NCBI RefSeq assembly: GCF_006265175.1
Contig: NZ_VDCQ01000002.1
Coordinates: 1 to 64,000 of the forward strand
Reading direction: 5' to 3'
Length of the DNA: 64,000 nt
DNA from: Paenibacillus hemerocallicola
GTDB taxonomy: Bacteria; Bacillota; Bacilli; Paenibacillales; NBRC-103111
The notes under the pieces are model-generated. The model worked only from the letters and a program-made list of their open reading frames with translations, searched no databases and was not told the DNA's origin. Shown piece by piece: positions 1-64,000 of this stretch. Position 1 is the first letter of the stretch. Each line of letters begins with the position of its first letter. A program made the position numbers and the translations under genes.

Positions 1-73
1 TTATTCCGATTACTTTTCGGGGACCCCGATACTTTTGACCCCAAAAAGTGACGTATTACACTTTATTCGATCG

Positions 74-115
74 CAAAACGAAAGTCAAAGCCAAGGAAAG
101 CCCCGGCTTTGACTT
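74..115 (-). terminator. Terminator downstream of dnaK
   Basis: On the minus strand an 11-bp stem (AAGTCAAAGCC paired with GGCTTTGACTT) is followed by TTTCGTTTT, about 25 bp after the dnaK stop. It would end most hrcA-cpn-grpE-dnaK transcripts before any dnaJ lying beyond the window edge. The first 73 bases hold no gene that I can see. Confidence 0.8.
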
Positions 116-138
116 CCGACGAAATTCGCCTTAATCTC

Positions 139-1980
<1,842 letters not shown>

Positions 1981-2045
1981 TTATTGTTACCTCCTTAAAA
2001 TGGTTCAATCTGATTGTCATTCATCCTATTTTTTCAAGGCCCGTA

Positions 2046-2675
2046 TCAGCCGCTTACTTTCACCATTGCCACGCGGAGCACTTTGTCCTTGAGCTTATAG
2101 CCTTTTTGCATCTCTTCCAAAACGATTCCTTCTTCGTGCTCGTCGGATTCCACCTGCATGATCGCCTGGTGATATTCCGGGTTGAACGGCTGGCCTACCG
2201 ATTCGATCGGCTGCAAGCCTTCCTGCACGAGCACTTGATCCAACTGGCGGTAAATCATGTCCACGCCTTTTTGCAGCGCCTCGTAATCTTTGTTGTCCTT
2301 CGACGCGGACAAAGCACGCTCGAAGTTATCGACGATCGGCAGCAGCTGCTCGATCAGCTTGCCGGAAGCGTATTTGGCGAAATCCTCTTTTTCCTGACGC
2401 GACCGGCGCCGGAAATTGTCAAAATCCGCCTGCGTGCGCAAGTATCGCTGATACTGCTCGTCGGCCAGCTTGCGCTGTTCCTCCAATTGACGTTCCAGAG
2501 CATTCGCTCCTTCCGGCGTCTCCTGTCCTTCGGCGTTGTCGCCCGCAGTCGCTTCGGCCGTTTCCAGTCCGGCGTCTTCGGAAGCGGACTGAGGCTCGGC
2601 GTTCGTTTCCTCGCCAACCTTGATCGTTTCCTCTTCAGCATCGAGAGTCGCTTGACGTTTCTCTTGTTCAGTCAC
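2046..2675 (-). CDS. grpE: Nucleotide exchange factor GrpE
   Basis: Homodimeric factor that releases ADP from DnaK. The 209-residue protein has a long acidic disordered N-terminus (about residues 1-65), a coiled-coil helix (about 65-110, LERQLEEQRKLADEQYQRYL) and the conserved core with FDNFRRR and LLPIVDNFERAL, ending in the C-terminal beta domain (LRVAMVKVSG). The start is a GTG preceded by GGAGG at nine-base spacing. It lies 29 bp after the chaperonin gene and 65 bp before dnaK, so co-transcription is expected. Confidence 0.98.
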   Translation of the reverse strand: MTEQEKRQATLDAEEETIKVGEETNAEPQSASEDAGLETAEATAGDNAEGQETPEGANALERQLEEQRKLADEQYQRYLRTQADFDNFRRRSRQEKEDFAKYASGKLIEQLLPIVDNFERALSASKDNKDYEALQKGVDMIYRQLDQVLVQEGLQPIESVGQPFNPEYHQAIMQVESDEHEEGIVLEEMQKGYKLKDKVLRVAMVKVSG

Positions 2676-2704
2676 CCCAGCACACCTCCATCTTTATTTG
2701 CGTC

Positions 2705-4234
2705 TCATGATTCGTCGGATTTCATTTTGATGACCGTATGAATGCGCAGCACCGCAGCCGCTACTTCCCCGGCCGCGCGAAGCGCATGAACCTTGACCGG
2801 CGTCGGATCGATAATGCCGCCCGCCAAACAGTCCGTCACCTGCCCGCTATCGCAGTCGATGCCGTGCCTGTCCGACCGCTCGGCCAGTTGCGCGGATTTG
2901 ACCGCCTCCACTTTCTCGAGCGGGTTGAACCCGGCATTTTGGGCCATTTGGGAAAGCGGCTTGCGCAGCGCGTTGGCAACCGCCTCCACGCCGAACGCCT
3001 CCAGCCCGGTCACCATTTCCCGGTAACGCTCCAGCTCATGGGCAATCGCCACTTCCACCGAACCGCCTCCGGGCAAATAGCCGCCCCGGATCGCCGCCTG
3101 CACGGCCGCAGCCGCGTCTTGGGCGATACGCGCCCGTTCGCCGACCACTTCGCGCGTGCTGGCGCCGACGAGTACGGTTGCCGTCGGTTTGCCGGCACCG
3201 CCCGACAGCCTCACCCGCCGGATGCGGCTGTCGTACAGCATCGCCTCGCAGCGGCCCGCATAGGCGGCCAGCTCCGGCTCCGGCTTGCTCAAGGCGGAAC
3301 GCCGGGCCGGACGCGCACCGGTATGCTCGCACAATCGCTCCAGCTCGCGCTTCGGCACCCGCTGCAGCAGCATAATGCCGTTGTCCGAGCAAAACTGCTC
3401 GGCTTCCGGGTCCGCACCGCGATCCAAGGCTACAAGCCTTATGTTTAAATCGAGCAGCTTGCGCAAATGCTCGGCAAAACGTTCCTTCAGTTTCATGAAC
3501 GTCTGAAAGCCCGCTTCCGTCATGAGCGCTTCTTCTTCCAGCTTCTCGGGCTCCAAAGAATCGTACAGCACAAGCACCGACGAGTCCGCGATCCCCGACT
3601 CGAACTGGTGAGCCTGGAACGGCTTCTGCTCCAGAAGCAGTCCCGGCCATACTTCGCTCGACTGACGCTCATGCGAGACGATCAGATCCGCAAAGCGGAA
3701 TCCGTCATCCGTCATACGGCCTCCGCCGAGCCGCTTCGCCGCTTCCACGACAAGCTCGGCGATATCGCTATGCTCCCGCCCGGCTACGAAAGCGATCCGG
3801 TACAAGATCGGGTCGTCCGGACCGCTCACCTTGCGGGAGCGTGCCAGCATCCGCTCGGAGGCATAGCCGACGCCGTCGACAAGCCCTTGAACGACCTTGG
3901 CGACAGGAACGCCCTTAGTCACTTGGGCCACTCCCTCGGATACGAGCGCGCCGGCCAGTACGGTCGCCGTAGTCGTTCCGTCGCCGATCTGCTCCTGCTG
4001 GGAGCGCGCTACCTGCACAAGCATGCGTGCCGCCGGATGCGTGACGTCCATCTTCTCCAATATGGTCGCCCCGTCGTTCGTTACGAGCACTTCCCCGCGC
4101 GGGCCGACGAGCATCGTGTCGAGCCCCTTCGGGCCGAGAGTCCCCTCGACGGCGGAGCATATGGCGCGAATGGCGGCGGCATTGTTAAGCAGGGCGGCGT
4201 GGCGTTCTTCTCCCTCATGATTCGTTTGTTTCAT
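2705..4234 (-). CDS. Group III (archaeal-type) chaperonin in the dnaK operon
   Basis: 509-residue chaperonin related to thermosome/CCT rather than GroEL. Visible signatures are EGTLGPKGLDTMLV and TNDGATIL near the N-terminus, GDGTTTATVLAGAL (ATP-binding and hydrolysis loop), GGYLPGGGSVEVAIA in the distal equatorial part, and the C-terminal DPTPVKVHALRAAGEVAAAV segment. These match the bacterial Group III chaperonins described by Techtmann and Robb, which are encoded in hsp70 operons and are thought to work without a GroES partner; no groES is present here. The gene sits 41 bp after hrcA and 29 bp before grpE. The start has GAGGA about 11 bases upstream. Its role beside the expected housekeeping GroEL/ES is not deducible from sequence. 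Confidence 0.93.
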   Translation of the reverse strand: MKQTNHEGEERHAALLNNAAAIRAICSAVEGTLGPKGLDTMLVGPRGEVLVTNDGATILEKMDVTHPAARMLVQVARSQQEQIGDGTTTATVLAGALVSEGVAQVTKGVPVAKVVQGLVDGVGYASERMLARSRKVSGPDDPILYRIAFVAGREHSDIAELVVEAAKRLGGGRMTDDGFRFADLIVSHERQSSEVWPGLLLEQKPFQAHQFESGIADSSVLVLYDSLEPEKLEEEALMTEAGFQTFMKLKERFAEHLRKLLDLNIRLVALDRGADPEAEQFCSDNGIMLLQRVPKRELERLCEHTGARPARRSALSKPEPELAAYAGRCEAMLYDSRIRRVRLSGGAGKPTATVLVGASTREVVGERARIAQDAAAAVQAAIRGGYLPGGGSVEVAIAHELERYREMVTGLEAFGVEAVANALRKPLSQMAQNAGFNPLEKVEAVKSAQLAERSDRHGIDCDSGQVTDCLAGGIIDPTPVKVHALRAAGEVAAAVLRIHTVIKMKSDES

Positions 4235-4275
4235 AGCCGTCTGATTCCTCTTCCGGCCGCGGACTCATACCCCGG

Positions 4276-5301
4276 TCACTTGTACCAGCGGGCAAGCATT
4301 ACGGCCATGTCTTTCGATAAATGGTCCAGCAGGCTGATCACTTTGCCGTATTCCATCCGTGTCGGTCCGAGTATGCCGATCGTTCCGAGCAGTTGCCCGT
4401 CTATCGAGTAGGATGCCGTTATAAGGCTGCAGCTATTAATCGCCTCGACGCTGTTCTCCGTGCCGATCTTTACTTGAATGCCTTTGGGAGCGGCGGAGAA
4501 CAACCGGACGAGCGTGTGGGCCTCATCGAACAGGTCGAGGATACCTTTCACTTTATCGACGTCCTTGAATTCGGGCTGCGTCAGCATGTTAGTCGAACCG
4601 CTGACGAAGATGCGGTCCTCCTCGTCGCTTTGCACCGTGCTCTCGATCATCCGCGTCAGTTCCTCGTACTTCGACACGTACTTGCCCAGCTCCGAGCTGA
4701 CTTCGTTGTGCAGCCGGGATTTGAAATGGATAAGCGGCACTCCCGACAATCGGGCGTTCATCAAATTGACGATTTTCTCGATTTCGCCTACCGGCATTCC
4801 GTCGGGAATCGAGATGACTTTGTTCTCCACATGACCGGTGTTCGTCACGATGATCGCAACCGCCGAAGTGTCGTTCAGCGGCACGATCTGCAAATGCTTC
4901 AATGTCGTAGTGAGCAGCTCGGGTCCGAGCACGATTGACGTATAATTGGTCATATTGGACAATACCGTCGCCACATGCTGGATCATGTGCTCCATCTCTT
5001 GCAGCCTTTCGGCGAAAAACATCTTCAATACATCCAGCTCGTTGCCCGACACACTGCCGAGCTTCACCAAATGGTCCACGTAATAGCGGTACCCTTTATG
5101 GGAAGGAATGCGACCGGCCGAAGTATGCGGTTGTTCCAAAAATCCGAGCTCCTCCAAATCCGACATTTCGTTTCGGATGGTGGCCGGACTGAATCCGACA
5201 TCGCCCCGCTTGGAAATGGTCCGTGATCCGACTGGCTCGGCTGAACGAATGTAGTCGTCGACAATGGCGCTCAAAATCAGTTTCTGACGTTCAGATAACA
5301 T
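4276..5301 (-). CDS. hrcA: Heat-inducible transcription repressor HrcA
   Basis: Repressor of class I heat-shock genes that binds CIRCE and whose activity is set by chaperonin availability. The 341-residue protein begins with a winged-helix domain (MLSERQKLILSAIVDDYI, then VGSRTISKRGDVGFSPATIR) followed by the HrcA core (SDLEELGFLEQPHTSAGRIP) and the C-terminal domain ending in MLARWYK. A strong AAGGAGG lies upstream of the ATG. It is the first gene of the operon, and a CIRCE element 40 bp upstream implies autoregulation. Because a Group III chaperonin is encoded next, which chaperonin titrates HrcA here is an open question. Confidence 0.98.
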   Translation of the reverse strand: MLSERQKLILSAIVDDYIRSAEPVGSRTISKRGDVGFSPATIRNEMSDLEELGFLEQPHTSAGRIPSHKGYRYYVDHLVKLGSVSGNELDVLKMFFAERLQEMEHMIQHVATVLSNMTNYTSIVLGPELLTTTLKHLQIVPLNDTSAVAIIVTNTGHVENKVISIPDGMPVGEIEKIVNLMNARLSGVPLIHFKSRLHNEVSSELGKYVSKYEELTRMIESTVQSDEEDRIFVSGSTNMLTQPEFKDVDKVKGILDLFDEAHTLVRLFSAAPKGIQVKIGTENSVEAINSCSLITASYSIDGQLLGTIGILGPTRMEYGKVISLLDHLSKDMAVMLARWYK

Positions 5302-5340
5302 ACGCGGACCTCCTTAATATTCCAAGCATCAGACGCGTCG

Positions 5341-5367
5341 TTAGCACTCAATCCAAAGGAGTGCTAA
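5341..5367. promoter_or_regulatory. CIRCE operator (HrcA binding site)
   Basis: A perfect match to the canonical element: TTAGCACTC, nine bases, GAGTGCTAA. It lies between the promoter and the hrcA start, as in other Firmicutes. No second CIRCE was seen in the window. Confidence 0.97.
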
Positions 5368-5378
5368 ACCTTACTACA

Positions 5379-5408
5379 AAAATACCAAAAAGAAAAGCAC
5401 CTTGTCAA
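5379..5408 (-). promoter_or_regulatory. Sigma-A promoter of the hrcA operon
   Basis: Minus-strand -35 TTGACA (5403-5408) and -10 TATTTT (5379-5384), separated by 18 bases, directly upstream of CIRCE. Repressor binding at CIRCE would cover the transcription start. The -35 box nearly abuts the stop codon of the upstream acetyltransferase gene. Confidence 0.75.
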
Positions 5409-5409
5409 G

Positions 5410-5874
5410 TCAGTCAAGGCGCTTCAATACTGCTATTTCGTCACAATTGTGCTGCTTTTTGCAGTGGACGCAGTCGGTCCAAACTTTCTCCGGGAATATT
5501 TCCTTCGGCACGACGGAAAACCCGTTTTTTTCGAAAAAGGCTACCTCGTAAGTAAGCGCCATAATTTTCGGTATTTCCTGCGCGATCGCTTCCTCCGTCA
5601 GGAAAGTGACGAGTTTGCGGCCGATGCCTTGTCCTTTGTAGCCGTCCGTTACGCCGAGGGAACGGATTTCGACCAAATCTTTGCCGAGTCTGAACAGCGA
5701 TCCGCAGCCGACGAACCGGCCTTCATTTTCGGCAATGACGAATGTGCCGATATTGCGCCCCAGCGCTTCCTTCGAGCGCGGGAGCATAATTCCTTTTTCC
5801 GCGTAGGATTGAATGATTTCGTAGAGCGAATCGACGTCGTCTTCGGTCGCTCTTCTGCATGTAACGGTCATCAT
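5410..5874 (-). CDS. GNAT family N-acetyltransferase
   Basis: About 155-residue acyltransferase of the GNAT fold, using acetyl-CoA. The acetyl-CoA-binding motif A is visible (SLGVTDGYKGQGIGRKLV, with Q/R-x-x-G-x-G), preceded by the beta strand VEIRSL and followed by FFEKNGF. The overall pattern resembles the ArgA-like/YhhY group, but the substrate cannot be read from sequence. A C-terminal WTDCVHCKKQHNC segment has three cysteines that could bind metal, which is unusual for the family. The start is the first of two adjacent ATGs (MMTVTCRRAT) after AAGGTGGGG; the longer frame has no ribosome binding site. It sits between hemW and the hrcA promoter. Confidence 0.85.
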   Translation of the reverse strand: MMTVTCRRATEDDVDSLYEIIQSYAEKGIMLPRSKEALGRNIGTFVIAENEGRFVGCGSLFRLGKDLVEIRSLGVTDGYKGQGIGRKLVTFLTEEAIAQEIPKIMALTYEVAFFEKNGFSVVPKEIFPEKVWTDCVHCKKQHNCDEIAVLKRLD

Positions 5875-5970
5875 AGTTCCCCACCTTGCTGTTCGAACAA
5901 GAAATAATATGAATAAATATACATGCATTTACACGTTTATGCAATAGTTTTTTTCATGCCGAATACGTGG

Positions 5971-7173
5971 TCAATCGTCGTCCGCGAGAAACGCGCCGAA
6001 CACGTCATTTCCGAATAAAAGCCCTTGCTCCGACAAGCGGTAGCCGCTCTCGTCCGCCAGCAGCATATTTTGCGACAAAAGCCGGTCCAGCTGCAGTTCG
6101 AACGCTTCTTCGATCCCGATTCCGAATTGCTCGCGGAAATCGGCGTTGTTGACACCGGTCAGCAGACGAAGTCCGACCATCATAAAATCTTCCATCGCTT
6201 CCCGACGGCTTACGACGTTCGTTTCCTTGACGGGCAAACCCGCTTGGCATGCATCGATGTACGCCTGTACGCCTTTGATATTGACATGCCTCGTTCCATT
6301 TATATAGCCGTGCGCGCCGGCTCCCAAGCCGTAGTAGGAAAGATTGCGCCAGTAAGCTTGATTATGCCTGCTTTCTTTGCCCGGCTTGGCGAAGTTGCTT
6401 ATTTCGTATTGGCCGTATCCGGCTTCCTTCATCCTTCTCATGACGGTCAAATACATATCCAGCTCCTCGTCCTCGTCGGGAAGCGGGAGCTTGTTTTTAT
6501 GATAAAGCGTATGAAACAGCGTATTTTCTTCGATTTTCAAGCTGTAGGCCGAATAATGCTCCAGTCCGAGCCGGAGCGCTTCGTCTATCGTCGCGTTCAG
6601 CTTGTCGACCGTTTGATTGGGCAGCCCGAGCATCAAGTCGATGGACAAGTTGTCGAAGCCGGCGTTTCGCGCATTCTCGATACTGCGGTATACGTCGTCG
6701 GTCGTGTGTATCCGGCCGATATCGGACAGCAGCTTGTTATCGAACGATTGCACGCCAAAGCTGATCCGGTTCACTCCGCCTTCCCGCATCGCGGCGAGCT
6801 TCTCCGGATCGGTCGTGCCAGGGTTCGCTTCCATCGTGATTTCGCAATCCGGCAGGCGATCGGCGAAATGGGCATTGACCGTACCGAGGAAAAACCGCAT
6901 TTGCTCGGGGGTCAGTACGGTAGGCGTCCCTCCGCCTATGAAGATCGACTCGATTTTCTCGGCCGGCGTCCGTGCAATCGTCAGCTCCATCTCCCGGTCC
7001 AGAGCCCGCAAATAATCCATCACGGGCTGTCCCTGCACCACATACGAGTTGAAGTCGCAATAGTGGCATTTGTTCGTGCAGAACGGAATATGAATGTATA
7101 CCGCCCGGGGCGGCGCTTGCTTGTATTCCGGCTGTTTCACCGTAGGCAGCCCGCTTGCCTGCTCCTGCGTCAT
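5971..7173 (-). CDS. hemW: Radical SAM heme chaperone HemW (HemN-like)
   Basis: 400-residue radical SAM protein. The cluster motif is IHIPFCTNKCHYCDF (C-x3-C-x2-C-x-F), the form typical of HemW, which inserts heme into client enzymes, rather than of the oxidative coproporphyrinogen dehydrogenase HemN. Other family landmarks are FIGGGTPT, EANPGT, RISFGVQSF and GAGAHGY. The C-terminal HemN-type domain ends in FGNDVFGAFL. The open frame extends far upstream, but the ATG at 7171-7173 follows GGAAAGGACGG and fits the family N-terminus. It follows lepA by about 90 bp, the order found in Bacillus. Confidence 0.96.
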   Translation of the reverse strand: MTQEQASGLPTVKQPEYKQAPPRAVYIHIPFCTNKCHYCDFNSYVVQGQPVMDYLRALDREMELTIARTPAEKIESIFIGGGTPTVLTPEQMRFFLGTVNAHFADRLPDCEITMEANPGTTDPEKLAAMREGGVNRISFGVQSFDNKLLSDIGRIHTTDDVYRSIENARNAGFDNLSIDLMLGLPNQTVDKLNATIDEALRLGLEHYSAYSLKIEENTLFHTLYHKNKLPLPDEDEELDMYLTVMRRMKEAGYGQYEISNFAKPGKESRHNQAYWRNLSYYGLGAGAHGYINGTRHVNIKGVQAYIDACQAGLPVKETNVVSRREAMEDFMMVGLRLLTGVNNADFREQFGIGIEEAFELQLDRLLSQNMLLADESGYRLSEQGLLFGNDVFGAFLADDD

Positions 7174-7265
7174 AGCTTTCCGTCCTTTCCGTATTCCTTG
7201 TTGCCGGGTCCGAAAGGAGCCGCGCCCGCTGTTCCGGTTCCGCGGCAGTCCGTCTCGTCTTCCCT

Positions 7266-9080
7266 TTACTCGTCTATTTTCAGCACCGCCATAAACGCTT
7301 CTTGAGGAACCTCGACGTTGCCGACCTGCTTCATCCGCTTTTTCCCTTCCTTCTGCTTCTCGAGCAGCTTCCGCTTCCGGGAAATGTCGCCTCCGTAACA
7401 TTTGGCAAGCACGTTTTTGCGCATCGCCTTGATCGTCTCGCGCGCTACGACCTTTTGCCCGACGGCGGCCTGGATCGGCACCTCGAACATTTGTCTCGGA
7501 ATGATATCCTTCAGCTTCTCGCAAATAATCCGCCCGCGATTGTAGGCACGATCCCGGTGGACGATAAACGATAAGGCGTCGACCTGCTCGCTGTTTAACA
7601 AAATGTCCATTTTTACCAGATTGGATCTCCGGTACCCGGACACCTCGTAATCGAAAGAAGCGTAGCCTTTCGTGCTGGATTTCAATTGATCGAAGAAATC
7701 GTAGACGATCTCCGACAACGGCATGTCGTATATGAGCGTTACGCGCGTCGCATCGAGATATTCCATATTGATAAATTCGCCGCGCTTGCCTTGGCAAAGC
7801 TCCATGATCGTACCGACGTAATCTTTGGGCACGATTATCGACGCCTTTACGTAAGGCTCCTCCACATAATCGATGCGCCCCGTCTCCGGATAATTGGACG
7901 GATTGTCGATATGCAGCACTTCGCCGTTCGTCAGCGTCACGCGGAAAATAACGCTTGGCGCCGTCGTAATAAGCGGGATGTTAAACTCGCGCTCGATCCG
8001 TTCCTGGATAATTTCCATATGCAGCAGACCGAGAAAGCCGCATCGGTAGCCGAAGCCCAACGCCGTGGACGTCTCCGGCTCGTATTTCAACGAAGCGTCG
8101 TTCAGCTCGAGCTTCTCGAGCGCTTCCCGCATATCGTTATAGTCGGCCGTATCGATCGGATACAGGCCGCAGTATACCATCGGATTGATCTTCCGGTAGC
8201 CGGGAAGCGGCTCCGACGTCGGATTCCGCGTTTCGGTTATCGTATCGCCGACCCGGGTATCCTTCACGTTCTTGATCCCGGCTACTACGAATCCTACGTC
8301 GCCGACCGTCAGCTCGTCCACGACGGACATCCGCGGCATAAAAGCGCCGACCTCGATGATTTCGAATTCGGCCCCCGTCGCCATGAATTTGATCGGGGTT
8401 CCTTTGCGCATCGTACCGTCGACTACGCGGACATATACGATGACTCCTTTATAGGCGTCGTAGTGCGAATCGAAAATAAGCGCCTTGAGCGGCTTGTTGC
8501 GGTCGCCGGCCGGAGCGGGAACCTTCTGCACGACCTGCTCCAAAATTTCCTTGATCCCGATGCCGGCTTTGGCCGATGCCAGTACCGCTTCGCTCGCATC
8601 CAGCCCTATGACGTCCTCGATCTCCTGCTTCACCCGTTCCGGTTCGGCACTCGGCAAATCGATTTTGTTAATGACCGGCAATATTTCCAAATTGTTGTCG
8701 AGCGCCAAATAAACGTTGGCCAGCGTCTGGGCTTCGATCCCCTGAGCCGCATCCACGACGAGCAGGGCGCCTTCGCAGGCGGCCAGGCTGCGGGATACTT
8801 CATAGGTGAAGTCGACGTGTCCCGGCGTGTCGATCAGATTCAAAATATATTCGTTGCCATCGTCCGCCCGGTAGCCCAGACGAACGGCCTGCAGCTTGAT
8901 CGTGATGCCCCGTTCGCGTTCCAGATCCATCTGGTCGAGCACCTGCTCCTGCATCTCGCGGGAGGACAAGGCTCCGGTATATTCCAAGATCCTGTCGGCA
9001 AGCGTAGACTTGCCGTGATCGATATGGGCGATGATGCTGAAATTGCGTATCATGCTTTGTCTGTCCGTACTTTGCGGCAT
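7266..9080 (-). CDS. lepA: Elongation factor 4 (LepA)
   Basis: Translational GTPase acting on the ribosome (back-translocation and initiation quality control). The 604 residues are the normal length. The GTPase motifs are G1 [10 protein letters not shown]3 DTPGHVDF and G4 NKIDLPSA; the RGITIKLQA switch region, the EF-G-like domains and the LepA-specific C-terminus ([34 protein letters not shown]) follow. The ATG lies behind GGGAGGGTC. In Bacillus this gene follows yqxA directly; here about 6.7 kb of accessory genes intervene. Confidence 0.98.
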
Positions 9081-9161
9081 GTTGACCCTCCCGGTTTTCG
9101 CGCATTACACTCCATTATACCAAAAGAGAACGCATTGCAGCAATGCCGCCCCGTCCCGCGC

Positions 9162-9203
9162 AAAAAACGCAGAAAACCCCGGATAGCAAGGCCCTCTGCG
9201 TTA
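9162..9203 (-). terminator. Terminator between the 9.2-11.0 kb gene and lepA
   Basis: On the minus strand AACGCAGA and TCTGCGTT form the base of a hairpin followed by TTTTTTG. It isolates lepA from the upstream accessory gene. Confidence 0.75.
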
Positions 9204-9226
9204 ACGAGATATTCAATATTATTTGA

Positions 9227-10996
9227 TCAAGCATCCTCGGCCATAACACCGCTTCGAATTCCGCCGACGTTTCCGGTCCGTTCAAGGTCGCAGTAGACGT
9301 TGTGCCAATCCGGAAGCATCCGCTCCGGGATGAGGATATGCCGCAGCACGCCGAAGCCGTACACGCGGCGCCACAGACGCTCCGTCAAGCTCAGTCTTTC
9401 CCGCATGGCCGGATACGCCGCATCCTTGTTTTCCGTCAGCTGTTGTTCGATCCGCTCGTCCAACCGCATAAGCTCGGCTTTCAGCCATATTTGCTCGAAC
9501 GCCCACTCCTGCGACTCGTGAGTCCGCACTTCGCGCTTGATGCCGCGCAGCGTATCCGACCAATCGGCCGCCCGCTTCCCGTCCAGCATCTCCATCTCCA
9601 GCAACACGTCCGCCAGCTTGCGTAGTGCCGAACCGCTCAGCCGGAACATGAGTCTGCCGTAAAATTCGGCAATCTCTCCGACGTCGCGATCCGGATTCCA
9701 ACCCAGCAAGCCAGCCGCGAATGCATTGAAATGATCGCCGAACGACTCGTTATACGTCATAAATCCTGCGCATTCCGACCGGCCGAACGATTTCAGCACC
9801 GACCGGATCCGCCGCGAGGCGCTGTGGACCCCCGTCTTCGTATACACGTCCCTGCGGTCATGGGAGAAGCCGATATGAAGAAAACAACCTAGATTCATTC
9901 CGCCGGTCCGTACGCGGATGTCTTCGGGCAATTCGAATACGCCGTATGAAGCGCTGAATTGAAAAGATCCGAACCACGCACGGGCCGGCCCGTTAACAAA
10001 TTCAAGCAGTTGTCCGCTCTCCTCCTCCGACGTCCACCAGCCGCATATATCCGCCTTCAGCCCGGGATAGAAAACGCTGACGGTGTCGTGCACGTCTTTG
10101 ACAAGCTGAAGAAATACCGGATAATACGGCTGGCAGGCCGGACAAGCGCACCCGCCGTCGTCGTATGGGGCGCATACGATCTTGCTTATGAGGATGCCGG
10201 ATCTCATCAAATCCTCGAACAACCGTTTCTGATTGTCTAGTATGACTTCGCGGGCTTGCGGGTTGGACGGACACAGCACCTGCCCCTGTACCCGCAGCTG
10301 ATGGTTCCGCACTCCGACCCATTCCGGGCGCATCTGGTCGACGTATCCGACGTTGGGCGTCACGACCAGCACGTTATCCAAGCCGAGCTGTTGGCTGTAC
10401 GACAGCCATTCTTTTTTCCGACGCCACAAAAACATCGAAGTGCTGTGATAAACGTGCGGATTGTAAGGGTCCGGCATATCGTTGGGATCAAACCAGTCCC
10501 CGTAACCGCTTGCCCCTGACAGAGCCATATCTTCCAAGTACCGCCGCATCTCTCCGCTCCAGCACACCTCGAACGAATTGCCGAAATGCCCCGGCATGTA
10601 GTGGATGCGATCTTTAATGGAAGGGACCGTCTCCCACACGCCTGCCTGCAACGAAAGTCCTCCGTTTACCGATGCTGCCTGACCGCCGTCATCTTCAACC
10701 TCGACGCCCACAGCCTTCGCACCCGAACAGCCTGGATCGGCAGCCGCCAACAGCCGATGAAGCAGCTGGCCCAGCCCGGCGATAAAATCCCTTCGCCGTT
10801 TTGCCCCGATGACCGCTTCGCGCGAGGCCGGTATTTCCAATACATATCCTTCGGTCTCGCGTTCGACGAACGTCAGCCGGAAAGGGATGGGCGCTCCACT
10901 GCCCGATATTTCGCCAATCCTCTCCGCCGCGATCCGCGCCGCTTCCTTCGCCTCCGGACATAAGCAGCGACATTCCAGCTCCACCAATCCGTCCAA
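9227..10996 (-). CDS. Uncharacterised glycosidase-like protein (possible GH67/DUF4838-type architecture)
   Basis: About 589-residue soluble protein with no signal peptide. I do not recognise it confidently. The N-terminal 120 residues look like the small alpha/beta domain that precedes TIM barrels in alpha-glucuronidase-like enzymes. The middle has barrel-like strands with aromatic and acidic residues (GDWFDPNDMPDPYNPHVYH, VTPNVGYVDQM, CAPYDDGGCACPACQPYYP, ADICGWWTSEEE). The CxCPxC motif recalls the D-x-x-x-C-x-C-x-x-C pattern of DUF4838 and related putative glycosidases. The C-terminus is helical. The ORF begins at a TTG too close to AAAGGGG; the TTG at 10987 or GTG at 10984 may be the real start. 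It is a single gene bounded by a terminator. Confidence 0.6.
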   Translation of the reverse strand: MDGLVELECRCLCPEAKEAARIAAERIGEISGSGAPIPFRLTFVERETEGYVLEIPASREAVIGAKRRRDFIAGLGQLLHRLLAAADPGCSGAKAVGVEVEDDGGQAASVNGGLSLQAGVWETVPSIKDRIHYMPGHFGNSFEVCWSGEMRRYLEDMALSGASGYGDWFDPNDMPDPYNPHVYHSTSMFLWRRKKEWLSYSQQLGLDNVLVVTPNVGYVDQMRPEWVGVRNHQLRVQGQVLCPSNPQAREVILDNQKRLFEDLMRSGILISKIVCAPYDDGGCACPACQPYYPVFLQLVKDVHDTVSVFYPGLKADICGWWTSEEESGQLLEFVNGPARAWFGSFQFSASYGVFELPEDIRVRTGGMNLGCFLHIGFSHDRRDVYTKTGVHSASRRIRSVLKSFGRSECAGFMTYNESFGDHFNAFAAGLLGWNPDRDVGEIAEFYGRLMFRLSGSALRKLADVLLEMEMLDGKRAADWSDTLRGIKREVRTHESQEWAFEQIWLKAELMRLDERIEQQLTENKDAAYPAMRERLSLTERLWRRVYGFGVLRHILIPERMLPDWHNVYCDLERTGNVGGIRSGVMAEDA

Positions 10997-11482
10997 CCCC
11001 TTTGTCCCCCGATCAATCGGTAGCTATAGTACATGCTTTAACAGCGAATAATCTAAGCGGATATTATCCGCCTTTTTCCGTTTCGCCTTTCCCAAAACTC
11101 TTCGATCTCACGGCTATACAAGTTGAACTAAAGGTTTTGACGTTCATTCCATTCCAGAAGGGATTGCCTTGCGGCTTCAGACAGGTTGTTTTGAGTTTCC
11201 TTGATTATATAATCCTGCGGCAAGGTGAATTTGGGAGTCGAAACTCGCTCACAATGCAATTCCCTTCTTCCATTGCACTGGTCTACTCTTAGCTGGTTCT
11301 TTAGTTCATCATGTATAGATCATTATGGGGCAGCGCTTTCATTCTTGCTTATTTATATAGACTAAAACATAATTGTAATATTGTCAACAATACAGTAGCG
11401 AACAAAATCTTTCGACTGTCCCGTTAAACAAAAACACCCTTGAACGTTGTTGTTCGAAGGCGATTCTCTGCGTACGCAATGA
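10997..11482. other. Intergenic region with a possible gene remnant
   Basis: No intact gene. On the minus strand around 11130-11240 a short frame reads like protein (TLPQDYIIKETQNN, then LSEAARQSLLEWNERQNL and a stop) and may be a decayed C-terminus of unknown origin. The stretch near 11340-11395 is very AT-rich and includes a TTGACA on the minus strand without a convincing -10 at standard spacing. Confidence 0.3.
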
Positions 11483-11512
11483 AAAAAGGGAGCCAATCCG
11501 CTTGGCTCCCTT
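11483..11512 (-). terminator. Terminator of the squalene/phytoene-synthase-like gene
   Basis: Minus-strand perfect stem AAGGGAGCCAA / TTGGCTCCCTT with a five-base loop, followed by a run of T. It is about 60 bp past the stop codon. Confidence 0.9.
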
Positions 11513-11569
11513 CTGTCTTGCTTAACTTATATGGCCGCGTCAGGGACGGATCGGTCGACAGCGTCCCGC

Positions 11570-12394
11570 TTAAGACTTGGAATATCCGGTCAGCCGGCTC
11601 ACAATGTCCATAACATCCGACCTTCTCAGCTTTTCGCCGGCCGTCGCCGCTTTCAGCGAACCGTGCGCCAGCGCGAGCGGAATGCTGCAAAAGCGATAGA
11701 TAGGTCCGGCCGGGAGATCCGCGATGTATGCATCGGCTTGCTTCAGATTTTTTCTCGTATACGACAGCATCTCCTCCATGCCCCACCCATCGGGAAAAAA
11801 GGAAACGCCTCTCTTCTTGTCTTCTTTGCGGTTGAGAATAATGTTCACGGCCTGGAGTCCGCGGCCGAATGCGACGGCTTTCTCGCGATCCGTCTCCGTA
11901 CCGTCGTACCACTTCCACAGGTCCGTCAGCAGCTCGCCTACGGCTCCGGCTACGCAGTACGTATAGTAGTCCAAGTCCTCTTCGGTTTTGATTTGCCAAT
12001 TTCTGCCGACCCATTCCGCCATCTGTTCCGCCATTTGCGCCGTACTATGCAGAACGCGATCCGTTATCGCGGCCGGGCACAGATCGATCCAGTCGCCCAG
12101 CCGATAAGTAACCTCATGCAGCGTATCCCGGTACGGCTCGAATAAAGACTGAAGCGCGACGTTTCTGGACGGTTGTTCCACAATCCCGCTAATGCCGGTC
12201 AGCAGGCTCATTTTAACGTTTGGCGCCAGGTCCGGATGATCCTCCACCTCATCGATTGCGCGCATGCAAAGATAGGCGGAGGCGACCGCTTCCTGCAAAC
12301 CCTGAACCAACCCTTTGATCGGAATTAAAAACGTTCTGCTCGTAGAGGCCAGCATATCCATCGCGTCTTTCGTCAAATCATTCGTCTTATTCAC
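11570..12394 (-). CDS. Squalene/phytoene synthase family protein (YisP-like)
   Basis: 274-residue all-helical trans-isoprenyl synthase-fold protein. The first aspartate-rich motif is intact (RAIDEVEDHPDL, residues about 46-55), as is the YCVAGAVGELL motif (about 147-158). The second aspartate-rich motif, usually N-I-L-R-D-V-x-x-D, reads NIILNRKEDKKRG, so the first aspartate is replaced by asparagine. In Bacillus the family member YisP acts as a farnesyl diphosphate phosphatase rather than a synthase, so the product here could be farnesol, a C30 hydrocarbon or another terpenoid. The start is a GTG behind GGAGTGGGC. It is a single gene with its own terminator; no neighbouring terpenoid genes point to a pathway. 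Confidence 0.85.
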   Translation of the reverse strand: MNKTNDLTKDAMDMLASTSRTFLIPIKGLVQGLQEAVASAYLCMRAIDEVEDHPDLAPNVKMSLLTGISGIVEQPSRNVALQSLFEPYRDTLHEVTYRLGDWIDLCPAAITDRVLHSTAQMAEQMAEWVGRNWQIKTEEDLDYYTYCVAGAVGELLTDLWKWYDGTETDREKAVAFGRGLQAVNIILNRKEDKKRGVSFFPDGWGMEEMLSYTRKNLKQADAYIADLPAGPIYRFCSIPLALAHGSLKAATAGEKLRRSDVMDIVSRLTGYSKS

Positions 12395-12674
12395 AAGCTG
12401 CCCACTCCAAATGGTTTCATTTATCGTTCAGTCGTTCAGACCTATCTGCATCCTCATAAGACGGACAACGTTAATAGCATCTCTACCGTTCCTCAGAACC
12501 ATTTTCCCTATTCAAAAAGTATCACAATCCTCCTACTACTTTCAACGTTTTGACACGTTTGCCGTGGAATATGTCGCAGTTGCTTGAACATTTGATGAAT
12601 ATTTGGTTAACGCCGAACGGGTCTCGGCTGTACGAAGCCGAGACTTGTACCGGATCCGGGCAACTCCATAACGC
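12395..12674. other. Intergenic region upstream of the synthase-like gene
   Basis: No gene seen. It should hold the promoter of the synthase-like gene; I could not identify clear -35/-10 boxes. A short minus-strand frame at 12607-12822 overlaps a terminator and is judged spurious. Confidence 0.4.
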
Positions 12675-12716
12675 CAAAAACGCCCTCGAACCGCTGCATC
12701 GCGGCTGAAGGCGTTC
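12675..12716 (-). terminator. Terminator of the 12.8-13.3 kb gene
   Basis: Minus-strand hairpin with arms ACGCCTTCAGCCGC and GCGGTTCGAGGGCGT (mismatches in the middle), followed by TTTTTGG. Confidence 0.65.
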
Positions 12717-12818
12717 TGGCGTTCCGGCTGGAGGAGAGCCGGCGAAAGCCGATATTTTTGTGACGGCTGCCGGAGCGTGCGGACTGTTTTTCGGAACGTC
12801 CGCTTCTCGAACCGGAGC

Positions 12819-13346
12819 TCAAATCGACTTCCAGTCGTCTTCCGACAATTCTTCCTCCAGGGCGAATTCGAAATCCTCGACGTCGTATGTCTGAACGGGC
12901 ACTTCCCCGTCGATCACTTTGTCCAGAAATTCCAGCTGATCCGTTACGATCGGCGCTTTTTCATGCAGAGCCGTAAGAATCAGTTCGGTTTCTACGGGAT
13001 CGAACGTTTCCCCGTAATGGGCGTTGTCGATCGCGTATACGACAGTGAACGTCACTTCGTCGTTCACGAGCAGCGGCGGGCTTTTTTTCCAAGGCATTTG
13101 CAGCGCACGCTCGATCTTCTTGCGATTGAACGCCTCCTCGAAAAACGCGATCAGCTCGTCGATTTTCTGCTTGACGTGGGCGTCGTCGTCCGCTTCCGGC
13201 ATGACGGGCTCGTTGCTGTCTCTCATTTCGTACAGCTCCTGGATGGTGGAATACGGGATCAAATACTCCACAGGACGGCCCGGCACCAGCAGTTGACCGT
13301 AAACGGCAACCAGCACGGCTTCGATGACAAAGCGCCGGTTCATCAT
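12819..13346 (-). CDS. Conserved hypothetical protein
   Basis: 175-residue acidic soluble protein of unknown function. The N-terminus MMNRRFVIEAVLVAVYGQLL-like segment is hydrophobic but too short and charged for a clear membrane anchor. The middle (PVMPEADDDAHVKQKIDELI, then FFEEAFNRKKIERALQMPW) is helical, and the C-terminus is strongly acidic (EDFEFALEEELSEDDW). The sequence looks like a protein family I have seen in Paenibacillus with unreliable annotation, so no function is assigned. A strong AAGGAGG precedes the ATG. The upstream leader holds a threefold repeat. It is transcribed alone, divergently from the FhuF-like gene. Confidence 0.8.
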   Translation of the reverse strand: MMNRRFVIEAVLVAVYGQLLVPGRPVEYLIPYSTIQELYEMRDSNEPVMPEADDDAHVKQKIDELIAFFEEAFNRKKIERALQMPWKKSPPLLVNDEVTFTVVYAIDNAHYGETFDPVETELILTALHEKAPIVTDQLEFLDKVIDGEVPVQTYDVEDFEFALEEELSEDDWKSI

Positions 13347-13364
13347 GGTCGAATTCCTCCTTAA

Positions 13365-13479
13365 GAGCTTTGCGAAGCAAAGCTGTCTTCGAAAGCATTA
13401 CTGTGCTCTGCAGGGCAAAGCTATCTTCGTAAGCACTACCGAGCTCGAGCTCTGCCGGGCAAAGCCGACTTCGTAAGCG
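13365..13479. repeat. Three-copy degenerate repeat in the leader of the hypothetical gene
   Basis: Three copies of a unit of about 31 bp begin near 13365, 13405 and 13449. Read on the minus strand each has CTTACGAAG, then an AGCTTTGC-type arm, a short loop and a GCAAAGCTC or GCAGAGCTC arm, so each can form a small hairpin. The last copy ends a few bases before the Shine-Dalgarno site at about 13362. Confidence 0.75.
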
Positions 13480-13590
13480 TTCGCTCAAATCACCCCTATA
13501 TCATACCACTTGCGCAACGGACAAACCAGCGGGTGTTTGACCGATTCGCGGCCCTCCCCGATCGTTTTTTTCATTACGCGAAACGGTCCA

Positions 13591-13620
13591 TTGACAATTT
13601 TTGCCCGACTCGATTATGAT
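13591..13620 (+). promoter_or_regulatory. Sigma-A promoter of the FhuF-like gene
   Basis: Perfect -35 TTGACA (13591-13596) and -10 TATGAT (13615-13620) with an 18-base spacer, immediately upstream of a Fur box. Confidence 0.85.
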
Positions 13621-13631
13621 CTTCATAAGAA

Positions 13632-13646
13632 TGATAATCGTTATCA
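13632..13646. promoter_or_regulatory. Fur box
   Basis: TGATAATCGTTATCA matches the Bacillus 7-1-7 Fur consensus (TGATAAT-N-ATTATCA) at 14 of 14 defined positions except one. It overlaps the expected transcription start of the FhuF-like gene, so iron-dependent repression is the likely control. Confidence 0.9.
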
Positions 13647-13716
13647 TAAAATGGCGAATGCTTCGGCATACGACTTACCGCTCTCATCCAATGCCCGATC
13701 GGGGAGGAACGCATTC

Positions 13717-14517
13717 ATGCAGCCTTCATTTGACATTTCGCTCGCAGACAAATACTTTCACATTACCGCCGGCGGCTCCGAACATCCGGTTTTTTCAATC
13801 CCCGCCGCACAGCTGCTCTTGCCGGATACGATGGACGAGCTGCTTCGCCGGGGGCGCGATATGCTGAACGGGCTGAGCCTGGATATAGCCGTCTCGTTTC
13901 TGGGCCTGGCCTTCTTCGGTATCCCAGCGGCCGTCCACACCTTCATGTGGCAGTACGACCACATTCTGGACTTATCGCTTGACAATTTGACCGTACAGCT
14001 GGAAGTTCATAACGATCATGCCCACCTTGTGCTCAAAATAGACGAGGTCCGGTGGAAAAAGCTCCCGGAGGCCGAAAGAGACGAAGCGATCGTCGCGGAG
14101 CTGACCGGCTTGTTCCGTCATACGGTAAACCCGGTTATCGAGGCGGCGGCCGCACGCGCGGGCTTGAAGCCCGATTTGGTCTGGAACCAATTCGGGGCCC
14201 GGATGGTTTCCGTCAAAGATTTCATAGCGCAGCACGCTCCGACCGAATCGCTCAAGGAAAAGTACATGCACGATCTGGGACTGCTGCATGGCTTGGATGC
14301 GGACGTATTCAATCGACGGAAAAATCCGTATGAGCATAATGCCCGATATGTCGAGAGCATGTACAAACCGGAAGAAAAAGTGATCATACGTTCTTCCTGC
14401 TGCATGTGGTACCGCAGGGAAAACGGCGTAAAGTGCTACACTTGTCCGAACTTGAGCGAATCGCAGCGCGAGGAAATGAAATGCGAAATCCGGAAGAAGC
14501 GGGAGCATTCCGCCTGA
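13717..14517 (+). CDS. FhuF-like ferric siderophore reductase
   Basis: 266-residue cytosolic protein. The C-terminus carries the FhuF-type 2Fe-2S motif, two adjacent cysteines then ten residues and C-x2-C (SSCCMWYR then KCYTCPNL). FhuF proteins reduce Fe(III) in imported hydroxamate siderophores. The N-terminal 200 residues fit the family only loosely. The open frame begins upstream, but translation should start at the ATG at 13717, nine bases after GGGGAGG and downstream of the promoter and Fur box. No siderophore transporter is adjacent. An iron-regulated role is well supported by the operator. Confidence 0.85.
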   Translation: MQPSFDISLADKYFHITAGGSEHPVFSIPAAQLLLPDTMDELLRRGRDMLNGLSLDIAVSFLGLAFFGIPAAVHTFMWQYDHILDLSLDNLTVQLEVHNDHAHLVLKIDEVRWKKLPEAERDEAIVAELTGLFRHTVNPVIEAAAARAGLKPDLVWNQFGARMVSVKDFIAQHAPTESLKEKYMHDLGLLHGLDADVFNRRKNPYEHNARYVESMYKPEEKVIIRSSCCMWYRRENGVKCYTCPNLSESQREEMKCEIRKKREHSA

Positions 14518-14628
14518 GCCCCGGCTGCTGCAAGGAATGTATCCATGCAGGTTTTATGTAAATAGACAACCGGACGCGAGTTTCTCCCCGATCCGGCTTT
14601 TCTCCAACAGATTGTTGCATGTCGTAGT

Positions 14629-14891
14629 GGAACAATTCGTTCCGCTATTCATTTATTCCGTTATTCACACAGCGAATTGGAACGATTTGTTCCGCTATGC
14701 CCGTTCCAGAGGAATGATTAGTTCCTTTATTGCGTGCAAAAGAGCGTCTTGGCTGCCAATTGGAACGATCAGTTCCTCTATCGAACGGAAAACGCCACTG
14801 GCAGCATGTTTTTTAATGCATAGCGGAAAAAATCGTTCCTTTACACCTGTCTTCGGTCGCCTAATGCAGCAATAGCGGAACTTTCTGTTCC
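14629..14891. repeat. Palindrome island 1: six GGAA-N7-TTCC sites
   Basis: Six 15-bp palindromes, mostly GGAAC-N5-GTTCC, at 14629, 14679, 14711, 14762, 14825 and 14877 (start positions). Several are flanked on the right by GCTAT, TTTAT or CTCTAT and on the left by ATAGC. They lie in the convergent gap after the FhuF-like gene. Nothing coding is apparent. Confidence 0.85.
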
Positions 14892-14944
14892 TCGGCGACA
14901 AAGTAGACTATCGCTTCAAAGTGATTTTCTGATTTTCTTCGCTA

Positions 14945-15226
14945 ATGATATTACTTCTACTTGTGATATTACTTCTTCACTTGTGTGATACTCACTTCTT
15001 GTGATGTTACTTCTTCACTTGTGTGATACTCATTTCTTTGATGTTACTTCTTCACGTGATGTTACTTCTTCACGTGATGTTACTTCTTCACTTGTGTGTT
15101 ACCTCTTCACTTGTGATACTACTTCTACTTGTGATATTACTTCTTCATTTGTGTGATACTCACTTCTTGTGATGTTGCTTCTTCACGTGATGTTACTTCT
15201 TCTTTCCTGATATTACTTCATTCTTC
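14945..15226. repeat. Low-complexity tandem repeat built on GTGATGTTACTTCTTCAC
   Basis: About 280 bp made of variants of GTGATRTTACTTCTTCAC and TTGTGTGATACTCACTTC. A longer block beginning ACTTCTACTTGTGATATT occurs at about 14953 and again at about 15121, giving a higher-order period near 168 bp. Many units contain GTGA and TCAC arms and could fold. No open frame or direct spacer regularity of CRISPR type is seen. Confidence 0.85.
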
Positions 15227-15348
15227 GCATTGTTTTTCCATTCCCCGTACTGTTTCCCCATTTATCGGAATGCTAATTCATTTTTCGAATGCCGCCTATG
15301 CGACATAGAACACTTGACTTAACAGTTTTAAACTACTGCCGCCTACTC

Positions 15349-15640
15349 GCATACAACCTGGAGGGGTTTTGGCGGGCGTGACAACACTTTGCCGGCAATA
15401 GCGGCACTGGGTTCCGTTATCATCTCAAATTTGGCTGCACAACTGAAAATAACGGCCCATGCTTCCGCTATTTCGATCTCTCGGGGTGGAATTGGGGAGT
15501 GAACTACGGAATAGAGGAGTGGTTTCCGTTAATCTGCTAACTGCGCTATCCTTCGGAGCAATAGCATACTCCAGTTCCGCTATTTGTGATTCGCATTCCT
15601 GCAGGGCGCCGGCAAAGGTAGCTGGCCTTCATCGAGCATG
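15349..15640. repeat. Palindrome island 2: copy A of an approximately 300-bp dispersed element
   Basis: Colinear with 46984-47280. It contains four palindromes with AATARC and GYTATT arms at 15397, 15448, 15510 and 15560 (start positions). Their spacings match the other copy to within one base. It begins with a shared GCATRCAACCTGGAGG and ends with a shared GGCGCCKGCAAA region. The rest of the gap to 15828 has no convincing gene; one minus-strand frame at 15580-15822 runs into the repeat and is doubtful. Confidence 0.8.
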
Positions 15641-15828
15641 CGGGGTATATACTTCTGTAAGCGAATGTTGCTATCGTGATGCCTCTGCCCTCGCTTTTGC
15701 TCAAGGATCCGTTCAAAAATAACTCCCATAGCCACTTCATCTTCATGGATTTGGAGGTCAAAGGAGTACCATATTTTGAAAACTCCTTCACTCCTTTTAC
15801 CCTTTCGGAACTCCCCCGGCATTTCCGG

Positions 15829-16272
15829 TTAGTTGACGATACTGTCGAGCAAAGAGACGATCGTACGGATCGTTCCGTGAGCGACGGACTGCAGCATATC
15901 GCCGATTTGATTCCCGACCCGGTTGATTCCGGAGTCGGCTGCGATCGGCTGCGGCTGCGGAGGTTGCGGACGGGTAGGAGGAGAAGCGGTCGCTTGCGCC
16001 CCGGCTGCGTTGCCGGCCTGCGGCATGGCTTTGCCCCCCGCGCCCGCGCTCGTTCCGGACTGTTGGGCGGCTCCGGCATTCGTCGACTGTCCGCCGTTTG
16101 CCGAAGACTGCCCCTGCTGCTGGGCGACTACCCCGCCTTGCCCCTGCTGCGCATATCCCGGAGCCGGACCTTGAATGTTTGCCATCCCTCTCGTGGCCAG
16201 CTCGATTCCGAAGAAGATACCGAAGCAAAGCATCAAGATCACGACGAAAAAAGTTACGGAATAGCGCGGCAT
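15829..16272 (-). CDS. yqxA: YqxA-like protein (DUF3679)
   Basis: 147-residue protein with one N-terminal membrane segment (SVTFFVVILMLCFGIFFGIE), a Gln/Gly/Ala/Pro-rich linker (about residues 35-110) and a conserved C-terminal amphipathic segment (NRVGNQIGDMLQSVAHG). It occupies the yqxA position after spoIIP. YqxA function is unknown; the genomic position suggests an envelope role in sporulation. The ATG at 16272 is chosen because GGGGAG lies eight bases upstream; the TTG at 16278 is only two bases from that site. The linker is longer than in Bacillus. Confidence 0.8.
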   Translation of the reverse strand: MPRYSVTFFVVILMLCFGIFFGIELATRGMANIQGPAPGYAQQGQGGVVAQQQGQSSANGGQSTNAGAAQQSGTSAGAGGKAMPQAGNAAGAQATASPPTRPQPPQPQPIAADSGINRVGNQIGDMLQSVAHGTIRTIVSLLDSIVN

Positions 16273-16320
16273 GTTCAAAACTCCCCTTTCGACTACTCGT
16301 CCGCGAACGGCATCGAGTCA

Positions 16321-17592
16321 TTATTTGACCGCCACGGCTGCGGCCGCCGGAGCATTCACCTTCTCCGCGTCCCAATACAGACCGGATATCGTTTTGGCCA
16401 GCACGTCCGCCGTCCGGTACGCTTCCTCGAGGGAATTGTACGGGCCGCCCACCTCGATCAGAATGCTGTTCGGGGAAACGGATTGGTTGTATTCGGCGTG
16501 CCCTCCGCTTCCTTTATCCCATATGCCCCGGGACAAGCCCGGATATTCGGCTTCCAGCTTGTTATGGATTTTTCTGGCGAACGCTTCGTTTTGCTCCCAG
16601 CGTTCGTTTTTTTTGCCGACGATAAAATATACCCTCGCATAATCCGTACCGCCGATCGAAGCCGTCGTAATGTCGCGGGCTGCCGAATCCCGGTGGAGGT
16701 CGAACAAAAAAGTGATTTCCTTATTTTGCGCGACCGCTTCCTTTACGGTTTGCAGCGAATATTTGTACGAGTAGTTCCAGTTGTAGCCCGGTACGCTCGT
16801 TGGATAATCGGTGCCCGAATGGACGCTGCCGATCCCGTACTCCTCGAGCTTGTCCGTCAGCCGTTTCCCGACCATCGTAATGTTCTTCTGCGAATCCTCC
16901 GCCTCGTTCGCTTGGTTGACCTTCAACTCCGGCACCCAAGACTCTCTCGGATGGGAATGATAGACGAATACGACTTTGCGTCCCGCGGTAGTCAGCTTCG
17001 TCGGACCGGGATCGGGCACGGTGCCGTTAGACTCCGTTCCCCCGGTCGGCTGAATAGCCGTTTCCTTCTGGGGCTCGGAACCGGGATTCGCGACTCCCCC
17101 TTGCGACTGGTTGTTGTCGACAATTTTCTCGCCGGTCGTACCGTCGGCTTTCCCTGTCCCCGGAGCCGCTCCTTCGGCGATCAAGCCTGATCCCGGATCG
17201 GCTGACGACCGTTTCGCGCCGCGCAATCCGGGCATTTCGCTGGCAAGCAGCGACTTGGGCTCGACCGGATTGACGTGGAGCAGCATTTCGGCCAAATATC
17301 CTCCGACTTTGCCTCCGGAGAACGTCGTTTCCCCGGACCGTTTCAAAGCTGCCGATTCCAAGCCGATCATATCGATAAAAAACTGCGGCGACACCGAGGC
17401 CGCCATCCGTTTCATCGCCGCCTTCGGCGATACCGATGCATGCGTCTGCCACAGCGCCGCTGCCGCCGCAATCGCGAACAGGAGCAGCGCAATCCCGACA
17501 TAGGCGGCGAATATGCGTCCCAGCACGCCGCCGGACCCTTGATCGGAACCGGACAGTCGGAACAGGCTTTCCCATCTGGACCGTATGTTCAT
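16321..17592 (-). CDS. spoIIP: Stage II sporulation protein P (SpoIIP), copy 1
   Basis: 423-residue peptidoglycan amidase/endopeptidase that works with SpoIID and SpoIIM to thin septal peptidoglycan during engulfment. A membrane anchor lies at about residues 24-48. A variable linker runs to about residue 205. The catalytic domain then shows VFVYHSHPRESWVPEL (His and Glu), FLFDLHRDSAARD, YFIVGKKN and SILIEVGGPYNSLEEAYRTA (Glu). All key residues are present. The ATG follows AAAGGAG; the longer upstream frame overlaps the preceding gene. It lies 76 bp after copy 2 and 48 bp before yqxA. Confidence 0.95.
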   Translation of the reverse strand: MNIRSRWESLFRLSGSDQGSGGVLGRIFAAYVGIALLLFAIAAAAALWQTHASVSPKAAMKRMAASVSPQFFIDMIGLESAALKRSGETTFSGGKVGGYLAEMLLHVNPVEPKSLLASEMPGLRGAKRSSADPGSGLIAEGAAPGTGKADGTTGEKIVDNNQSQGGVANPGSEPQKETAIQPTGGTESNGTVPDPGPTKLTTAGRKVVFVYHSHPRESWVPELKVNQANEAEDSQKNITMVGKRLTDKLEEYGIGSVHSGTDYPTSVPGYNWNYSYKYSLQTVKEAVAQNKEITFLFDLHRDSAARDITTASIGGTDYARVYFIVGKKNERWEQNEAFARKIHNKLEAEYPGLSRGIWDKGSGGHAEYNQSVSPNSILIEVGGPYNSLEEAYRTADVLAKTISGLYWDAEKVNAPAAAAVAVK

Positions 17593-17668
17593 ACTAAGCT
17601 TCTCCTTTCGCGTCCGGGCTTGAACGATCCCCGGACCGCCGTTCGAATATTCCGCGAGCTGGGCGAGA

Positions 17669-18901
17669 CTACTTGACCGAACCGACAGGGGCGTTCGCCT
17701 TGACCGCATCCATCTGCATCTCGGCGATGATTTCCGCCAGCAGGTCGGCCGTCCGGTACATTTCCTCGAGCGAATTGTAAGGGCCGCCGATTTCCAGCAA
17801 GATGCTGTTCGGAGACAACGACTGGTTGTATTCCGCGTTGCCGTTCGATGCTTTGCCGTACACGCCTTTTGAAATGCCGGGCATCTTGCTTTCGAGCTTC
17901 GAATGGATTTTGCTGGCGAACTCCGAGTTTTTCTCCCAGCCCGCATTTTTTTTGCCGACGACGAAGTACACCTGGGCGTAATCTTTGTCTCCGATGCGTA
18001 CCGTCGTTTTATCCCTGTTGAGCGAGTCACGGTGAATGTCGAAGATCATGCCGAGCTGTTTGTGCTGCGCCATCGCTTCCTTCACCGTTACCGCGGAGTA
18101 GGCGTATGATTTCGCGTAATTAAACGATTTCACGCTCGACGGATAATCGGGTGTCGACTGGAGGGCGGGAATGCCCAGCGCTTCGACCTTCTCCTTGAGC
18201 CTCTTGCCCACTAGCGTAACGTTCACATCCGCGTCGTATGCGAGATCCGGACTCGTAATCCCTTTCGATTTCAGCTCGGGAAGGAACGACTCCCGGTTGT
18301 GCGAATGGTAAATGAAGATTTGCGGTTCCTTGGATGCCGTGTCTTGCGCCGGAACGGCAGGTGTCGTGCCGGTTTGCGGCTGTTCCGGCGGCATGGCCGT
18401 CGCCGGCGGAGGCTGAATAGCGGCTTGGCTGTCGCTCGGTCGAAACGCATCCGGCGGAGGCGTAAAATCGGCCGGGTAATCGGTAGCCTGAGTCGCGTGT
18501 CCGGAATAGAGCAGCGCGCTTGTCTCGCTCCGCATGCCGGGCAATTCGCTGGCAAGCAAGCTCCTCGGATCGGCGGGATGAATACCGAGCATGTACCGGA
18601 CGAGAAACGACACCGTATTTTTGGGAGAAAAGGTGGACGTATTGATTTTTCCTTGGAGCTGCGGCAATTCCATCGCCAGCATGTCCATGAAAAACGAAAC
18701 GGAAAGAGAGGCGGCCGCGCCTTTCATCGACGTGGACGAGGCGGCGAACCATTTATGCTGCGCAAGACCCATCAGGCCGGTTGCGAACAAAAACAAAAGT
18801 GCGGCGATCGAAATAATGGCGAACAGCCGGCCCATGGAGCGAACGGCACGCAGCGTCCGGGTAATGGCGCTGACGTTCATCGTGGCGACAACCCATTTCA
18901 T
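17669..18901 (-). CDS. spoIIP: Stage II sporulation protein P (SpoIIP), copy 2
   Basis: 410-residue paralogue of the next gene with the same layout: a membrane segment at about residues 27-48, a proline-rich linker (about 155-195) and a SpoIIP domain with IFIYHSHNRESFLPEL, MIFDIHRDSLNRD, YFVVGKKN and SILLEIGGPYNSLEEMYRTA. All catalytic positions are intact, so both copies could be active. The ATG follows AGGGAGGG. Bacillus subtilis has a single spoIIP; here the tandem pair has diverged strongly outside the motifs, especially in the linker. Division of labour between mother-cell and septal stages is only speculation. Confidence 0.94.
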   Translation of the reverse strand: MKWVVATMNVSAITRTLRAVRSMGRLFAIISIAALLFLFATGLMGLAQHKWFAASSTSMKGAAASLSVSFFMDMLAMELPQLQGKINTSTFSPKNTVSFLVRYMLGIHPADPRSLLASELPGMRSETSALLYSGHATQATDYPADFTPPPDAFRPSDSQAAIQPPPATAMPPEQPQTGTTPAVPAQDTASKEPQIFIYHSHNRESFLPELKSKGITSPDLAYDADVNVTLVGKRLKEKVEALGIPALQSTPDYPSSVKSFNYAKSYAYSAVTVKEAMAQHKQLGMIFDIHRDSLNRDKTTVRIGDKDYAQVYFVVGKKNAGWEKNSEFASKIHSKLESKMPGISKGVYGKASNGNAEYNQSLSPNSILLEIGGPYNSLEEMYRTADLLAEIIAEMQMDAVKANAPVGSVK

Positions 18902-19198
18902 CGAAATCCCTCCCTGTTGTCTATCGAATCTATCTGTTACCAAATCTATGAAACGATATCGGCCGATAGAACGCCGCGAGACAAAAAAATACCCGCAGCC
19001 GTCAACCGCCGCTTCCGGGAATACCGGAACCGCGACCGCCGGCACTGGGCACAATGTGCATCTCGTCCGTGCTCTGCGCTATAAATCTCGTAACCTTGCA
19101 CTGTTGCATTGTAACGAGTAGGAGAGGGGAGGCCGTCGATACCGTAATGAGCCTGTTCGCTTGCACAGCGCTAGGCGGGAGAGGCCCAATCCGCTCCG

Positions 19199-20317
19199 TT
19201 ACTTGCCCGCCCTGTAAATCCGTGCCAGTCTGGCGGCGGTAGACGACCAGCCGAAACGGCTGACGACATCGCGGCGCGCCCGAAGCGCCATCGCCGACGC
19301 CGACCCGCGGTCGCGTGCCACTGCCTTGATCTGTTCGGCGAATGCTTGGGGACTCCGATAACGGGCAACGAGCCTTCCGGTCCGTCCGTGCTTGACGACC
19401 TCGCGGATTCCCCCGTTTCTCGAAGCGACGCAAGGCGTACCGGAAGCCATCGCCTCCACGTTGACGAGCCCGAAAGCTTCATGACCTTGCGATGGGCAGA
19501 CGAAGCAGTCGGCGAGCCAATACATGCTCGGCATGCGTTTGCGCGACACATAACCGAGGAAACGGACCGGGACACGGCTAGCCGCGGCCATTCGCTTCAA
19601 TCGGCTAACGTAAGCCCGCTTACCCGCGCCTCCCGCGATGTACAGCTTGGCGCTCGGAACGGAGCGGCGTACATGCTCCATAGCCTTTACGAGCACGGGC
19701 ACTCCCTTTTTCGGAACGAGCCTGCCGGCGAACAGTACGGCAAAGCTGCCCGTGGCGCCGTATGCGCTGCGCACCGCGCTCCTTTGACCCGGCGAGGGCG
19801 GCCTGAATTCGCTCAGGTCTACGCCGAGAGGCACATGCCTTACTTTGTGCTTGAGGCTCGGGAAAAGCGACCGGAGCCTGGACGCGAGCGAACGGCTGTT
19901 GGCCACGATGAGATTGGCGTGCGACAGCAGTCGGGACGCCTTGCCTATCGACGCGTTCGGGGGCGTGACGAACGTCGTGGAATGCAGGAACACGGCGATC
20001 CTCGCTCGGGGGAACCTTTTTCGAACCGTCGGCAAGAAGGAAGGCCGGTTATCGATTTGGATCCAATCGAACGTTTGGCCGCCGATCGACCGGAGGACGC
20101 TCCCGAGATAACGACCGCCCTTCCCGCCGGGAACGCGGACGATCGTCAAGCCGCCTTTCCGGGTCTCCGCCGCGTACCCCGGACTTTTTCTGCTGTATAC
20201 CTTCACCCGGTGCGCCGTCGCCATTCGCTTGGCGATTTCCGCAATGCAATGCTCGACCGATCCGCCTACTCGCGGCGGAACCGGTATTTCGCCTGGCGCG
20301 ATTATCGCTATGTTCAC
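19199..20317 (-). CDS. Glycosyltransferase family 4 protein
   Basis: 372-residue GT-B fold glycosyltransferase. The N-terminus has the glycine-rich acceptor-side loop (PRVGGSVEHCIAEIA). The C-terminal nucleotide-sugar domain contains FAGRLVPKKG and the E-x7-E motif in HEAFGLVNVEAMASGTPCV. It resembles spore-coat CotSA-type and capsule GT4 enzymes. The protein is very basic. The start is the GTG at 20317 behind AAAAGGAGTG. It is the gene next to spoIIP copy 2, about 300 bp upstream, with no partner transferase nearby. The sugar and acceptor are unknown. Confidence 0.9.
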   Translation of the reverse strand: MNIAIIAPGEIPVPPRVGGSVEHCIAEIAKRMATAHRVKVYSRKSPGYAAETRKGGLTIVRVPGGKGGRYLGSVLRSIGGQTFDWIQIDNRPSFLPTVRKRFPRARIAVFLHSTTFVTPPNASIGKASRLLSHANLIVANSRSLASRLRSLFPSLKHKVRHVPLGVDLSEFRPPSPGQRSAVRSAYGATGSFAVLFAGRLVPKKGVPVLVKAMEHVRRSVPSAKLYIAGGAGKRAYVSRLKRMAAASRVPVRFLGYVSRKRMPSMYWLADCFVCPSQGHEAFGLVNVEAMASGTPCVASRNGGIREVVKHGRTGRLVARYRSPQAFAEQIKAVARDRGSASAMALRARRDVVSRFGWSSTAARLARIYRAGK

Positions 20318-20406
20318 GATTTCACTCCTTTTCCATGATCGATTCCCCATATGCTATGCTGGCGGCGAATAAGCCGTATGGGTGACCGGCCATGCCGTCG
20401 TCCGAC

Positions 20407-20435
20407 TTGACATCCGCGGGAATTTGAAGTACATT
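20407..20435 (+). promoter_or_regulatory. Candidate sigma-A promoter of the coiled-coil protein gene
   Basis: -35 TTGACA (20407-20412) and -10 TACATT (20430-20435) with a 17-base spacer. Transcripts would start about 30 bases before a strong hairpin. Confidence 0.6.
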
Positions 20436-20470
20436 TTACGGTAATCATCCAAATCAGGTTGCGACGACGG

Positions 20471-20521
20471 AAGCACCGGTCGGCCAAGGCAGTAATTCGC
20501 CTTGCCCGCCGGTGCTTTTTT
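20471..20521 (+). terminator. Strong terminator in the leader of the coiled-coil protein gene
   Basis: The arms AGCACCGG...GCCAAGGC and GCCTTGCC...CCGGTGCT form a long stem with an eight-base loop, followed by six T. It ends only about 33 bases before the start codon of the downstream gene and lies after a good promoter, so it may act as an attenuator or end a small leader RNA. Confidence 0.8.
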
Positions 20522-20554
20522 GTCTTACATATGCAGCAGAAAGGGGGGAAGAAG

Positions 20555-21370
20555 ATGAATTCGATTCGCGCAGTAGCCGCAGCCGTATGTGCTATACTGA
20601 TTGCCGCTTGTCTGTCGGTTACGGCCGCGGCCGCCTCTTACGAGTTGTCGGCCGCGCAAAAATCCGGCTTCGATAAGCTGGCCGGGTCCGACCCTTCGCT
20701 CGAATCCCAGCTGAACTCGCAGTATGCCGAGTTGATCGGACTGCAGCAGCAGGAGAAAACCTGGGATGCGCGGACAAAAGCGCTGAGCGGCGAAAACGAT
20801 GCGGCGCTTGCCGACTTGCGTCGGGAAATCGCGGCTATCGACTCCGTCGCGTTGGCCAAGCTGAAAACGGACGTCGAGCAGACCAAAGAGCGTTACAAGC
20901 CTCTGCTGGAATCGTACACTGCTCTGAACAAGCAAATAACGGCGGCAAAATCACTGCCGGGCAAAGAGCTCGTCTCGTTTTTGCGGATGCGCGCAGACGC
21001 CATGAAAATAATGGTGCAGCTGGCCAAACACGACATCAAATTGAAGGAAGCCGCTTACCGGGCGGCCAAGGACAGCGCTTCGCTCAAACAGAAGAAAGTC
21101 CGCGCAGCGATGGCGGACATCGAGCCGGTCGAAACGACGATCAAATCGGAGAAAAGCTCGGCCGCAAGCGCCAAAAAGCAATTCTCCGAAAATTGGAAAG
21201 CATTCACGCCGCTTATCAAAAAAGGGGATCCTTACAGCTTATCCGCCGCCCTGACGGCTGTTCTGTCCGACCTCCGGCAGATCGTCGGGCATAAGCAGAA
21301 CGTATATGGCTTGGAGAATCGGATCGGCGACATACTGGCCTCGGCAAAAACGCGGTTGCCGACAAATTGA
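20555..21370 (+). CDS. Secreted coiled-coil protein of unknown function
   Basis: 271-residue protein with a cleavable signal peptide (AVCAILIAACLSVTAAAAS, cleavage near residue 27). The rest is almost entirely helical and rich in Ala, Lys and Glu, with heptad-like patterns (about residues 60-200). No catalytic motif is visible. The cysteine in the signal region is not in a lipobox context I would trust. The ATG follows AAGGGGGGAAG at good spacing; the longer frame runs through the leader hairpin and is rejected. The function is unknown; an envelope-associated structural role is an inference. It is expressed from its own promoter behind a hairpin. Confidence 0.75.
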   Translation: MNSIRAVAAAVCAILIAACLSVTAAAASYELSAAQKSGFDKLAGSDPSLESQLNSQYAELIGLQQQEKTWDARTKALSGENDAALADLRREIAAIDSVALAKLKTDVEQTKERYKPLLESYTALNKQITAAKSLPGKELVSFLRMRADAMKIMVQLAKHDIKLKEAAYRAAKDSASLKQKKVRAAMADIEPVETTIKSEKSSAASAKKQFSENWKAFTPLIKKGDPYSLSAALTAVLSDLRQIVGHKQNVYGLENRIGDILASAKTRLPTN

Positions 21371-21444
21371 GGGCATTGCGGTACCTGCATAATGAAACTG
21401 ATGTCGGCCGATAATTACCGGGCGTCACAAAGAGCAGAGTAGAG

Positions 21445-21472
21445 AAACTCCCTCCCCGATTCGGGGAGGGAG
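21445..21472 (-). terminator. Terminator between convergent genes at 21.4 kb
   Basis: A perfect 10-bp stem CTCCCTCCCC / GGGGAGGGAG with a five-base loop. On the minus strand it is followed by TTTCTCT, so it should mainly terminate the deacetylase-like gene. Confidence 0.75.
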
Positions 21473-21477
21473 CATGA

Positions 21478-22278
21478 TCAAGGAATATTAGTCTTCGGCA
21501 CCATCTCGGATAAACGCACGAACAATATATCGCTTGGCATGGCGGGCGCCGCCTGATGGAGCACCGCGGCCGTTTTTTTGCCCGGAATGCCGACATGTCC
21601 GATCGCGATACACGTTTGCTGCTCGGTTGCCTGCTTGCGGATCAATTCGAATTGCCTCGAGATATGGGCCGTACTCGCGACGTCGTCCAAAAAAATTTGG
21701 TTTTGCAATACCGGCACTTCCAGCTCCGAGCCGACCCGGGACACGACGCTGCGGTAATTCGTTTTGCTGTCGAGAAAAAAAAGTCCCCGCTTCTTGCAGA
21801 CTTGCAGCACGATACGCATCACTCTCTCGTCTGCCGTCGCTTTCGAGCCCATATGATTGTTCACCCCGACCGCAAAAGGCACTTCGTCGATCGCGGCCTC
21901 GACCCTGCGGCGTATTTCATCGTCGGCGAGGTCGGTCATGATCGCCCCCGGCCCGAGCCAACTCCGCCTGCCTCGAAGCGGCTCCATCGGCAAGTGGACA
22001 ATAACGTCGTGACCGACGCGGTGAGCCCACTCCGCATCCCGCTTTGTCGTTGGCAGGAACGGCATGACAGCGACCGTCAGCCGAACCGGGGAAGCCATGA
22101 TTTCCTCCGTTCCCGCCATATTATTGCCGAGATCGTCGATGACGATGGCTATCCGTTTCGCGTCGGCCGCAGCCCCCGCCTTTGCAGCCGATCCGACATC
22201 CGCGGAAATCGCGGTCAATGCCGCGAGACAACCAAGCGACACGGCCAGCTTTAGCCAAGCCCGAGAAATCAATTGCAT
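21478..22278 (-). CDS. Divergent polysaccharide deacetylase (YibQ family)
   Basis: 266-residue secreted protein. A signal peptide (about residues 1-33) precedes the family core: IAIVIDDLGNNMAG, LTVAVMPFLP, HDVIVHLPMEP, VGVNNHMGSKATADERVM, GLFFLDSKT and CIAIGHVG. These are the landmarks of the divergent polysaccharide deacetylase family, which has the NodB-like barrel with D-D and H residues. The substrate is unknown, probably cell-wall or spore glycans. The ATG at 22278 is preferred because AAAGGAG lies ten bases upstream; an earlier ATG at 22317 overlaps the preceding stop region and could allow translational coupling. It is likely co-transcribed with the 22.3-23.5 kb gene. Confidence 0.88.
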   Translation of the reverse strand: MQLISRAWLKLAVSLGCLAALTAISADVGSAAKAGAAADAKRIAIVIDDLGNNMAGTEEIMASPVRLTVAVMPFLPTTKRDAEWAHRVGHDVIVHLPMEPLRGRRSWLGPGAIMTDLADDEIRRRVEAAIDEVPFAVGVNNHMGSKATADERVMRIVLQVCKKRGLFFLDSKTNYRSVVSRVGSELEVPVLQNQIFLDDVASTAHISRQFELIRKQATEQQTCIAIGHVGIPGKKTAAVLHQAAPAMPSDILFVRLSEMVPKTNIP

Positions 22279-22319
22279 TGTAATCGCTCCTTTCGCGGTG
22301 ACGATCTGTTCTGTCATCG

Positions 22320-23468
22320 TTACTTCCCGGATTCGGCCCCTGACAATACCCAAGGCGAATGCGCCGTCTCCCTGACGAAATCCAAGCGGAACGTTTCTTC
22401 GCGCATGCCTCCGCCCCGACCGTCCAGCGTCACCTTTACCGGAATTTGGGCGGTTACGGAGTCCGGATCGACCGTGCGAGGCTTTATCGGCGCGATCCTT
22501 GCGCCTTCAACGGTGAGAAGCAATTTTTCAAACTGCGCCTGAGTCGGTATGGGAGCTCCCCGGAGGGCGGCCTGAAGGAGCGCTTTATCCTGCTGGCGGA
22601 GCGCTTCGAATAAAGTTTCCGCTATTTGCTCGGGAGAAAACCCGCTGACCGCAGCATCGAGCTTCCCGGCCGCTTTATGAACCATCAGCTGATGGGCCAG
22701 ATCGACCTGACCGGAGCGGTGCGTAGAGCTTCCGAGAAAATGGATGCAGAAATGGCCTGAGAAGCCGTTATCCGGTATGCCGTCCCCGCCATGCGGCATA
22801 CCGTGCATCGAGGCCGCGATCGGCTTCCCGTCCGATAAAACAAGGATGGCCCGTCTTTTCCAGCTCCACGCCCCTCCGTATATTTGCCTCATTACGGCCG
22901 TATCGTTTTTCGTCAGCGGCTGTACGTCCGCATGATGGCTTCCGGCCCGCCGCTGCGCCTGAAACGATAGTCCCGTTTCCAGATCGACCACGGTAAGCTT
23001 GCTTTTCAAGGGCAACCGTCCTTTGGCCACCTCCCAATCGAGCATATCGCCGTAATGCTGCGTACGCAGCTTGCCGGCGTACTTCAGCCACTGCTTGCGA
23101 ATTTTCGCGGATAGCGCAAACGAGCGGTTCGTACCCGATTCGACGAGCACCCCGTCCTCTCTCATCGCAAACGTTCGTCTTCCGTCGCCCTCCGCAATCT
23201 CCATGTAGACATCGGTGTAAGGAATCGAGGGGGCTGAAGACTGTTCCTCTGCCGCAACGGCCGCTTTCCAAGCTTTCTCCCAATCATTGCGCGCAATGGA
23301 TACGCTCGTGGCATGCGGCGCTTCCGGGCTAACCTTGACGGCAATCGTAAACTGAACGGATTCGTCGCCGCGAGTTTCGGCTTTCGCAACCGGACTTCCC
23401 ATCAGTAGGAGGCCCAATAAAATACAAACGGCCGCAATGGGCCGGACGATGCCTCGGAACCGTCTCAT
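22320..23468 (-). CDS. Secreted protein of unknown function with an HFCIHF motif
   Basis: 382-residue exported protein. The signal peptide spans about residues 1-30 (VCILLGLLLMGSPVAKAE). The central region (about 180-290) has a conserved-looking block: SHHADVQPLTKNDTAVMRQ, GGAWSWKRRAILVL, ASMHGMPHGGDGIPDN, GHFCIHFLGSSTH. The clustered histidines and a single cysteine suggest a catalytic or metal site, loosely recalling L,D-transpeptidase His/Cys geometry, but I cannot assign a family. The start is the ATG at 23468, eight bases after GGAGG. The next gene begins almost at its stop, so the two probably act in the same envelope process. Confidence 0.75.
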   Translation of the reverse strand: MRRFRGIVRPIAAVCILLGLLLMGSPVAKAETRGDESVQFTIAVKVSPEAPHATSVSIARNDWEKAWKAAVAAEEQSSAPSIPYTDVYMEIAEGDGRRTFAMREDGVLVESGTNRSFALSAKIRKQWLKYAGKLRTQHYGDMLDWEVAKGRLPLKSKLTVVDLETGLSFQAQRRAGSHHADVQPLTKNDTAVMRQIYGGAWSWKRRAILVLSDGKPIAASMHGMPHGGDGIPDNGFSGHFCIHFLGSSTHRSGQVDLAHQLMVHKAAGKLDAAVSGFSPEQIAETLFEALRQQDKALLQAALRGAPIPTQAQFEKLLLTVEGARIAPIKPRTVDPDSVTAQIPVKVTLDGRGGGMREETFRLDFVRETAHSPWVLSGAESGK

Positions 23469-23548
23469 GAGCAAGCCTCCATCCATTATTGTTCCCTACT
23501 CATTGTTTGCATGATCAGTTAAAATATGTGGCGGTATTCCATGCAAAT

Positions 23549-23575
23549 AAGCCAACCCGGTAGGAGGTTGGCTTT
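23549..23575 (-). terminator. Hairpin after the ABC transporter operon
   Basis: AAGCCAACC / GGTTGGCTT, nine base pairs with a nine-base loop, about 60 bp past the permease stop. The T-run on the minus strand is weak (ATTTGC), so it may be a modest terminator. Confidence 0.55.
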
Positions 23576-23631
23576 GCATCATGTACATATTATGTTGCTG
23601 TGTCGGATTTGCAAGCGAAGATCGTTTCCGA

Positions 23632-24462
23632 TTAACCTTTCAGACCCGTCGATGCAATCCCCTGAACGAAATGCCGCTGGGCGAACAGGAACACGATCAT
23701 GACCGGCAGAACGGTAATAACGGATCCCGCCATTATGAGCGTCATTTTATTGTCGACTTCATTTTTCAGAAACAGCAGTCCGAGCGGCAGCGTATACAGT
23801 TTTTTGTCCTGCAAATAAATGAGCGGCTCGAGCGTCCCGTTCCATGAACTGATGAAGGTGAATACGGCCAAAGCGGACAATGCCGGGGTCGTCAGCGGCA
23901 AATATACTTTATAGAATATTTTCCAAGGATTCGCTCCATCCACCCATGCCGCATCGTACAGCTCTTTTGGAAGCGTTTTGAAAAATTGGTGGAGCAGGAA
24001 AATGCCGAAGGCCGTGCCGAGGAAGCTTCGCAAAATGAGCGGGTAATACGAATTGAGCATATCGAGCTCTTTCCAAATAAAGTACGTCGGAATCATCGTC
24101 ACCTGGGAGGGCAGCATCATCGTGCCGAGCATGGCCATAAAGATGAGATTGCGTCCGCGGAATTCGAAGAAAGCGAGCCCGTACGCGACAATCGCGCAAG
24201 AAGCGACCGTTCCTATAAGATCAAGCGCGGTGACGAACAAGCTGTTCATCGAGTATCGGACGAAGTTGACCTCGATCCATACTTTGGCATAGTTGCTCCA
24301 CATGACCGGATCGGGAAACAGCTTCGGCGGCAGTGTCAGCTCATCCCCCGGCTTCATGAGCGACGTCGATATCATTTGATAAAATGGCACGAGCATCAGC
24401 AGCGCACCGACGGTCAGAACGACGTAGGCGGCCCACTGCAAGCCACGCGACGGTTTATTCAT
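23632..24462 (-). CDS. Carbohydrate ABC transporter permease (MalG type)
   Basis: 276-residue inner-membrane subunit with six predicted membrane segments. The cytoplasmic EAA loop that contacts the ATPase is present (ELYDAAWVDGANPWKIFYKV). The N-terminus (ALLMLVPFYQMISTSLM) and C-terminal RHFVQGIASTGLKG are typical of MalG-type sugar permeases. It overlaps the preceding permease gene by 8 bp, showing translational coupling. No ATPase is encoded here; such systems in Firmicutes often share an MsmX-like ATPase encoded elsewhere. The substrate is probably an oligosaccharide. Confidence 0.95.
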   Translation of the reverse strand: MNKPSRGLQWAAYVVLTVGALLMLVPFYQMISTSLMKPGDELTLPPKLFPDPVMWSNYAKVWIEVNFVRYSMNSLFVTALDLIGTVASCAIVAYGLAFFEFRGRNLIFMAMLGTMMLPSQVTMIPTYFIWKELDMLNSYYPLILRSFLGTAFGIFLLHQFFKTLPKELYDAAWVDGANPWKIFYKVYLPLTTPALSALAVFTFISSWNGTLEPLIYLQDKKLYTLPLGLLFLKNEVDNKMTLIMAGSVITVLPVMIVFLFAQRHFVQGIASTGLKG

Positions 24463-25333
24463 AGTGGACCCACCTCTTCTCCATCTTTTTCTGGAACAAG
24501 GTTACGAGCAGAATTACCGCGAACAGTCCCCACGACCATGCCGAAGCCGTGCCCATCTTGGCATTCAGGAACGCATCCCGATAAATCAATATGTTCGGCA
24601 CCATGTTACGGTCGTGGACGGCGTTGATGTCGCCCAGCATGACGAGGAATACGTCGAACGCGTGAAAGGCCGAAATCGTTGATAAAATCATAACCATATA
24701 CACCATCGGCGAGACGATCGGAATCGTAATTTTCGTAAAAAACGTCCAACCGTTCGCCCCGTCCATTTTGGCCGCTTCGATCGTATCCTTCGAGATGCTT
24801 TGCATGCCCGCCAGCAGCATCACCATCGAATAGCCGGCGCCCTTCCATACGTTGACCGCCGCGATCGAGCCGATCACAAGCCACCATTTGTCGCTGGTGA
24901 CCCATTTGACCGAATCGAGCCCTATGCTGTTCAACACCCAATTCAGGATGCCGAATTCGCTGTTGTAGATCCACAGCCAGATTAGGCCGCCCGCTACCCA
25001 AGGCGTTATTACCGGTAGAAAGTAAATCATCCGGAACAACGATTTCCCGCGGATTTGCTGATTGAGCAAGTAGGCGAGCACCAGCGCCGCGATGGTCTGG
25101 ATCGGCACGAACAGCAGCGCGAAATAAAAGACGTTGCGCAGCGACAGCCAGAACACGTTGTTTTGAAACATTTGAATCCAGTTTTTCAAGCCTACCCAGG
25201 CGGGCGGATTGAACAAATCCCATTTCGTAAACGTCAAGTAAAACGAAAATACGAACGGGAATACGAAAAACACGACCAACTGCAAAAGAAACGGGAGGGT
25301 GAAGCAAAAGCCCCACCAGCCTTGTTTACGCAT
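24455..25333 (-). CDS. Carbohydrate ABC transporter permease (MalF type)
   Basis: 292-residue partner permease with about six membrane segments and an EAA loop (TIEAAKMDGANGWTFFTKIT). The first segment (FCFTLPFLLQLVVFFVFPFV) is typical of UgpA/MalF-like subunits of Firmicutes, which lack the long periplasmic loop of enteric MalF. It sits 25 bp after the binding-protein gene and overlaps the next permease, so the three genes form one operon under the neighbouring LacI regulator. Confidence 0.95.
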   Translation of the reverse strand: MRKQGWWGFCFTLPFLLQLVVFFVFPFVFSFYLTFTKWDLFNPPAWVGLKNWIQMFQNNVFWLSLRNVFYFALLFVPIQTIAALVLAYLLNQQIRGKSLFRMIYFLPVITPWVAGGLIWLWIYNSEFGILNWVLNSIGLDSVKWVTSDKWWLVIGSIAAVNVWKGAGYSMVMLLAGMQSISKDTIEAAKMDGANGWTFFTKITIPIVSPMVYMVMILSTISAFHAFDVFLVMLGDINAVHDRNMVPNILIYRDAFLNAKMGTASAWSWGLFAVILLVTLFQKKMEKRWVHYE

Positions 25334-25358
25334 CGGAACACCTCATCCGGCCCACTGT

Positions 25359-26675
25359 TTATTTGTCGTCGTCCAATATCGCCTGCACCTTCTGGTGAAT
25401 TTCCTTCACTCCGTCGGCGGCCGATTTTTTGCCGTCCAAAATGTCGTTCAAGATCGGGGTTGCCGCCGCACGCCATTCGTTCCAGGTCGGATTCTCGTCC
25501 AGCGTACCGGCCGCTTCCTCGGTCCCTTTCGTGAACGCCTTTTTGTTGAGCGGCTTCGTCGTCTGCTTCTCCAGCGCCTCGAGCGTCGTTTTCTTGACCG
25601 GCAAGCTGGCACCGCTTTCGGCTACGAACGTTTGCGCTTCGTCGCTCAAATAATATTGAAGGAACGTCCAAGCGGCCTCTTTGGCATCCGGCTTAGCCTT
25701 CGAATAGATGAGCCACTGATTGACTACGATCGGTACGAACCGTTTGCCCGTTAAACCGATCGGCATTTTGACGACGTCCCAGTCCAAATCCGGTTTATTT
25801 TTGAGCAGGCTGACCTGCTGGGACGATTGCAGAAAGGTCATTGCCGTCTTGCCTTCCTCGAAATATTTCATGCTCGTCTGCTGCTCCCGGGTCGGGCTGA
25901 TTTTATCTTTGTTAATCGTATCCGCCCACTTCTGCAGCCCTTCGATCGTCTTGGGATCGGTAAACAACGACTTGCCGGTCGCCGGATCGATAGCCGAGCC
26001 CCCGCTTGATTTGATCCAAGGAATCCAGCCGAGCGTAATGCTTGCAGCCGTATTGAATCCGAACAGATCGGTTTTTCCGTCGCCATTCGTATCCTTCGTC
26101 AGCTTTTTCGCCGCATCGATCAAGTCCTGATACGTCCAGTTGTCGGTCGGAACCGGGACGTTGTTTTCTTGGAAAAGCTTCTTGTTGTAGGCAAGCGCGC
26201 TAGAATTTACTCCGTGGGGTATGCCGTAAATTTTCCCGTCCGGCCCTTTGGCGGCCGTAAGGGCCTCGATGTAATCCGCCGTCTTCAGATCCCGCTTGAT
26301 ATAGGGCTCCAGGTTTTCCGCCACGCCGCGCTTGCCGTAGCCGAGTATGACCGCGTTTTCCTGGAACCAAATATCGGGCGGATTGTTGCCTGCGATATTC
26401 GTGACGATTTTTTTCGTAAAATCGGCCCAAGGCGACTCGTCGATTTCCAGCTTGATATGAGGATACTTCGCTTTGAAGCCGTCGATAATTTTCTTGTTCG
26501 TAATGTCATAGCTGCCCGGCAATCCGATTTTGAGCGTCACTTCCTTCGGCTGAGCGGGTGTCGAACCGCCCGAAGCAGCATTGCCATTTTTACCGGATTC
26601 GCCGCCCGTTCCGCAAGCAGACAGCGTAAGCGCTGCCGCAATCGACAAAACAACCACCTTTTGTTTCCCTTTCAT
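25359..26675 (-). CDS. Sugar-binding lipoprotein of the ABC transporter
   Basis: 438-residue family 1 extracellular solute-binding protein. The lipobox LTLSACG puts the lipidated cysteine at residue 21, followed by a Gly/Ser-rich tether. Typical features are the EESPWADFTKK-like strand (here DESPWADFTKK), IPHGVNSSALAYNKKLF and the KPDAKEAAWTFLQYYLSDEA segment. It delivers a sugar to the two downstream permeases. Two operator-like palindromes upstream (26765 and 26863) suggest control by the LacI protein encoded next. Confidence 0.95.
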   Translation of the reverse strand: MKGKQKVVVLSIAAALTLSACGTGGESGKNGNAASGGSTPAQPKEVTLKIGLPGSYDITNKKIIDGFKAKYPHIKLEIDESPWADFTKKIVTNIAGNNPPDIWFQENAVILGYGKRGVAENLEPYIKRDLKTADYIEALTAAKGPDGKIYGIPHGVNSSALAYNKKLFQENNVPVPTDNWTYQDLIDAAKKLTKDTNGDGKTDLFGFNTAASITLGWIPWIKSSGGSAIDPATGKSLFTDPKTIEGLQKWADTINKDKISPTREQQTSMKYFEEGKTAMTFLQSSQQVSLLKNKPDLDWDVVKMPIGLTGKRFVPIVVNQWLIYSKAKPDAKEAAWTFLQYYLSDEAQTFVAESGASLPVKKTTLEALEKQTTKPLNKKAFTKGTEEAAGTLDENPTWNEWRAAATPILNDILDGKKSAADGVKEIHQKVQAILDDDK

Positions 26676-26764
26676 GAGTAAAACCTCCCTTTTCGTAATA
26701 AAAGTTGAGAAGCTGGCTTATGAAACACGGTTTCTTCTTGTATTAAAAGGTCTCATGATGTTTT

Positions 26765-26782
26765 AAGTTACACGTGTTCTAA
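26765..26782. promoter_or_regulatory. LacI-type operator, site 1
   Basis: AAGTTACACGTGTTCTAA, centred on the palindrome ACACGTGT. It shares TTACACGTGTTC with the site in front of the lacI-family gene. It lies about 90 bp upstream of the sugar-binding protein start. Confidence 0.7.
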
Positions 26783-26862
26783 ATTGATGGACTATCCCTC
26801 TTGAAATTTGGCTTAAAACCCGCTATCGATTTCACATTTGACTGACAAGTCAAATTCATGAT

Positions 26863-26876
26863 ATTACACGTTTTCG
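26863..26876. promoter_or_regulatory. LacI-type operator, site 2
   Basis: ATTACACGTTTTCG differs by one base from the site at 27944. It lies between the regulator gene's 3' end and the transporter operon; two spaced sites would allow looping. Confidence 0.6.
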
Positions 26877-26918
26877 TAACGGGCAAGCTTTTTTTCTATA
26901 GCCTTTCGGGCCTTTAGG

Positions 26919-27893
26919 TCAAAGCCGGTTAACCGATTTACGGATACGCATCTCGCAGCCGATCTCCACATCCGCCCATTTCCCCTCGCCTCTCCCGTCA
27001 ACGCCGGTCAAGATGTCCAGTGCGGCTGAAGCCAGTTTCACTATCGACGGCCCGACCGTAGTAAGAGGAACGTCCATCCGCTCCATTTCCGGAATATCGT
27101 CGTATACGACGAGAGAATAATCGTGCGGGATCCGGATTTTCCGTTTGCGGAACAGCTGGAGCAGCTCGAACGCGTACGTCTGGCTGTCGACTACGAAAGC
27201 GGTCGGCCGGTCCGGGCTTTCCAGCAGCGCGGCCATTTTTTCCTCTGTCACGGCATCCCCGGCCTCGATCTGCACGAAGTAATGCTCGTGATAATCCAGC
27301 CTATGCTCCAGCAATCCTTGCGTAAAGCCGGTCAATTTGTCCGAGCGGTTGCCGATAAACGTAATTTTGCGATGGCCTTGCCCGGCCAAATAACGAACGG
27401 CTTCATAGGACGCGTCTTTCCGGTTCACGCCGATATAGTGCGTCTCTTCCATTCTTCCGCCGCCCATCAGCAGCATATTTCCGTGAAACTGCTCCCGCTG
27501 TTTGATGAATTCGACGGATGGGAGCCAGCCTGGAGCGCACCAGAACACGATCTCGTCGACGAAATGCTCATTGAAAATGCGCAGCGCGTCCGGCGGTTCC
27601 GCAAGCGACATGATGACGTCAATTCCCCGGGAAGCGGCTTCCTTCTGAATTTGCAGGCCGAGATGGTAAAAAAACAAGCCTTCCAATTTGGGCCATATGA
27701 GTCCGATCGAATTCGTTCTCCGGTCGACCAGTCTTTTGGCCGCCAGATTGGGAACGTAATTCAGCCGTTCGGCGATGGCCACGATTTTTTTGCGGATGTC
27801 AACGCTGACCCCCGGGGCGCCGTTCAACGCCTTCGAAACCGTCGGATGGCTGACGCCGGCTTCCCTGGCAATATCTTTTATCGTCACTTTCAT
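26919..27893 (-). CDS. LacI family transcriptional regulator
   Basis: 324-residue repressor. The helix-turn-helix is VTIKDIAREAGVSHPTVSKA (about residues 2-21) with the hinge helix region LNYVPNLAAKRLV. The periplasmic-binding-protein-like effector domain follows (SIGLIWPKLEG to the C-terminus). The start at 27893 fits the family N-terminus and has AAAGGAAG upstream; an upstream in-frame start adds 14 residues and is less likely. It is followed on the same strand by the transporter operon. A matching palindrome about 50 bp upstream suggests autoregulation. Confidence 0.95.
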   Translation of the reverse strand: MKVTIKDIAREAGVSHPTVSKALNGAPGVSVDIRKKIVAIAERLNYVPNLAAKRLVDRRTNSIGLIWPKLEGLFFYHLGLQIQKEAASRGIDVIMSLAEPPDALRIFNEHFVDEIVFWCAPGWLPSVEFIKQREQFHGNMLLMGGGRMEETHYIGVNRKDASYEAVRYLAGQGHRKITFIGNRSDKLTGFTQGLLEHRLDYHEHYFVQIEAGDAVTEEKMAALLESPDRPTAFVVDSQTYAFELLQLFRKRKIRIPHDYSLVVYDDIPEMERMDVPLTTVGPSIVKLASAALDILTGVDGRGEGKWADVEIGCEMRIRKSVNRL

Positions 27894-27943
27894 CGGGTCG
27901 GGATCTTCCTTTCCGAGCTTTCGGGTTCGCTCCAAACTATTAT

Positions 27944-27957
27944 ATTACACGTGTTCG
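27944..27957. promoter_or_regulatory. LacI-type operator, site 3
   Basis: ATTACACGTGTTCG, containing the palindrome ACACGTGT, about 50 bp upstream of the regulator start. With sites 1 and 2 it defines a local regulon. Confidence 0.7.
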
Positions 27958-28011
27958 CAAAAGTTAAGAGCGAACGCGAAAATCCCGGTCGGCTCCTTTG
28001 AATACTGTTTC

Positions 28012-29298
28012 TTAAAATTTCACCAAATCGTCGATACGAACGGCACCGCCGGTCTGCATCGAAATATTGCCCGCTACTCCCGTCAAAATCGAGATGGCGC
28101 CGTCTACGTGCGAAGCCGCTCTATTGAAGCGGTCCTCCTCGCGCTCGCCGAACAAATCGTTCAACAGAATCGGATCGCCGCCGCCGTGTCCCCCGGCCCG
28201 CTCTTCGATTTCGACCTCATAGGCGCGCTCGAACATCGGTTGGACGGTGAGCAGCTTTTGCTTCAGCGCACCCTCGTCTTCCTTTTTGCCGCCGGAATTG
28301 ACGTAGGCCCGTTCCACAACCTTCAGCTCGATGCGGCCCTTGCTGCCGTTAAACATGACGTTGAACCCTTCCCAAGGCAAGTACGCGTTAAGGGAATAAG
28401 TCAAGATCGCTTTGTTTTTGTAGCGGACCATTACGCCCATCGTGTCTTCGATGTTGATTCCGTCTCCGAACACGCTTTGGTCGCGCTGGTAGCCGTCATC
28501 CTTCTCCGCATCCAGATAAAGTGCCTTCATGTGCGCGTTCGCTTCCATATTCAGCGCGAACGGATCGCCTTTGGCGGCTTCGCTGCCGTGGGAACGCTGG
28601 TAAAACTTCGTCACGCCGCGACGTTCCGCATTTTCCCGGCCGTAGAACATGAGGCCTCCCATGGCAAATACCGTCTCCGGAGAAGTGCCCAGCCAGAAGT
28701 TGACCAGATCGAAATGGTGCGTCGATTTATGCACCAGCAGTCCTCCGCTATTGCGTTTGTCGCGGTGCCAGCGGCGGAAATAGTCCGCTCCGTGTAGCGT
28801 GTTGAGGGCCCATTCGAAATGAACCGAGTGAACGTCGCCGATCGTACCGTCCATAATGAGCTCGCGGATTTTCGTGTTGTGCGGCGCGTAACGGTAGTTG
28901 AAGGCTACCCGCAGATCGCGTCCGGTCCGTTTGACCGTGTCGATGATAAGCTGACATTTCTCCGCGTCGATCGTCATCGGCTTCTCCGTTACGACATCGC
29001 AGCCGAGCTCCATCGCGCGGATAATATACGTATGGTGAGTGCGGTCCATCGTAGTGACGATGACGGTGTCGGGTTTTTCCTGACGGATCATCTCGTCGAA
29101 TTCCTCGCAGCCGTACAGACGAACCTCGGGATGGTCGTATTTCTCTCTCAGCAGACGGTTCGAATATTCCAGACGGGTCCGGTTAATATCGCAGAAAGCG
29201 ACGAGCTCGCTTTTGTCGCGAAAATGTTTGGCCAGCGCGCCGTAGAAAAACTCGGCTCTTCCGCCTGTACCGACCAGGGCGAATTTTTTCCGTGTCAT
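28012..29298 (-). CDS. Gfo/Idh/MocA family oxidoreductase
   Basis: 428-residue NAD(P)-dependent dehydrogenase. The Rossmann motif is FALVGTGGRAEFF at the N-terminus, and the conserved EKP motif is VVTEKPMTID (about residue 98). A second signature, LLVHKSTHHFDLVNFWLG, contains the catalytic-region His-x3-D. Such proteins oxidise sugars, inositols or glycosides. The ATG at 29298 follows AAGGAG. The AraC gene is divergent, 170 bp away, and may regulate it. It is larger than the typical 340-residue member, with an expanded C-terminal domain. Confidence 0.93.
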   Translation of the reverse strand: MTRKKFALVGTGGRAEFFYGALAKHFRDKSELVAFCDINRTRLEYSNRLLREKYDHPEVRLYGCEEFDEMIRQEKPDTVIVTTMDRTHHTYIIRAMELGCDVVTEKPMTIDAEKCQLIIDTVKRTGRDLRVAFNYRYAPHNTKIRELIMDGTIGDVHSVHFEWALNTLHGADYFRRWHRDKRNSGGLLVHKSTHHFDLVNFWLGTSPETVFAMGGLMFYGRENAERRGVTKFYQRSHGSEAAKGDPFALNMEANAHMKALYLDAEKDDGYQRDQSVFGDGINIEDTMGVMVRYKNKAILTYSLNAYLPWEGFNVMFNGSKGRIELKVVERAYVNSGGKKEDEGALKQKLLTVQPMFERAYEVEIEERAGGHGGGDPILLNDLFGEREEDRFNRAASHVDGAISILTGVAGNISMQTGGAVRIDDLVKF

Positions 29299-29467
29299 GG
29301 ATGGCACTCCTTTAATAAAAGTAAAATACGCTTTCATTTTAAAGCAATATTTTCAGATTTTCTGCCTAATTATTGCTCATCTGCTGCTTTTTTTCGCATT
29401 TCTTGCTCTTTCCCCGCTTACGCAGGACGTCCTAGTATAGTACAATGCGGTATGGGGGGGCTGTACC

Positions 29468-30298
29468 GTGAAAGATCCGTTCTACATCCATCTGAGCAAA
29501 GTATCCGGCCATCATTCGATGCCTTCCAACCATTTTCACGAGCCATACGAAATTTATTATTTGCTGTCCGGCGAACGGAACTATTTCATCAAGGACAATA
29601 CGTACCGGATCGGCAAAGGCGATATCGTGTTCATCGACAAAAACGAGCTGCACAAAACCGGGGATGCCGGCGTTCCGAACCATGAGCGCATTCTGATCAA
29701 CTTCCACGAACGTTTCCTGCACAAGTTCGACGAGCCGCTCCTGTTCGAGCCGTTCCGTCGCAAAATACGCCGACTTCGGCTGAATCTGCCCGAGCGGGAA
29801 TGGATGGAGAGACTGCTGTTCGAGATGCTGCAAGAGGATAAGGAAGAGCTGCCCGGTCACTTCGCCTCGCTGCAAGCGAGACTGGTCACGCTGCTGCTAT
29901 GGTGCGGAAGAAGGCTGGATCGCCAGGAGCGCGAGCAAGCCCCGTACGAGCACGAGAGCCCGGCTCACAAAAAAATTTCCGAGATCGTCGAATTCATCAA
30001 CGACGCTTATGACGCGCCGCTATCGCTGGAATCGGTTGCCAAAACTCATTATGTAAGTCCGTTTCATTTGAGCCGGATGTTCAAGAGGGTGACGGGATTT
30101 TCGTTCGTGGAGTATGTCAATACCGTCAGGGTGAGGGAAGCGCAGCGGCTGTTGAAGGAGACCGAGTGGAAGGTAACCCGCATCTCGGAAGCGGTCGGTT
30201 ACGAGAATCTCGGACATTTCGGGCGCGTATTCAAGCAAATGACCAAAACAAACCCGCTTGACTACCGGAAGTCGGCCAAGCGGGCTGACGACAAATAA
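29468..30298 (+). CDS. AraC family transcriptional regulator
   Basis: 276-residue regulator. The N-terminal cupin has HFHEPYEIYYLLSGERNYFI, typical of sugar-sensing AraC proteins. The C-terminal double helix-turn-helix spans about residues 180-275 (LSLESVAKTHYVSPFHLSRM and SEAVGYENLGHFGRVFKQMT). The start is GTG after a G-rich stretch. It is divergent from the dehydrogenase gene and convergent with the beta-propeller gene. Its last codons contain an inverted repeat that forms the terminator of the convergent gene, and 89 bp of this end is duplicated downstream of gpr. Confidence 0.95.
   Translation: MKDPFYIHLSKVSGHHSMPSNHFHEPYEIYYLLSGERNYFIKDNTYRIGKGDIVFIDKNELHKTGDAGVPNHERILINFHERFLHKFDEPLLFEPFRRKIRRLRLNLPEREWMERLLFEMLQEDKEELPGHFASLQARLVTLLLWCGRRLDRQEREQAPYEHESPAHKKISEIVEFINDAYDAPLSLESVAKTHYVSPFHLSRMFKRVTGFSFVEYVNTVRVREAQRLLKETEWKVTRISEAVGYENLGHFGRVFKQMTKTNPLDYRKSAKRADDK
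30245..30284 (-). terminator. Terminator embedded in the 3' end of the AraC gene
   Basis: On the minus strand CCCGCTTGGCC and AGTCAAGCGGG form a hairpin (with GACT/AGTC inner pairing) followed by TTTGTTTT. It lies 20-60 bp after the stop of the convergent beta-propeller gene and is made of coding sequence for the AraC C-terminus. Confidence 0.75.
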
Positions 30299-30304
30299 GG
30301 ATCG

Positions 30305-31732
30305 TTATTGAAACCGGAACGAGAACAGCTCGGCGTCTCTCATCGTAATCTCCATAATAACCGGCTTGCCGGATAATGCAGACGGGCCGCCGCCTTCGAA
30401 AGGTACCGTTTTGTCCAGCTTGTCGCCGAACAGCTCGACCGAATTCAGCGTCCGGTCTTGCGAGATCAGCTTGATTTTCACATACCCTCTTGCAGAGGTA
30501 GCGAAGTTGATCGACAATCGGCTGCCTTCGTATATAAACGGCCGGGTCACGATAGTGCTTGGCGTATATGCGGCTCTATAGCTCACAAAGCCGTCGATTC
30601 TTATCGTATAACGCCTCAGCCGAGCCGGTTGCTGCGACCAATGCCCTTCCTTTGCGTACATCGAAAGCTCGTTCGGGGCGTAGGGCAAATCGTTTCCGGT
30701 CTCGATCATGCCGACGGCCGGAAAGCAATCGCCGTACACCCAGTTGTATGGATGCTCCGGCCCCGGCGTCATGAACGCCTCATCCCAGCGGTTCCACTTG
30801 CGCCCGTTGCGCGAGCTCATGAACAAGCAGTCCGTAATGGCGAGCCCGTACCGCGGATGGACGCCCATCCTTTTTTTACGGCTGTGCGCACCGGCAAAAT
30901 CGTCAAAGTTCGGAGTCCACTCTTTCTTTTCCACATAGCGGGACGGAAAGCCGGCTAACAGATGCGGCGCCCGGTAATACGGCTGCACGGCATTCGTATA
31001 GAGCGGGTAGTCCTCGCCATCGCCGAAATCCAGCCGTTCGGGAGTCGTCCACTCTTTAAAATCGGCCGATTCCAGCCACCGGATATCCCGAATGCCGGCG
31101 TTCCAATCATTGCCCGGTATATCGTGAAAATCGCGGATATAGCATCTGTACGTTTTCGCTACGGAGTCCCAGAAAGCAACGTTCAGCGTATCGAACTTGC
31201 CTTGATTCGTCATCCGCCACGCTTTTTGGAATTGAATGCCGTTCGCGCTCGTGAAGCACCATAAATACTTGTCATTCCAATCTATCGCGGTCCCTTTATA
31301 ACGCTCCTCATCGGGACAATCGGGGTTCGTATCCTTGAATACGAAAAAGTTGTCAAACCTGGCCGTATTCGAATCGAGAATAATATTGTTGCGCCGGGAC
31401 CCCTCAAATTCGCAAATGCCCAAATCCGGCTTGATCCAATCCTTGCCGTTCTTGCTCTCCGCATAACACACGACGATCGGACGCGGAACGTGCAGCGTCA
31501 CATCCGGGTCCAGCATTTCCCAACCGAGATAATACATCCGGAACAAGCCGTCGTCCTCCACGATGCAATGATAGTTGCAGCCGTCCCCTTCCCATGGAGA
31601 ATCGTGATGGATTACGACTTCCTTCGGCTGAAGCTTGTTCAGCTGCCGGGACGCGGTCGTCTTTCCTGTATCGATCAAATATTCGTCCCAGAACAGCTCG
31701 CGGCGGCTGCCGATCTTTATAATGTCCGACAT
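30305..31732 (-). CDS. Beta-propeller glycoside hydrolase-like protein (GH32/GH43 clan-like)
   Basis: 475-residue cytosolic protein without signal peptide. Repeated propeller-type strands are visible (GLFRMYYLGWEM, VVCYAESKNGKDWIKPDLG, ADFKEWTTPERLDF, CLFMSSRNGRKWNRWDEAF), like GH32/GH43/GH130-related proteins in which the strand pattern S-x-D/N-G-x-x-W recurs. The C-terminal 100 residues form a beta-sandwich-like tail. The catalytic acids cannot be assigned with confidence. The ATG at 31732 has GGGAGAG nine bases upstream. It is the last gene of a run starting with the binding proteins at 38.7 kb, so it likely processes the imported glycan. Confidence 0.7.
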   Translation of the reverse strand: MSDIIKIGSRRELFWDEYLIDTGKTTASRQLNKLQPKEVVIHHDSPWEGDGCNYHCIVEDDGLFRMYYLGWEMLDPDVTLHVPRPIVVCYAESKNGKDWIKPDLGICEFEGSRRNNIILDSNTARFDNFFVFKDTNPDCPDEERYKGTAIDWNDKYLWCFTSANGIQFQKAWRMTNQGKFDTLNVAFWDSVAKTYRCYIRDFHDIPGNDWNAGIRDIRWLESADFKEWTTPERLDFGDGEDYPLYTNAVQPYYRAPHLLAGFPSRYVEKKEWTPNFDDFAGAHSRKKRMGVHPRYGLAITDCLFMSSRNGRKWNRWDEAFMTPGPEHPYNWVYGDCFPAVGMIETGNDLPYAPNELSMYAKEGHWSQQPARLRRYTIRIDGFVSYRAAYTPSTIVTRPFIYEGSRLSINFATSARGYVKIKLISQDRTLNSVELFGDKLDKTVPFEGGGPSALSGKPVIMEITMRDAELFSFRFQ

Positions 31733-31780
31733 TCTAATATCTCTCCCATTCATTTGAAATAAGCGGCGGTCGATCCGGCT

Positions 31781-32800
31781 TCACTTTCCTCGTACCGACT
31801 GTATTGATCCATCGTTCCGATGAGATCGAATCAAGGCATCCGCTACATACAGCGGATAGATGCCATCCTCCAGCGTACTGACAGGTTCGGCGCCGGATCG
31901 CAAAATGTCGACGATGTGTTCAACTGCTTTTTGAATATTGCTTGTGCGGGCAAGCAAGTTTTTTTCTTCCCGTTTCAGCGTCAGATGGTATCCTTGAATC
32001 GACGCATGCCCGGCTGCGGCATAGAAGCGGATTTCATCGCCTGTCCGGAGCAACTCAATCTTGCCCTTATCAAAAAACAAATCCATCTCGAACATGAGGT
32101 AATTCCGGTCGTCAAATGCCTCCGCATACCCGGGAACGCCATTCGTAAGCGTAAACTGAAAGGAGAACGTCCAGTCGCCCTTCTTATCCATGTTCGTCGG
32201 GACTTGTCTAAGGACCTGAACGCGATCGATCTCTCCGGCTACATACCGAACGAGATCAAATAAGTGCGAGCCGATGTTGTGGACACCTCTCGTATACCGC
32301 AAATGGATGTTGGTCAGCTTTCCGAGCTCTTCGGACCGAACGGCTTGCCGAATTTGGCGGACCCCTTCGCTCCATCTTCGCGATAGATTGACTACGACGG
32401 TTCGCCGGTGGCGCTTCACGAGCGCCGCGATCTCCTCCGCTTCTTGAAGGCTCGTCGCGACCGGTTTTTCCAGAAACAGGACAGAGGCCGCCGATCGGGA
32501 CATCACCGTCCGAAGAAGTTCGAAACGAACGTGCTCCGGGGTGCAAATGCTTATGACATCGAGCCGCTGCTCATCCAGCATCGCGCCCAAATCCATGTAA
32601 TATTTCGTTTCCGGAGCTACAAGGGCAAGCTGGTCGCCTTGCTCCTGCCGAACGCCCACAGCGGCCGCCAATTCCATGTCAGGGTTCATCCGGTAAGCCA
32701 GCGTATGGCTTTGCGGCAACTGTTTCCGCGGGATATCCGCCCTTAGTCCGATAAAGCCCAGTCCGATTACGGCCGCTCGATATTTGTTCATGGCTGCCAT
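31781..32800 (-). CDS. Gfo/Idh/MocA family oxidoreductase
   Basis: About 339-residue NAD(P)-dependent sugar dehydrogenase. The nucleotide-binding motif is AAVIGLGFIGLRADIP and the EKP motif is VLFLEKPVATSLQEAEEI. A C-terminal domain with GVHNIGSHLFDLVRYVAG carries the catalytic-region histidine. The start is ATG at 32800 behind GGGAG; a second in-frame ATG lies at 32791. It begins just after a truncated isomerase gene whose stop overlaps this start region, suggesting a deletion brought the two together. It belongs to the same operon as the propeller and beta-helix genes. Confidence 0.92.
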   Translation of the reverse strand: MAAMNKYRAAVIGLGFIGLRADIPRKQLPQSHTLAYRMNPDMELAAAVGVRQEQGDQLALVAPETKYYMDLGAMLDEQRLDVISICTPEHVRFELLRTVMSRSAASVLFLEKPVATSLQEAEEIAALVKRHRRTVVVNLSRRWSEGVRQIRQAVRSEELGKLTNIHLRYTRGVHNIGSHLFDLVRYVAGEIDRVQVLRQVPTNMDKKGDWTFSFQFTLTNGVPGYAEAFDDRNYLMFEMDLFFDKGKIELLRTGDEIRFYAAAGHASIQGYHLTLKREEKNLLARTSNIQKAVEHIVDILRSGAEPVSTLEDGIYPLYVADALIRSHRNDGSIQSVRGK

Positions 32801-32802
32801 TG

Positions 32803-33045
32803 TCAGTGTCTCCCGTTCAGCTTTACTGTGTCGCCGCATAAAGCAGAGAAATCCAGACCAAGCTCGCGAATGTAAGCCTTTAATTCATTTCTCGCAGACG
32901 GGGTTAGATTCGCCGGATCCGTCTCGCCGCTGACCGCATACAGCTGCACGCCGTCCGCCCCTACCGCCTTCGCCTTCTTCAAGCCTTCGCTCACTCCGAC
33001 CCGGAAGCTGTCCACGATAACGCCGATTTTGTTCGTTAATGCCAT
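32803..33045 (-). pseudogene. Truncated sugar phosphate isomerase/epimerase (N-terminal fragment)
   Basis: 80 residues matching the first strands of a xylose-isomerase-like TIM barrel: IGVIVDSFRVGVSEGLKKA, GADGVQLYAVSGE, and LGLDFSALCGD. Family members are usually 260-300 residues; the frame here ends at LNGRH and a stop right before the dehydrogenase start. The barrel cannot form, so it is a remnant, although it keeps GGAGG and an intact start. Confidence 0.8.
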
Positions 33046-33076
33046 TTGCAAGTTTCCTCCATTCATCTGGAACGCA

Positions 33077-35392
33077 TTACGGCTCAATAAGTACCCGGAA
33101 TTCAGCGATGACCAATGTCACGATCTCTGTTGTCTTCACTACCCGTACATACCGGTACGGCGTCGGATCGTCGACAAGACTGCTCCAGGTCTGCTTGTAG
33201 CCGACTGAGAAATTGCCTTGTCTGCCGATCACAGTGTAAGTCGAGAATGTAGGGTCATTGGAAGCGAGCACGTCGAAGTTTCTTCTCTCGTACACGTGGT
33301 CGACGTTGTCTTGCCGGTTGACGAGCTCAAGCTTGGCGATCGGATGGGCGCTGCCCAGATCGACTTGCCACCAAGGCGGAGACGTATACGGCGGCTTCGA
33401 TGCCCATGCGGTCGACACATTGCCATCCGCCGCTTTCGAGGGGTGCATGCTGGCATCCCAGTAAGAGGAGGCGGTGACGGTTTTGTTCAAAGCCGCATTG
33501 ATGTAGCTCGGCTCCGGCACGGTAGGCTGTTCGGCGATAATGTCCTTGATATCGAGGTATCCCGCTTCGATCCCGGCGCCGGCAATTATGGTTTGCGCCG
33601 CGAGCGGCCAACTCGAGGCGGAACTGTACGTATTGCCGGAAACCGTGTTGCCGGCGTTGATGCTGGATTGCGGGATATCCGTATAATTGTCGCGAATCGT
33701 ATTCAGCGTTGCGCCCGGCGCAATTGCCGTTACATAGGTCCAGTACAGGGTGCCGTCGTTGTGCAGCACGTTATGATGCACATCGAAGCCTTGGGTGCCG
33801 TTGTCCAGATAAACAAGGGCGAGATCGTAGTACTGGTCGGATATATAATTGTCGCTGATGGTCGAGTTCGGCTGGTTGCCGAGCGCGTAAATCCCTCCGC
33901 CGTCGCGGAGCGTGTGCATGTAGCGATGAATGCGATTGTAGCGGATGACGTTGTTTTGTGCCGTCGTGACGTCCGTCGACCAGCCCCAGCCGACGGTAAT
34001 GCCGGTATACGGCAAATCGTACAGCTCATTATGCTCGATGACCGTATGATCGGTATACCCGACGAAAATACCGGTTGCCCCGTGGTATTCCGCTCCCGCT
34101 CGGACGATATAGTTGTTTTGGACCGAATTGTTTTTTACGATTTTGCGGGAGTCCGCCGGATTGCGATCTTCGCCCGTTATGAAGCCTACCTTAATACCGG
34201 TAGCCGAGACGTCTTCGATTACATTGCCGATGATCGTATTGTCCTGGCTGCCGTACTCCAGACTGATTGCCGTGCCTCCGAGATGACGGAATACGTTGCG
34301 CTCGAGCCGGATCGATTTCGCCGCCCGGAAGTCTGCCGCTGCGGGAGGCTGACCGACGCCGCCGCCCGGAGGGACGTAGCTGGCCGCCTGGTTGGCGGGA
34401 AACCCGCCATTGCCGCTCGGGTACATCCACGTCGTGTACAGGAATGTAAGGCCGTGAATTTGCACGTTGTGCAGAAGCGTGTCGAGCGTACCGGTACCTT
34501 TGATCAACGTCTCGGCCGCAGAGCCTGCCACAGCTTCCGAGGCTGTCATCGATTCCCCCGAACGCGGCTTGTAATATAGCGTACCGGCATTGCCATCCAC
34601 CGCTCCGGTCAAATCCAGATACCATTCGCCCTCCTCGTCCAGCAGCTCGTAAGCGTTCTCGACCCAGGTCGGATACGCGGCCGTCGTTGCCGGAGCGAGC
34701 AACGACCAGCACGGCTCCTGCATGGTCAAGGCGCTTCCGCTAATCGAGGCGACCGGGCAGCGGAGACTTTTCCATTGATAGAAGATGACCATCTCGATAT
34801 CGCCGATATTGTCCCAGCCGGCCATTCCCGCGAAGCTTCCGGTCGAAGGCAACGTGTAGCCCGCGGACGTTCTGGCGAACCCCGATGGGAACGTCTCCCC
34901 GCGCGCCCGGTCCGCCCGAATGCCGTTCACATACAACTGACGGGTCTGGAGGGAACCGACATCGGCCTTGTAAATATTGTTCATGCCGTCATGCAACGTC
35001 CAGGCGGTGCCTGGAATCGATTGTCCGCCGCTCAAGATCGGAGTTTCCTCGGGATAAGCGCGGTAAATAACGTTGTATCCGTTCGTTCCCGAATCATGAA
35101 TGGTGCTGCTTTCGGTTAATTCGAAAGGGGAAGAAAGGGAGTACGTCCCTCCACGAAGCAGCACGGTAATATCTCCCGTCATGTTCGCGTTCATCGTCCG
35201 TACTTTATCCCGGGCCCCTTCCAGTGAGCAAGGCGACATTTCCGAGCATAAGCTGCCGCCGCCGTCCGGAGAAGCGTATATATACGTCCCCGTCATGTAA
35301 GCTACCTTGTCGGTAACGGCAAAGGACAGCAGCAATCCAAGAGCCATAGTCAAGAGCATTGGTACCGCAATCCGTTTACGAAGTACATTCAT
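33077..35392 (-). CDS. Secreted right-handed beta-helix protein with a C-terminal discoidin (F5/8 type C) domain
   Basis: 771-residue exported protein. The signal segment is about residues 7-33. The body (about 40-600) has the parallel beta-helix pattern with repeated N-x-I/V strands (NTIIGNVIEDVSATGIKVGF, HTVIEHNELYDLPYTGITVG, NVIRYNRIHRYMHTLRDGGG), as in polysaccharide lyases and glycosidases of the pectate-lyase superfamily. The last 140 residues form a discoidin-type carbohydrate-binding domain (NKTVTASSYWDASMHPSKAA, WWQVDLGSAHPIAKLELVNR). It probably acts on plant or microbial polysaccharide outside the cell. The exact activity is unknown. Confidence 0.9.
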   Translation of the reverse strand: MNVLRKRIAVPMLLTMALGLLLSFAVTDKVAYMTGTYIYASPDGGGSLCSEMSPCSLEGARDKVRTMNANMTGDITVLLRGGTYSLSSPFELTESSTIHDSGTNGYNVIYRAYPEETPILSGGQSIPGTAWTLHDGMNNIYKADVGSLQTRQLYVNGIRADRARGETFPSGFARTSAGYTLPSTGSFAGMAGWDNIGDIEMVIFYQWKSLRCPVASISGSALTMQEPCWSLLAPATTAAYPTWVENAYELLDEEGEWYLDLTGAVDGNAGTLYYKPRSGESMTASEAVAGSAAETLIKGTGTLDTLLHNVQIHGLTFLYTTWMYPSGNGGFPANQAASYVPPGGGVGQPPAAADFRAAKSIRLERNVFRHLGGTAISLEYGSQDNTIIGNVIEDVSATGIKVGFITGEDRNPADSRKIVKNNSVQNNYIVRAGAEYHGATGIFVGYTDHTVIEHNELYDLPYTGITVGWGWSTDVTTAQNNVIRYNRIHRYMHTLRDGGGIYALGNQPNSTISDNYISDQYYDLALVYLDNGTQGFDVHHNVLHNDGTLYWTYVTAIAPGATLNTIRDNYTDIPQSSINAGNTVSGNTYSSASSWPLAAQTIIAGAGIEAGYLDIKDIIAEQPTVPEPSYINAALNKTVTASSYWDASMHPSKAADGNVSTAWASKPPYTSPPWWQVDLGSAHPIAKLELVNRQDNVDHVYERRNFDVLASNDPTFSTYTVIGRQGNFSVGYKQTWSSLVDDPTPYRYVRVVKTTEIVTLVIAEFRVLIEP

Positions 35393-35450
35393 CGCAGTTC
35401 CTCCTTCATCTTCTCAATCTTTTCATCGCTATGAAACGAACGATTGCGAG

Positions 35451-35675
35451 TTATTCTGAGGTCTGCAGTTCATGATGAAGACCGACAATCAGTCGCAGCG
35501 GCAGGTAATGCTCCGCCGGACCGATTTCACCATTATTATGAATTTGTAAGATGGTCATACCTCCAAAGCCCCAATTACAGACCGGAGTCGGCTCCGGCCC
35601 TGTATCACAGTCCGCATAACCGATCGTGGCGTTAAGGCTGGGAGTAGGAAATCGGTTCGTTACATAGATAAAGCC
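35451..35675 (-). pseudogene. C-terminal remnant of an unidentified gene
   Basis: Within a 306-bp gap the minus strand encodes 74 clearly protein-like codons without a start: FPTPSLNATIGYADCDTG, PTPVCNWGFGGMTILQIHNN and HYLPLRLIVGLHHELQTSE before TAA. An in-frame TGA precedes it. It is not part of the neighbouring binding-protein gene. I do not recognise the family. Confidence 0.6.
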
Positions 35676-35698
35676 TCAACTATTCGTGCAGCCGGCTC

Positions 35699-37270
35699 TC
35701 ACTGGTAGCTCTTCCGGCCGGCTGCAGCCGCGTACTGCCTGTTGCGATCGTCGATCATCTGCCGGCCGCCCATGTCGAGCCAGCGCCCCACGATGCCGTC
35801 CCAGTTGTCGAAGGGGATTTCGCCGTTGTACACTCTGACCTTCTGCTCGTTGAAATAAGCGTTCAGGTCGTTCAGCTTCGGGAACGACTCCCATTTGGTC
35901 ATGTCATAAAACACGCCGGAGTCGATAGACTCGAACCGGGGCAACCGGTTCATCTGCTCCCTCTTCAGGTTGTACTCCCCGGATACCCAGGCGTTGATCG
36001 GCCATACCGGCTTGCCGGGCCAGTTGATGAATGCCGTCTTGTATTTGGCGTAATATTTCGCTTTGGACAGGTCGGTTTTGTCCTCCGCGATAAATTCGAC
36101 CATGCCGCCCGGGGCCATCGTGTAATTGTCGCCCTCGATCCCGAACCAGGCCAGCATATTCCCTTCGTAAGTGCCCTGATAGTCGAAATATTTCATGACC
36201 GTTTCAGGGTCGGCATTTTTCTTGAATATGACCCATACCGAATAAGCGATAGGGGCCGCAGGCAATCGATTGATGCCGTGTGCTCCTTCCAGCATGAAAG
36301 GGACATAGCTATAATCAGGCACCGTCTTCCTGAGTGCCTCGCCGGCGTTCAGGATCGTGCCAGAATACGTGGCGGCTACCGAGCCTGCCCTGTTACCTGC
36401 AATCAGCTCCTGCTGCTTGGTCGCCGTCGACAGGAGCATATCCTCCCACAAGTATCCTTTGTTGTTCCAGTCAACGAGCCGAGCCAGAAACTCTTTGTAG
36501 CCGGGGTGAAGCTCGGGGGGCTTCAGTCTGCCGTCGGCGTCTTGCCACCAGTTAAACGCTTGCGGAAGGAAGCTCGGACCGACAACGCTTTCCAGCATGT
36601 TGAACGCGCCCCCCGAAGCGACGGCTAACGGAACCGTATCGGGCATTCCGTTCCCGTCCGGATCGCGTTCCTTGAACGCTTTCAGCACATGCTCGAATTC
36701 GTCTACCGTCTTCGGGATCGAAAGCTGCAGCTTTGCGAGCCAGTCCGCCCTGATTTGCAGTGCATTGAGCGTAAGGAGACCGTTCTCGATCGGGATGCCG
36801 AGTATGTTCCCTTCATAGGTCGCTCTCTGGAACGCTTCGGGAACTACGTTTTTCCTCAAATTCAGACCATATTTGTCGAGCAGGCCGTTCAGCGGTAAAA
36901 TAAGGCCTTCGTTAAACTCCTGCACGGCTTCGGATATAGACAATTCGGCGAAATCCAACTGCTCGCCGGAGGAGAGCATCATATTCCGTTTCGACCTGCA
37001 CGGTCCTCCGGAGCCTCCATCCGAGAAGACGATGCGGACATCGGCGCCCGTTTGTTCCCGTATCCGGTCGTGCACCCGCCTCTCCTCGGCCGTTTTCCGG
37101 TCGAAAGACGGATTGCAGTTCAGCCCGACTATTTGGATCCCCGGATTGTGCGGTTGGCCGTTCTTCGATCCGCCCTGTTCCGGCTCGGGCGATTCGCAGG
37201 CGGACGCTGCAATTGCGAGGACCGGGAACAAAGCGGCAAGCGCGGATCTGATCCATAGGTGCAAACTCAT
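35699..37270 (-). CDS. Extracellular solute-binding lipoprotein (large, LplA-like)
   Basis: 523-residue family 1 binding protein. The lipobox AIAASAC places the lipidated cysteine at residue 25. The long form with PLNGLLDKYGLNLRKNVV, GNGMPDTVPLAV and the C-terminal GGRQMIDDRNRQYAAAAG is typical of the Paenibacillus LplA/YtcQ type that pairs with LplB/LplC permeases. No permease genes are adjacent. It follows another binding-protein gene by 60 bp. Start: ATG after GAGGAGG. Confidence 0.92.
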   Translation of the reverse strand: MSLHLWIRSALAALFPVLAIAASACESPEPEQGGSKNGQPHNPGIQIVGLNCNPSFDRKTAEERRVHDRIREQTGADVRIVFSDGGSGGPCRSKRNMMLSSGEQLDFAELSISEAVQEFNEGLILPLNGLLDKYGLNLRKNVVPEAFQRATYEGNILGIPIENGLLTLNALQIRADWLAKLQLSIPKTVDEFEHVLKAFKERDPDGNGMPDTVPLAVASGGAFNMLESVVGPSFLPQAFNWWQDADGRLKPPELHPGYKEFLARLVDWNNKGYLWEDMLLSTATKQQELIAGNRAGSVAATYSGTILNAGEALRKTVPDYSYVPFMLEGAHGINRLPAAPIAYSVWVIFKKNADPETVMKYFDYQGTYEGNMLAWFGIEGDNYTMAPGGMVEFIAEDKTDLSKAKYYAKYKTAFINWPGKPVWPINAWVSGEYNLKREQMNRLPRFESIDSGVFYDMTKWESFPKLNDLNAYFNEQKVRVYNGEIPFDNWDGIVGRWLDMGGRQMIDDRNRQYAAAAGRKSYQ

Positions 37271-37329
37271 CGTCCCAAGCCTCCTCTACTCCCGAGATGC
37301 CTCGACAAGCAAGCGTCAAGTGTCTGTTT

Positions 37330-38673
37330 CTACTTTGCTTTAAGCTCCTGAAGCTTCTTCGCCGCGTTTTCTTCCGATAGCCGCAATGCGGTATTCAGAT
37401 CCATCTCGCCTTTCATGACCTGATTCATGTTGGCCACATACAGACTGGAGATCGGTATTTCATATACGCTCTTATACGGGACCTCCGCCATTTTATAATA
37501 AAAATAGGCGCCCCAATTTTTATCCTTATATTTGGTATCTTGCCCGAATACTTTCCTTACGTCCAAGTTTTTCAAGACCGGCATGAAGCCTTTCCCGGCG
37601 ATTTCCGTCTGGTATTCGTCCGAAACGAGATGCTTCAGCATTTCCATCGCGGCATCCGCGGTATTTTTGGTTTTCGCCATCCGCGTAATGCCGAAATATT
37701 GGGTGTATGGCTGCCCCCCGACGCCCGGCAAATCCTGGAACGGAGGCATGGCTACCCAGTCCCAGTTAAATTTGCTCAATTGATCGTCGCGGCTGTTGGC
37801 CGCGAAAGCGGTAATGCCGCCGAGCATCGCCACCTGTTGATCCTTGAAAAAGCCATCGAGCACATCGTGCTTCTTCAAGTAATCCTGAACTCCGGGCACC
37901 TCGGCCGGGGCGATGAGCAAGGTCTGGTAAAATTTCTTCCATCGCTCGTCCCGGTTGATCGTGGGCGTGCCCGATTTCTCATCGACAAGCGGAATGGAAA
38001 GCGGATTCATATATAGCATGTAATTCGTAAACGGCGCGTATCCGATATAGCTTTTGTCACCCTCGGTTCTCGTCAGCTTGCGCGACAGATCGAAGATTTC
38101 CCCCCAGGTTATCCCGTTCTTCGGATAAGGGACGCCGAATTTATCGAGAATATCTTTGTTGTACATGATGCCGATCGAATCGGTAACGACGGGAAGCGCG
38201 TAAATGCCGTAGCTTGAAGCTCTGACACCGCTAATGACCGACGGGTCGAACCGGTTGAGATCGACCTTGTGCTGCTTGATCAGATCGGACATGTCGAATT
38301 GCAAATTGTAGGAGATGAATTCGTTCTCGAAGTAGCCGACATTGGCGAAATAAACATCGTAATGCGTACCTGTGGCGAGCATGCCGGCGACGTCCATCCC
38401 TTTTCCCGTGTTTTGAATGTACTTGATCGTATAATCGGGAAATTTCTTTCTCAGGCTGTTGCCGTACCGATTGTCGAATTCGGCCGGCGTCATGCCATTT
38501 TGGGCATAAAAAACAACTTCGACGGGCTCCTTGTTTTTTCCTTCAACCGCTTTGCCCTTGTCCTCACTTCCGTTGTCGGTCTTGTCGCCGCCGGTTGCCG
38601 CGCCGCTGCCGCAGCCGGCAAGCAGTGCAATGGCCAGCAGCGATAACGGTATCGTTCTGAATCGTCCCCTCAT
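37330..38673 (-). CDS. Extracellular solute-binding lipoprotein
   Basis: 447-residue family 1 binding protein with lipobox ALLAGCG (cysteine at residue 21) and a charged tether. Recognisable segments are SIGIMYNKDILDKFGVPYPK and a C-terminal coupling helix (LRLSEENAAKKLQELKAK). It is closely similar in layout to the binding protein of the nan operon at 51.7 kb, suggesting related substrates. ATG after GGGAGG. It is the first gene of the run down to 30.3 kb and has no adjacent permease. Confidence 0.92.
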   Translation of the reverse strand: MRGRFRTIPLSLLAIALLAGCGSGAATGGDKTDNGSEDKGKAVEGKNKEPVEVVFYAQNGMTPAEFDNRYGNSLRKKFPDYTIKYIQNTGKGMDVAGMLATGTHYDVYFANVGYFENEFISYNLQFDMSDLIKQHKVDLNRFDPSVISGVRASSYGIYALPVVTDSIGIMYNKDILDKFGVPYPKNGITWGEIFDLSRKLTRTEGDKSYIGYAPFTNYMLYMNPLSIPLVDEKSGTPTINRDERWKKFYQTLLIAPAEVPGVQDYLKKHDVLDGFFKDQQVAMLGGITAFAANSRDDQLSKFNWDWVAMPPFQDLPGVGGQPYTQYFGITRMAKTKNTADAAMEMLKHLVSDEYQTEIAGKGFMPVLKNLDVRKVFGQDTKYKDKNWGAYFYYKMAEVPYKSVYEIPISSLYVANMNQVMKGEMDLNTALRLSEENAAKKLQELKAK

Positions 38674-38929
38674 GAAACAACCTCCCTATTTTCATCATTC
38701 TCTTCGATTCCGGCCCCGGACGCCGGAACATCCTCAACCTACTCCAACCGGTGCCCGCCGTTCAATCACAATATATTAATATCGTTGAATTGAGCCGTTT
38801 CCGGGACCCCGTACAACGAGTTGAATATTGTAATACAACGTTAAGAATAACCATCCGGGAAAACCGCCCGGACGGTCCTCTGATATGCTAACCCAAACGC
38901 TCCGGCCGCTGCCCACAGTCGTGATTAGA

Positions 38930-39180
38930 CTTGGCGGTAACAACACGACTTCAAAGGCGGCCCGAGTGTGATTTTGGCGAGCTTCTTGCCAAATTCACAT
39001 CGGGTGTGATTTGGGTGAGCTTCTTGCCAAATCCACATCGGGTGTGATTTGGGTGAGCTACCCGGTGTGATTTTTGGTGAGCTTCTTGCCAATCCACACC
39101 GAAACTTTCCGCTTCAAAACCCATTCCCTTGGATCACTTACATGCTTCCTTCCACTTTATTCAGCTTTGCAGGTCAAACC
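38930..39180. repeat. Intergenic module with tandem hairpin repeats, copy A of the left flank
   Basis: Begins with ACTTCAAAGGCGGCCC and ends with CCATTCCCTTGG and TTCCTTCCACTTTATTC, both recognisable at 59.1-59.2 kb. Between them are three full and one partial copies of a unit of about 38 bp, each able to pair TGTGATTTGG with CCAAATCCACA. No coding potential is seen. Confidence 0.75.
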
Positions 39181-39207
39181 TATATACTTGACTGACCTCG
39201 ACCCACT

Positions 39208-39395
39208 AAATGGAAAACCTGCAGCAAATGTAACAAGAATAGAGCTAAAAGCGTGCCATAGCGGGAAAACCTCCAGCTATATCGCCATACTAGGGCCCAA
39301 AAAAGCAATTTCGATAAAATGTACTGCAGGTTTTCCAGTTATTTATCCAAAAAAGCGGATAAATCGAAAAATAACGACATGTTTTCCAGTTACAG
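39208..39395. repeat. Palindrome island 3: four GGAAAACC-core sites
   Basis: Four copies of a GGAAAACCTGCAG-type core, two on each strand, at about 39208, 39257, 39318 and 39370, with arms such as ATAGC, GCTAT and GTTATTT. From 39396 to 39611 nothing coding is seen; GAACTTAAGCATTCTGAATC at 39483 is shared with 59.68 kb. Confidence 0.75.
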
Positions 39396-39611
39396 GAGCG
39401 GAAACGTTCGAATAAGCCGGATCACGGCCCGGTACATTTATGCACGTCGAAAGGGTAACCATTATGCTTTAGTACTGTAAAGAACTTAAGCATTCTGAAT
39501 CGTAAAATAGCCCCAAAAAATGGAGCCTTCGCTTCGCAGCATCATTCCAAATCCTTTGCGGGGAGCCCCCGTCATCCACATATATTGGCTTCGCGTCATT
39601 TCCAAAACAAC

Positions 39612-39638
39612 AAAAAAAGCCGACATCTGTCGGTCGGC
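39612..39638 (-). terminator. Terminator of the membrane-bound AraC gene
   Basis: Minus-strand stem GCCGAC / GTCGGC with an eight-base loop, followed by TTTTTTTG, about 20 bp after the stop. Confidence 0.85.
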
Positions 39639-39656
39639 GGCGTACTTGCGCATCGT

Positions 39657-41702
39657 TCAGCTGTCGGCGGTTTGCGGCTCCTGCTCCCGCTTGCGGCTGA
39701 AGAGGAGCTCCCTGTATTCGGAAGCCGTAATGCCGGTGTACTGCTTGAACACTTTAGCGAAATAGCTGTTGCTGTTGAAGCCGGAACGGGTGCCGATGTC
39801 GGCGATTTTCGTCCGGGTGTCGGACAGCAGCCGCTTCGCTTCCTCGATGCGGTATTCGTTCAAATATTCGACCGGTGTCCGGTTATATCTCTTCTTGCAC
39901 ACGGTAATCAGATGCTGCTTCGTAATGCCGAGATGCTCGGCCATCTCGTCCAGCGAGAAATTAACCGTATAGTGCTCGGCGACATAATCCCGGATTTTGC
40001 CGGCATAATCTTTCGTCTCCTCGGCATAGTCCCGGTAGCTGTGGAATTTGGCGAATACGAACTGCTTCACGGCGGTAACGTTCATAATACCTTTGTCCGT
40101 AATAAGCCGGTTCAGCTCGTTCAGGAACGTAAGACTGTTCTGACCGAACAGCCGGAGCAGAAGCGAGACGACTTGATAGAAGTTGAGATTGTACTCTACG
40201 ACGCTCAACTGCTCGGAGAACAGGACGTTCAGTGTCTCCGTGAAACTCCGCTCGTTCTGCTGCCGGATCGCCAGCTCCAGTTCCTCGATGGCAGGAGCTT
40301 TTAGAGGGGCCGCGTAGTCCATCGGCAGCTTGTTGTAGCAGTACAACCGGCTGTCCGTCGTATAAATGCGGCCGATATTGTAGGCATACATAGCCTCGAT
40401 ATACGATTTATGAATGTTCTCAAGAGAGTGGATGCCGCCGATGCTGATCACGGTCGACTCCAACTGCTTGTCGTCGAGTGCGAGCAGCAGCTCGGTTAAG
40501 AACCGGCTTGCATCCCCGTGCTCCAATTGGAACAACGCTAAGCAGTCCCCGTTCGGTTCCCGGAACAGCTCTGCCCGGAACGATGCGGTCAAGCGATTTT
40601 CCAGACTTTGCATAAGCGTCGCCGTTGCTTCTTCGGACTTCTCGCCGTCATTTTGCGGCGTAGGGGTAATGATTGCAACGACGCGGCGGGACGACATGAC
40701 GTGTATCAGCCTATCCATGTACGGACTTATGGGAGTCTCCCCCATAATCAAGCGGCGCAGCAGCGATTTTCTCAACAGCTCTTCGCTCTCCGCGACCCGG
40801 GAGACGATGCTGCGGAACGGCTTATACAACTCGCGCGCGCCGATCACGATGAACACGGCCATGAGGGCGATGACAGCGAAGACGACGGCCAACACTTTGT
40901 TTTTGAAGACGGTAACGTCCTTGTACAGCAGTTCCGTATTGACTGCTCCGACTAATTCCCAATTGAAGGCGTCGAGCTTATGCCGATTGATCCGGATGCT
41001 CGAATCGTCACGCATAATACCCGACATCGGTTTGCCTATGTATTCCTTATCCCGATGGTACATGATCGTTCCGCCAGCATCGGTCAAGTAGTAGTTGTAC
41101 AGCTCGGCGCCCACGTTCAGCTCGCTCAAGAAGGAATTATATATTTTATCCAGATCGACATTGAATATAAAATAATTCGGTTCTCTCTGCTGCCCCGGAA
41201 GCTTCTGGATGATGGAAACGTATTGCCTGTCTTGTCCGAAATGTCCGTTCTTGAGCTCGAACTGGTACAAGGGGAGCTTTGGGGCTTCCGTGACAATCCA
41301 GGGGATGCTGCTCCGTTCAGGATTCCGTTCTATCCCATAGTTCGATATGAGCAGCGACCGGTCATCGCCGTTATACAGCATGTATTCCGCAATAAATGGA
41401 TTGGCGTACAGAAGCTTGTTGAGTTCAGACCATGCTTTCCACTGATCCGTCGCCGTCTGCAAGTTGGCGAAACGCGCATCGGCTGCCGTTGCGCTCGAGA
41501 AGTCTATAATTTGCTGCAACGTCCGTTCCATAAGCGTGCCGGTGCGGATCAGCTCGGTCTCATTTTTGGAATCGACCAGTTGGACCGTTTGCTTCATGAA
41601 CAGATTCGTATTGTAAGCGCTTGATAAAAGAGCGGGTATAACGGACACCACGACGAGCACGATGGCCACCCGGTACAAGTAAGAGCGGGCATCTCGTTTC
41701 AA
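39657..41702 (-). CDS. Membrane-anchored AraC family regulator
   Basis: 681-residue one-component regulator common in Paenibacillus. Membrane segments lie at about residues 11-30 and 275-300 and enclose an extracellular sensor domain (about 35-270, Cache-like). A linker of about 230 residues follows, and the C-terminal double helix-turn-helix (about 575-675) has SLDEMAEHLGITKQHLITVC and IADIGTRSGFNSNSYFAKVF. It probably senses an external glycan or cell-surface cue and controls the binding-protein run at 38.7 kb. A GntR-like operator sequence lies about 160 bp upstream. Confidence 0.93.
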   Translation of the reverse strand: MKRDARSYLYRVAIVLVVVSVIPALLSSAYNTNLFMKQTVQLVDSKNETELIRTGTLMERTLQQIIDFSSATAADARFANLQTATDQWKAWSELNKLLYANPFIAEYMLYNGDDRSLLISNYGIERNPERSSIPWIVTEAPKLPLYQFELKNGHFGQDRQYVSIIQKLPGQQREPNYFIFNVDLDKIYNSFLSELNVGAELYNYYLTDAGGTIMYHRDKEYIGKPMSGIMRDDSSIRINRHKLDAFNWELVGAVNTELLYKDVTVFKNKVLAVVFAVIALMAVFIVIGARELYKPFRSIVSRVAESEELLRKSLLRRLIMGETPISPYMDRLIHVMSSRRVVAIITPTPQNDGEKSEEATATLMQSLENRLTASFRAELFREPNGDCLALFQLEHGDASRFLTELLLALDDKQLESTVISIGGIHSLENIHKSYIEAMYAYNIGRIYTTDSRLYCYNKLPMDYAAPLKAPAIEELELAIRQQNERSFTETLNVLFSEQLSVVEYNLNFYQVVSLLLRLFGQNSLTFLNELNRLITDKGIMNVTAVKQFVFAKFHSYRDYAEETKDYAGKIRDYVAEHYTVNFSLDEMAEHLGITKQHLITVCKKRYNRTPVEYLNEYRIEEAKRLLSDTRTKIADIGTRSGFNSNSYFAKVFKQYTGITASEYRELLFSRKREQEPQTADS

Positions 41703-41757
41703 CGCCGATTCCCCCTTTTAAACGAATATACGATCCAGCCCGTTACTCCAACAATAC

Positions 41758-41790
41758 AAAAGAGGAGCCGGAAATAACCACGCTCCTCTA
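41758..41790 (-). terminator. Hairpin upstream of the membrane-bound AraC gene
   Basis: AGAGGAGC and GCTCCTCT pair across a loop of about 17 bases, followed on the minus strand by TTTTGT. It may act as a second stop for transcription coming from gpr. Confidence 0.5.
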
Positions 41791-41858
41791 CAATTGCATC
41801 CGTTCATCCTATTTAGGAGCGATCTCCGGCAGCCTTCGGCACTACAGAAAATCGCTTA

Positions 41859-41880
41859 ATGTGGTCATACCATAGTATAG
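41859..41880 (-). promoter_or_regulatory. Possible FadR/GntR-type operator
   Basis: On the minus strand TACTATGGTATGACC matches TACTATGGTATTACC of the gntR operator at 58167 at 14 of 15 positions, and it contains TGGTCATACCA, a perfect fit to the FadR-type TGGT-N3-ACCA. It lies about 160 bp upstream of the membrane-bound AraC gene. Confidence 0.45.
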
Positions 41881-41941
41881 ATTATTCACCTTTAGCATAC
41901 AGGTTTTACCCGACATCGTCAATAAGCTATTCGTAACAATC

Positions 41942-42030
41942 TACGAGAATCTCGGGCATTTCTCGCGCGTATTCAAGCAATTGACCAAAACAAACCCGCT
42001 TGACTAAGGAAAGTCGGCCAAGCGGGCTGA
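41942..42030. repeat. 89-bp duplicate of the AraC gene 3' end
   Basis: Ungapped match to 30200-30288 with seven mismatches by my count. The copy has a stop codon where the AraC gene has Tyr, and it ends 25 bp before the gpr stop. Three mismatches lie in the hairpin loop while the hairpin arms are unchanged. Confidence 0.9.
41987..42026 (-). terminator. Terminator of gpr (in the duplicated AraC segment)
   Basis: The duplicated segment keeps the hairpin (CCCGCTTGGCC / AAGCGGG with GACT/AGTC) and TTTGTTTT on the minus strand, about 30 bp after the gpr stop. Confidence 0.75.
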
Positions 42031-42055
42031 TCGTTAATGATTCGGCACCCGACGG

Positions 42056-43060
42056 TCAATGCGTGTAAGCGCCCACGTTGTCCTGATCGATCGCCTCATG
42101 CAGCGCGGCGTTCAAGCCGCTGGCGATAATGTTGGCCATGTCCTCGATAAACTGGTCGATATCCTTCGGAGTCACGAGCAAATTGTGGCCGACCGGATCG
42201 AGCACTTCCTTGACCAGCTGAAGCCGCTCGTTCTCCTCCATGCTTTCCAGCATGCCGAATATTTGATTCGTATTGCTCGTCTGGTTTTTGAAATGGTTCA
42301 GCATCATGTCCATCGTGCTGTTGACGATCGTGGACGCATAGACGACGGTCGGAACGCCGATGGCGATTACGGGCACGTGAAGGAATTCCTTCGTGAGCCC
42401 TTTTCTTTTGTTGCCGACGCCCGAACCGGGGTGAATGCCCGTATCGGCGATTTGAATCGTCGTATTGACCCGTTCCAGCGCTCTGGAAGCGAGCGCGTCG
42501 ATGGCGATGACCAGGTCCGGTCTGGATTTCTCGACGATGCCCTGCACGATTTCGCTCGTCTCTATTCCTGTCGTGCCCAGCACGCCCGGCGCCACGGCGC
42601 TTACCGGGCGGTAACCCGGGCTTACTTGCTCCGGCATCAATTCGAAGTAGTGCCGTGTCACCATGACGTTCTCGACAACGAGAGGACCGAGCGCGTCCGG
42701 AGTCACATTGTAATTTCCCAGTCCGATAATGAGTACTCTGGCGTCCTTGCCGATGCCGATTCTTTGCAGAAACGAAGCGAATTCTTGGGCAAGTCTGGTC
42801 GCCACCCGATCCTGCAGGTCGGAATCCTTCTCCCTGAGTCGGGGGACTTCGATCGTGACATAATGTCCGGGCAGCTTGCCTATCGCCCTCGCTCCCTCCT
42901 CACTCGCGATATCCATTCTCGTCACGATCATATCCCCGTCATCTTCCGATGTCTCGGTATGTACACCCGGTATCGTATCCCCCATCCGGTTGGACGCAAT
43001 TTCCTTCGCTTCCAATGCCAGATCGGTCCGCACCGAATATGGACTTAAATCCAACTCCAT
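42056..43060 (-). CDS. gpr: Germination protease GPR
   Basis: 334-residue aspartic-type protease that degrades small acid-soluble proteins during spore germination. It is made as a zymogen in the forespore; the N-terminal propeptide with the self-cleavage region is MELDLSPYSVRTDLALEA. Family blocks include VLIIGLGNYNVTPDALGP, VVENVMVTRHYFEL, PDLVIAIDALASR, IQIADTGIHPGSGVGNKR and VPTVVYAS. The ATG at 43060 is preceded by AAAGGAGAG; the longer frame is rejected. In Bacillus spoIIP follows immediately; here it is about 23 kb away. A sigma-G-like promoter is visible upstream. Confidence 0.98.
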   Translation of the reverse strand: MELDLSPYSVRTDLALEAKEIASNRMGDTIPGVHTETSEDDGDMIVTRMDIASEEGARAIGKLPGHYVTIEVPRLREKDSDLQDRVATRLAQEFASFLQRIGIGKDARVLIIGLGNYNVTPDALGPLVVENVMVTRHYFELMPEQVSPGYRPVSAVAPGVLGTTGIETSEIVQGIVEKSRPDLVIAIDALASRALERVNTTIQIADTGIHPGSGVGNKRKGLTKEFLHVPVIAIGVPTVVYASTIVNSTMDMMLNHFKNQTSNTNQIFGMLESMEENERLQLVKEVLDPVGHNLLVTPKDIDQFIEDMANIIASGLNAALHEAIDQDNVGAYTH

Positions 43061-43091
43061 TTCATGACTCTCCTTTCCGTTACGGCTGCTA

Positions 43092-43122
43092 TAGTTTGTG
43101 AGCAATACGAACCGTTTATTCC
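43092..43122 (-). promoter_or_regulatory. Candidate sigma-G promoter of gpr
   Basis: Minus-strand GGAATA (43117-43122) and CAAACTA (43092-43098) with an 18-base spacer, close to the sigma-G consensus TGAATA and CATACTA. Forespore control of gpr is known in Bacillus. Confidence 0.5.
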
Positions 43123-43125
43123 AGA

Positions 43126-43154
43126 TTGCATTTTCGCTTGTCCCATGGTAAAAT
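43126..43154 (+). promoter_or_regulatory. Promoter of rpsT
   Basis: -35 TTGCAT (43126-43131) and -10 TAAAAT (43149-43154), spacer 17. It is divergent from and directly adjacent to the gpr promoter. Confidence 0.65.
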
Positions 43155-43248
43155 GTATAAAGTTGTCGACAGACCTGACATACTTTGATCGGTTGTCCTG
43201 GACATAGTCGCAAGCACGCTTTTCTTTTTTTTAAGGAGGTGAACGATC

Positions 43249-43521
43249 GTGCCTAACATCAAATCCGCCATCAAGCGCGTAAAAACGAACGACAAGCGTC
43301 GCCTTCAGAACGCTTCGCAAAGATCGGCTCTGCGTACGGCAGTCAAAACGTTCGAAACCGCAGCTGCTTCCCAAAACGTTGAATCGGCTAAAGAAGCTTT
43401 GATCACAGCTTCCAAAAAGCTGGACAAAGCCGTAACGAAAGGCCTGATTCATAAAAACGCGGCAGCCCGCAAAAAGTCCCGTTTGGCGAAACAACTCAAC
43501 TCGCTTTCCGCACAAGGTTAA
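43249..43521 (+). CDS. rpsT: 30S ribosomal protein S20
   Basis: 90-residue basic ribosomal protein binding 16S rRNA. Starts [18 protein letters not shown] from a GTG codon with AAGGAGGTGA upstream, and ends [16 protein letters not shown] plus a short tail. The divergent rpsT/gpr and convergent rpsT/holA arrangement is the usual one in Bacilli. Confidence 0.98.
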
Positions 43522-43526
43522 GCGAA

Positions 43527-43566
43527 AAAGTCCTTGCTCGCTCGCAGCAAGGACTTTATTTTTTTC
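43527..43566. terminator. Bidirectional terminator between rpsT and holA
   Basis: AAAGTCCTTGCT / AGCAAGGACTTT, 12 base pairs with a seven-base loop, followed by ATTTTTTTTC on the plus strand and TTTTTCGC on the minus strand. Confidence 0.92.
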
Positions 43567-43575
43567 CTGCACGTT

Positions 43576-44589
43576 TCAGGAAGCCAGCCTCATCAGAAAC
43601 ATTTCCAGCCCCAGTACTTTGTCGACCTTGCCGCTCTTCATCCTGTAATCCAGCTCCGCCAATTGCGCCATTATATGCTCCAGCCGCTCCGGAGCGAACT
43701 TCTGGCCTTGCTCGGCCGCGACTTTCACCGCATACGGGTGCAATCCGAGCTGTGAAGCCATTTGCTGGTGGGACAGTCCCTGCTTGGACAACTCCTTCAC
43801 TTGAAGGACGATGCGGAATTGACGGGCGATAAGCAGCACGAGCTTGACCGGCTCCTCTCTTTGCTTCAACAAATCGTACAGGATGGCGAAAGCCCGATTC
43901 AACCGCAGCCTTACGATGTCGTCGATCAGAATGAACACGTTCTGCTCCGTGCTTCGCGTCACGAGCTTGTCCACGCTCTCGCCGGTTACGGTTCCGCCCG
44001 GACCGACGTACAGCGACAGCTTCTCGATCTCCGCCGCCAGCGTCTGCAAGCCCCCGCCCGTATACAAAATCAGCTGATCCGCAGCGCCTTCCGCAAACGA
44101 AAACGACCTGCGCTCCGCTTGTTTGTTGACCCATTGGAGCAAGCTTTCCGCATTCATCGGCAAAAACGGGATCGTTACTTCCTTGAGCGATTTTACGATT
44201 TTTTTGCGCTCATCGAGCTTCTCCGCATCGACCGTGAACGCGACCACGGAAAATTCGGGCGGCGCTTTCATATATTCGAGCAGCTTCTCCGGCTGGTGTT
44301 GGACTTTGCCGCTTTCCTTCGCTCCGGTAAAAAAGGTTGCGTTCTCCGCGACGATCAGCTTCTTCGGCGCCATAAACGGCAGCGTCTGCGCATCGTCGAG
44401 CACGACATCCAGGCTCGTCTCCGTCAAGTCGTATTTGCTCACCGCAAACTCCCGATATTCGGGCTCCACCAGCTTTTGCGTCAAATATCCGATAAACTCG
44501 CGTAGCAGGTACGACTCCGATCCGTAGCATACATATACGGGCGATACATTCCCTTTCCCGATATCGCGTGCCGCCGATTTGTAATCCAA
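43576..44589 (-). CDS. holA: DNA polymerase III subunit delta
   Basis: 337-residue clamp-loader subunit that opens the beta sliding clamp. Features include the N-terminal VYVCYGSESYLLREF, the AAA+-like region (ANSRYSG counterpart VEPEYREFAVSKYDL), and the C-terminal domain with GLSHQQMASQLGLHPYAVKV and LLARQFR-like segments. The start is a TTG behind GGGGTG. Convergent with rpsT, as in Bacillus (yqeN). Confidence 0.95.
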   Translation of the reverse strand: MDYKSAARDIGKGNVSPVYVCYGSESYLLREFIGYLTQKLVEPEYREFAVSKYDLTETSLDVVLDDAQTLPFMAPKKLIVAENATFFTGAKESGKVQHQPEKLLEYMKAPPEFSVVAFTVDAEKLDERKKIVKSLKEVTIPFLPMNAESLLQWVNKQAERRSFSFAEGAADQLILYTGGGLQTLAAEIEKLSLYVGPGGTVTGESVDKLVTRSTEQNVFILIDDIVRLRLNRAFAILYDLLKQREEPVKLVLLIARQFRIVLQVKELSKQGLSHQQMASQLGLHPYAVKVAAEQGQKFAPERLEHIMAQLAELDYRMKSGKVDKVLGLEMFLMRLAS

Positions 44590-44638
44590 TGCGTTTCACC
44601 CCAACCCGCAAACTTCATGATGTTCATCATATCAAAAA

Positions 44639-44687
44639 CAAAGGGATCACGTCAAAGTCGAACTTGACTTTGACATCATCCCTTTGT
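44639..44687. other. Long inverted repeat in the holA-anti-sigma gap
   Basis: CAAAGGGAT-x-ACGTCAAAGTC pairs with GACTTTGACATCATCCCTTTG around a loop of about five bases. There is no T-run on either side. It could be a terminator-like or processing structure after the anti-sigma gene. A short minus-strand frame over it (44627-44851) is doubtful. The rest of 44590-44860 shows no gene. Confidence 0.5.
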
Positions 44688-44860
44688 CCCAGCACATCTA
44701 TATAAACATCCGGCAACGGTTCCCAGGCGACCTTCACCGGACGGTCATACGAGGCAGGTCGGCGAACTCTCTTGTTACTATACAATACGCCGCTCGCGAA
44801 AAAGTGTGCGGGATGGACAGCCCCTTTTTTTGCGAAAGGCAGGAGCCGCAAGCGTTTCGC

Positions 44861-46165
44861 TTACGGCTGCTGCACGGTCTCCGTCTGTTTGGCGATATCG
44901 ACCACAATCGTTTTCGTCTTCCCGCCGGAAGAAGTCACCGAATAGGTCAGTTGGGCGCTGCCCTTCCATTTGACCAGCTTGGGCACATCCGATTCGTTCC
45001 ATGAAGCGGAGAGAAACATTTCCGTTTGTTTCCCGTCCGCGGTCGTAACCGCAATTCGCCGGTTGGCGGTGTCAACTGCCGCGAGCAGCAAGCCATCCTC
45101 CGATACGAGCTGCTGGGTCGCGGTGGAAGGTATTGCCATCAAGCCGGCCATTCCCGGAGTTTCGGCCGAGCCTTTATTGGTCCCCGTCGACTTGCTTGCA
45201 TCCGCCGTCGGCGTCTGCTGTTGGCTTTTCGCTTTGTTATCATCCGATATGGACCTGTCCGCTGCGGCTCCTCCCTGCTCCGGCGAAGTCGTAGGGCTAC
45301 TGCCGTACGATTCGGACGAGGCCGGAGTTCCGCCCTCCGTCATAATCTTGTTAGGCAAGTCCGAAGCTTCGGCCCCGGCAGCGGGGTTCGAATTGGGGGT
45401 ATCGTTTTTATAGTTCAACTCGCTTCCGGCAACGGGCGCCTCGTCCGTACTTGACGATCTGTTCCCATTAGGAGTCTGGGGCGTGCCACGCTGATCGATT
45501 ACCGACTCCTTCGGGGGTGTTGTCGCCTCAGGCGGTTTTGCAGCCGAGCCGCTCCCGGAACCTGCGCCCGAGCCCCCTCCAGCGGTGTCCCCATTTGGCT
45601 GAGCACTGCGGGGTGCCTCTGATTTTTCCGCCATTTTATCGGTGGATTTTGCCGTATCCTCGACCGTGCTTTTCTGTTCGGCCGATTTCGCAGCCTCGCT
45701 CCGGCTGCCGGCCGCCGTGCTGTACATTAACGGCGCTTCGTCCGCCACCTTCGTGCCGTCCATATCGCTGATGAATACGGCCAACAGCAGACCTGCTGCA
45801 ACGATGCCTCCGGAAGCCGCAAGCGTCCATGCCGACCGAAAACGTTTCGGACGTTCCGTCGCAAGAGGAATAACGGCCGCCGAACTCCCGCCCGAATCGG
45901 CGAGTAACTTGACGGAAGAAGCTATGGGGCCTTCGCCTGCGCGATCAATTTCCGCAAGCTGGGGCAAAATGGAATCGACCAGACTGAAAGGTGGCGCCAC
46001 CTTAGGCAGGTTGGCAAGCTCTCGGGACAATTGCTGCAACCTGGAGAACATTTCCGCGCAATCCGGACACTGCTGCAAATGAGCCGTCATGGCTTCATGC
46101 TCCGAGTCGTTCAAATCTTGATCCAGATCTCTTTGCATCAGTTCCATCACCTCTTGACAATTCAT
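44861..46165 (-). CDS. Anti-sigma factor with zinc-finger (zf-HC2) domain
   Basis: 434-residue membrane protein. The N-terminal anti-sigma domain has HEAMTAHLQQCPDC (H-x3...C-x2-C zinc site, residues about 23-38). One membrane segment lies at about 114-132 (LAASGGIVAAGLLLAVFISD). The outer part is a long Ser/Gly/Pro/Thr-rich disordered region (about 140-330) and a small folded C-terminal domain (about 335-430). Such proteins hold an ECF sigma factor at the membrane until envelope stress. It overlaps the sigma gene by four bases (ATGA), showing coupling. The very long low-complexity linker is unusual for RsiW-type proteins. Confidence 0.92.
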   Translation of the reverse strand: MNCQEVMELMQRDLDQDLNDSEHEAMTAHLQQCPDCAEMFSRLQQLSRELANLPKVAPPFSLVDSILPQLAEIDRAGEGPIASSVKLLADSGGSSAAVIPLATERPKRFRSAWTLAASGGIVAAGLLLAVFISDMDGTKVADEAPLMYSTAAGSRSEAAKSAEQKSTVEDTAKSTDKMAEKSEAPRSAQPNGDTAGGGSGAGSGSGSAAKPPEATTPPKESVIDQRGTPQTPNGNRSSSTDEAPVAGSELNYKNDTPNSNPAAGAEASDLPNKIMTEGGTPASSESYGSSPTTSPEQGGAAADRSISDDNKAKSQQQTPTADASKSTGTNKGSAETPGMAGLMAIPSTATQQLVSEDGLLLAAVDTANRRIAVTTADGKQTEMFLSASWNESDVPKLVKWKGSAQLTYSVTSSGGKTKTIVVDIAKQTETVQQP

Positions 46166-46710
46166 CCCCGCACACCGCCTTTCTGATAATCTTGGAGTAA
46201 AGCTTGCAATTGCTGCCTGGCCCTGAACAAGTAAGACTTCACCGTATTGAGCGGCAGATCCAGGGAGTCGGCGATTTCATTGTACGAGAAATCCTGCAAA
46301 TATCGGAGCACGACTACTGTCCGGTGGTGCTCGGGAAGCAGATCGATCGCCTCCTGTATATCTTTGGCTACGTATGAAGACATCAGCTCGTCTTCCACGC
46401 TGTTGTCGGACGTAAACACCATGTTATGCTCTTCGATCGATACGGTCGCCTTCGTCCGCCGGAACTTGTCGATGCAGATGTTCGTGACGATACGCTGCAC
46501 CCACGTTTTGAATTGGGCCTTTTCTTCATAAGAATTTATTTTTGTATATATGCGGATCAACGCTTCTTGAGCGGCATCTTTAGCATCCTGCTCATTCCCT
46601 AGAATGTAATAGGCCGTCCTGTACACGTGGGTTTCGATTTCACGCAATAGGGTAATTAGAGCGTCGCGATCGCCCGATTGGGCAGCTTTGATCAATTGCT
46701 GCGCTACCAC
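46162..46710 (-). CDS. ECF-type RNA polymerase sigma factor (SigW-like)
   Basis: 182-residue sigma-70 family ECF factor. Region 2 has YRTAYYILGNEQDAKDAAQE and the TWVQRIVTNICIDKFRR segment. Region 4 has LPEHHRTVVVLRYLQDFSYN and LPLNTVKSYLFRARQQLQ. The start is the GTG at 46710 behind GAGGGGG. The cognate anti-sigma gene overlaps its end. An ECF-like promoter directly upstream suggests autoregulation. Confidence 0.95.
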   Translation of the reverse strand: MVAQQLIKAAQSGDRDALITLLREIETHVYRTAYYILGNEQDAKDAAQEALIRIYTKINSYEEKAQFKTWVQRIVTNICIDKFRRTKATVSIEEHNMVFTSDNSVEDELMSSYVAKDIQEAIDLLPEHHRTVVVLRYLQDFSYNEIADSLDLPLNTVKSYLFRARQQLQALLQDYQKGGVRG

Positions 46711-46736
46711 AAGGATCCCCCTCTCTTGCAACCTTT

Positions 46737-46765
46737 TAAACGGGCAATCCCGAAAAAAAGTTGCA
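46737..46765 (-). promoter_or_regulatory. Candidate ECF autoregulatory promoter
   Basis: Minus-strand TGCAAC (46760-46765), 17 bases, CGTTTA (46737-46742), close to the Bacillus ECF consensus TGAAAC-N16/17-CGTATA. It is about 27 bp upstream of the sigma start codon. Confidence 0.6.
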
Positions 46766-46983
46766 CCATAAATAAAAAATGTCCGTAAACGGTCGGTTCA
46801 ACCCGATTTTATTCGTTCAACTCATATAGAATAACAGAAAAAGAGTAAGGGGTATACTGGATATACCGTATGCCAAGGGGGCTCCCAATATTCGGACGAC
46901 CATACGGTTATTAAGAAGACGGTGCAGCTCTTCCGCCGGTTCGATGGAAAGAATCGGACGAAAAAATACGAGCCGCATAATCC

Positions 46984-47280
46984 GCATGCAACCTGGAGGC
47001 CTCTTGGTGAAACGGGTGCCACGTATTGCCGGAAATAGAGGAACTATATTCCGTTATGGTCCAGAATTCCGTTATGCGCATGATAATAACGGAATGAGCT
47101 TCCGTTATTTTGATTTTTCGGGGTGAATATGATCGCGAACCGCGGAATAGCGGAGCGGTTTTCCGTTATTTTGCACCCAACACTACTGCTCGGATCAATA
47201 GCGTACTCCAGTTCCGCTATTTGCTGGATTCTCTGTCCCGCAAGGCGCCTGCAAAAGCAGCCGGTCCTTCGCCGAACATA
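46984..47280. repeat. Palindrome island 4: copy B of the approximately 300-bp dispersed element
   Basis: Colinear with 15349-15640. Four palindromes start at 47034, 47085, 47146 and 47197; the best pairs AATAACGGAA with TTCCGTTATT around five bases. The offset to the other copy is constant within one or two bases (about 31.64 kb). It lies between the VanZ-RDD gene's 3' end and the sigma-factor promoter region. Confidence 0.85.
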
Positions 47281-47294
47281 CGAGCTGCCGTAGA

Positions 47295-47338
47295 GAAAAA
47301 AAGAACCCCTGACCCGCATTCAAGCGGTCCAAAGGTTC
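47295..47338 (-). terminator. Terminator of the VanZ-RDD gene
   Basis: Minus-strand hairpin with base GAACC / GGTTC and inner stem GGACCGC / GCGGGTC, followed by TTTTTTTCTC. Confidence 0.85.
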
Positions 47339-47373
47339 CAGTGGTTCTATTTCCACTCCCGACTCCCGAGCAA

Positions 47374-48456
47374 CTAGACGATTTCATGCTTCGTACCGCT
47401 CCACCGCTCGTAGAAAAGCGTCTTGTCCTTCCCGAACAATCGCGGCAGCACATGTACGCCGAATGATAGATTGATCAGCGCGGCGACAAAGAAGCAGGCA
47501 GCTATCGCAATCGGAGGGAGCGTCTGGACGGCTTTGCCGATCAGCATCGCGTTCGCGCCCCCGACAATCCCGTATAGCACTCCGTACCGGAGCAGCAGCT
47601 CCGTGAAGCGTACCCTCTCTCCGCGACCAGTCACCCGAATGCGAACGATATACTTGCCAAGCGTTCGACCGTTCGTAATAGACGGCACAACAATGAAATA
47701 AAGGAAGCAAATCGCCATATACACCCATAGGCTCCGATCACGCAAAAACAGGGCCAAAACCGGAAACAGCACGATTGCATCCAGCTGAAGCGCTACAAGC
47801 CGCCTAGTAAAGCCGACCTGCTTGGCCTTCAGATCAACCTGCTCGTCAAGCCGTTCCGCGTGCGGTAGCAGCTTCATGAACAGCGGTGCGGCGACGTAAC
47901 CTAGCGTCCCCCCGAGCGTGTTCAACAGCAGGTCGTCTATATCGAACAACCGGTAAGGACAATCATAGATGCCGTACAACCCGGTGACCTGGGTGATTTC
48001 GAAAAACATCGATAGGCCGAATGCGGCCATAACCGCAGCAAGGATACCGAAACGGAAATAGTAGCGGAAATAGGCGCCGAGCGGAACCAGGAGCAGCACA
48101 TTGAAAGCCGCCTGCAAAAAAGCCCGTTCCTTGAACAGCAGTACGTAAGTGGCCGGTTCGCCGGGCACGACCCGCGTTTCCTTCAGGAAATCCTTCACAA
48201 ATTGGAACGGCATAAAGGACGCGAACGATTCCCGCAGTCCCGTGCACGTATTCCGCGACACCGGAAGCGGCAAAATGACCAAGTACAGAGCGGTCAGCAA
48301 ATAGAGCAGCAGCGAATAAATGACAAGCACGCGAACTTTGTTGATATATCCGTATTTGCGATATTGTACGATCAGAAAAGGCAGTGTGAACAAAAAAGCG
48401 AGAATCGGAAACGTCAAAAACGCATAGCGGATCGGGAGCAAGTAAGCTTCGATCAT
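47374..48456 (-). CDS. VanZ-RDD fusion membrane protein
   Basis: About 360-residue polytopic membrane protein. The N-terminal half is a VanZ-like domain (VILPLPVSRN, NVLLLVPLGAYFRYYFRFGI, FFEITQVTGLYGIYDCPYRL, FDIDDLLLNTLGGTLGY). The C-terminal half is an RDD domain (RRLVALQLDAIVLFPVLALF, and GRTLGKYIVRIRVTGRGE). VanZ confers low-level teicoplanin resistance in Tn1546; chromosomal homologues are of unknown function. The start is uncertain: ATG at 48456 matches the usual N-terminus, but ATG at 48495 has a better-placed GGGAG. It is downstream of the nan operon with its own terminator. Confidence 0.85.
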   Translation of the reverse strand: MIEAYLLPIRYAFLTFPILAFLFTLPFLIVQYRKYGYINKVRVLVIYSLLLYLLTALYLVILPLPVSRNTCTGLRESFASFMPFQFVKDFLKETRVVPGEPATYVLLFKERAFLQAAFNVLLLVPLGAYFRYYFRFGILAAVMAAFGLSMFFEITQVTGLYGIYDCPYRLFDIDDLLLNTLGGTLGYVAAPLFMKLLPHAERLDEQVDLKAKQVGFTRRLVALQLDAIVLFPVLALFLRDRSLWVYMAICFLYFIVVPSITNGRTLGKYIVRIRVTGRGERVRFTELLLRYGVLYGIVGGANAMLIGKAVQTLPPIAIAACFFVAALINLSFGVHVLPRLFGKDKTLFYERWSGTKHEIV

Positions 48457-48527
48457 AACGGCGGAACCCCCATTGCCCAAACTTTGAGCTTCCATTATAA
48501 CTCCCGGGCTGTCCGATATCCATCTTT

Positions 48528-49399
48528 TCAGCTTACAAACCTTACGATATTGTCATGCAGCGAATCCGTCCCGTAACGATCGTCTTCATCCTTGCCGTTT
48601 TTTACTTGGCCACCCATCCCGTTATTCGTATTGTTTCCCGATTCTTTCACATAGAAAACGCCACCCGTGCCGCCATCGATCTGACGATACGTAGAACCGA
48701 CATCGGCGGTCACTACCCCTTCGGGCGAGCCTTGCCCGATCGAATCGATCCGGTCGCCCGCTCCGTTCACGTGGAAATGTCTTACGCTTCTGGAACCGCT
48801 TCCAACCAACACCGGCGTCGTATTCCCGAACGTAAATACGCCGTCCACTTGAATGTCCGCCGTTGCGTCCGGCGTACGAACGATACCGCCCAGAACGATG
48901 GAGGAGCTGAATGTAACATTGCGAACCAAAGCTTTATGAGAGGGGCCTACGAACGCAAACGGACTGTAATTGCCCGCTTCGGAGCAGGCGTCGATAAATG
49001 AAATGTTCTCAAACACCGCATTCGTCACGATTCCGTCCCGGATATCGATGCCATGCTTCTTGCAGTTTTTCAAGACGATGTCGCGAAATATGCCGTTCGT
49101 ATGGTTTCCTCTCAGCTTGATGAAGTTGTCCGGGTTTCTCGACGGCGTCGTCTGAATATCCCCTGCAATGATTACATCTGAAATTTGAAGTCTCCGACGC
49201 AAGCACAAGGGTCTCCCCTCGCCGCTTCCGCACGGATCGTATGCATCTGTCCTCCCGAGACGACCGCCGCTCCCGTCACCCCCAGTGAGGCAAGCATCGC
49301 TCTCCGGCTAATCCGTACGTTTGATCCGGTTTGCTCCCGCTTCACGCTTTTCGTTTCGTTTTCGGCAAGCGGCTCATTCTCGTATCGTTCGTTTTCCAT
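48528..49399 (-). pseudogene. Remnant of a Tat-exported beta-helix protein
   Basis: Two overlapping frames. The first (49172-49399) starts with a twin-arginine signal (ISRRAMLASLGVTGAAVVSG) and stops 75 codons in. The second frame (48528-about 49205) encodes a parallel beta-helix C-terminus (DVIIAGDIQTTPSRNPDNFI, GNHTNGIFRDIVLKNCKKHG). The junction near 49200 skips the middle of the protein and shifts frame, so a large internal deletion is likely. An intact relative would be a secreted glycan-active beta-helix enzyme. It follows nagA by 28 bp. Confidence 0.8.
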
Positions 49400-49426
49400 T
49401 GCCAATCCCTCCATGACCGGTATAGG

Positions 49427-50668
49427 TTACTGTCCCTGCCGACTTTCACTCTCATTGGGCCGCCGAATCTCATAGCCCCGAATCCACACTCGCTGCAGCT
49501 CCAGTTCGTTGGAGAGCAGCAGCACGTCGCCCTGCAGACCCGGTTTCAGCCGACCCGTCATCTCCTCGAGTCCGAGCAGCTTGGCCGGATTGAAGCTGGC
49601 GAGACGGCTGGCCTGACCCACGGTAAGACCGATCGTCCGTACCATATAGCGGAACGCGTCGATCATCGTAAGCGTAGATCCGGCCAACGCTCCCCCTTTC
49701 TCCAACCGCGCGATTCCGTCCTTGACCACAACGTCCAGTCCGCTAACCTTGTACGCGCCGTCGCCGAGACCGGCCGCGGATATGGCGTCTGTGACCAGAA
49801 GCAAATTATCGTGCCGCTTTACATCCGCGAGAAGCGATATGCATGCGGGATGTACATGGTGTCCGTCGCAAATGATTTCCGCCGAAATATGGGGGTCGGT
49901 CAAGACAGCCCCGACTGTTCCCGGCTTCCGATGGTGCAAGCCGGTCATCGCGTTGAAGACATGCGCCGCGTGGCGCAAGCCGTTCTCGACAGCGAGCCGG
50001 ATTTCTTCGTAGGAGGCATCCGTATGCGCGCATGCCGCAATAATTCCTTCGGCGGTCAACGTACGGATCAGCTCGAGCGCGCCGTCCCGCTCCGGCGCCA
50101 AACTAAGCATGCGGATCAGCCCGGGATAACGGGTGTTCCATTCGCTAATCCATTCCGGTTTCGGCTCCACGATAAAGTCGGGATTTTGCGCACCCGGCCA
50201 TTTCGGGGACAGGAACGGCCCCTCCATATGAACGCCAAGAAGCTGCGCATATGGCATTCTACCTTGCCGATAAACGGATACCGCTTCCATTACGGCGCTT
50301 TTCCTCTCCCGGGACGACGACAGTGTAGTAGCCAGCATCGCCGTCGTCCCATGGGCGCTATGGAACCGCGTAATGGCGTCGTAGGCCGATTCGCCGGCTT
50401 CCATAAAATCGTACCCGCCCCCTCCATGAACATGAACGTCGATAAATCCGGGGATCAGCCATCCCCCGAGAGCGTCCAATCGGACCTCTACGCTGTCGAC
50501 AACCGTTTGGGAAAGCTTCTCCGCCGGACCAGCGAAGCTTATTCTCCCGCCTTGGAGAATAAGCGCATCCGCCCCTTCTTCCGTTCCTATTACTTTTCCG
50601 TTGTAGATCAATACGCTCGGATGATTCGGCCCATCTTGGATATCGGGATTGTCTTGATTTCGGAGCAT
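49427..50668 (-). CDS. nagA: N-acetylglucosamine-6-phosphate deacetylase
   Basis: 413-residue amidohydrolase converting GlcNAc-6-P to glucosamine-6-P. Metal and catalytic motifs: GFIDVHVHGGGGYDF, LGVHMEGPFLSP (Glu ligand), HVFNAMTGLHHR, ICDGHHVHPA and LLVTDAISAAG (catalytic Asp). The ATG lies behind GGGAGGAAGG. It completes conversion of sialic acid via ManNAc-6-P and GlcNAc-6-P begun by upstream genes; nagB is not in the window. A 13-residue N-terminal extension precedes the usual start region. Confidence 0.95.
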   Translation of the reverse strand: MLRNQDNPDIQDGPNHPSVLIYNGKVIGTEEGADALILQGGRISFAGPAEKLSQTVVDSVEVRLDALGGWLIPGFIDVHVHGGGGYDFMEAGESAYDAITRFHSAHGTTAMLATTLSSSRERKSAVMEAVSVYRQGRMPYAQLLGVHMEGPFLSPKWPGAQNPDFIVEPKPEWISEWNTRYPGLIRMLSLAPERDGALELIRTLTAEGIIAACAHTDASYEEIRLAVENGLRHAAHVFNAMTGLHHRKPGTVGAVLTDPHISAEIICDGHHVHPACISLLADVKRHDNLLLVTDAISAAGLGDGAYKVSGLDVVVKDGIARLEKGGALAGSTLTMIDAFRYMVRTIGLTVGQASRLASFNPAKLLGLEEMTGRLKPGLQGDVLLLSNELELQRVWIRGYEIRRPNESESRQGQ

Positions 50669-50687
50669 AGCCGCGCCCTTCCTCCCC

Positions 50688-51731
50688 TCATTGAAGCAGC
50701 TTTTGCAGCACGGGAGTCAGACCGTCAGCCATCCGCATGAAGCCCAGATCGGTCGGGTGAACGCCGTCAACCGTACACTCGTGAAAATTCGCGCCGAGCA
50801 GTCCGGAGCCGTCGTAAAAATAAATATTGCGATCTCCCTGCCTGTTCAACCGCTCGACCGTCTCTCTTTGAAATCGTTGCATACGCAGCCGTTTTTCCAG
50901 CAATGCGTCGTCAAACAGCTCGCGCGCGTAACGGATTTTGGAAAGCACCAAAATCGGAACATCGGGATGAACGTCCCGGTAAATCCGGATAAACTCCGGC
51001 AGCGTTTTCTCCATATGCTCCGGGCTGGGGCAATTGGCCTCATAATCCAGCACGAGGCAGGCAGGCCCGGAAATATCGCTGACGAGCTTTGCCAGTTCCG
51101 GCTCCCCGCGTCCGCTTCCGGAAAAGCCCAAGTTAATAAACTCCAGCGGAATTCTCCGGCTGAGAATATTCGTATAGGACATCCCCGGACGCGCTGCGCT
51201 TGCACCCTGCGTAATGGAGGTCCCATAGACGATTACGCGCTTATCGCTGGCATATTTCCCCGGCTCCGAGACGTCCGCATCCGGATCCAGCCCGATTTGC
51301 ACCTCCTCCACCCCTTGATACAAAGGAAAATAAAGGGTTACGGCGCGAGGCTGTCGTTCCATTTTTTCATACATGACCATTTCGTAATCCCGCTTCGTGT
51401 GATCGTATCGGGTCGTACTATGAAACAAGCGTTGATCCTCGATATCGATATAGCAGTCGAAGCCGCACTGACTCGTGGCGGGCATATTGTTCAAATCGGC
51501 CAAGCCGCTTAACTTTACTTTGACGGCAAGGAGCGATGAATCGGTACGGAACCGGATTTGCCCGCCCGACGTACAATTCGCGAATTTATCTACAACCGGG
51601 GGAATGGGTAAGCGCGGAGCTTGGGGCAATCTGCGATATTTGCCCTCCACCCCGTACCAGGCGAAGCCGCTGACACGAAAGGGCGGGTTAGCCGGGGAAA
51701 GCCATGCTACGGCTATCTCGGGAGCGCTCAT
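50688..51731 (-). CDS. SGNH/GDSL hydrolase, possible sialate O-acetylesterase
   Basis: 347-residue cytosolic protein. The N-terminal 165 residues form a beta-sandwich that precedes SGNH domains in this subfamily. The hydrolase domain has VIVYGTSITQGASAARPG (Ser nucleophile), NLGFSGSGRGEP (Gly block), and DGVHPTDLGFMRMADG (Asp/His). In a sialic-acid operon a role in removing O-acetyl groups, analogous to NanS, is a reasonable inference but not shown by sequence. Its start overlaps the stop of the binding-protein gene by four bases, implying coupling. Confidence 0.85.
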   Translation of the reverse strand: MSAPEIAVAWLSPANPPFRVSGFAWYGVEGKYRRLPQAPRLPIPPVVDKFANCTSGGQIRFRTDSSLLAVKVKLSGLADLNNMPATSQCGFDCYIDIEDQRLFHSTTRYDHTKRDYEMVMYEKMERQPRAVTLYFPLYQGVEEVQIGLDPDADVSEPGKYASDKRVIVYGTSITQGASAARPGMSYTNILSRRIPLEFINLGFSGSGRGEPELAKLVSDISGPACLVLDYEANCPSPEHMEKTLPEFIRIYRDVHPDVPILVLSKIRYARELFDDALLEKRLRMQRFQRETVERLNRQGDRNIYFYDGSGLLGANFHECTVDGVHPTDLGFMRMADGLTPVLQKLLQ

Positions 51732-53062
51732 TTCTTCATCTCCTGCTCGATCAGTTTGTCCACGCGCTCGGCAGCTTCCCTTAAAGCGGTATTGATGTCC
51801 TTCCCGGCGCTGAAGGCGTTAAGCGCGTTGTTCATCTCGCTGTTTGCATTGGCCGTGAATGGAGACGCCAACGACATCGGAGCATACGATTGGATGAGCG
51901 CCTGAACATTTTTGCCTTGGATGCCCGGCAAATTCGCTCCGAAGCTCTGCATAGCCTTCTTAGAATCTTTCAGAACCGGGACGAATGCCAAATTTCCGGC
52001 CATCCATTCCTGATACTCCTCCGACGTAATATAGGATAGAACCTGGAAAGCCGCGTCCCGCTGCGCGCTTCTGTTCGTAATATACATATAATCGGGACCG
52101 GCCTGCAGGCTGACGCCCGGCTTCTCTTTAAGCGTAGGGATCGTCGCGATATCCCAATTTTTAAGCGCTTCCGCGGCTCGGGTCACGTAACCTCCCGTAT
52201 GGATCATCATCGCCACGGTCTGATCTTTCAGAAATTGATCCGCTTGCTCGATGTATTTGTTGTTCGGCAGCTCCATGCCGGGAATTTTATAGAAGCGGGC
52301 AATATTCGTGAACGACTGCACAAATGCGTCTGCCGTAAACATCGCCTTATTCGTTTTCGGATCGAAATACGGTGCGGACAGCTGATTGCTGCGAATGACG
52401 GAGGCGAATCCGAAGGCGATGCCCTTGTACTGGATGCCGCCATCGGTGCGGGTCATTCTTCGCGCGAGCTCGTACACTTCGTCCCATGTCATGCCGTCGC
52501 GGGGGTACGGAACGCCGAATTTGTCGAACAAATCCTTGTTGTACAAAAACGTCATGGCGCCTGGCGTATAAGGCAATCCGTAAATGCCTCCGTTCGCCAT
52601 CCTCCTCTGGATCTCGATAAGGGAGGGCTCGATTTTCGTCAAATCGTAATTGTACTTCTTGATCAGATCGCTGATATCGCTTTCCAGCCCCATCCCCGTC
52701 AAATACGTACCGGTCGTATTCAGGGAGACGATCATAATATCGATGGGCTGCTTGCTGCCGAGCAGAGCCGCGTAATTGTCCGACTGCCTCGGTATGAATG
52801 TCAGCTTATACTGCGGAAACTTTTTCTGCAGCCGGTCTCCGAATCGCGACATGAATATTTCCTCCGTACCCGAAGGGGGATATAGGAAGACGAGCTCCAG
52901 CTTGCTGTTCGCCACGCGTGCGGCTTCCTCCTCGGGCGATAAAACCGTCTCTTTCTCGACGGCCCCTTTATCCGCGTTTTTCGCTGCGCCACCTCCGCAA
53001 GCCGATAACACAAACACAAGGCATACGAATAAGAGAACAAGCAACCCTTTCCTTTCGGCCAT
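51728..53062 (-). CDS. Extracellular solute-binding lipoprotein of the nan operon
   Basis: 444-residue family 1 binding protein. The lipobox FVLSACG puts Cys at residue 22. Segments such as MTFLYNKDLFDKFGVPYPRD and the C-terminal ALREAAERVDKLIEQEMKK are near those of the 37.3 kb protein. By position it should bind sialic acid or sialylated glycans. No permease or ATPase genes are in the operon, so partner membrane components must be encoded elsewhere. ATG after GAGGAGG; the upstream extension overlaps the kinase gene and is rejected. Confidence 0.93.
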   Translation of the reverse strand: MAERKGLLVLLFVCLVFVLSACGGGAAKNADKGAVEKETVLSPEEEAARVANSKLELVFLYPPSGTEEIFMSRFGDRLQKKFPQYKLTFIPRQSDNYAALLGSKQPIDIMIVSLNTTGTYLTGMGLESDISDLIKKYNYDLTKIEPSLIEIQRRMANGGIYGLPYTPGAMTFLYNKDLFDKFGVPYPRDGMTWDEVYELARRMTRTDGGIQYKGIAFGFASVIRSNQLSAPYFDPKTNKAMFTADAFVQSFTNIARFYKIPGMELPNNKYIEQADQFLKDQTVAMMIHTGGYVTRAAEALKNWDIATIPTLKEKPGVSLQAGPDYMYITNRSAQRDAAFQVLSYITSEEYQEWMAGNLAFVPVLKDSKKAMQSFGANLPGIQGKNVQALIQSYAPMSLASPFTANANSEMNNALNAFSAGKDINTALREAAERVDKLIEQEMKK

Positions 53063-53109
53063 ATCTATTGCCTCCTCTTTGAAGTTGTACGGTAATGCGC
53101 TTCTTCCGA

Positions 53110-54069
53110 TCACTCCCGCGGCATCGAGTAAAACCATCCCTGCGCCGCCGCTCCGATGACTCCCGAGCCGGCTCCCATGGATGCCGGAAGAAGCTCCACT
53201 TCCTTCCACATTGCGGAGGCGGTCGTCTTCCGAACGTGTTCGGACACTCTGTTCATTAGCCTATCACCGCTCGAGGCAACGCCTCCTCCGATAAACACGG
53301 CTTGCGGATTAAACGTATGAATCATGCCGCTTATGCCCGCGCTTAAAGCCCGGATCGCGATATCCATAATTTCCTCCGCCCACTGCTCGCCTTGATGCCA
53401 AGCGGCCATCACGCCCCGCGAATCGATGTCCCGCACCGTGCCTTCAAGGCTCGAGCTTCGTTCCCGGGCCATTCTTGCGATGCCCGTTCCCGAGGCGTAC
53501 AATTCCAGGCAGCCGAAATTTCCGCATGGGCATCTCGGACCGTTGAAATCGACGGAAATATGCCCGAGCTCGCCCGCGCCGCCGTATACTCCGCGAAGGA
53601 GCCTGCCCGATTGGACGATCGCGCCTCCGACACCGGTGCCAAGCGCCAAGCATATAAAATGCTCCAGCGTTCGCCCTTTGCCGAATTGCTTCTCGGCTAT
53701 GCCGATCACATTAACGTCATTATCCAAGTAGACGGGATAAGGAAAACGCTCCTCCACGAGCCGCTTGATGGGAGTGCCGATCCAGCCGGGAATGCCGTCC
53801 AGCGCGTGCGCAACCTCCCCGCTCCGGTAATGAATTTGTCCCGCGCTGCCGATGCCGATGCCGGCGATCGGAGGCGGTTCCGCCAACCGGCCATGCCCTT
53901 CGAGCATCCTCGCGATTCCCGAAGCGACCGTATCCATTACGGCCTTCGCTCCGCGCTCGCCCCGGGTCGGCACGATATCCTGGCAGCGGATTTGCCCATT
54001 GTTATCCACAACGGCAAAATGTATTTTGGTACCTCCGATGTCGACTCCTATGGCCGCTTCATCTCTCAC
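53110..54069 (-). CDS. nanK: ROK family sugar kinase, probable N-acetylmannosamine kinase
   Basis: 319-residue ROK kinase. ATP-binding AIGVDIGGTKIHFAVVD at the N-terminus, catalytic PVYLDNDVNVIG (Asp), LALGTGVGGAIV, and the ROK zinc motif CPCGNFGCLELYASG. Placement directly after nanE and before nagA supports phosphorylation of ManNAc, though glucose kinase activity cannot be excluded. It overlaps nanE by 11 bp. Confidence 0.88.
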   Translation of the reverse strand: MRDEAAIGVDIGGTKIHFAVVDNNGQIRCQDIVPTRGERGAKAVMDTVASGIARMLEGHGRLAEPPPIAGIGIGSAGQIHYRSGEVAHALDGIPGWIGTPIKRLVEERFPYPVYLDNDVNVIGIAEKQFGKGRTLEHFICLALGTGVGGAIVQSGRLLRGVYGGAGELGHISVDFNGPRCPCGNFGCLELYASGTGIARMARERSSSLEGTVRDIDSRGVMAAWHQGEQWAEEIMDIAIRALSAGISGMIHTFNPQAVFIGGGVASSGDRLMNRVSEHVRKTTASAMWKEVELLPASMGAGSGVIGAAAQGWFYSMPRE

Positions 54070-54757
54070 GCTGTATCGCCCTCACAAATCGCCCCGTTAT
54101 TTCCCGCGGCCTCGTAATCGCCGTGCCGATGACTACGGCATATGCCCCGGCTTCCATACATTGTCTGCAATCCTCTATTGTCCATATGCGTCCTTCCGCT
54201 ACAACGGGGGTTCCGCCCAATGCCGCCAATTGGCGAATCAACTGAAAATCCGGCTCCTCCCGGTACACGCTGTCCGGCGTGTACCCCGATAAAGTAGTGG
54301 AGACCAGATCCGCCCCCAGCTCCATCGCGTTCACCCCTTCCTCGAAGGTGGACACGTCCGCTACGATGCCGATACCGGGATCAAGCATCTTTATCGCTTG
54401 CATAAGCTGTTGCAAAGTTTGTCCGCCGGGTCGCCGCCTTAAAGTCGCATCGACGGCGATCAAGCTCGCACCAGCGTCGGCCACTTGTTTCGCTTCGTGC
54501 AACGTCGGTGTAATAAACACGTCGGAATCGGGATACTCCTGCTTGTAAATGCCCATGATAGGCAACGAACAGCTCTGCTTGATGGCGGCTATATCCGCCG
54601 GGGTATTGGCGCGAATGCCGACCGCCCCTCCTTGTTTCGCTGCGACTGCCATTGCCGCCATATGATGCGAGCCGTACATGGGCTCATGCTCCAATGCTTG
54701 GCAGGAGACGATGACGCCGTGCCGGAGACTGTCGATTACTTGACCGATGTCGGCCAT
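54059..54757 (-). CDS. nanE: N-acetylmannosamine-6-phosphate 2-epimerase
   Basis: 232-residue TIM-barrel epimerase converting ManNAc-6-P to GlcNAc-6-P. Conserved segments: LRHGVIVSCQALEHEPMYGS, VGIRANTPADIAAIKQ, PIMGIYKQEYPDSDVFITPT, ALIAVDATLRRRPGG-like IAVDATLRRRP, and VVAEGRIWTIEDCRQCMEAG. Its start overlaps the truncated FAD-oxidoreductase gene by 22 bp. Confidence 0.96.
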   Translation of the reverse strand: MADIGQVIDSLRHGVIVSCQALEHEPMYGSHHMAAMAVAAKQGGAVGIRANTPADIAAIKQSCSLPIMGIYKQEYPDSDVFITPTLHEAKQVADAGASLIAVDATLRRRPGGQTLQQLMQAIKMLDPGIGIVADVSTFEEGVNAMELGADLVSTTLSGYTPDSVYREEPDFQLIRQLAALGGTPVVAEGRIWTIEDCRQCMEAGAYAVVIGTAITRPREITGRFVRAIQRER

Positions 54758-55296
54758 TGCATTTCCACTCCTTCGCGAGCAATCATCTGCTGGAATTGTT
54801 CAAGCTTCTCCCGGTCATTTCTGACCTGGCGCGGGGAATATCCCTTATCCAGGCAAAAGGCCGATAAATATCCCGCCGCTTCGCCGATATTCCATTCCAC
54901 CGGGTGAAGTCTGTAGCATCCGTTCGTAATATGCGTAACCCCGATATTTTTGCAAGCTGGAATCACATTGTTCATTCGGACCGGAATGAGGCATCCGAGC
55001 GGAATTTGAAACGGCAGGCGGCTATCGGCTCGCGCCCGGGCGGTCAGCGGAAAATGATGGCTGTAATAAGCTCTGACTCCATCGCGAAAGCGCCTGTAGC
55101 CGCGGGTGCATCCGAATTGCTCGATATACGAATGCTCGTCGGGAGGGACCGCTTGGCTCGTCAATTGCCCTCCGAGCCAATCCGTCTCCTCGGTTATGAT
55201 CACGTTTCGCCCCATACGAGCGGCGGCCAGAGCCGCCGCGCAGCCCCCGGTGCTTCCTCCGACGATGACGACGTGCGCCGAATATTCTTTTTTCAT
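54736..55296 (-). pseudogene. Internally deleted FAD-dependent oxidoreductase (PF12831-like)
   Basis: 186 codons with an intact start and stop. Residues 1-90 are the N-terminal FAD-binding part (AHVVIVGGSTGGCAAALAAA, ITEETDWLGGQLTSQAVPPD). Residues about 95-186 match the C-terminal part (IPLGCLIPVRMNNVIPACKN, THITNGCYRLHPVEWNIGEA). Family members are usually above 450 residues, so several hundred internal residues are missing, in frame, near RARADSRLPF. Probably inactive. It begins four bases before the lyase gene ends. Confidence 0.8.
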
Positions 55297-56198
55297 GAGA
55301 TTCGATACTCCGACAAGGCGGAAGCGATTTGTTTCATTTGCCCTTCATCCAACGGAAGCAGCGTAGTGGATACATAGGGCTTGCATAAGCCAAGGAGGGA
55401 AAGCGCGTATTTGTGTCCGGTTCCCCAGTGTATCGCTTTTTTGCCGAAGAAGGCTTCCTGTATGCTCTGCAGCTCCAGTTGGCGCAAGCTGGCGCCATGC
55501 GAATCGCCTTCCCGGGCTTTGCGATACAGATCGATGCAGCGATCGATCGCCAGGCTGGCTATTCCCGGAATAATGCCGTCTACTCCGATTTCCAGCGCCA
55601 GATCGAGCGTCCCTTCGTTGCCGTGAAGAATGGAGAAATCGTCGCGCCCCCGGAGCTGTCTGAGCAACGGCAAATTGGCGAATATATCGGCTTTAATGCC
55701 GACGATGTTTTTCTCCTCGCTTAATTCGATCACCATGCCGGGCGGAATAGGATTATTTGTATAAACCGGGATATTGTAAATGACGATCGGCTTATCGGTA
55801 TTTCTGCTCATGGATATGTAGTAATTTTTGATTTCCCGCTCATCCCGCACATTGTAGAAGTACGGGGGCACGAGTACAATCATGTCCGCGCCGGCGTCAA
55901 GCGCCCTTTGCATCATTCTTTCGGTCTTCCGCTGTCCTTCCGCGGATACGTTCGCCATGACGGGAACTCTTCCTTTCGCCTCGTCGACGGCGATTCGAAT
56001 GAGCCTTTCCTTCTCCTCCTCCACGATCATCGGAAATTCGCCCATGCTCCCCAGCAGGAAAATCCCGTCGACTCCTTTGTCGATCAACCGGGCTACAAGC
56101 TTGCGCACTCCGGTCTCATCGATATTTTCATGCTCGTCGAGCGGCGTCACCATCGGGCATATGACACCTCTCAGCTTGTTGCTTGTATTCGTCTCCAT
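55293..56198 (-). CDS. nanA: Dihydrodipicolinate synthase family lyase, probable N-acetylneuraminate lyase
   Basis: 301-residue class I aldolase. Motifs include GVICPMVTPLDEHENIDE, FLLGSMGEFPMI (GxxGE), the catalytic tyrosine in IVIYNIPVYTNN and the Schiff-base lysine in IVGIKADIF. In context with NanE, ROK kinase, NagA and a sialidase, cleavage of sialic acid to ManNAc and pyruvate is the most likely role; the sequence alone does not exclude another keto-acid lyase. ATG at 56198 lies eight bases after AGGAG. Lysine biosynthesis is unlikely given the operon. Confidence 0.88.
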   Translation of the reverse strand: METNTSNKLRGVICPMVTPLDEHENIDETGVRKLVARLIDKGVDGIFLLGSMGEFPMIVEEEKERLIRIAVDEAKGRVPVMANVSAEGQRKTERMMQRALDAGADMIVLVPPYFYNVRDEREIKNYYISMSRNTDKPIVIYNIPVYTNNPIPPGMVIELSEEKNIVGIKADIFANLPLLRQLRGRDDFSILHGNEGTLDLALEIGVDGIIPGIASLAIDRCIDLYRKAREGDSHGASLRQLELQSIQEAFFGKKAIHWGTGHKYALSLLGLCKPYVSTTLLPLDEGQMKQIASALSEYRIS

Positions 56199-56216
56199 CT
56201 CCCATTCTCCTCTCAT

Positions 56217-57317
56217 TTATAACGCCTCAAGTTCGGATAAAGACAGCTTTCGAATTCTTAATCGGGCCAAGCGGCTTCCATCCTCCGGTACTCCCGCACA
56301 ATAGGCGAACAGGACGGCATCGTCAATGAAATGAATGGCCGTATAACAATAGCCGCCTCTGTCCTCTTCCTTCTCCAGGTGAAAAAAATGTTTCCAGGTT
56401 TGACCGTCATCCTTGCTGATCCCGCCTATTAAAGGAGTGCGGCCCCCGGCATTGTTGGCAAGCAGACGAGTCTGGTAATTCGGTATCGGATTCCAGACGG
56501 CCAACAAGCTGCCGCTGCCAGGAATGCGCTTCATCGACAAAGGCGAGCGCGGGGAAGTAAACTGGGACGGGACCGCTTGACTCCACGTCTCCCCGTTATC
56601 CATCGAGAACATCTCGTACTGACAGCCGACATCCGTTCTTGCCCAGGACCAGAGCACTCCCGTCTGCAATTCGATCACGCCCGGTTCCTGCAAGCCGGAT
56701 TTGGAATGGGGAGCATGAAGGGCGCAAAACGTCTTCGCCTCCCGCCACGTCCGCCCGTCGTCGTCCGACAAAAAGTAATGAGCGATTCCCCTGGAATCGT
56801 TTTTATGATGGGGATCACTATACTCGGTCGCTTCTCCGGCCATTTTGTGAAAGGAAGTCGGAATGATCAACCGTCCTCCGGACAGTCTGACGACTCTGTC
56901 GTTATTCGTTACATAGTAGCCGAGTCCGGGAATGCAGCACCGGGCTTCGCTCCATGTTTCTCCTTCGTCGCTCGAACGTCTGAGATGGATTCTTCCGTTA
57001 TTTCTGGCCCGGCGCACGAAGTAGAACAAACCGATATCCCCGTCGGACATCCGCAGCAGCGACACGCTCATAATATTGCATGCATCGTGCTCCCCGGCCA
57101 TCGCGATAATCGTATCCTCGGACCAGGTTTCCCCTCCGTCGCCGGAATATCGGGATGCGATGCAGGATGGCGCATCGTCGGCATTCGACTCGCCGATAAA
57201 ACGGCTGTATACAAACAGCAGCCGACCATCCGACAGATCGATAAACGCGCCTTCGCTATTTCGCGGATTTCCAGCCGATGGACCCAGCTCCAATACGACC
57301 TTCCCTTTTTTGTCCAT
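56217..57317 (-). CDS. Sialidase-like BNR-repeat protein without signal peptide
   Basis: 366-residue six-bladed propeller protein. Five Asp-box (BNR) motifs are visible: SGDGGETWSE, SSDEGETWSE, SDDDGRTWRE, SMDNGETWSQ and SKDDGQTWKH. An N-terminal arginine-bearing strand (GNPRNSEGAFI) is typical of the related exo-sialidase group. The start is set at 57317 because AAGGAGAG lies seven bases upstream; longer frames run into the operator region. No signal peptide or anchor is present, so it should act in the cytosol on imported sialosides, or have a related glycosidase function. It is the first gene of the operon. Confidence 0.85.
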   Translation of the reverse strand: MDKKGKVVLELGPSAGNPRNSEGAFIDLSDGRLLFVYSRFIGESNADDAPSCIASRYSGDGGETWSEDTIIAMAGEHDACNIMSVSLLRMSDGDIGLFYFVRRARNNGRIHLRRSSDEGETWSEARCCIPGLGYYVTNNDRVVRLSGGRLIIPTSFHKMAGEATEYSDPHHKNDSRGIAHYFLSDDDGRTWREAKTFCALHAPHSKSGLQEPGVIELQTGVLWSWARTDVGCQYEMFSMDNGETWSQAVPSQFTSPRSPLSMKRIPGSGSLLAVWNPIPNYQTRLLANNAGGRTPLIGGISKDDGQTWKHFFHLEKEEDRGGYCYTAIHFIDDAVLFAYCAGVPEDGSRLARLRIRKLSLSELEAL

Positions 57318-57373
57318 TCCATAACTCTCCTTAATCAGTTCGGCATCGTACAAGCATTGTTTTTCCATAAAAT

Positions 57374-57391
57374 ATAGCATGGTAATACCTA
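57374..57391. promoter_or_regulatory. GntR operator, nan site 1
   Basis: ATAGCATGGTAATACCTA, about 57 bp upstream of the sialidase start. It shares ATGGTAATACCT with site 2 and fits the FadR-type pattern TGGT-N3-ACC. Confidence 0.75.
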
Positions 57392-57419
57392 TTAGAGCGT
57401 AAATTATGATGAAACAAAT

Positions 57420-57437
57420 ATAGTATGGTAATACCTG
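57420..57437. promoter_or_regulatory. GntR operator, nan site 2
   Basis: ATAGTATGGTAATACCTG, 46 bp from site 1. A TATATT next to each site could be a -10 box, so binding would block transcription. Confidence 0.75.
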
Positions 57438-57461
57438 AATAAAAGGATACCGATGTATCCT
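57438..57461 (-). terminator. Short terminator at the end of the gntR gene
   Basis: Minus-strand AGGATAC / GTATCCT with a short loop followed by TTTTATT, overlapping the stop codon and ending next to nan site 2. Confidence 0.6.
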
Positions 57462-58140
57462 ACTCCGATTCCTTTAAAGCTCTGGACTTCGCAAGGTGCT
57501 TCAGCATATGGTCCTTCGCTTGCCCGATATCCTTTTCTTTAATGCTCTGCGTAATCCGTCTATGATCCTCAAGCGTTACATGGCCACCCGAGGAAGAAAG
57601 TCGTTTATGGCGCACTTCCGTAAAAAATTTGCTGACGACTTCGCTAAATTCGTAAAACGTTTCATTGCTCGTCAACTTGAACAAGGTGCGGTGGAATCCG
57701 ATATCTTGCTCGACAAGCGGCAGTGATTTTCGGATCGCTTGCTCCATCTTATCGTTCCATCCGTCCAGCTCTTCCAGCGCCTTCGGATCAGCGCGCAGTA
57801 TAACAAGCTCGACGGCGACAACCTCCAGAATGGTACGTATTTCTTGAAGTTCCATCATCTTCTGCTGATTGCCAAACCAGCGGAAATAGAACTGATCCAT
57901 CAATTGCTCCAGAGACGCGTCGCTTACGAATATGCCGTCTCCCGGTTTAAGCTTGAGTATGCCAACCGTCTCCAACGATTTCAAAGCTTCCCGTACAACG
58001 GTTCGGCTTACGCCAAGAAGCTCGATAATTTCTTTCTCGTTCGGAAACGGATCTCCCGACTTCAGATTATGCTCGACGATATACTGTTTGATTTTCTCGA
58101 TCGCGACATCTTTAAGCGATTTCCGGATCAAGGTTTCCAT
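57460..58140 (-). CDS. GntR/FadR family regulator, probable regulator of the nan operon
   Basis: 226-residue regulator. The winged helix is at the N-terminus (PFPNEKEIIELLGVSRTVVR, EALKSLETVGILKLKPGDGI). The C-terminal FCD-type all-helical effector domain has the metal/ligand histidine pattern (DIGFHRTLFKLTSNETFYEF and a later HVTLEDHRRI). Start: ATG after AAAGGGGGTG. An operator of the same sequence as those before the sialidase lies about 30 bp upstream, implying autoregulation; by analogy with NanR it may respond to sialic acid. Confidence 0.93.
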   Translation of the reverse strand: METLIRKSLKDVAIEKIKQYIVEHNLKSGDPFPNEKEIIELLGVSRTVVREALKSLETVGILKLKPGDGIFVSDASLEQLMDQFYFRWFGNQQKMMELQEIRTILEVVAVELVILRADPKALEELDGWNDKMEQAIRKSLPLVEQDIGFHRTLFKLTSNETFYEFSEVVSKFFTEVRHKRLSSSGGHVTLEDHRRITQSIKEKDIGQAKDHMLKHLAKSRALKESE

Positions 58141-58165
58141 GCGTTCTGCTCACCCCCTTTCATAT

Positions 58166-58183
58166 ATACTATGGTATTACCTA
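58166..58183. promoter_or_regulatory. GntR operator upstream of the gntR gene
   Basis: ATACTATGGTATTACCTA, the same pattern as the two nan sites with the central base pair inverted. About 30 bp upstream of the regulator start. Confidence 0.75.
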
Positions 58184-58291
58184 ATATAATACATCGCGTT
58201 GTGAAATTCAACCCGTTTCTTCCGTATCAGATTTATGGCCCGAAGACGGCTTTTACAGAGAAGCACGGCATCAGCTGCCCTCGGGTTCCTT

Positions 58292-59008
58292 CTACTTTGC
58301 CATAAGCGGCTTCATTAAGTGGTCGCGAATTTTGCCGGCCGCGCCATTCTTGTCTTTCCTTTTCAATAGTTCCACGATGGCACGATGATCTTGGATGCTT
58401 TCCGCTACCCCAACCGTACTATCGTTGTCCATATTTTTCGTTGCGATCATCTGGAAATATTTATTGATAACATCGGTCAATTGGATGAACATGGGGTTTC
58501 CGGTCAGGCTGAGAAGCTCCCGGTGAAAATTATATTCATGCTTGGCGAACTCTTTTTTCGATAAAGGCGCTCGTTCCGCTTCTTCGATCAGGCCGGCTAT
58601 CCGATCCAGCTTCAGCTCCCCGGCGCCCGCCCGGTCCACGATTTGTCCAACCGCCGCTTGCTCTAGTATGATTCTGAATTCAAGAAGGTTGTCCGATTGA
58701 TTGTCTATGTTGCTCCACAAAAACAGCATTTCCTGAAACAAAGAAGAGAGATCGGCTTCTTTAACGAAAATCCCTTTTCCGCGCTTCTTGTATATATAAC
58801 CGAGCGCTTCCAGCGTACCGAGCGCTTCCCTGATTACGGGGCGGCTGACCCCCAGGGTCAATGCCAAGTCTCTCTCGGTCGGCAGCTTGTCTCCGGGCTT
58901 AAGCCGATTGGCGGCCACATAATCTTTGATTTTGTAGCATGCCATATTTTTCAGCATATAATCGTCGCTTATGATTTGTTCCACTTTCCTGCTCCTCCGG
59001 GCTGCCAA
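58292..59008 (-). CDS. GntR/FadR family transcriptional regulator (second copy)
   Basis: 238-residue regulator paralogous to the downstream one. Winged helix: LPTERDLALTLGVSRPVIRE and LGTLEALGYIYKKRGKGIFV. The FCD-type domain includes FAKHEYNFHRELLSLTGNPM. Start ATG with a weak AGGAG. The next gntR operator lies between its stop and the following gene. I saw no copy of the TATGGTAWTACCTA site in front of this gene, so its targets may differ. Confidence 0.92.
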   Translation of the reverse strand: MAARRSRKVEQIISDDYMLKNMACYKIKDYVAANRLKPGDKLPTERDLALTLGVSRPVIREALGTLEALGYIYKKRGKGIFVKEADLSSLFQEMLFLWSNIDNQSDNLLEFRIILEQAAVGQIVDRAGAGELKLDRIAGLIEEAERAPLSKKEFAKHEYNFHRELLSLTGNPMFIQLTDVINKYFQMIATKNMDNDSTVGVAESIQDHRAIVELLKRKDKNGAAGKIRDHLMKPLMAK

Positions 59009-59084
59009 AACTCTAATTGTATGCTCCTGACCTATATGTTAGTTTATTTTCACGGGTTTGTAAAACAAATAAGAAAAACCTTCG

Positions 59085-59230
59085 TGTTGTTTTGATGAAC
59101 TGAATGGTAACATCCCGATTTCAAAGGCGGACCGTGAACTTTACGCTCCAATACCCACTCCCCTTGACCTCTTACGAACTTCCTTCGACTTCATTCCGCT
59201 CCAACCGCGCTTCGAGTCGGTATTCGTTCT
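59085..59230. repeat. Intergenic module, copy B of the left flank
   Basis: CGATTTCAAAGGCGGACC, CCACTCCCCTTGACC and CTTCCTTCGACTTCATTC align with 38.93-39.18 kb. The tandem hairpin units present in the other copy are missing here. Confidence 0.7.
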
Positions 59231-59247
59231 GATCGGTCAAGCAAAGC

Positions 59248-59459
59248 GGAACAAAAAGTTCCGCTATTCCTTCGGAGAGCAGCTAAAATGGGGCGTAGAG
59301 GAACGATTAGTTCCTTTATCGGCAGATTGAAGGTCATTTGAGGGCCATTTTTCACCAATAAAGGAACTCATCGTTCCGTTTCTGCTGTTTCCCCGCCTTT
59401 CGCAAGCAATAAAGGAACTCATCGTTCCCTTCTCAAAAAATAACGGAAGTACATGTTCC
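59248..59459. repeat. Palindrome island 5: five GGAA-N7-TTCC sites
   Basis: Sites start at 59248, 59300, 59363, 59414 and 59445. Two are identical (GGAACTCATCGTTCC). The motif is that of island 1 at 14.6-14.9 kb. From 59460 to 59706 no gene is seen; GAACTTAAGCATTCTAAATC at about 59677 is shared with 39.48 kb. Confidence 0.85.
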
Positions 59460-59706
59460 GCGCGATGTAGATAAGAAGTCTTTAATGTCGCATTAGAAGG
59501 GATAACCGGGATAACCCTTCAGTCCCAACAAAACATATGCAATCTTATAAGTTAAGAAAACCGTCTATCGACGAATAACGAGGATGAGGGACCCCGGTTC
59601 AGCGGTAGTTTTTTTGGTTCAGACTGTCGCTGTTCGCTTTAACCATGCATTGCTTTTAAGTTGTGTCGCTTTAATGAACTTAAGCATTCTAAATCGTTCA
59701 AATGCA

Positions 59707-59740
59707 GCAAGAGCCCTCCGCTTAGGAGAGCTCCTCTTCA
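59707..59740 (-). terminator. Possible terminator of tyrS
   Basis: Minus-strand arms AAGAG...CTCTCC and GGAGGG-CTCTT pair with a small interior loop. The T-run is weak. Confidence 0.4.
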
Positions 59741-59748
59741 ATCGCTAT

Positions 59749-61032
59749 TTATTGAAACCGGACCAAATAATAATTTTTTTTCCCGCGCCGCAAAACGACA
59801 TATTTGCCGTGCAGTCGGTGCTCCTCTTTGATCATGCTGTCGATTCCGCTCATGCGTTCGCCGTTGACATACACCGCGCCGCTCTCGATATCCTGCTTCG
59901 CCTGACGGCGGGACGGCGCCGCTTTGACCGAAACGAGCAGGTCGATCAGGCCGGCTTCCGGCTGATTGTCCAGCACGGTCGTAGGCATGTCCTGCAGCGC
60001 CTCGACGAGCTCGGCTTCGTTCAGCTGCGTCACATCCCCGGAGAATAGGGCTTGCGTAATGTTCTCTGCACTTTCCACCGCTTCGTCGCCATGAACGAGC
60101 CGGGTGACCTCGCGGGCCAGCTCTCGCTGGGCGACGCGTTTTTCCGGATGCTCCTTCAGCTCAGACTCCAGCTCGGCGATCTGCTCGCGAGTCAGGAAGG
60201 TGAAATATTTAAGAAACTTGATTACATCCTGATCGTCGGTATTAATCCAGAACTGATAAAACTGGTAAGCGGACGTTTTGCTTCTGTCGAGCCAGATTGC
60301 GCCCGACTCGGATTTGCCGAATTTTTTGCCGTCGCTTTTCGTTACGAGCGGCATCGTAATGCCGTAGGCGTCCCCGCCGCCCATTTTGCCTATGAGATCG
60401 AGACCGGCAGTAATGTTGCCCCATTGATCGCTGCCCCCGAGCTGCAGCGAACAGCCATGCTCCTGGTGCAGCTTATGGAAATCGTAAGCCTGGAGAATCA
60501 TGTAGCTGAACTCGGTGAACGAGATGCCGTTCGCGAGACGGGAGTCGACAGAATCTTTCGCCAGCATGTAGTTTACCGTGAAGTTTTTGCCGACATCGCG
60601 GAGAAACGAGATCGCGTCCAGCGGAGCGAGCCAATCGTAGTTGCTCATCAGCTTGGCCGGGTTGTCCGACAAGTCGAAATCGAGAAACCGGGACAGCTGC
60701 CGCTTCAAGCTGTCGGTCCACTGGGCTACCGTGTCGGCCGTATTGAGCGAACGTTCCGTGGAACGACCGCTCGGGTCGCCGATCAAGCCGGTTCCGCCGC
60801 CTACAAGGGCAATCGAGTGATGTCCGGCCAATTGGAAACGGCGCAAACATAAGATCGGCAAAAGGCTGCCGATATGAAGGCTGTCCGCAGTCGGGTCGAA
60901 GCCGCAGTATAAGACGACGCGTTCCGATTCCAGCTTCTGCTTCAAGCCTTCGCGATCGGTCATTTGGTAGATCAGTCCCCGGTACTCCAAATCCTCTAGC
61001 AATGCCACAACGGTCAATCGCGTTTCAGTCAA
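59749..61032 (-). CDS. tyrS: Tyrosyl-tRNA synthetase
   Basis: 427-residue class I synthetase. HIGH-type motif DSLHIGSLLP, tyrosine-binding LVGGGTGLIGDPSGR and LQLGGSDQWGNITAG, KMSKS-type KSDGKKFGKSESG, and a C-terminal S4 domain (SRRQAKQDIESGAVYVNGER). The start is the TTG at 61032, eight bases after GAGGAGAG. Regulated by a tyrosine-specific T-box leader. Confidence 0.97.
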   Translation of the reverse strand: MTETRLTVVALLEDLEYRGLIYQMTDREGLKQKLESERVVLYCGFDPTADSLHIGSLLPILCLRRFQLAGHHSIALVGGGTGLIGDPSGRSTERSLNTADTVAQWTDSLKRQLSRFLDFDLSDNPAKLMSNYDWLAPLDAISFLRDVGKNFTVNYMLAKDSVDSRLANGISFTEFSYMILQAYDFHKLHQEHGCSLQLGGSDQWGNITAGLDLIGKMGGGDAYGITMPLVTKSDGKKFGKSESGAIWLDRSKTSAYQFYQFWINTDDQDVIKFLKYFTFLTREQIAELESELKEHPEKRVAQRELAREVTRLVHGDEAVESAENITQALFSGDVTQLNEAELVEALQDMPTTVLDNQPEAGLIDLLVSVKAAPSRRQAKQDIESGAVYVNGERMSGIDSMIKEEHRLHGKYVVLRRGKKNYYLVRFQ

Positions 61033-61065
61033 CTTGCATCTCTCCTCATCACTTTTGTTGAGCAA

Positions 61066-61340
61066 CAAAAAGACCCGTCTCCTGTTGTTGACAGGGACGA
61101 GTCATCGCGGTACCACCCTAATTGAAAACACCTCTGCTCGGAGGCATTTTCCGCTCGAATCGGGTAACGGCCGATTGTCCGTCCTTCCCTTCCGCTTGCA
61201 CGGTTTCGGTTCGGATGCTCCGGGACGTATTTCGCGTTCGTTCGTGTACCGGCTTGCACCACACCGCCGGCTCTCTGAGACTCCGAATTCGAAGCGCTAC
61301 TGGTTCCCTTCCTCGCATGTTCAGGGGATTACGTTTGATC
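61066..61340 (-). ncRNA. T-box riboswitch leader of tyrS (tyrosine)
   Basis: The conserved T-box sequence AGGGTGGTACCGCG is at 61106-61119 on the minus strand. It is followed by the terminator (GACTCGTCCCTG / CAGGAGACGGGTC, then TTTTTG; 61066-61103). The likely specifier is TAC at 61227-61229 in GAAATACGTCCC, matching tyrosine. Uncharged tRNA-Tyr would stabilise the antiterminator and allow tyrS expression. The 5' limit is estimated from the promoter. Confidence 0.92.
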
Positions 61341-61342
61341 AT

Positions 61343-61371
61343 TTTATATCATTTCCGCGCCTCGGTGTCAA
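61343..61371 (-). promoter_or_regulatory. Promoter of the T-box-tyrS unit
   Basis: Minus-strand TTGACA (61366-61371), 17 bases, TATAAA (61343-61348). Confidence 0.85.
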
Positions 61372-61384
61372 ATGTACGAGCGGT

Positions 61385-62428
61385 TCATTTGTTCAGTTTC
61401 ACTACGTCCTCTTCAGTCAAGCCCGTCGCTTTGACGATCATTTCGGTACTGGCTCCGAGAGAAAACAAGTTTCGGGCAATCTCTACCGATTTCTGATGCT
61501 TACCTTCCTTGATTCCTTCCTTGATTCCTTCCTTGATTCCTTCCTTGATCCCTTCTTCCCTGACCTTCGGGTCGATCCAGGTTTTGATCATCGCGTGCAC
61601 CTCCTCGCGAACGGCTTCGTATTGGCCGTAACGGGTATACAAATAGTCGGTAATACTATGCAAAACGCGTAATATTCGATCCATATCGCCTGTACCGATT
61701 TTCTGTTCCTGCTGCACGTCTTTCAGAACGTCCAACGTGTTTTGAATCGTAACCTTCAGCTGCTGAAATTGCTCGGTCATCAAAACGCTTTTCTCGCTGT
61801 CCAAACGGCTGCTTTCATAAATAGCGTTCATCCGCTTTCGAGAGTTGAATACTTGCAGGGGCAGCAATGCATACAAGTTATGATTTTTTAGCTGTTCGGC
61901 ACTATATGTCCAATACTTCAATACAGGCACGCGGTACTCCATCTCTTGACCGTCCGGCATTCGCAGCAGAAAGGCAAGATGGTCATCGATGCTTTGATTT
62001 TCTTCTATAAAAATGACAAGCTGCCGCGGAAATTCGATGACAGGCAAGCTCTTTCCATTTGCCGTCGTCTTATCTCCGGCATCTATCCGACCTTCGGCTT
62101 GCGCCAGCTCGACCGCTTTCTCGAAACTGTATCGGAACATGCGAATAACCATTTGCCCGTCGTTATGCGTCTGAAATTCAATGTGTTAGGAATACTGTTT
62201 GCCATCCGCCGTACGTACCGTAATGAATAGGTTCCCTTCAATCTGGCCGAGCTTATGGTCGACAAATTTCCCGTTGCCATACTGGATCGTCACCTGATCG
62301 CTGGCGAATCGTTCGCCAAATAAGCCACCAAGCAGCGGAACCATAACTTTTTTGGATAAACCGAACAAAACGCGCATCATTTGATCCAGCTTTATGCTTT
62401 CACGTCTGCGCCGATTAGCTTCGCTCAT
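61385..62428 (-). pseudogene. Rpn family nuclease/putative transposase, interrupted by an in-frame stop
   Basis: A PD-(D/E)XK-type Rpn protein split by TAA at 62186-62188. The first part (from ATG at 62428) has SIKLDQMMRVLFGLSKKVMV and GQIEGNLFITVRTADGKQYS. After the stop, in the same frame, HIEFQTHNDGQMVIRMFRYS continues the nuclease core, where relatives read Y-H-I-E-F-Q. The C-terminus has the characteristic (EGIK)n repeat (12-bp DNA repeat at about 61505-61555). Two codons (S and stop) appear to be extra relative to the family. The downstream part can be read alone from ATG at 62152 but would lack the N-terminal core. Confidence 0.8.
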
Positions 62429-62570
62429 ACTGAGATCAATCCGTTTCACGCTAGGATACCTTCGTGTATGTTCGGCCCAAGGAAGTAATCTCATTATACC
62501 ATACCCGCCGGCCATCAGAACGAAAAACTTGCCTGTTCTGCTCTGAAGGACAATGCGTGATGCAGTCATG

Positions 62571-62608
62571 AAAAATATCCCGCCCCTCGTGCATTAGGGA
62601 CGGGATAT
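62571..62608 (-). terminator. Terminator of the SRAP-like gene
   Basis: Minus-strand ATATCCCG-T-CCC / GGG-G-CGGGATAT hairpin followed by TTTTC, just after the stop codon. Confidence 0.85.
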
Positions 62609-62614
62609 GGCACA

Positions 62615-63259
62615 TCATGCCGGGAATGGCTGCAATTCGCCATCTCCACCGGCATCGACGGGTTCTCCTGCTGCATACAGCAACGATTTCGGTTGGGCAT
62701 CGGCTACACGTTCCACCAGATCTCGAATGCTCCTCTTGTCCAAATGATCCGAGGAGAGCCATGCATCGATTTGCTCCGGTCCGAGCAGCATCGGTACGTC
62801 CTCCTCCCGTCCGGGGGCCGAAGATCTTGTTGTCAAAATCGTGCAGGTGCGCAACTCTTCTCCCAGAGGGCTGATCCGGACATCGTAAACCCCCGCCATA
62901 GGGAGCGAAATCCCTTTATGGAGCAAAATTCGCTCCGCCTTCCGTTTCCGCTGCTCGGGTACGAACCGGTAATAGGAGCTGCACGGGATGACGCAGCGCT
63001 GACGCCTCAACAAATAGTCGAACGATCGGTTGGTCAGGATCGACAATCCGTCCGCCTGCACGCTATTTCTTGCCCAGAAAGGCAGCAGTCCCCAACGGAA
63101 TTCGTCCAGTACCCGTTCTTTTCCTTTCGCGCAGATGGCGGCAATGTACTCGGTCGGGCACCGTTCGAGGCCTCTTTCATAATAGGCCAGCACCTGAGTG
63201 ACGCCGAAATGCCCGGTCAACTGGCCTGCATCCGCCTGCAAAGTCATTCGATAGCTCAT
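62615..63259 (-). CDS. SRAP family protein lacking the catalytic residues
   Basis: 214-residue homologue of YedK/HMCES, which protect abasic sites in single-stranded DNA by cross-linking through Cys2. The fold is recognisable: FRWGLLPFWARNSV (WG...P.W), ILTNRSFDYLLRRQRCVIPC (N-A-R...RCL-I-P), SYYRF, and TILTTRSSAPG. However the N-terminus reads MSYRM, so Cys2 is Ser; the Glu of the F-x-E-W motif is Arg; and the His preceding M-P-V-I-L is absent (REEDVPMLL). The start is secure (GGAGGGG upstream). It may bind DNA without cross-linking or have another role. Confidence 0.85.
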   Translation of the reverse strand: MSYRMTLQADAGQLTGHFGVTQVLAYYERGLERCPTEYIAAICAKGKERVLDEFRWGLLPFWARNSVQADGLSILTNRSFDYLLRRQRCVIPCSSYYRFVPEQRKRKAERILLHKGISLPMAGVYDVRISPLGEELRTCTILTTRSSAPGREEDVPMLLGPEQIDAWLSSDHLDKRSIRDLVERVADAQPKSLLYAAGEPVDAGGDGELQPFPA

Positions 63260-63453
63260 AGAGGGCCCCTCCTTCGATGGATTCGTGTTGTCTTCATCTC
63301 CCCTTTACTATTCTCCACCGTTACCATTATTAACCTCGAGCGGAAAACAGTTTTTACAATCCCCGATACATATAGCTGCATACATCCGGCTCGTTCTGCA
63401 CATCGTATGTAGGGTCATTTCCATAACCGACGAACGAAGGAGGAGATCTATCC

Positions 63454-63627
63454 GTGACAAGAAACAAACAACAGCAGGAAGCACACGGAATCGGCCAAAT
63501 CGAGGAACAGCTTGCCCGGCAAACCGAGGCTGCTGAAGAAATAATAGGCGGAAGCGAAGCGGACCCGAAAGTAGTGGCCGCAAGCCGGGAACAAGATTCG
63601 GAGACGGAAGACGGCTTCGAGGCATAA
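63454..63627 (+). CDS. Small acidic protein of unknown function
   Basis: 57-residue hydrophilic protein, GTG start seven bases after AAGGAGGAG. Composition is rich in Glu and Gln (GQIEEQLARQTEAAEEIIGG, then SREQDSETEDGFEA). No membrane segment or cysteine. The excellent ribosome binding site and the terminator after it support a real gene. It may be a small spore- or stress-related protein, but I do not recognise it. Confidence 0.65.
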   Translation: MTRNKQQQEAHGIGQIEEQLARQTEAAEEIIGGSEADPKVVAASREQDSETEDGFEA

Positions 63628-63650
63628 AAGAAGCGTTACAGTAAATAAGC

Positions 63651-63680
63651 AAAAACCCTGGCCGATCGGTCAGGGTCTTT
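63651..63680 (+). terminator. Terminator of the small acidic protein gene
   Basis: ACCCTG-G-CCGATCGG-T-CAGGGT hairpin followed by CTTTGCGG, 27 bp after the stop. From 63681 to 63908 no further gene is seen. Confidence 0.7.
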
Positions 63681-63908
63681 GCGGTTCCGTTTCGCATCCA
63701 GTCGGGACTACTACATATGACGGCTTCGGTTCGTCCACGCCGCGCGCCCCCCCGTCTGACCGTTGAAATATATGTTGATGGACGTTCGCCGCTCCAGTAC
63801 AATAAGCTTAAATATCCTATCCAGAAGATGGAAAAGCGACTGACACTTCCAACTTTTTCCGAGGAAACCAGGCTCTTATGTCGAATCGATTTACATGGGG
63901 GGATAGTC

Positions 63909-64000
63909 ATGGAGTTCCTAACGTTCACCTTGCAGGAAGCGGTGGTCGTCAAGAAATTGATTTCATTCCATTATCATGAGCTGTCCAAAGATTTTATTTT
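63909..64000 (+). CDS. AraC family regulator, N-terminal part (runs off the window)
   Basis: Only 30 codons are present. The ATG follows GGGGGG. The reading VVVKKLISFHYHELSKDFIF matches the cupin start of AraC regulators in Paenibacillus (the usual continuation is a G-E-x-H-D-F-W segment). The call rests on this short match. Confidence 0.6.
   Translation, partial: MEFLTFTLQEAVVVKKLISFHYHELSKDFI

Follow-up and report, generated by a model that had tools for sequence, protein, structure and literature searches.

A putative terminator in the probable araC 3' end stranded behind gpr by an operon insertion in Paenibacillus hemerocallicola

Introduction

Paenibacillus has operons of carbohydrate-uptake type that move horizontally. 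Termination sites within the coding sequence of a neighboring gene are described as frequent in bacteria (PMC7154746). For the Bacillus cereus group, greater conservation is described for terminators that serve both of two convergent genes, along with terminator evolution through compensatory changes in the stem (PMC5381666). Among islands that integrate into gene 3' ends, one that uses a protein-coding gene is PAISt, with its site at the 3' end of bacA (PMC4057263). A literature search on gpr, spoIIP and terminators, judged by titles and abstracts, found nothing directly relevant.

The locus described here lies in a stretch of 64,000 nt of Paenibacillus hemerocallicola (contig NZ_VDCQ01000002.1, positions 1 to 64,000), referred to below as the window. 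An 89-nt segment at 41942-42030, behind the germination protease gene gpr, repeats the 3' end of an araC gene at 30.2 kb. With good confidence, this segment can be regarded as a stranded araC 3' end, bearing a terminator and left behind when an 11.6-kb operon inserted at the araC–gpr junction.

The locus resembles the shared or overlapping terminators of convergent genes, bidirectional or embedded, in having a hairpin and a T tract at a tail-to-tail junction. Unlike those, the hairpin here sits wholly inside the codons of the convergent gene, has its T tract in one direction only and appears to have outlived the displacement of its host gene. As with islands integrating at 3' ends, the target gene is intact on one side and a partial 3' copy forms a direct repeat on the other. 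Nevertheless, the inserted cassette carries no integrase among its identified genes, which are metabolic and regulatory only, and the repeat, probably about 105 bp long, is 8% diverged over 89 nt. A regulator, solute-binding proteins and a Gfo/Idh oxidoreductase travel together and occupy unrelated loci in relatives, as in the carbohydrate-uptake-type operons; the difference is that in this insertion a gene end bearing a terminator became duplicated at the borders. The parts are of known kinds and no new type of element is involved; the interest lies in the insertion history.

Gene order at the locus

The features of the locus, from gpr to the gene beyond araC, are as follows.

42056..43213, minus strand: gpr, germination protease (Peptidase_A25, TIGR01441); the listed reading frame may start too early
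41942..42030, minus strand: scar behind gpr left by the 3' end of the ancestral araC, putative gpr terminator (alignment and folding)
about 42029-41995, minus strand: hairpin of the scar, with T tail TTTGTTTT from about 41994 downwards
41894..41922, minus strand: promoter-like site of the cassette, TTGACG-17-TATGCT
30305..41924, minus strand: inserted operon cassette, from the -35 box (about 41922) to the last stop codon (30305)
39657..41702, minus strand: 681-aa AraC/GGDEF_2-type regulator, first gene of the cassette
37330..38673, minus strand: extracellular solute-binding protein 1
35699..37270, minus strand: extracellular solute-binding protein 2
33077..35392, minus strand: right-handed beta-helix/F5_F8 type C protein
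31781..32839, minus strand: Gfo/Idh/MocA oxidoreductase of the cassette
30305..31753, minus strand: 482-aa protein, unmatched in Pfam and NCBIfam, final gene of the cassette
30200..30288, plus strand: coding 3' end of the intact araC; its minus strand is the likely terminator of the cassette operon
29468..30298, plus strand: AraC-family regulator of 276 aa (cupin and HTH_18; Pfam, synteny)
28012..29337, minus strand: Gfo/Idh/MocA oxidoreductase divergent from araC, in the ancestral gpr–araC–gfo order

At most of the Paenibacillus loci examined, no more than about 200-400 bp separate spoIIP from the preceding gpr. The preliminary description had taken the segment behind gpr as the edge of a single inserted block of about 23 kb between gpr and spoIIP. 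The segment is indeed an edge, that of the 11.6-kb cassette, but the block as a whole is layered. Within the genus, araC, the adjacent Gfo/Idh gene and the genes for 388-aa and 291-aa proteins on the spoIIP side are older residents of the locus. At this locus, the LacI-ABC genes (LacI, solute-binding protein and permease) at 23.6-27.9 kb were found in the window and P. mesophilus alone; the relatives without the cassette at 30.3-41.9 kb lack these genes here too. The residents are older than these two sets of genes, so the 23 kb did not enter as a single insert. As a separate observation, spoIIP occurs as two tandem copies in the window (16321-19054, minus strand), an arrangement also seen in P. 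flagellatus, P. mesophilus and P. oceani.

The repeat and its origin

The segments 30200-30288 and 41942-42030 align without gaps and are identical at 82 of 89 positions, the seven mismatches falling at segment positions 15, 22, 23, 40, 66, 67 and 69. A genome-wide search of the 9.65-Mb assembly found no copies but these two, the next best match being 17 nt long (E = 0.24). For the 18-mer AAACAAACCCGCTTGACT, 0.04 occurrences are expected in the window and two are present. The copy at 30.2 kb encodes the C-terminus of the 276-aa AraC protein as the in-frame end of 29468-30298, ending ...YENLGHFGRVFKQMTKTNPLDYRKSAKRADDK. In the copy at 42.0 kb this frame gives YENLGHFSRVFKQLTKTNPLD and is broken by a stop. 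Mismatches 66, 67 and 69 lie in the loop of a hairpin whose arms and T tail are identical between the copies. On all of these points, namely the ungapped match, the coding role of one copy, the broken frame of the other and the changes confined to the loop within the hairpin, the preliminary description was borne out by the alignment.

Several other origins for the pair were rejected. A dispersed repeat or a family of terminators resembling uptake signals was ruled out by the presence of just two genome copies, an assembly artefact by the same arrangement in the separate P. mesophilus assembly, and a tRNA-type attachment site by the lack of any tRNA in the window. The region from 29.0 to 43.4 kb gave no match to Rfam or known RNA families.

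The locus was compared within the genus with P. mesophilus, P. flagellatus, P. ginsengarvi and P. oceani. In the last three, an intact araC orthologue (77-82% amino-acid identity) is convergent with gpr, the same divergent Gfo/Idh gene adjoins araC, and the gpr–araC locus is free of the cassette. The araC stop codon lies 15 bp from that of gpr in P. flagellatus; P. ginsengarvi has a spacing of 31 bp and P. oceani one of about 380 bp. Among the genomes compared, only the present one and P. mesophilus carry the cassette between gpr and araC. Because relatives without the cassette have an intact araC end behind gpr, 41942-42030 is read as the araC 3' end at its old place, the body of the gene having been displaced by 12 kb through the insertion. 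The segment has the marks of a pseudogene remnant: homology to araC, a broken frame and the orthologous position of the intact gene of relatives. The duplicated stretch is probably slightly longer than 89 nt, about 105 bp, since the P. mesophilus scar resembles araC to about its stop codon.

Hairpin and termination

On the minus strand, both copies fold (-21.8 and -22.4 kcal/mol) into a hairpin followed by the tail TTTGTTTT, the arrangement of an intrinsic terminator. On the araC strand the hairpin is followed by ...GCGGGCTGACGACAAATAAGG, which has no T tract, and the element is thus not of the bidirectional kind. The codons for TNPL(D/E)YRKS(A/V)KR form the hairpin and T tail on the opposite strand in four species in which the structure is strong and araC abuts or once abutted gpr: the present one, P. 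mesophilus, P. flagellatus and P. ginsengarvi (KTNPL in all four). Synonymous shuffling gave equally stable structures with a T tail in 0, 0, 0 and 2 of 1,500 shuffles in these species, in a test designed after the hairpin had been seen and with four strong cases that are related species. A separate run on the present genome gave none as good in 5,000. The hairpin is thus more stable than expected from codon choice.

The P. oceani araC has a largely conserved protein sequence and lacks the hairpin and T tract; another hairpin lies between its stop codon and gpr. In seven araC orthologues from other genera the embedded hairpin is weak or absent. One stem pair is G–C in the present genome and A–T in P. 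mesophilus. The scar site was not listed by a terminator scan, probably because the loops it allowed were at most 8 nt.

The embedded hairpin with TTTGTTTT was probably the gpr terminator before the insertion, and the scar most likely still acts as such in vivo. The proposal in the preliminary description that the segment is the gpr terminator is plausible. The following course of events is suggested. Originally, araC would have ended convergently right behind gpr, its last codons doubling on the opposite strand as the intrinsic terminator of gpr. A horizontally moving 11.6-kb operon of sugar-uptake type would then have entered the araC–gpr junction, duplicating about 105 bp of the araC 3' end. 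The proximal copy would have stayed behind gpr, losing its reading frame and keeping the hairpin and T tract, while the distal copy would complete an intact araC and supply a terminator to the inserted operon. Duplication at the borders would thus have given a terminator to both the upstream gene and the incoming operon, and a terminator inside the codons of a convergent gene appears to have stayed with its client gene after its host gene was displaced.

Fate of the scar

The preliminary description further held that the copy behind gpr is preserved. When seven substitutions were placed at random, 458 of 3,000 sets (15%) left an equally good terminator, and the conserved arms were rejected as proof of selection for this genome alone. 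Preservation is better supported by P. mesophilus, in which the scar has shrunk to about 52 nt, essentially the hairpin and T tract (-23.3 kcal/mol).

Farther downstream, at about 41795-41761 within 41755-41795 on the minus strand, the sequence GAGGAGC...GCTCCTC, then TTTTGTATT, forms a second hairpin of terminator type. It follows the promoter-like site of the cassette and is in the leader of the gene for the 681-aa regulator. As a backup for gpr termination it might allow loss of the first hairpin to be tolerated. Sequence related to it precedes the regulator gene in P. mesophilus and P. oceani, and not in P. ginsengarvi, so the hairpin is possibly a leader attenuator. It has no Rfam match.

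These observations bear on the reading that the scar is a neutral relic for which too little time has passed, with gpr transcripts ending elsewhere or at the hairpin near 41761. The 15% of random sets that keep as good a terminator and the second hairpin with its T tract downstream would both suit it. Nevertheless, P. mesophilus deleted the rest of the scar and retained the hairpin and T tract, and in the relatives a strong hairpin is confined to those with araC abutting gpr. A neutral relic is accordingly thought unlikely, and selection to keep the scar as a terminator behind gpr remains the preferred account.

Entry of the cassette

In both the window and P. mesophilus the cassette comprises the 681-aa regulator, the two solute-binding proteins and the Gfo/Idh oxidoreductase. 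The window copy has in addition the beta-helix protein and the 482-aa protein. The beta-helix gene is missing from the cassette copies of P. mesophilus, P. oceani and P. ginsengarvi, and of the 482-aa gene P. mesophilus retains only about 67 nt, from the 3' end. In P. oceani and P. ginsengarvi the cassette is present at unrelated loci. Two minor features of its sequence may be added. The 482-aa protein belongs to a multi-copy family in large Paenibacillaceae genomes, with up to eight matches per genome. Between the first solute-binding gene and the regulator, at 38963-39038 of the window, a 38-bp unit occurs twice in tandem (89% identical), in a stretch poorly conserved in P. mesophilus.

Homology to the P. 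ginsengarvi cassette stops just upstream of the -35 box (41922) and at the last stop codon (30305). The P. ginsengarvi cassette has its own terminator-like hairpin after a remnant of the 482-aa gene. The inserted copy in the window lacks one and ends 6 bp from the araC stop codon, so the araC 3' end now probably terminates the cassette operon as well.

Direct repeats lie at both borders of the cassette, one of them completing araC, as in islands that enter by an integrase. Pfam searches of its six proteins found no integrase, transposase or recombinase, and the cassette core matched no plasmid or phage. Translocation of the cassette within the genome from a locus like that of P. ginsengarvi (kdp–uvrD) or P. 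oceani was also rejected: those homologues of the flanking genes that were tested lie on other contigs here.

At fourfold-degenerate sites, the cassette genes of the window and P. mesophilus are 80-88% identical; on either side of the cassette, gpr, araC and gfo428, the Gfo/Idh gene of the ancestral order, reach 60-61%. Against P. oceani the values are 73-78% for the cassette and 49-58% for the flanks. The cassette is far less diverged than its flanks, so it has most likely passed between these species since their divergence. The low divergence of the cassette across three species also points to horizontal exchange without recognizable mobility genes.

The insertions in the window and in P. 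mesophilus have identical junctions. A 51-column comparison of the scar/araC pairs (30200-30288 with 41942-42030 in the window; L047:11194-11246 with L047:18542-18631 in P. mesophilus) gave three informative sites, all three of which join scar and araC within a genome and none scar with scar; two of the three are partners in one stem pair, so that there may be just two independent events. Gene conversion between the two repeats, homologous transfer of the cassette core from one species to another and separate entry by single crossover at the 3' end of araC are candidate explanations.

The last of these would involve separate integrations, in the two lineages, of a circle bearing the araC 3' end, the repeat of about 105 bp being an att-like stretch of homology that every integration would restore. 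As a proposal about how the cassette entered, it does not conflict with a stranded araC end as the outcome. The agreement within each genome at the three sites, the greater identity of the cassette core than of the flanks and the shared junctions are all in its favor. Nevertheless, the sites are only three, two of them from one stem pair, gene conversion or homologous transfer of the cassette core fits the same data, and no circle, integrase, plasmid or phage carrier was found; separate integrations are considered quite unlikely. A more general form of the idea, held to be distinctly improbable, is that a terminator-bearing gene 3' end could be a reusable docking site at which a mobile operon without mobility genes enters by homologous single crossover. 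If so, each entry would duplicate the terminator, closing off both the upstream gene and the operon transcriptionally.

In the preliminary description, the araC 3' end was copied from 30.2 kb and became a new terminator behind gpr. This would explain the two copies and the non-coding state of the one behind gpr but is contradicted by the intact araC end behind gpr in three cassette-less relatives, within 31 bp in two of them, and is very improbable. In those two, P. flagellatus and P. ginsengarvi, the segment itself was found in that position, the outcome that the description had named as counting against it. With araC instead placed originally behind gpr, the case shows that a repeat read from one genome can be interpreted backwards without relatives.
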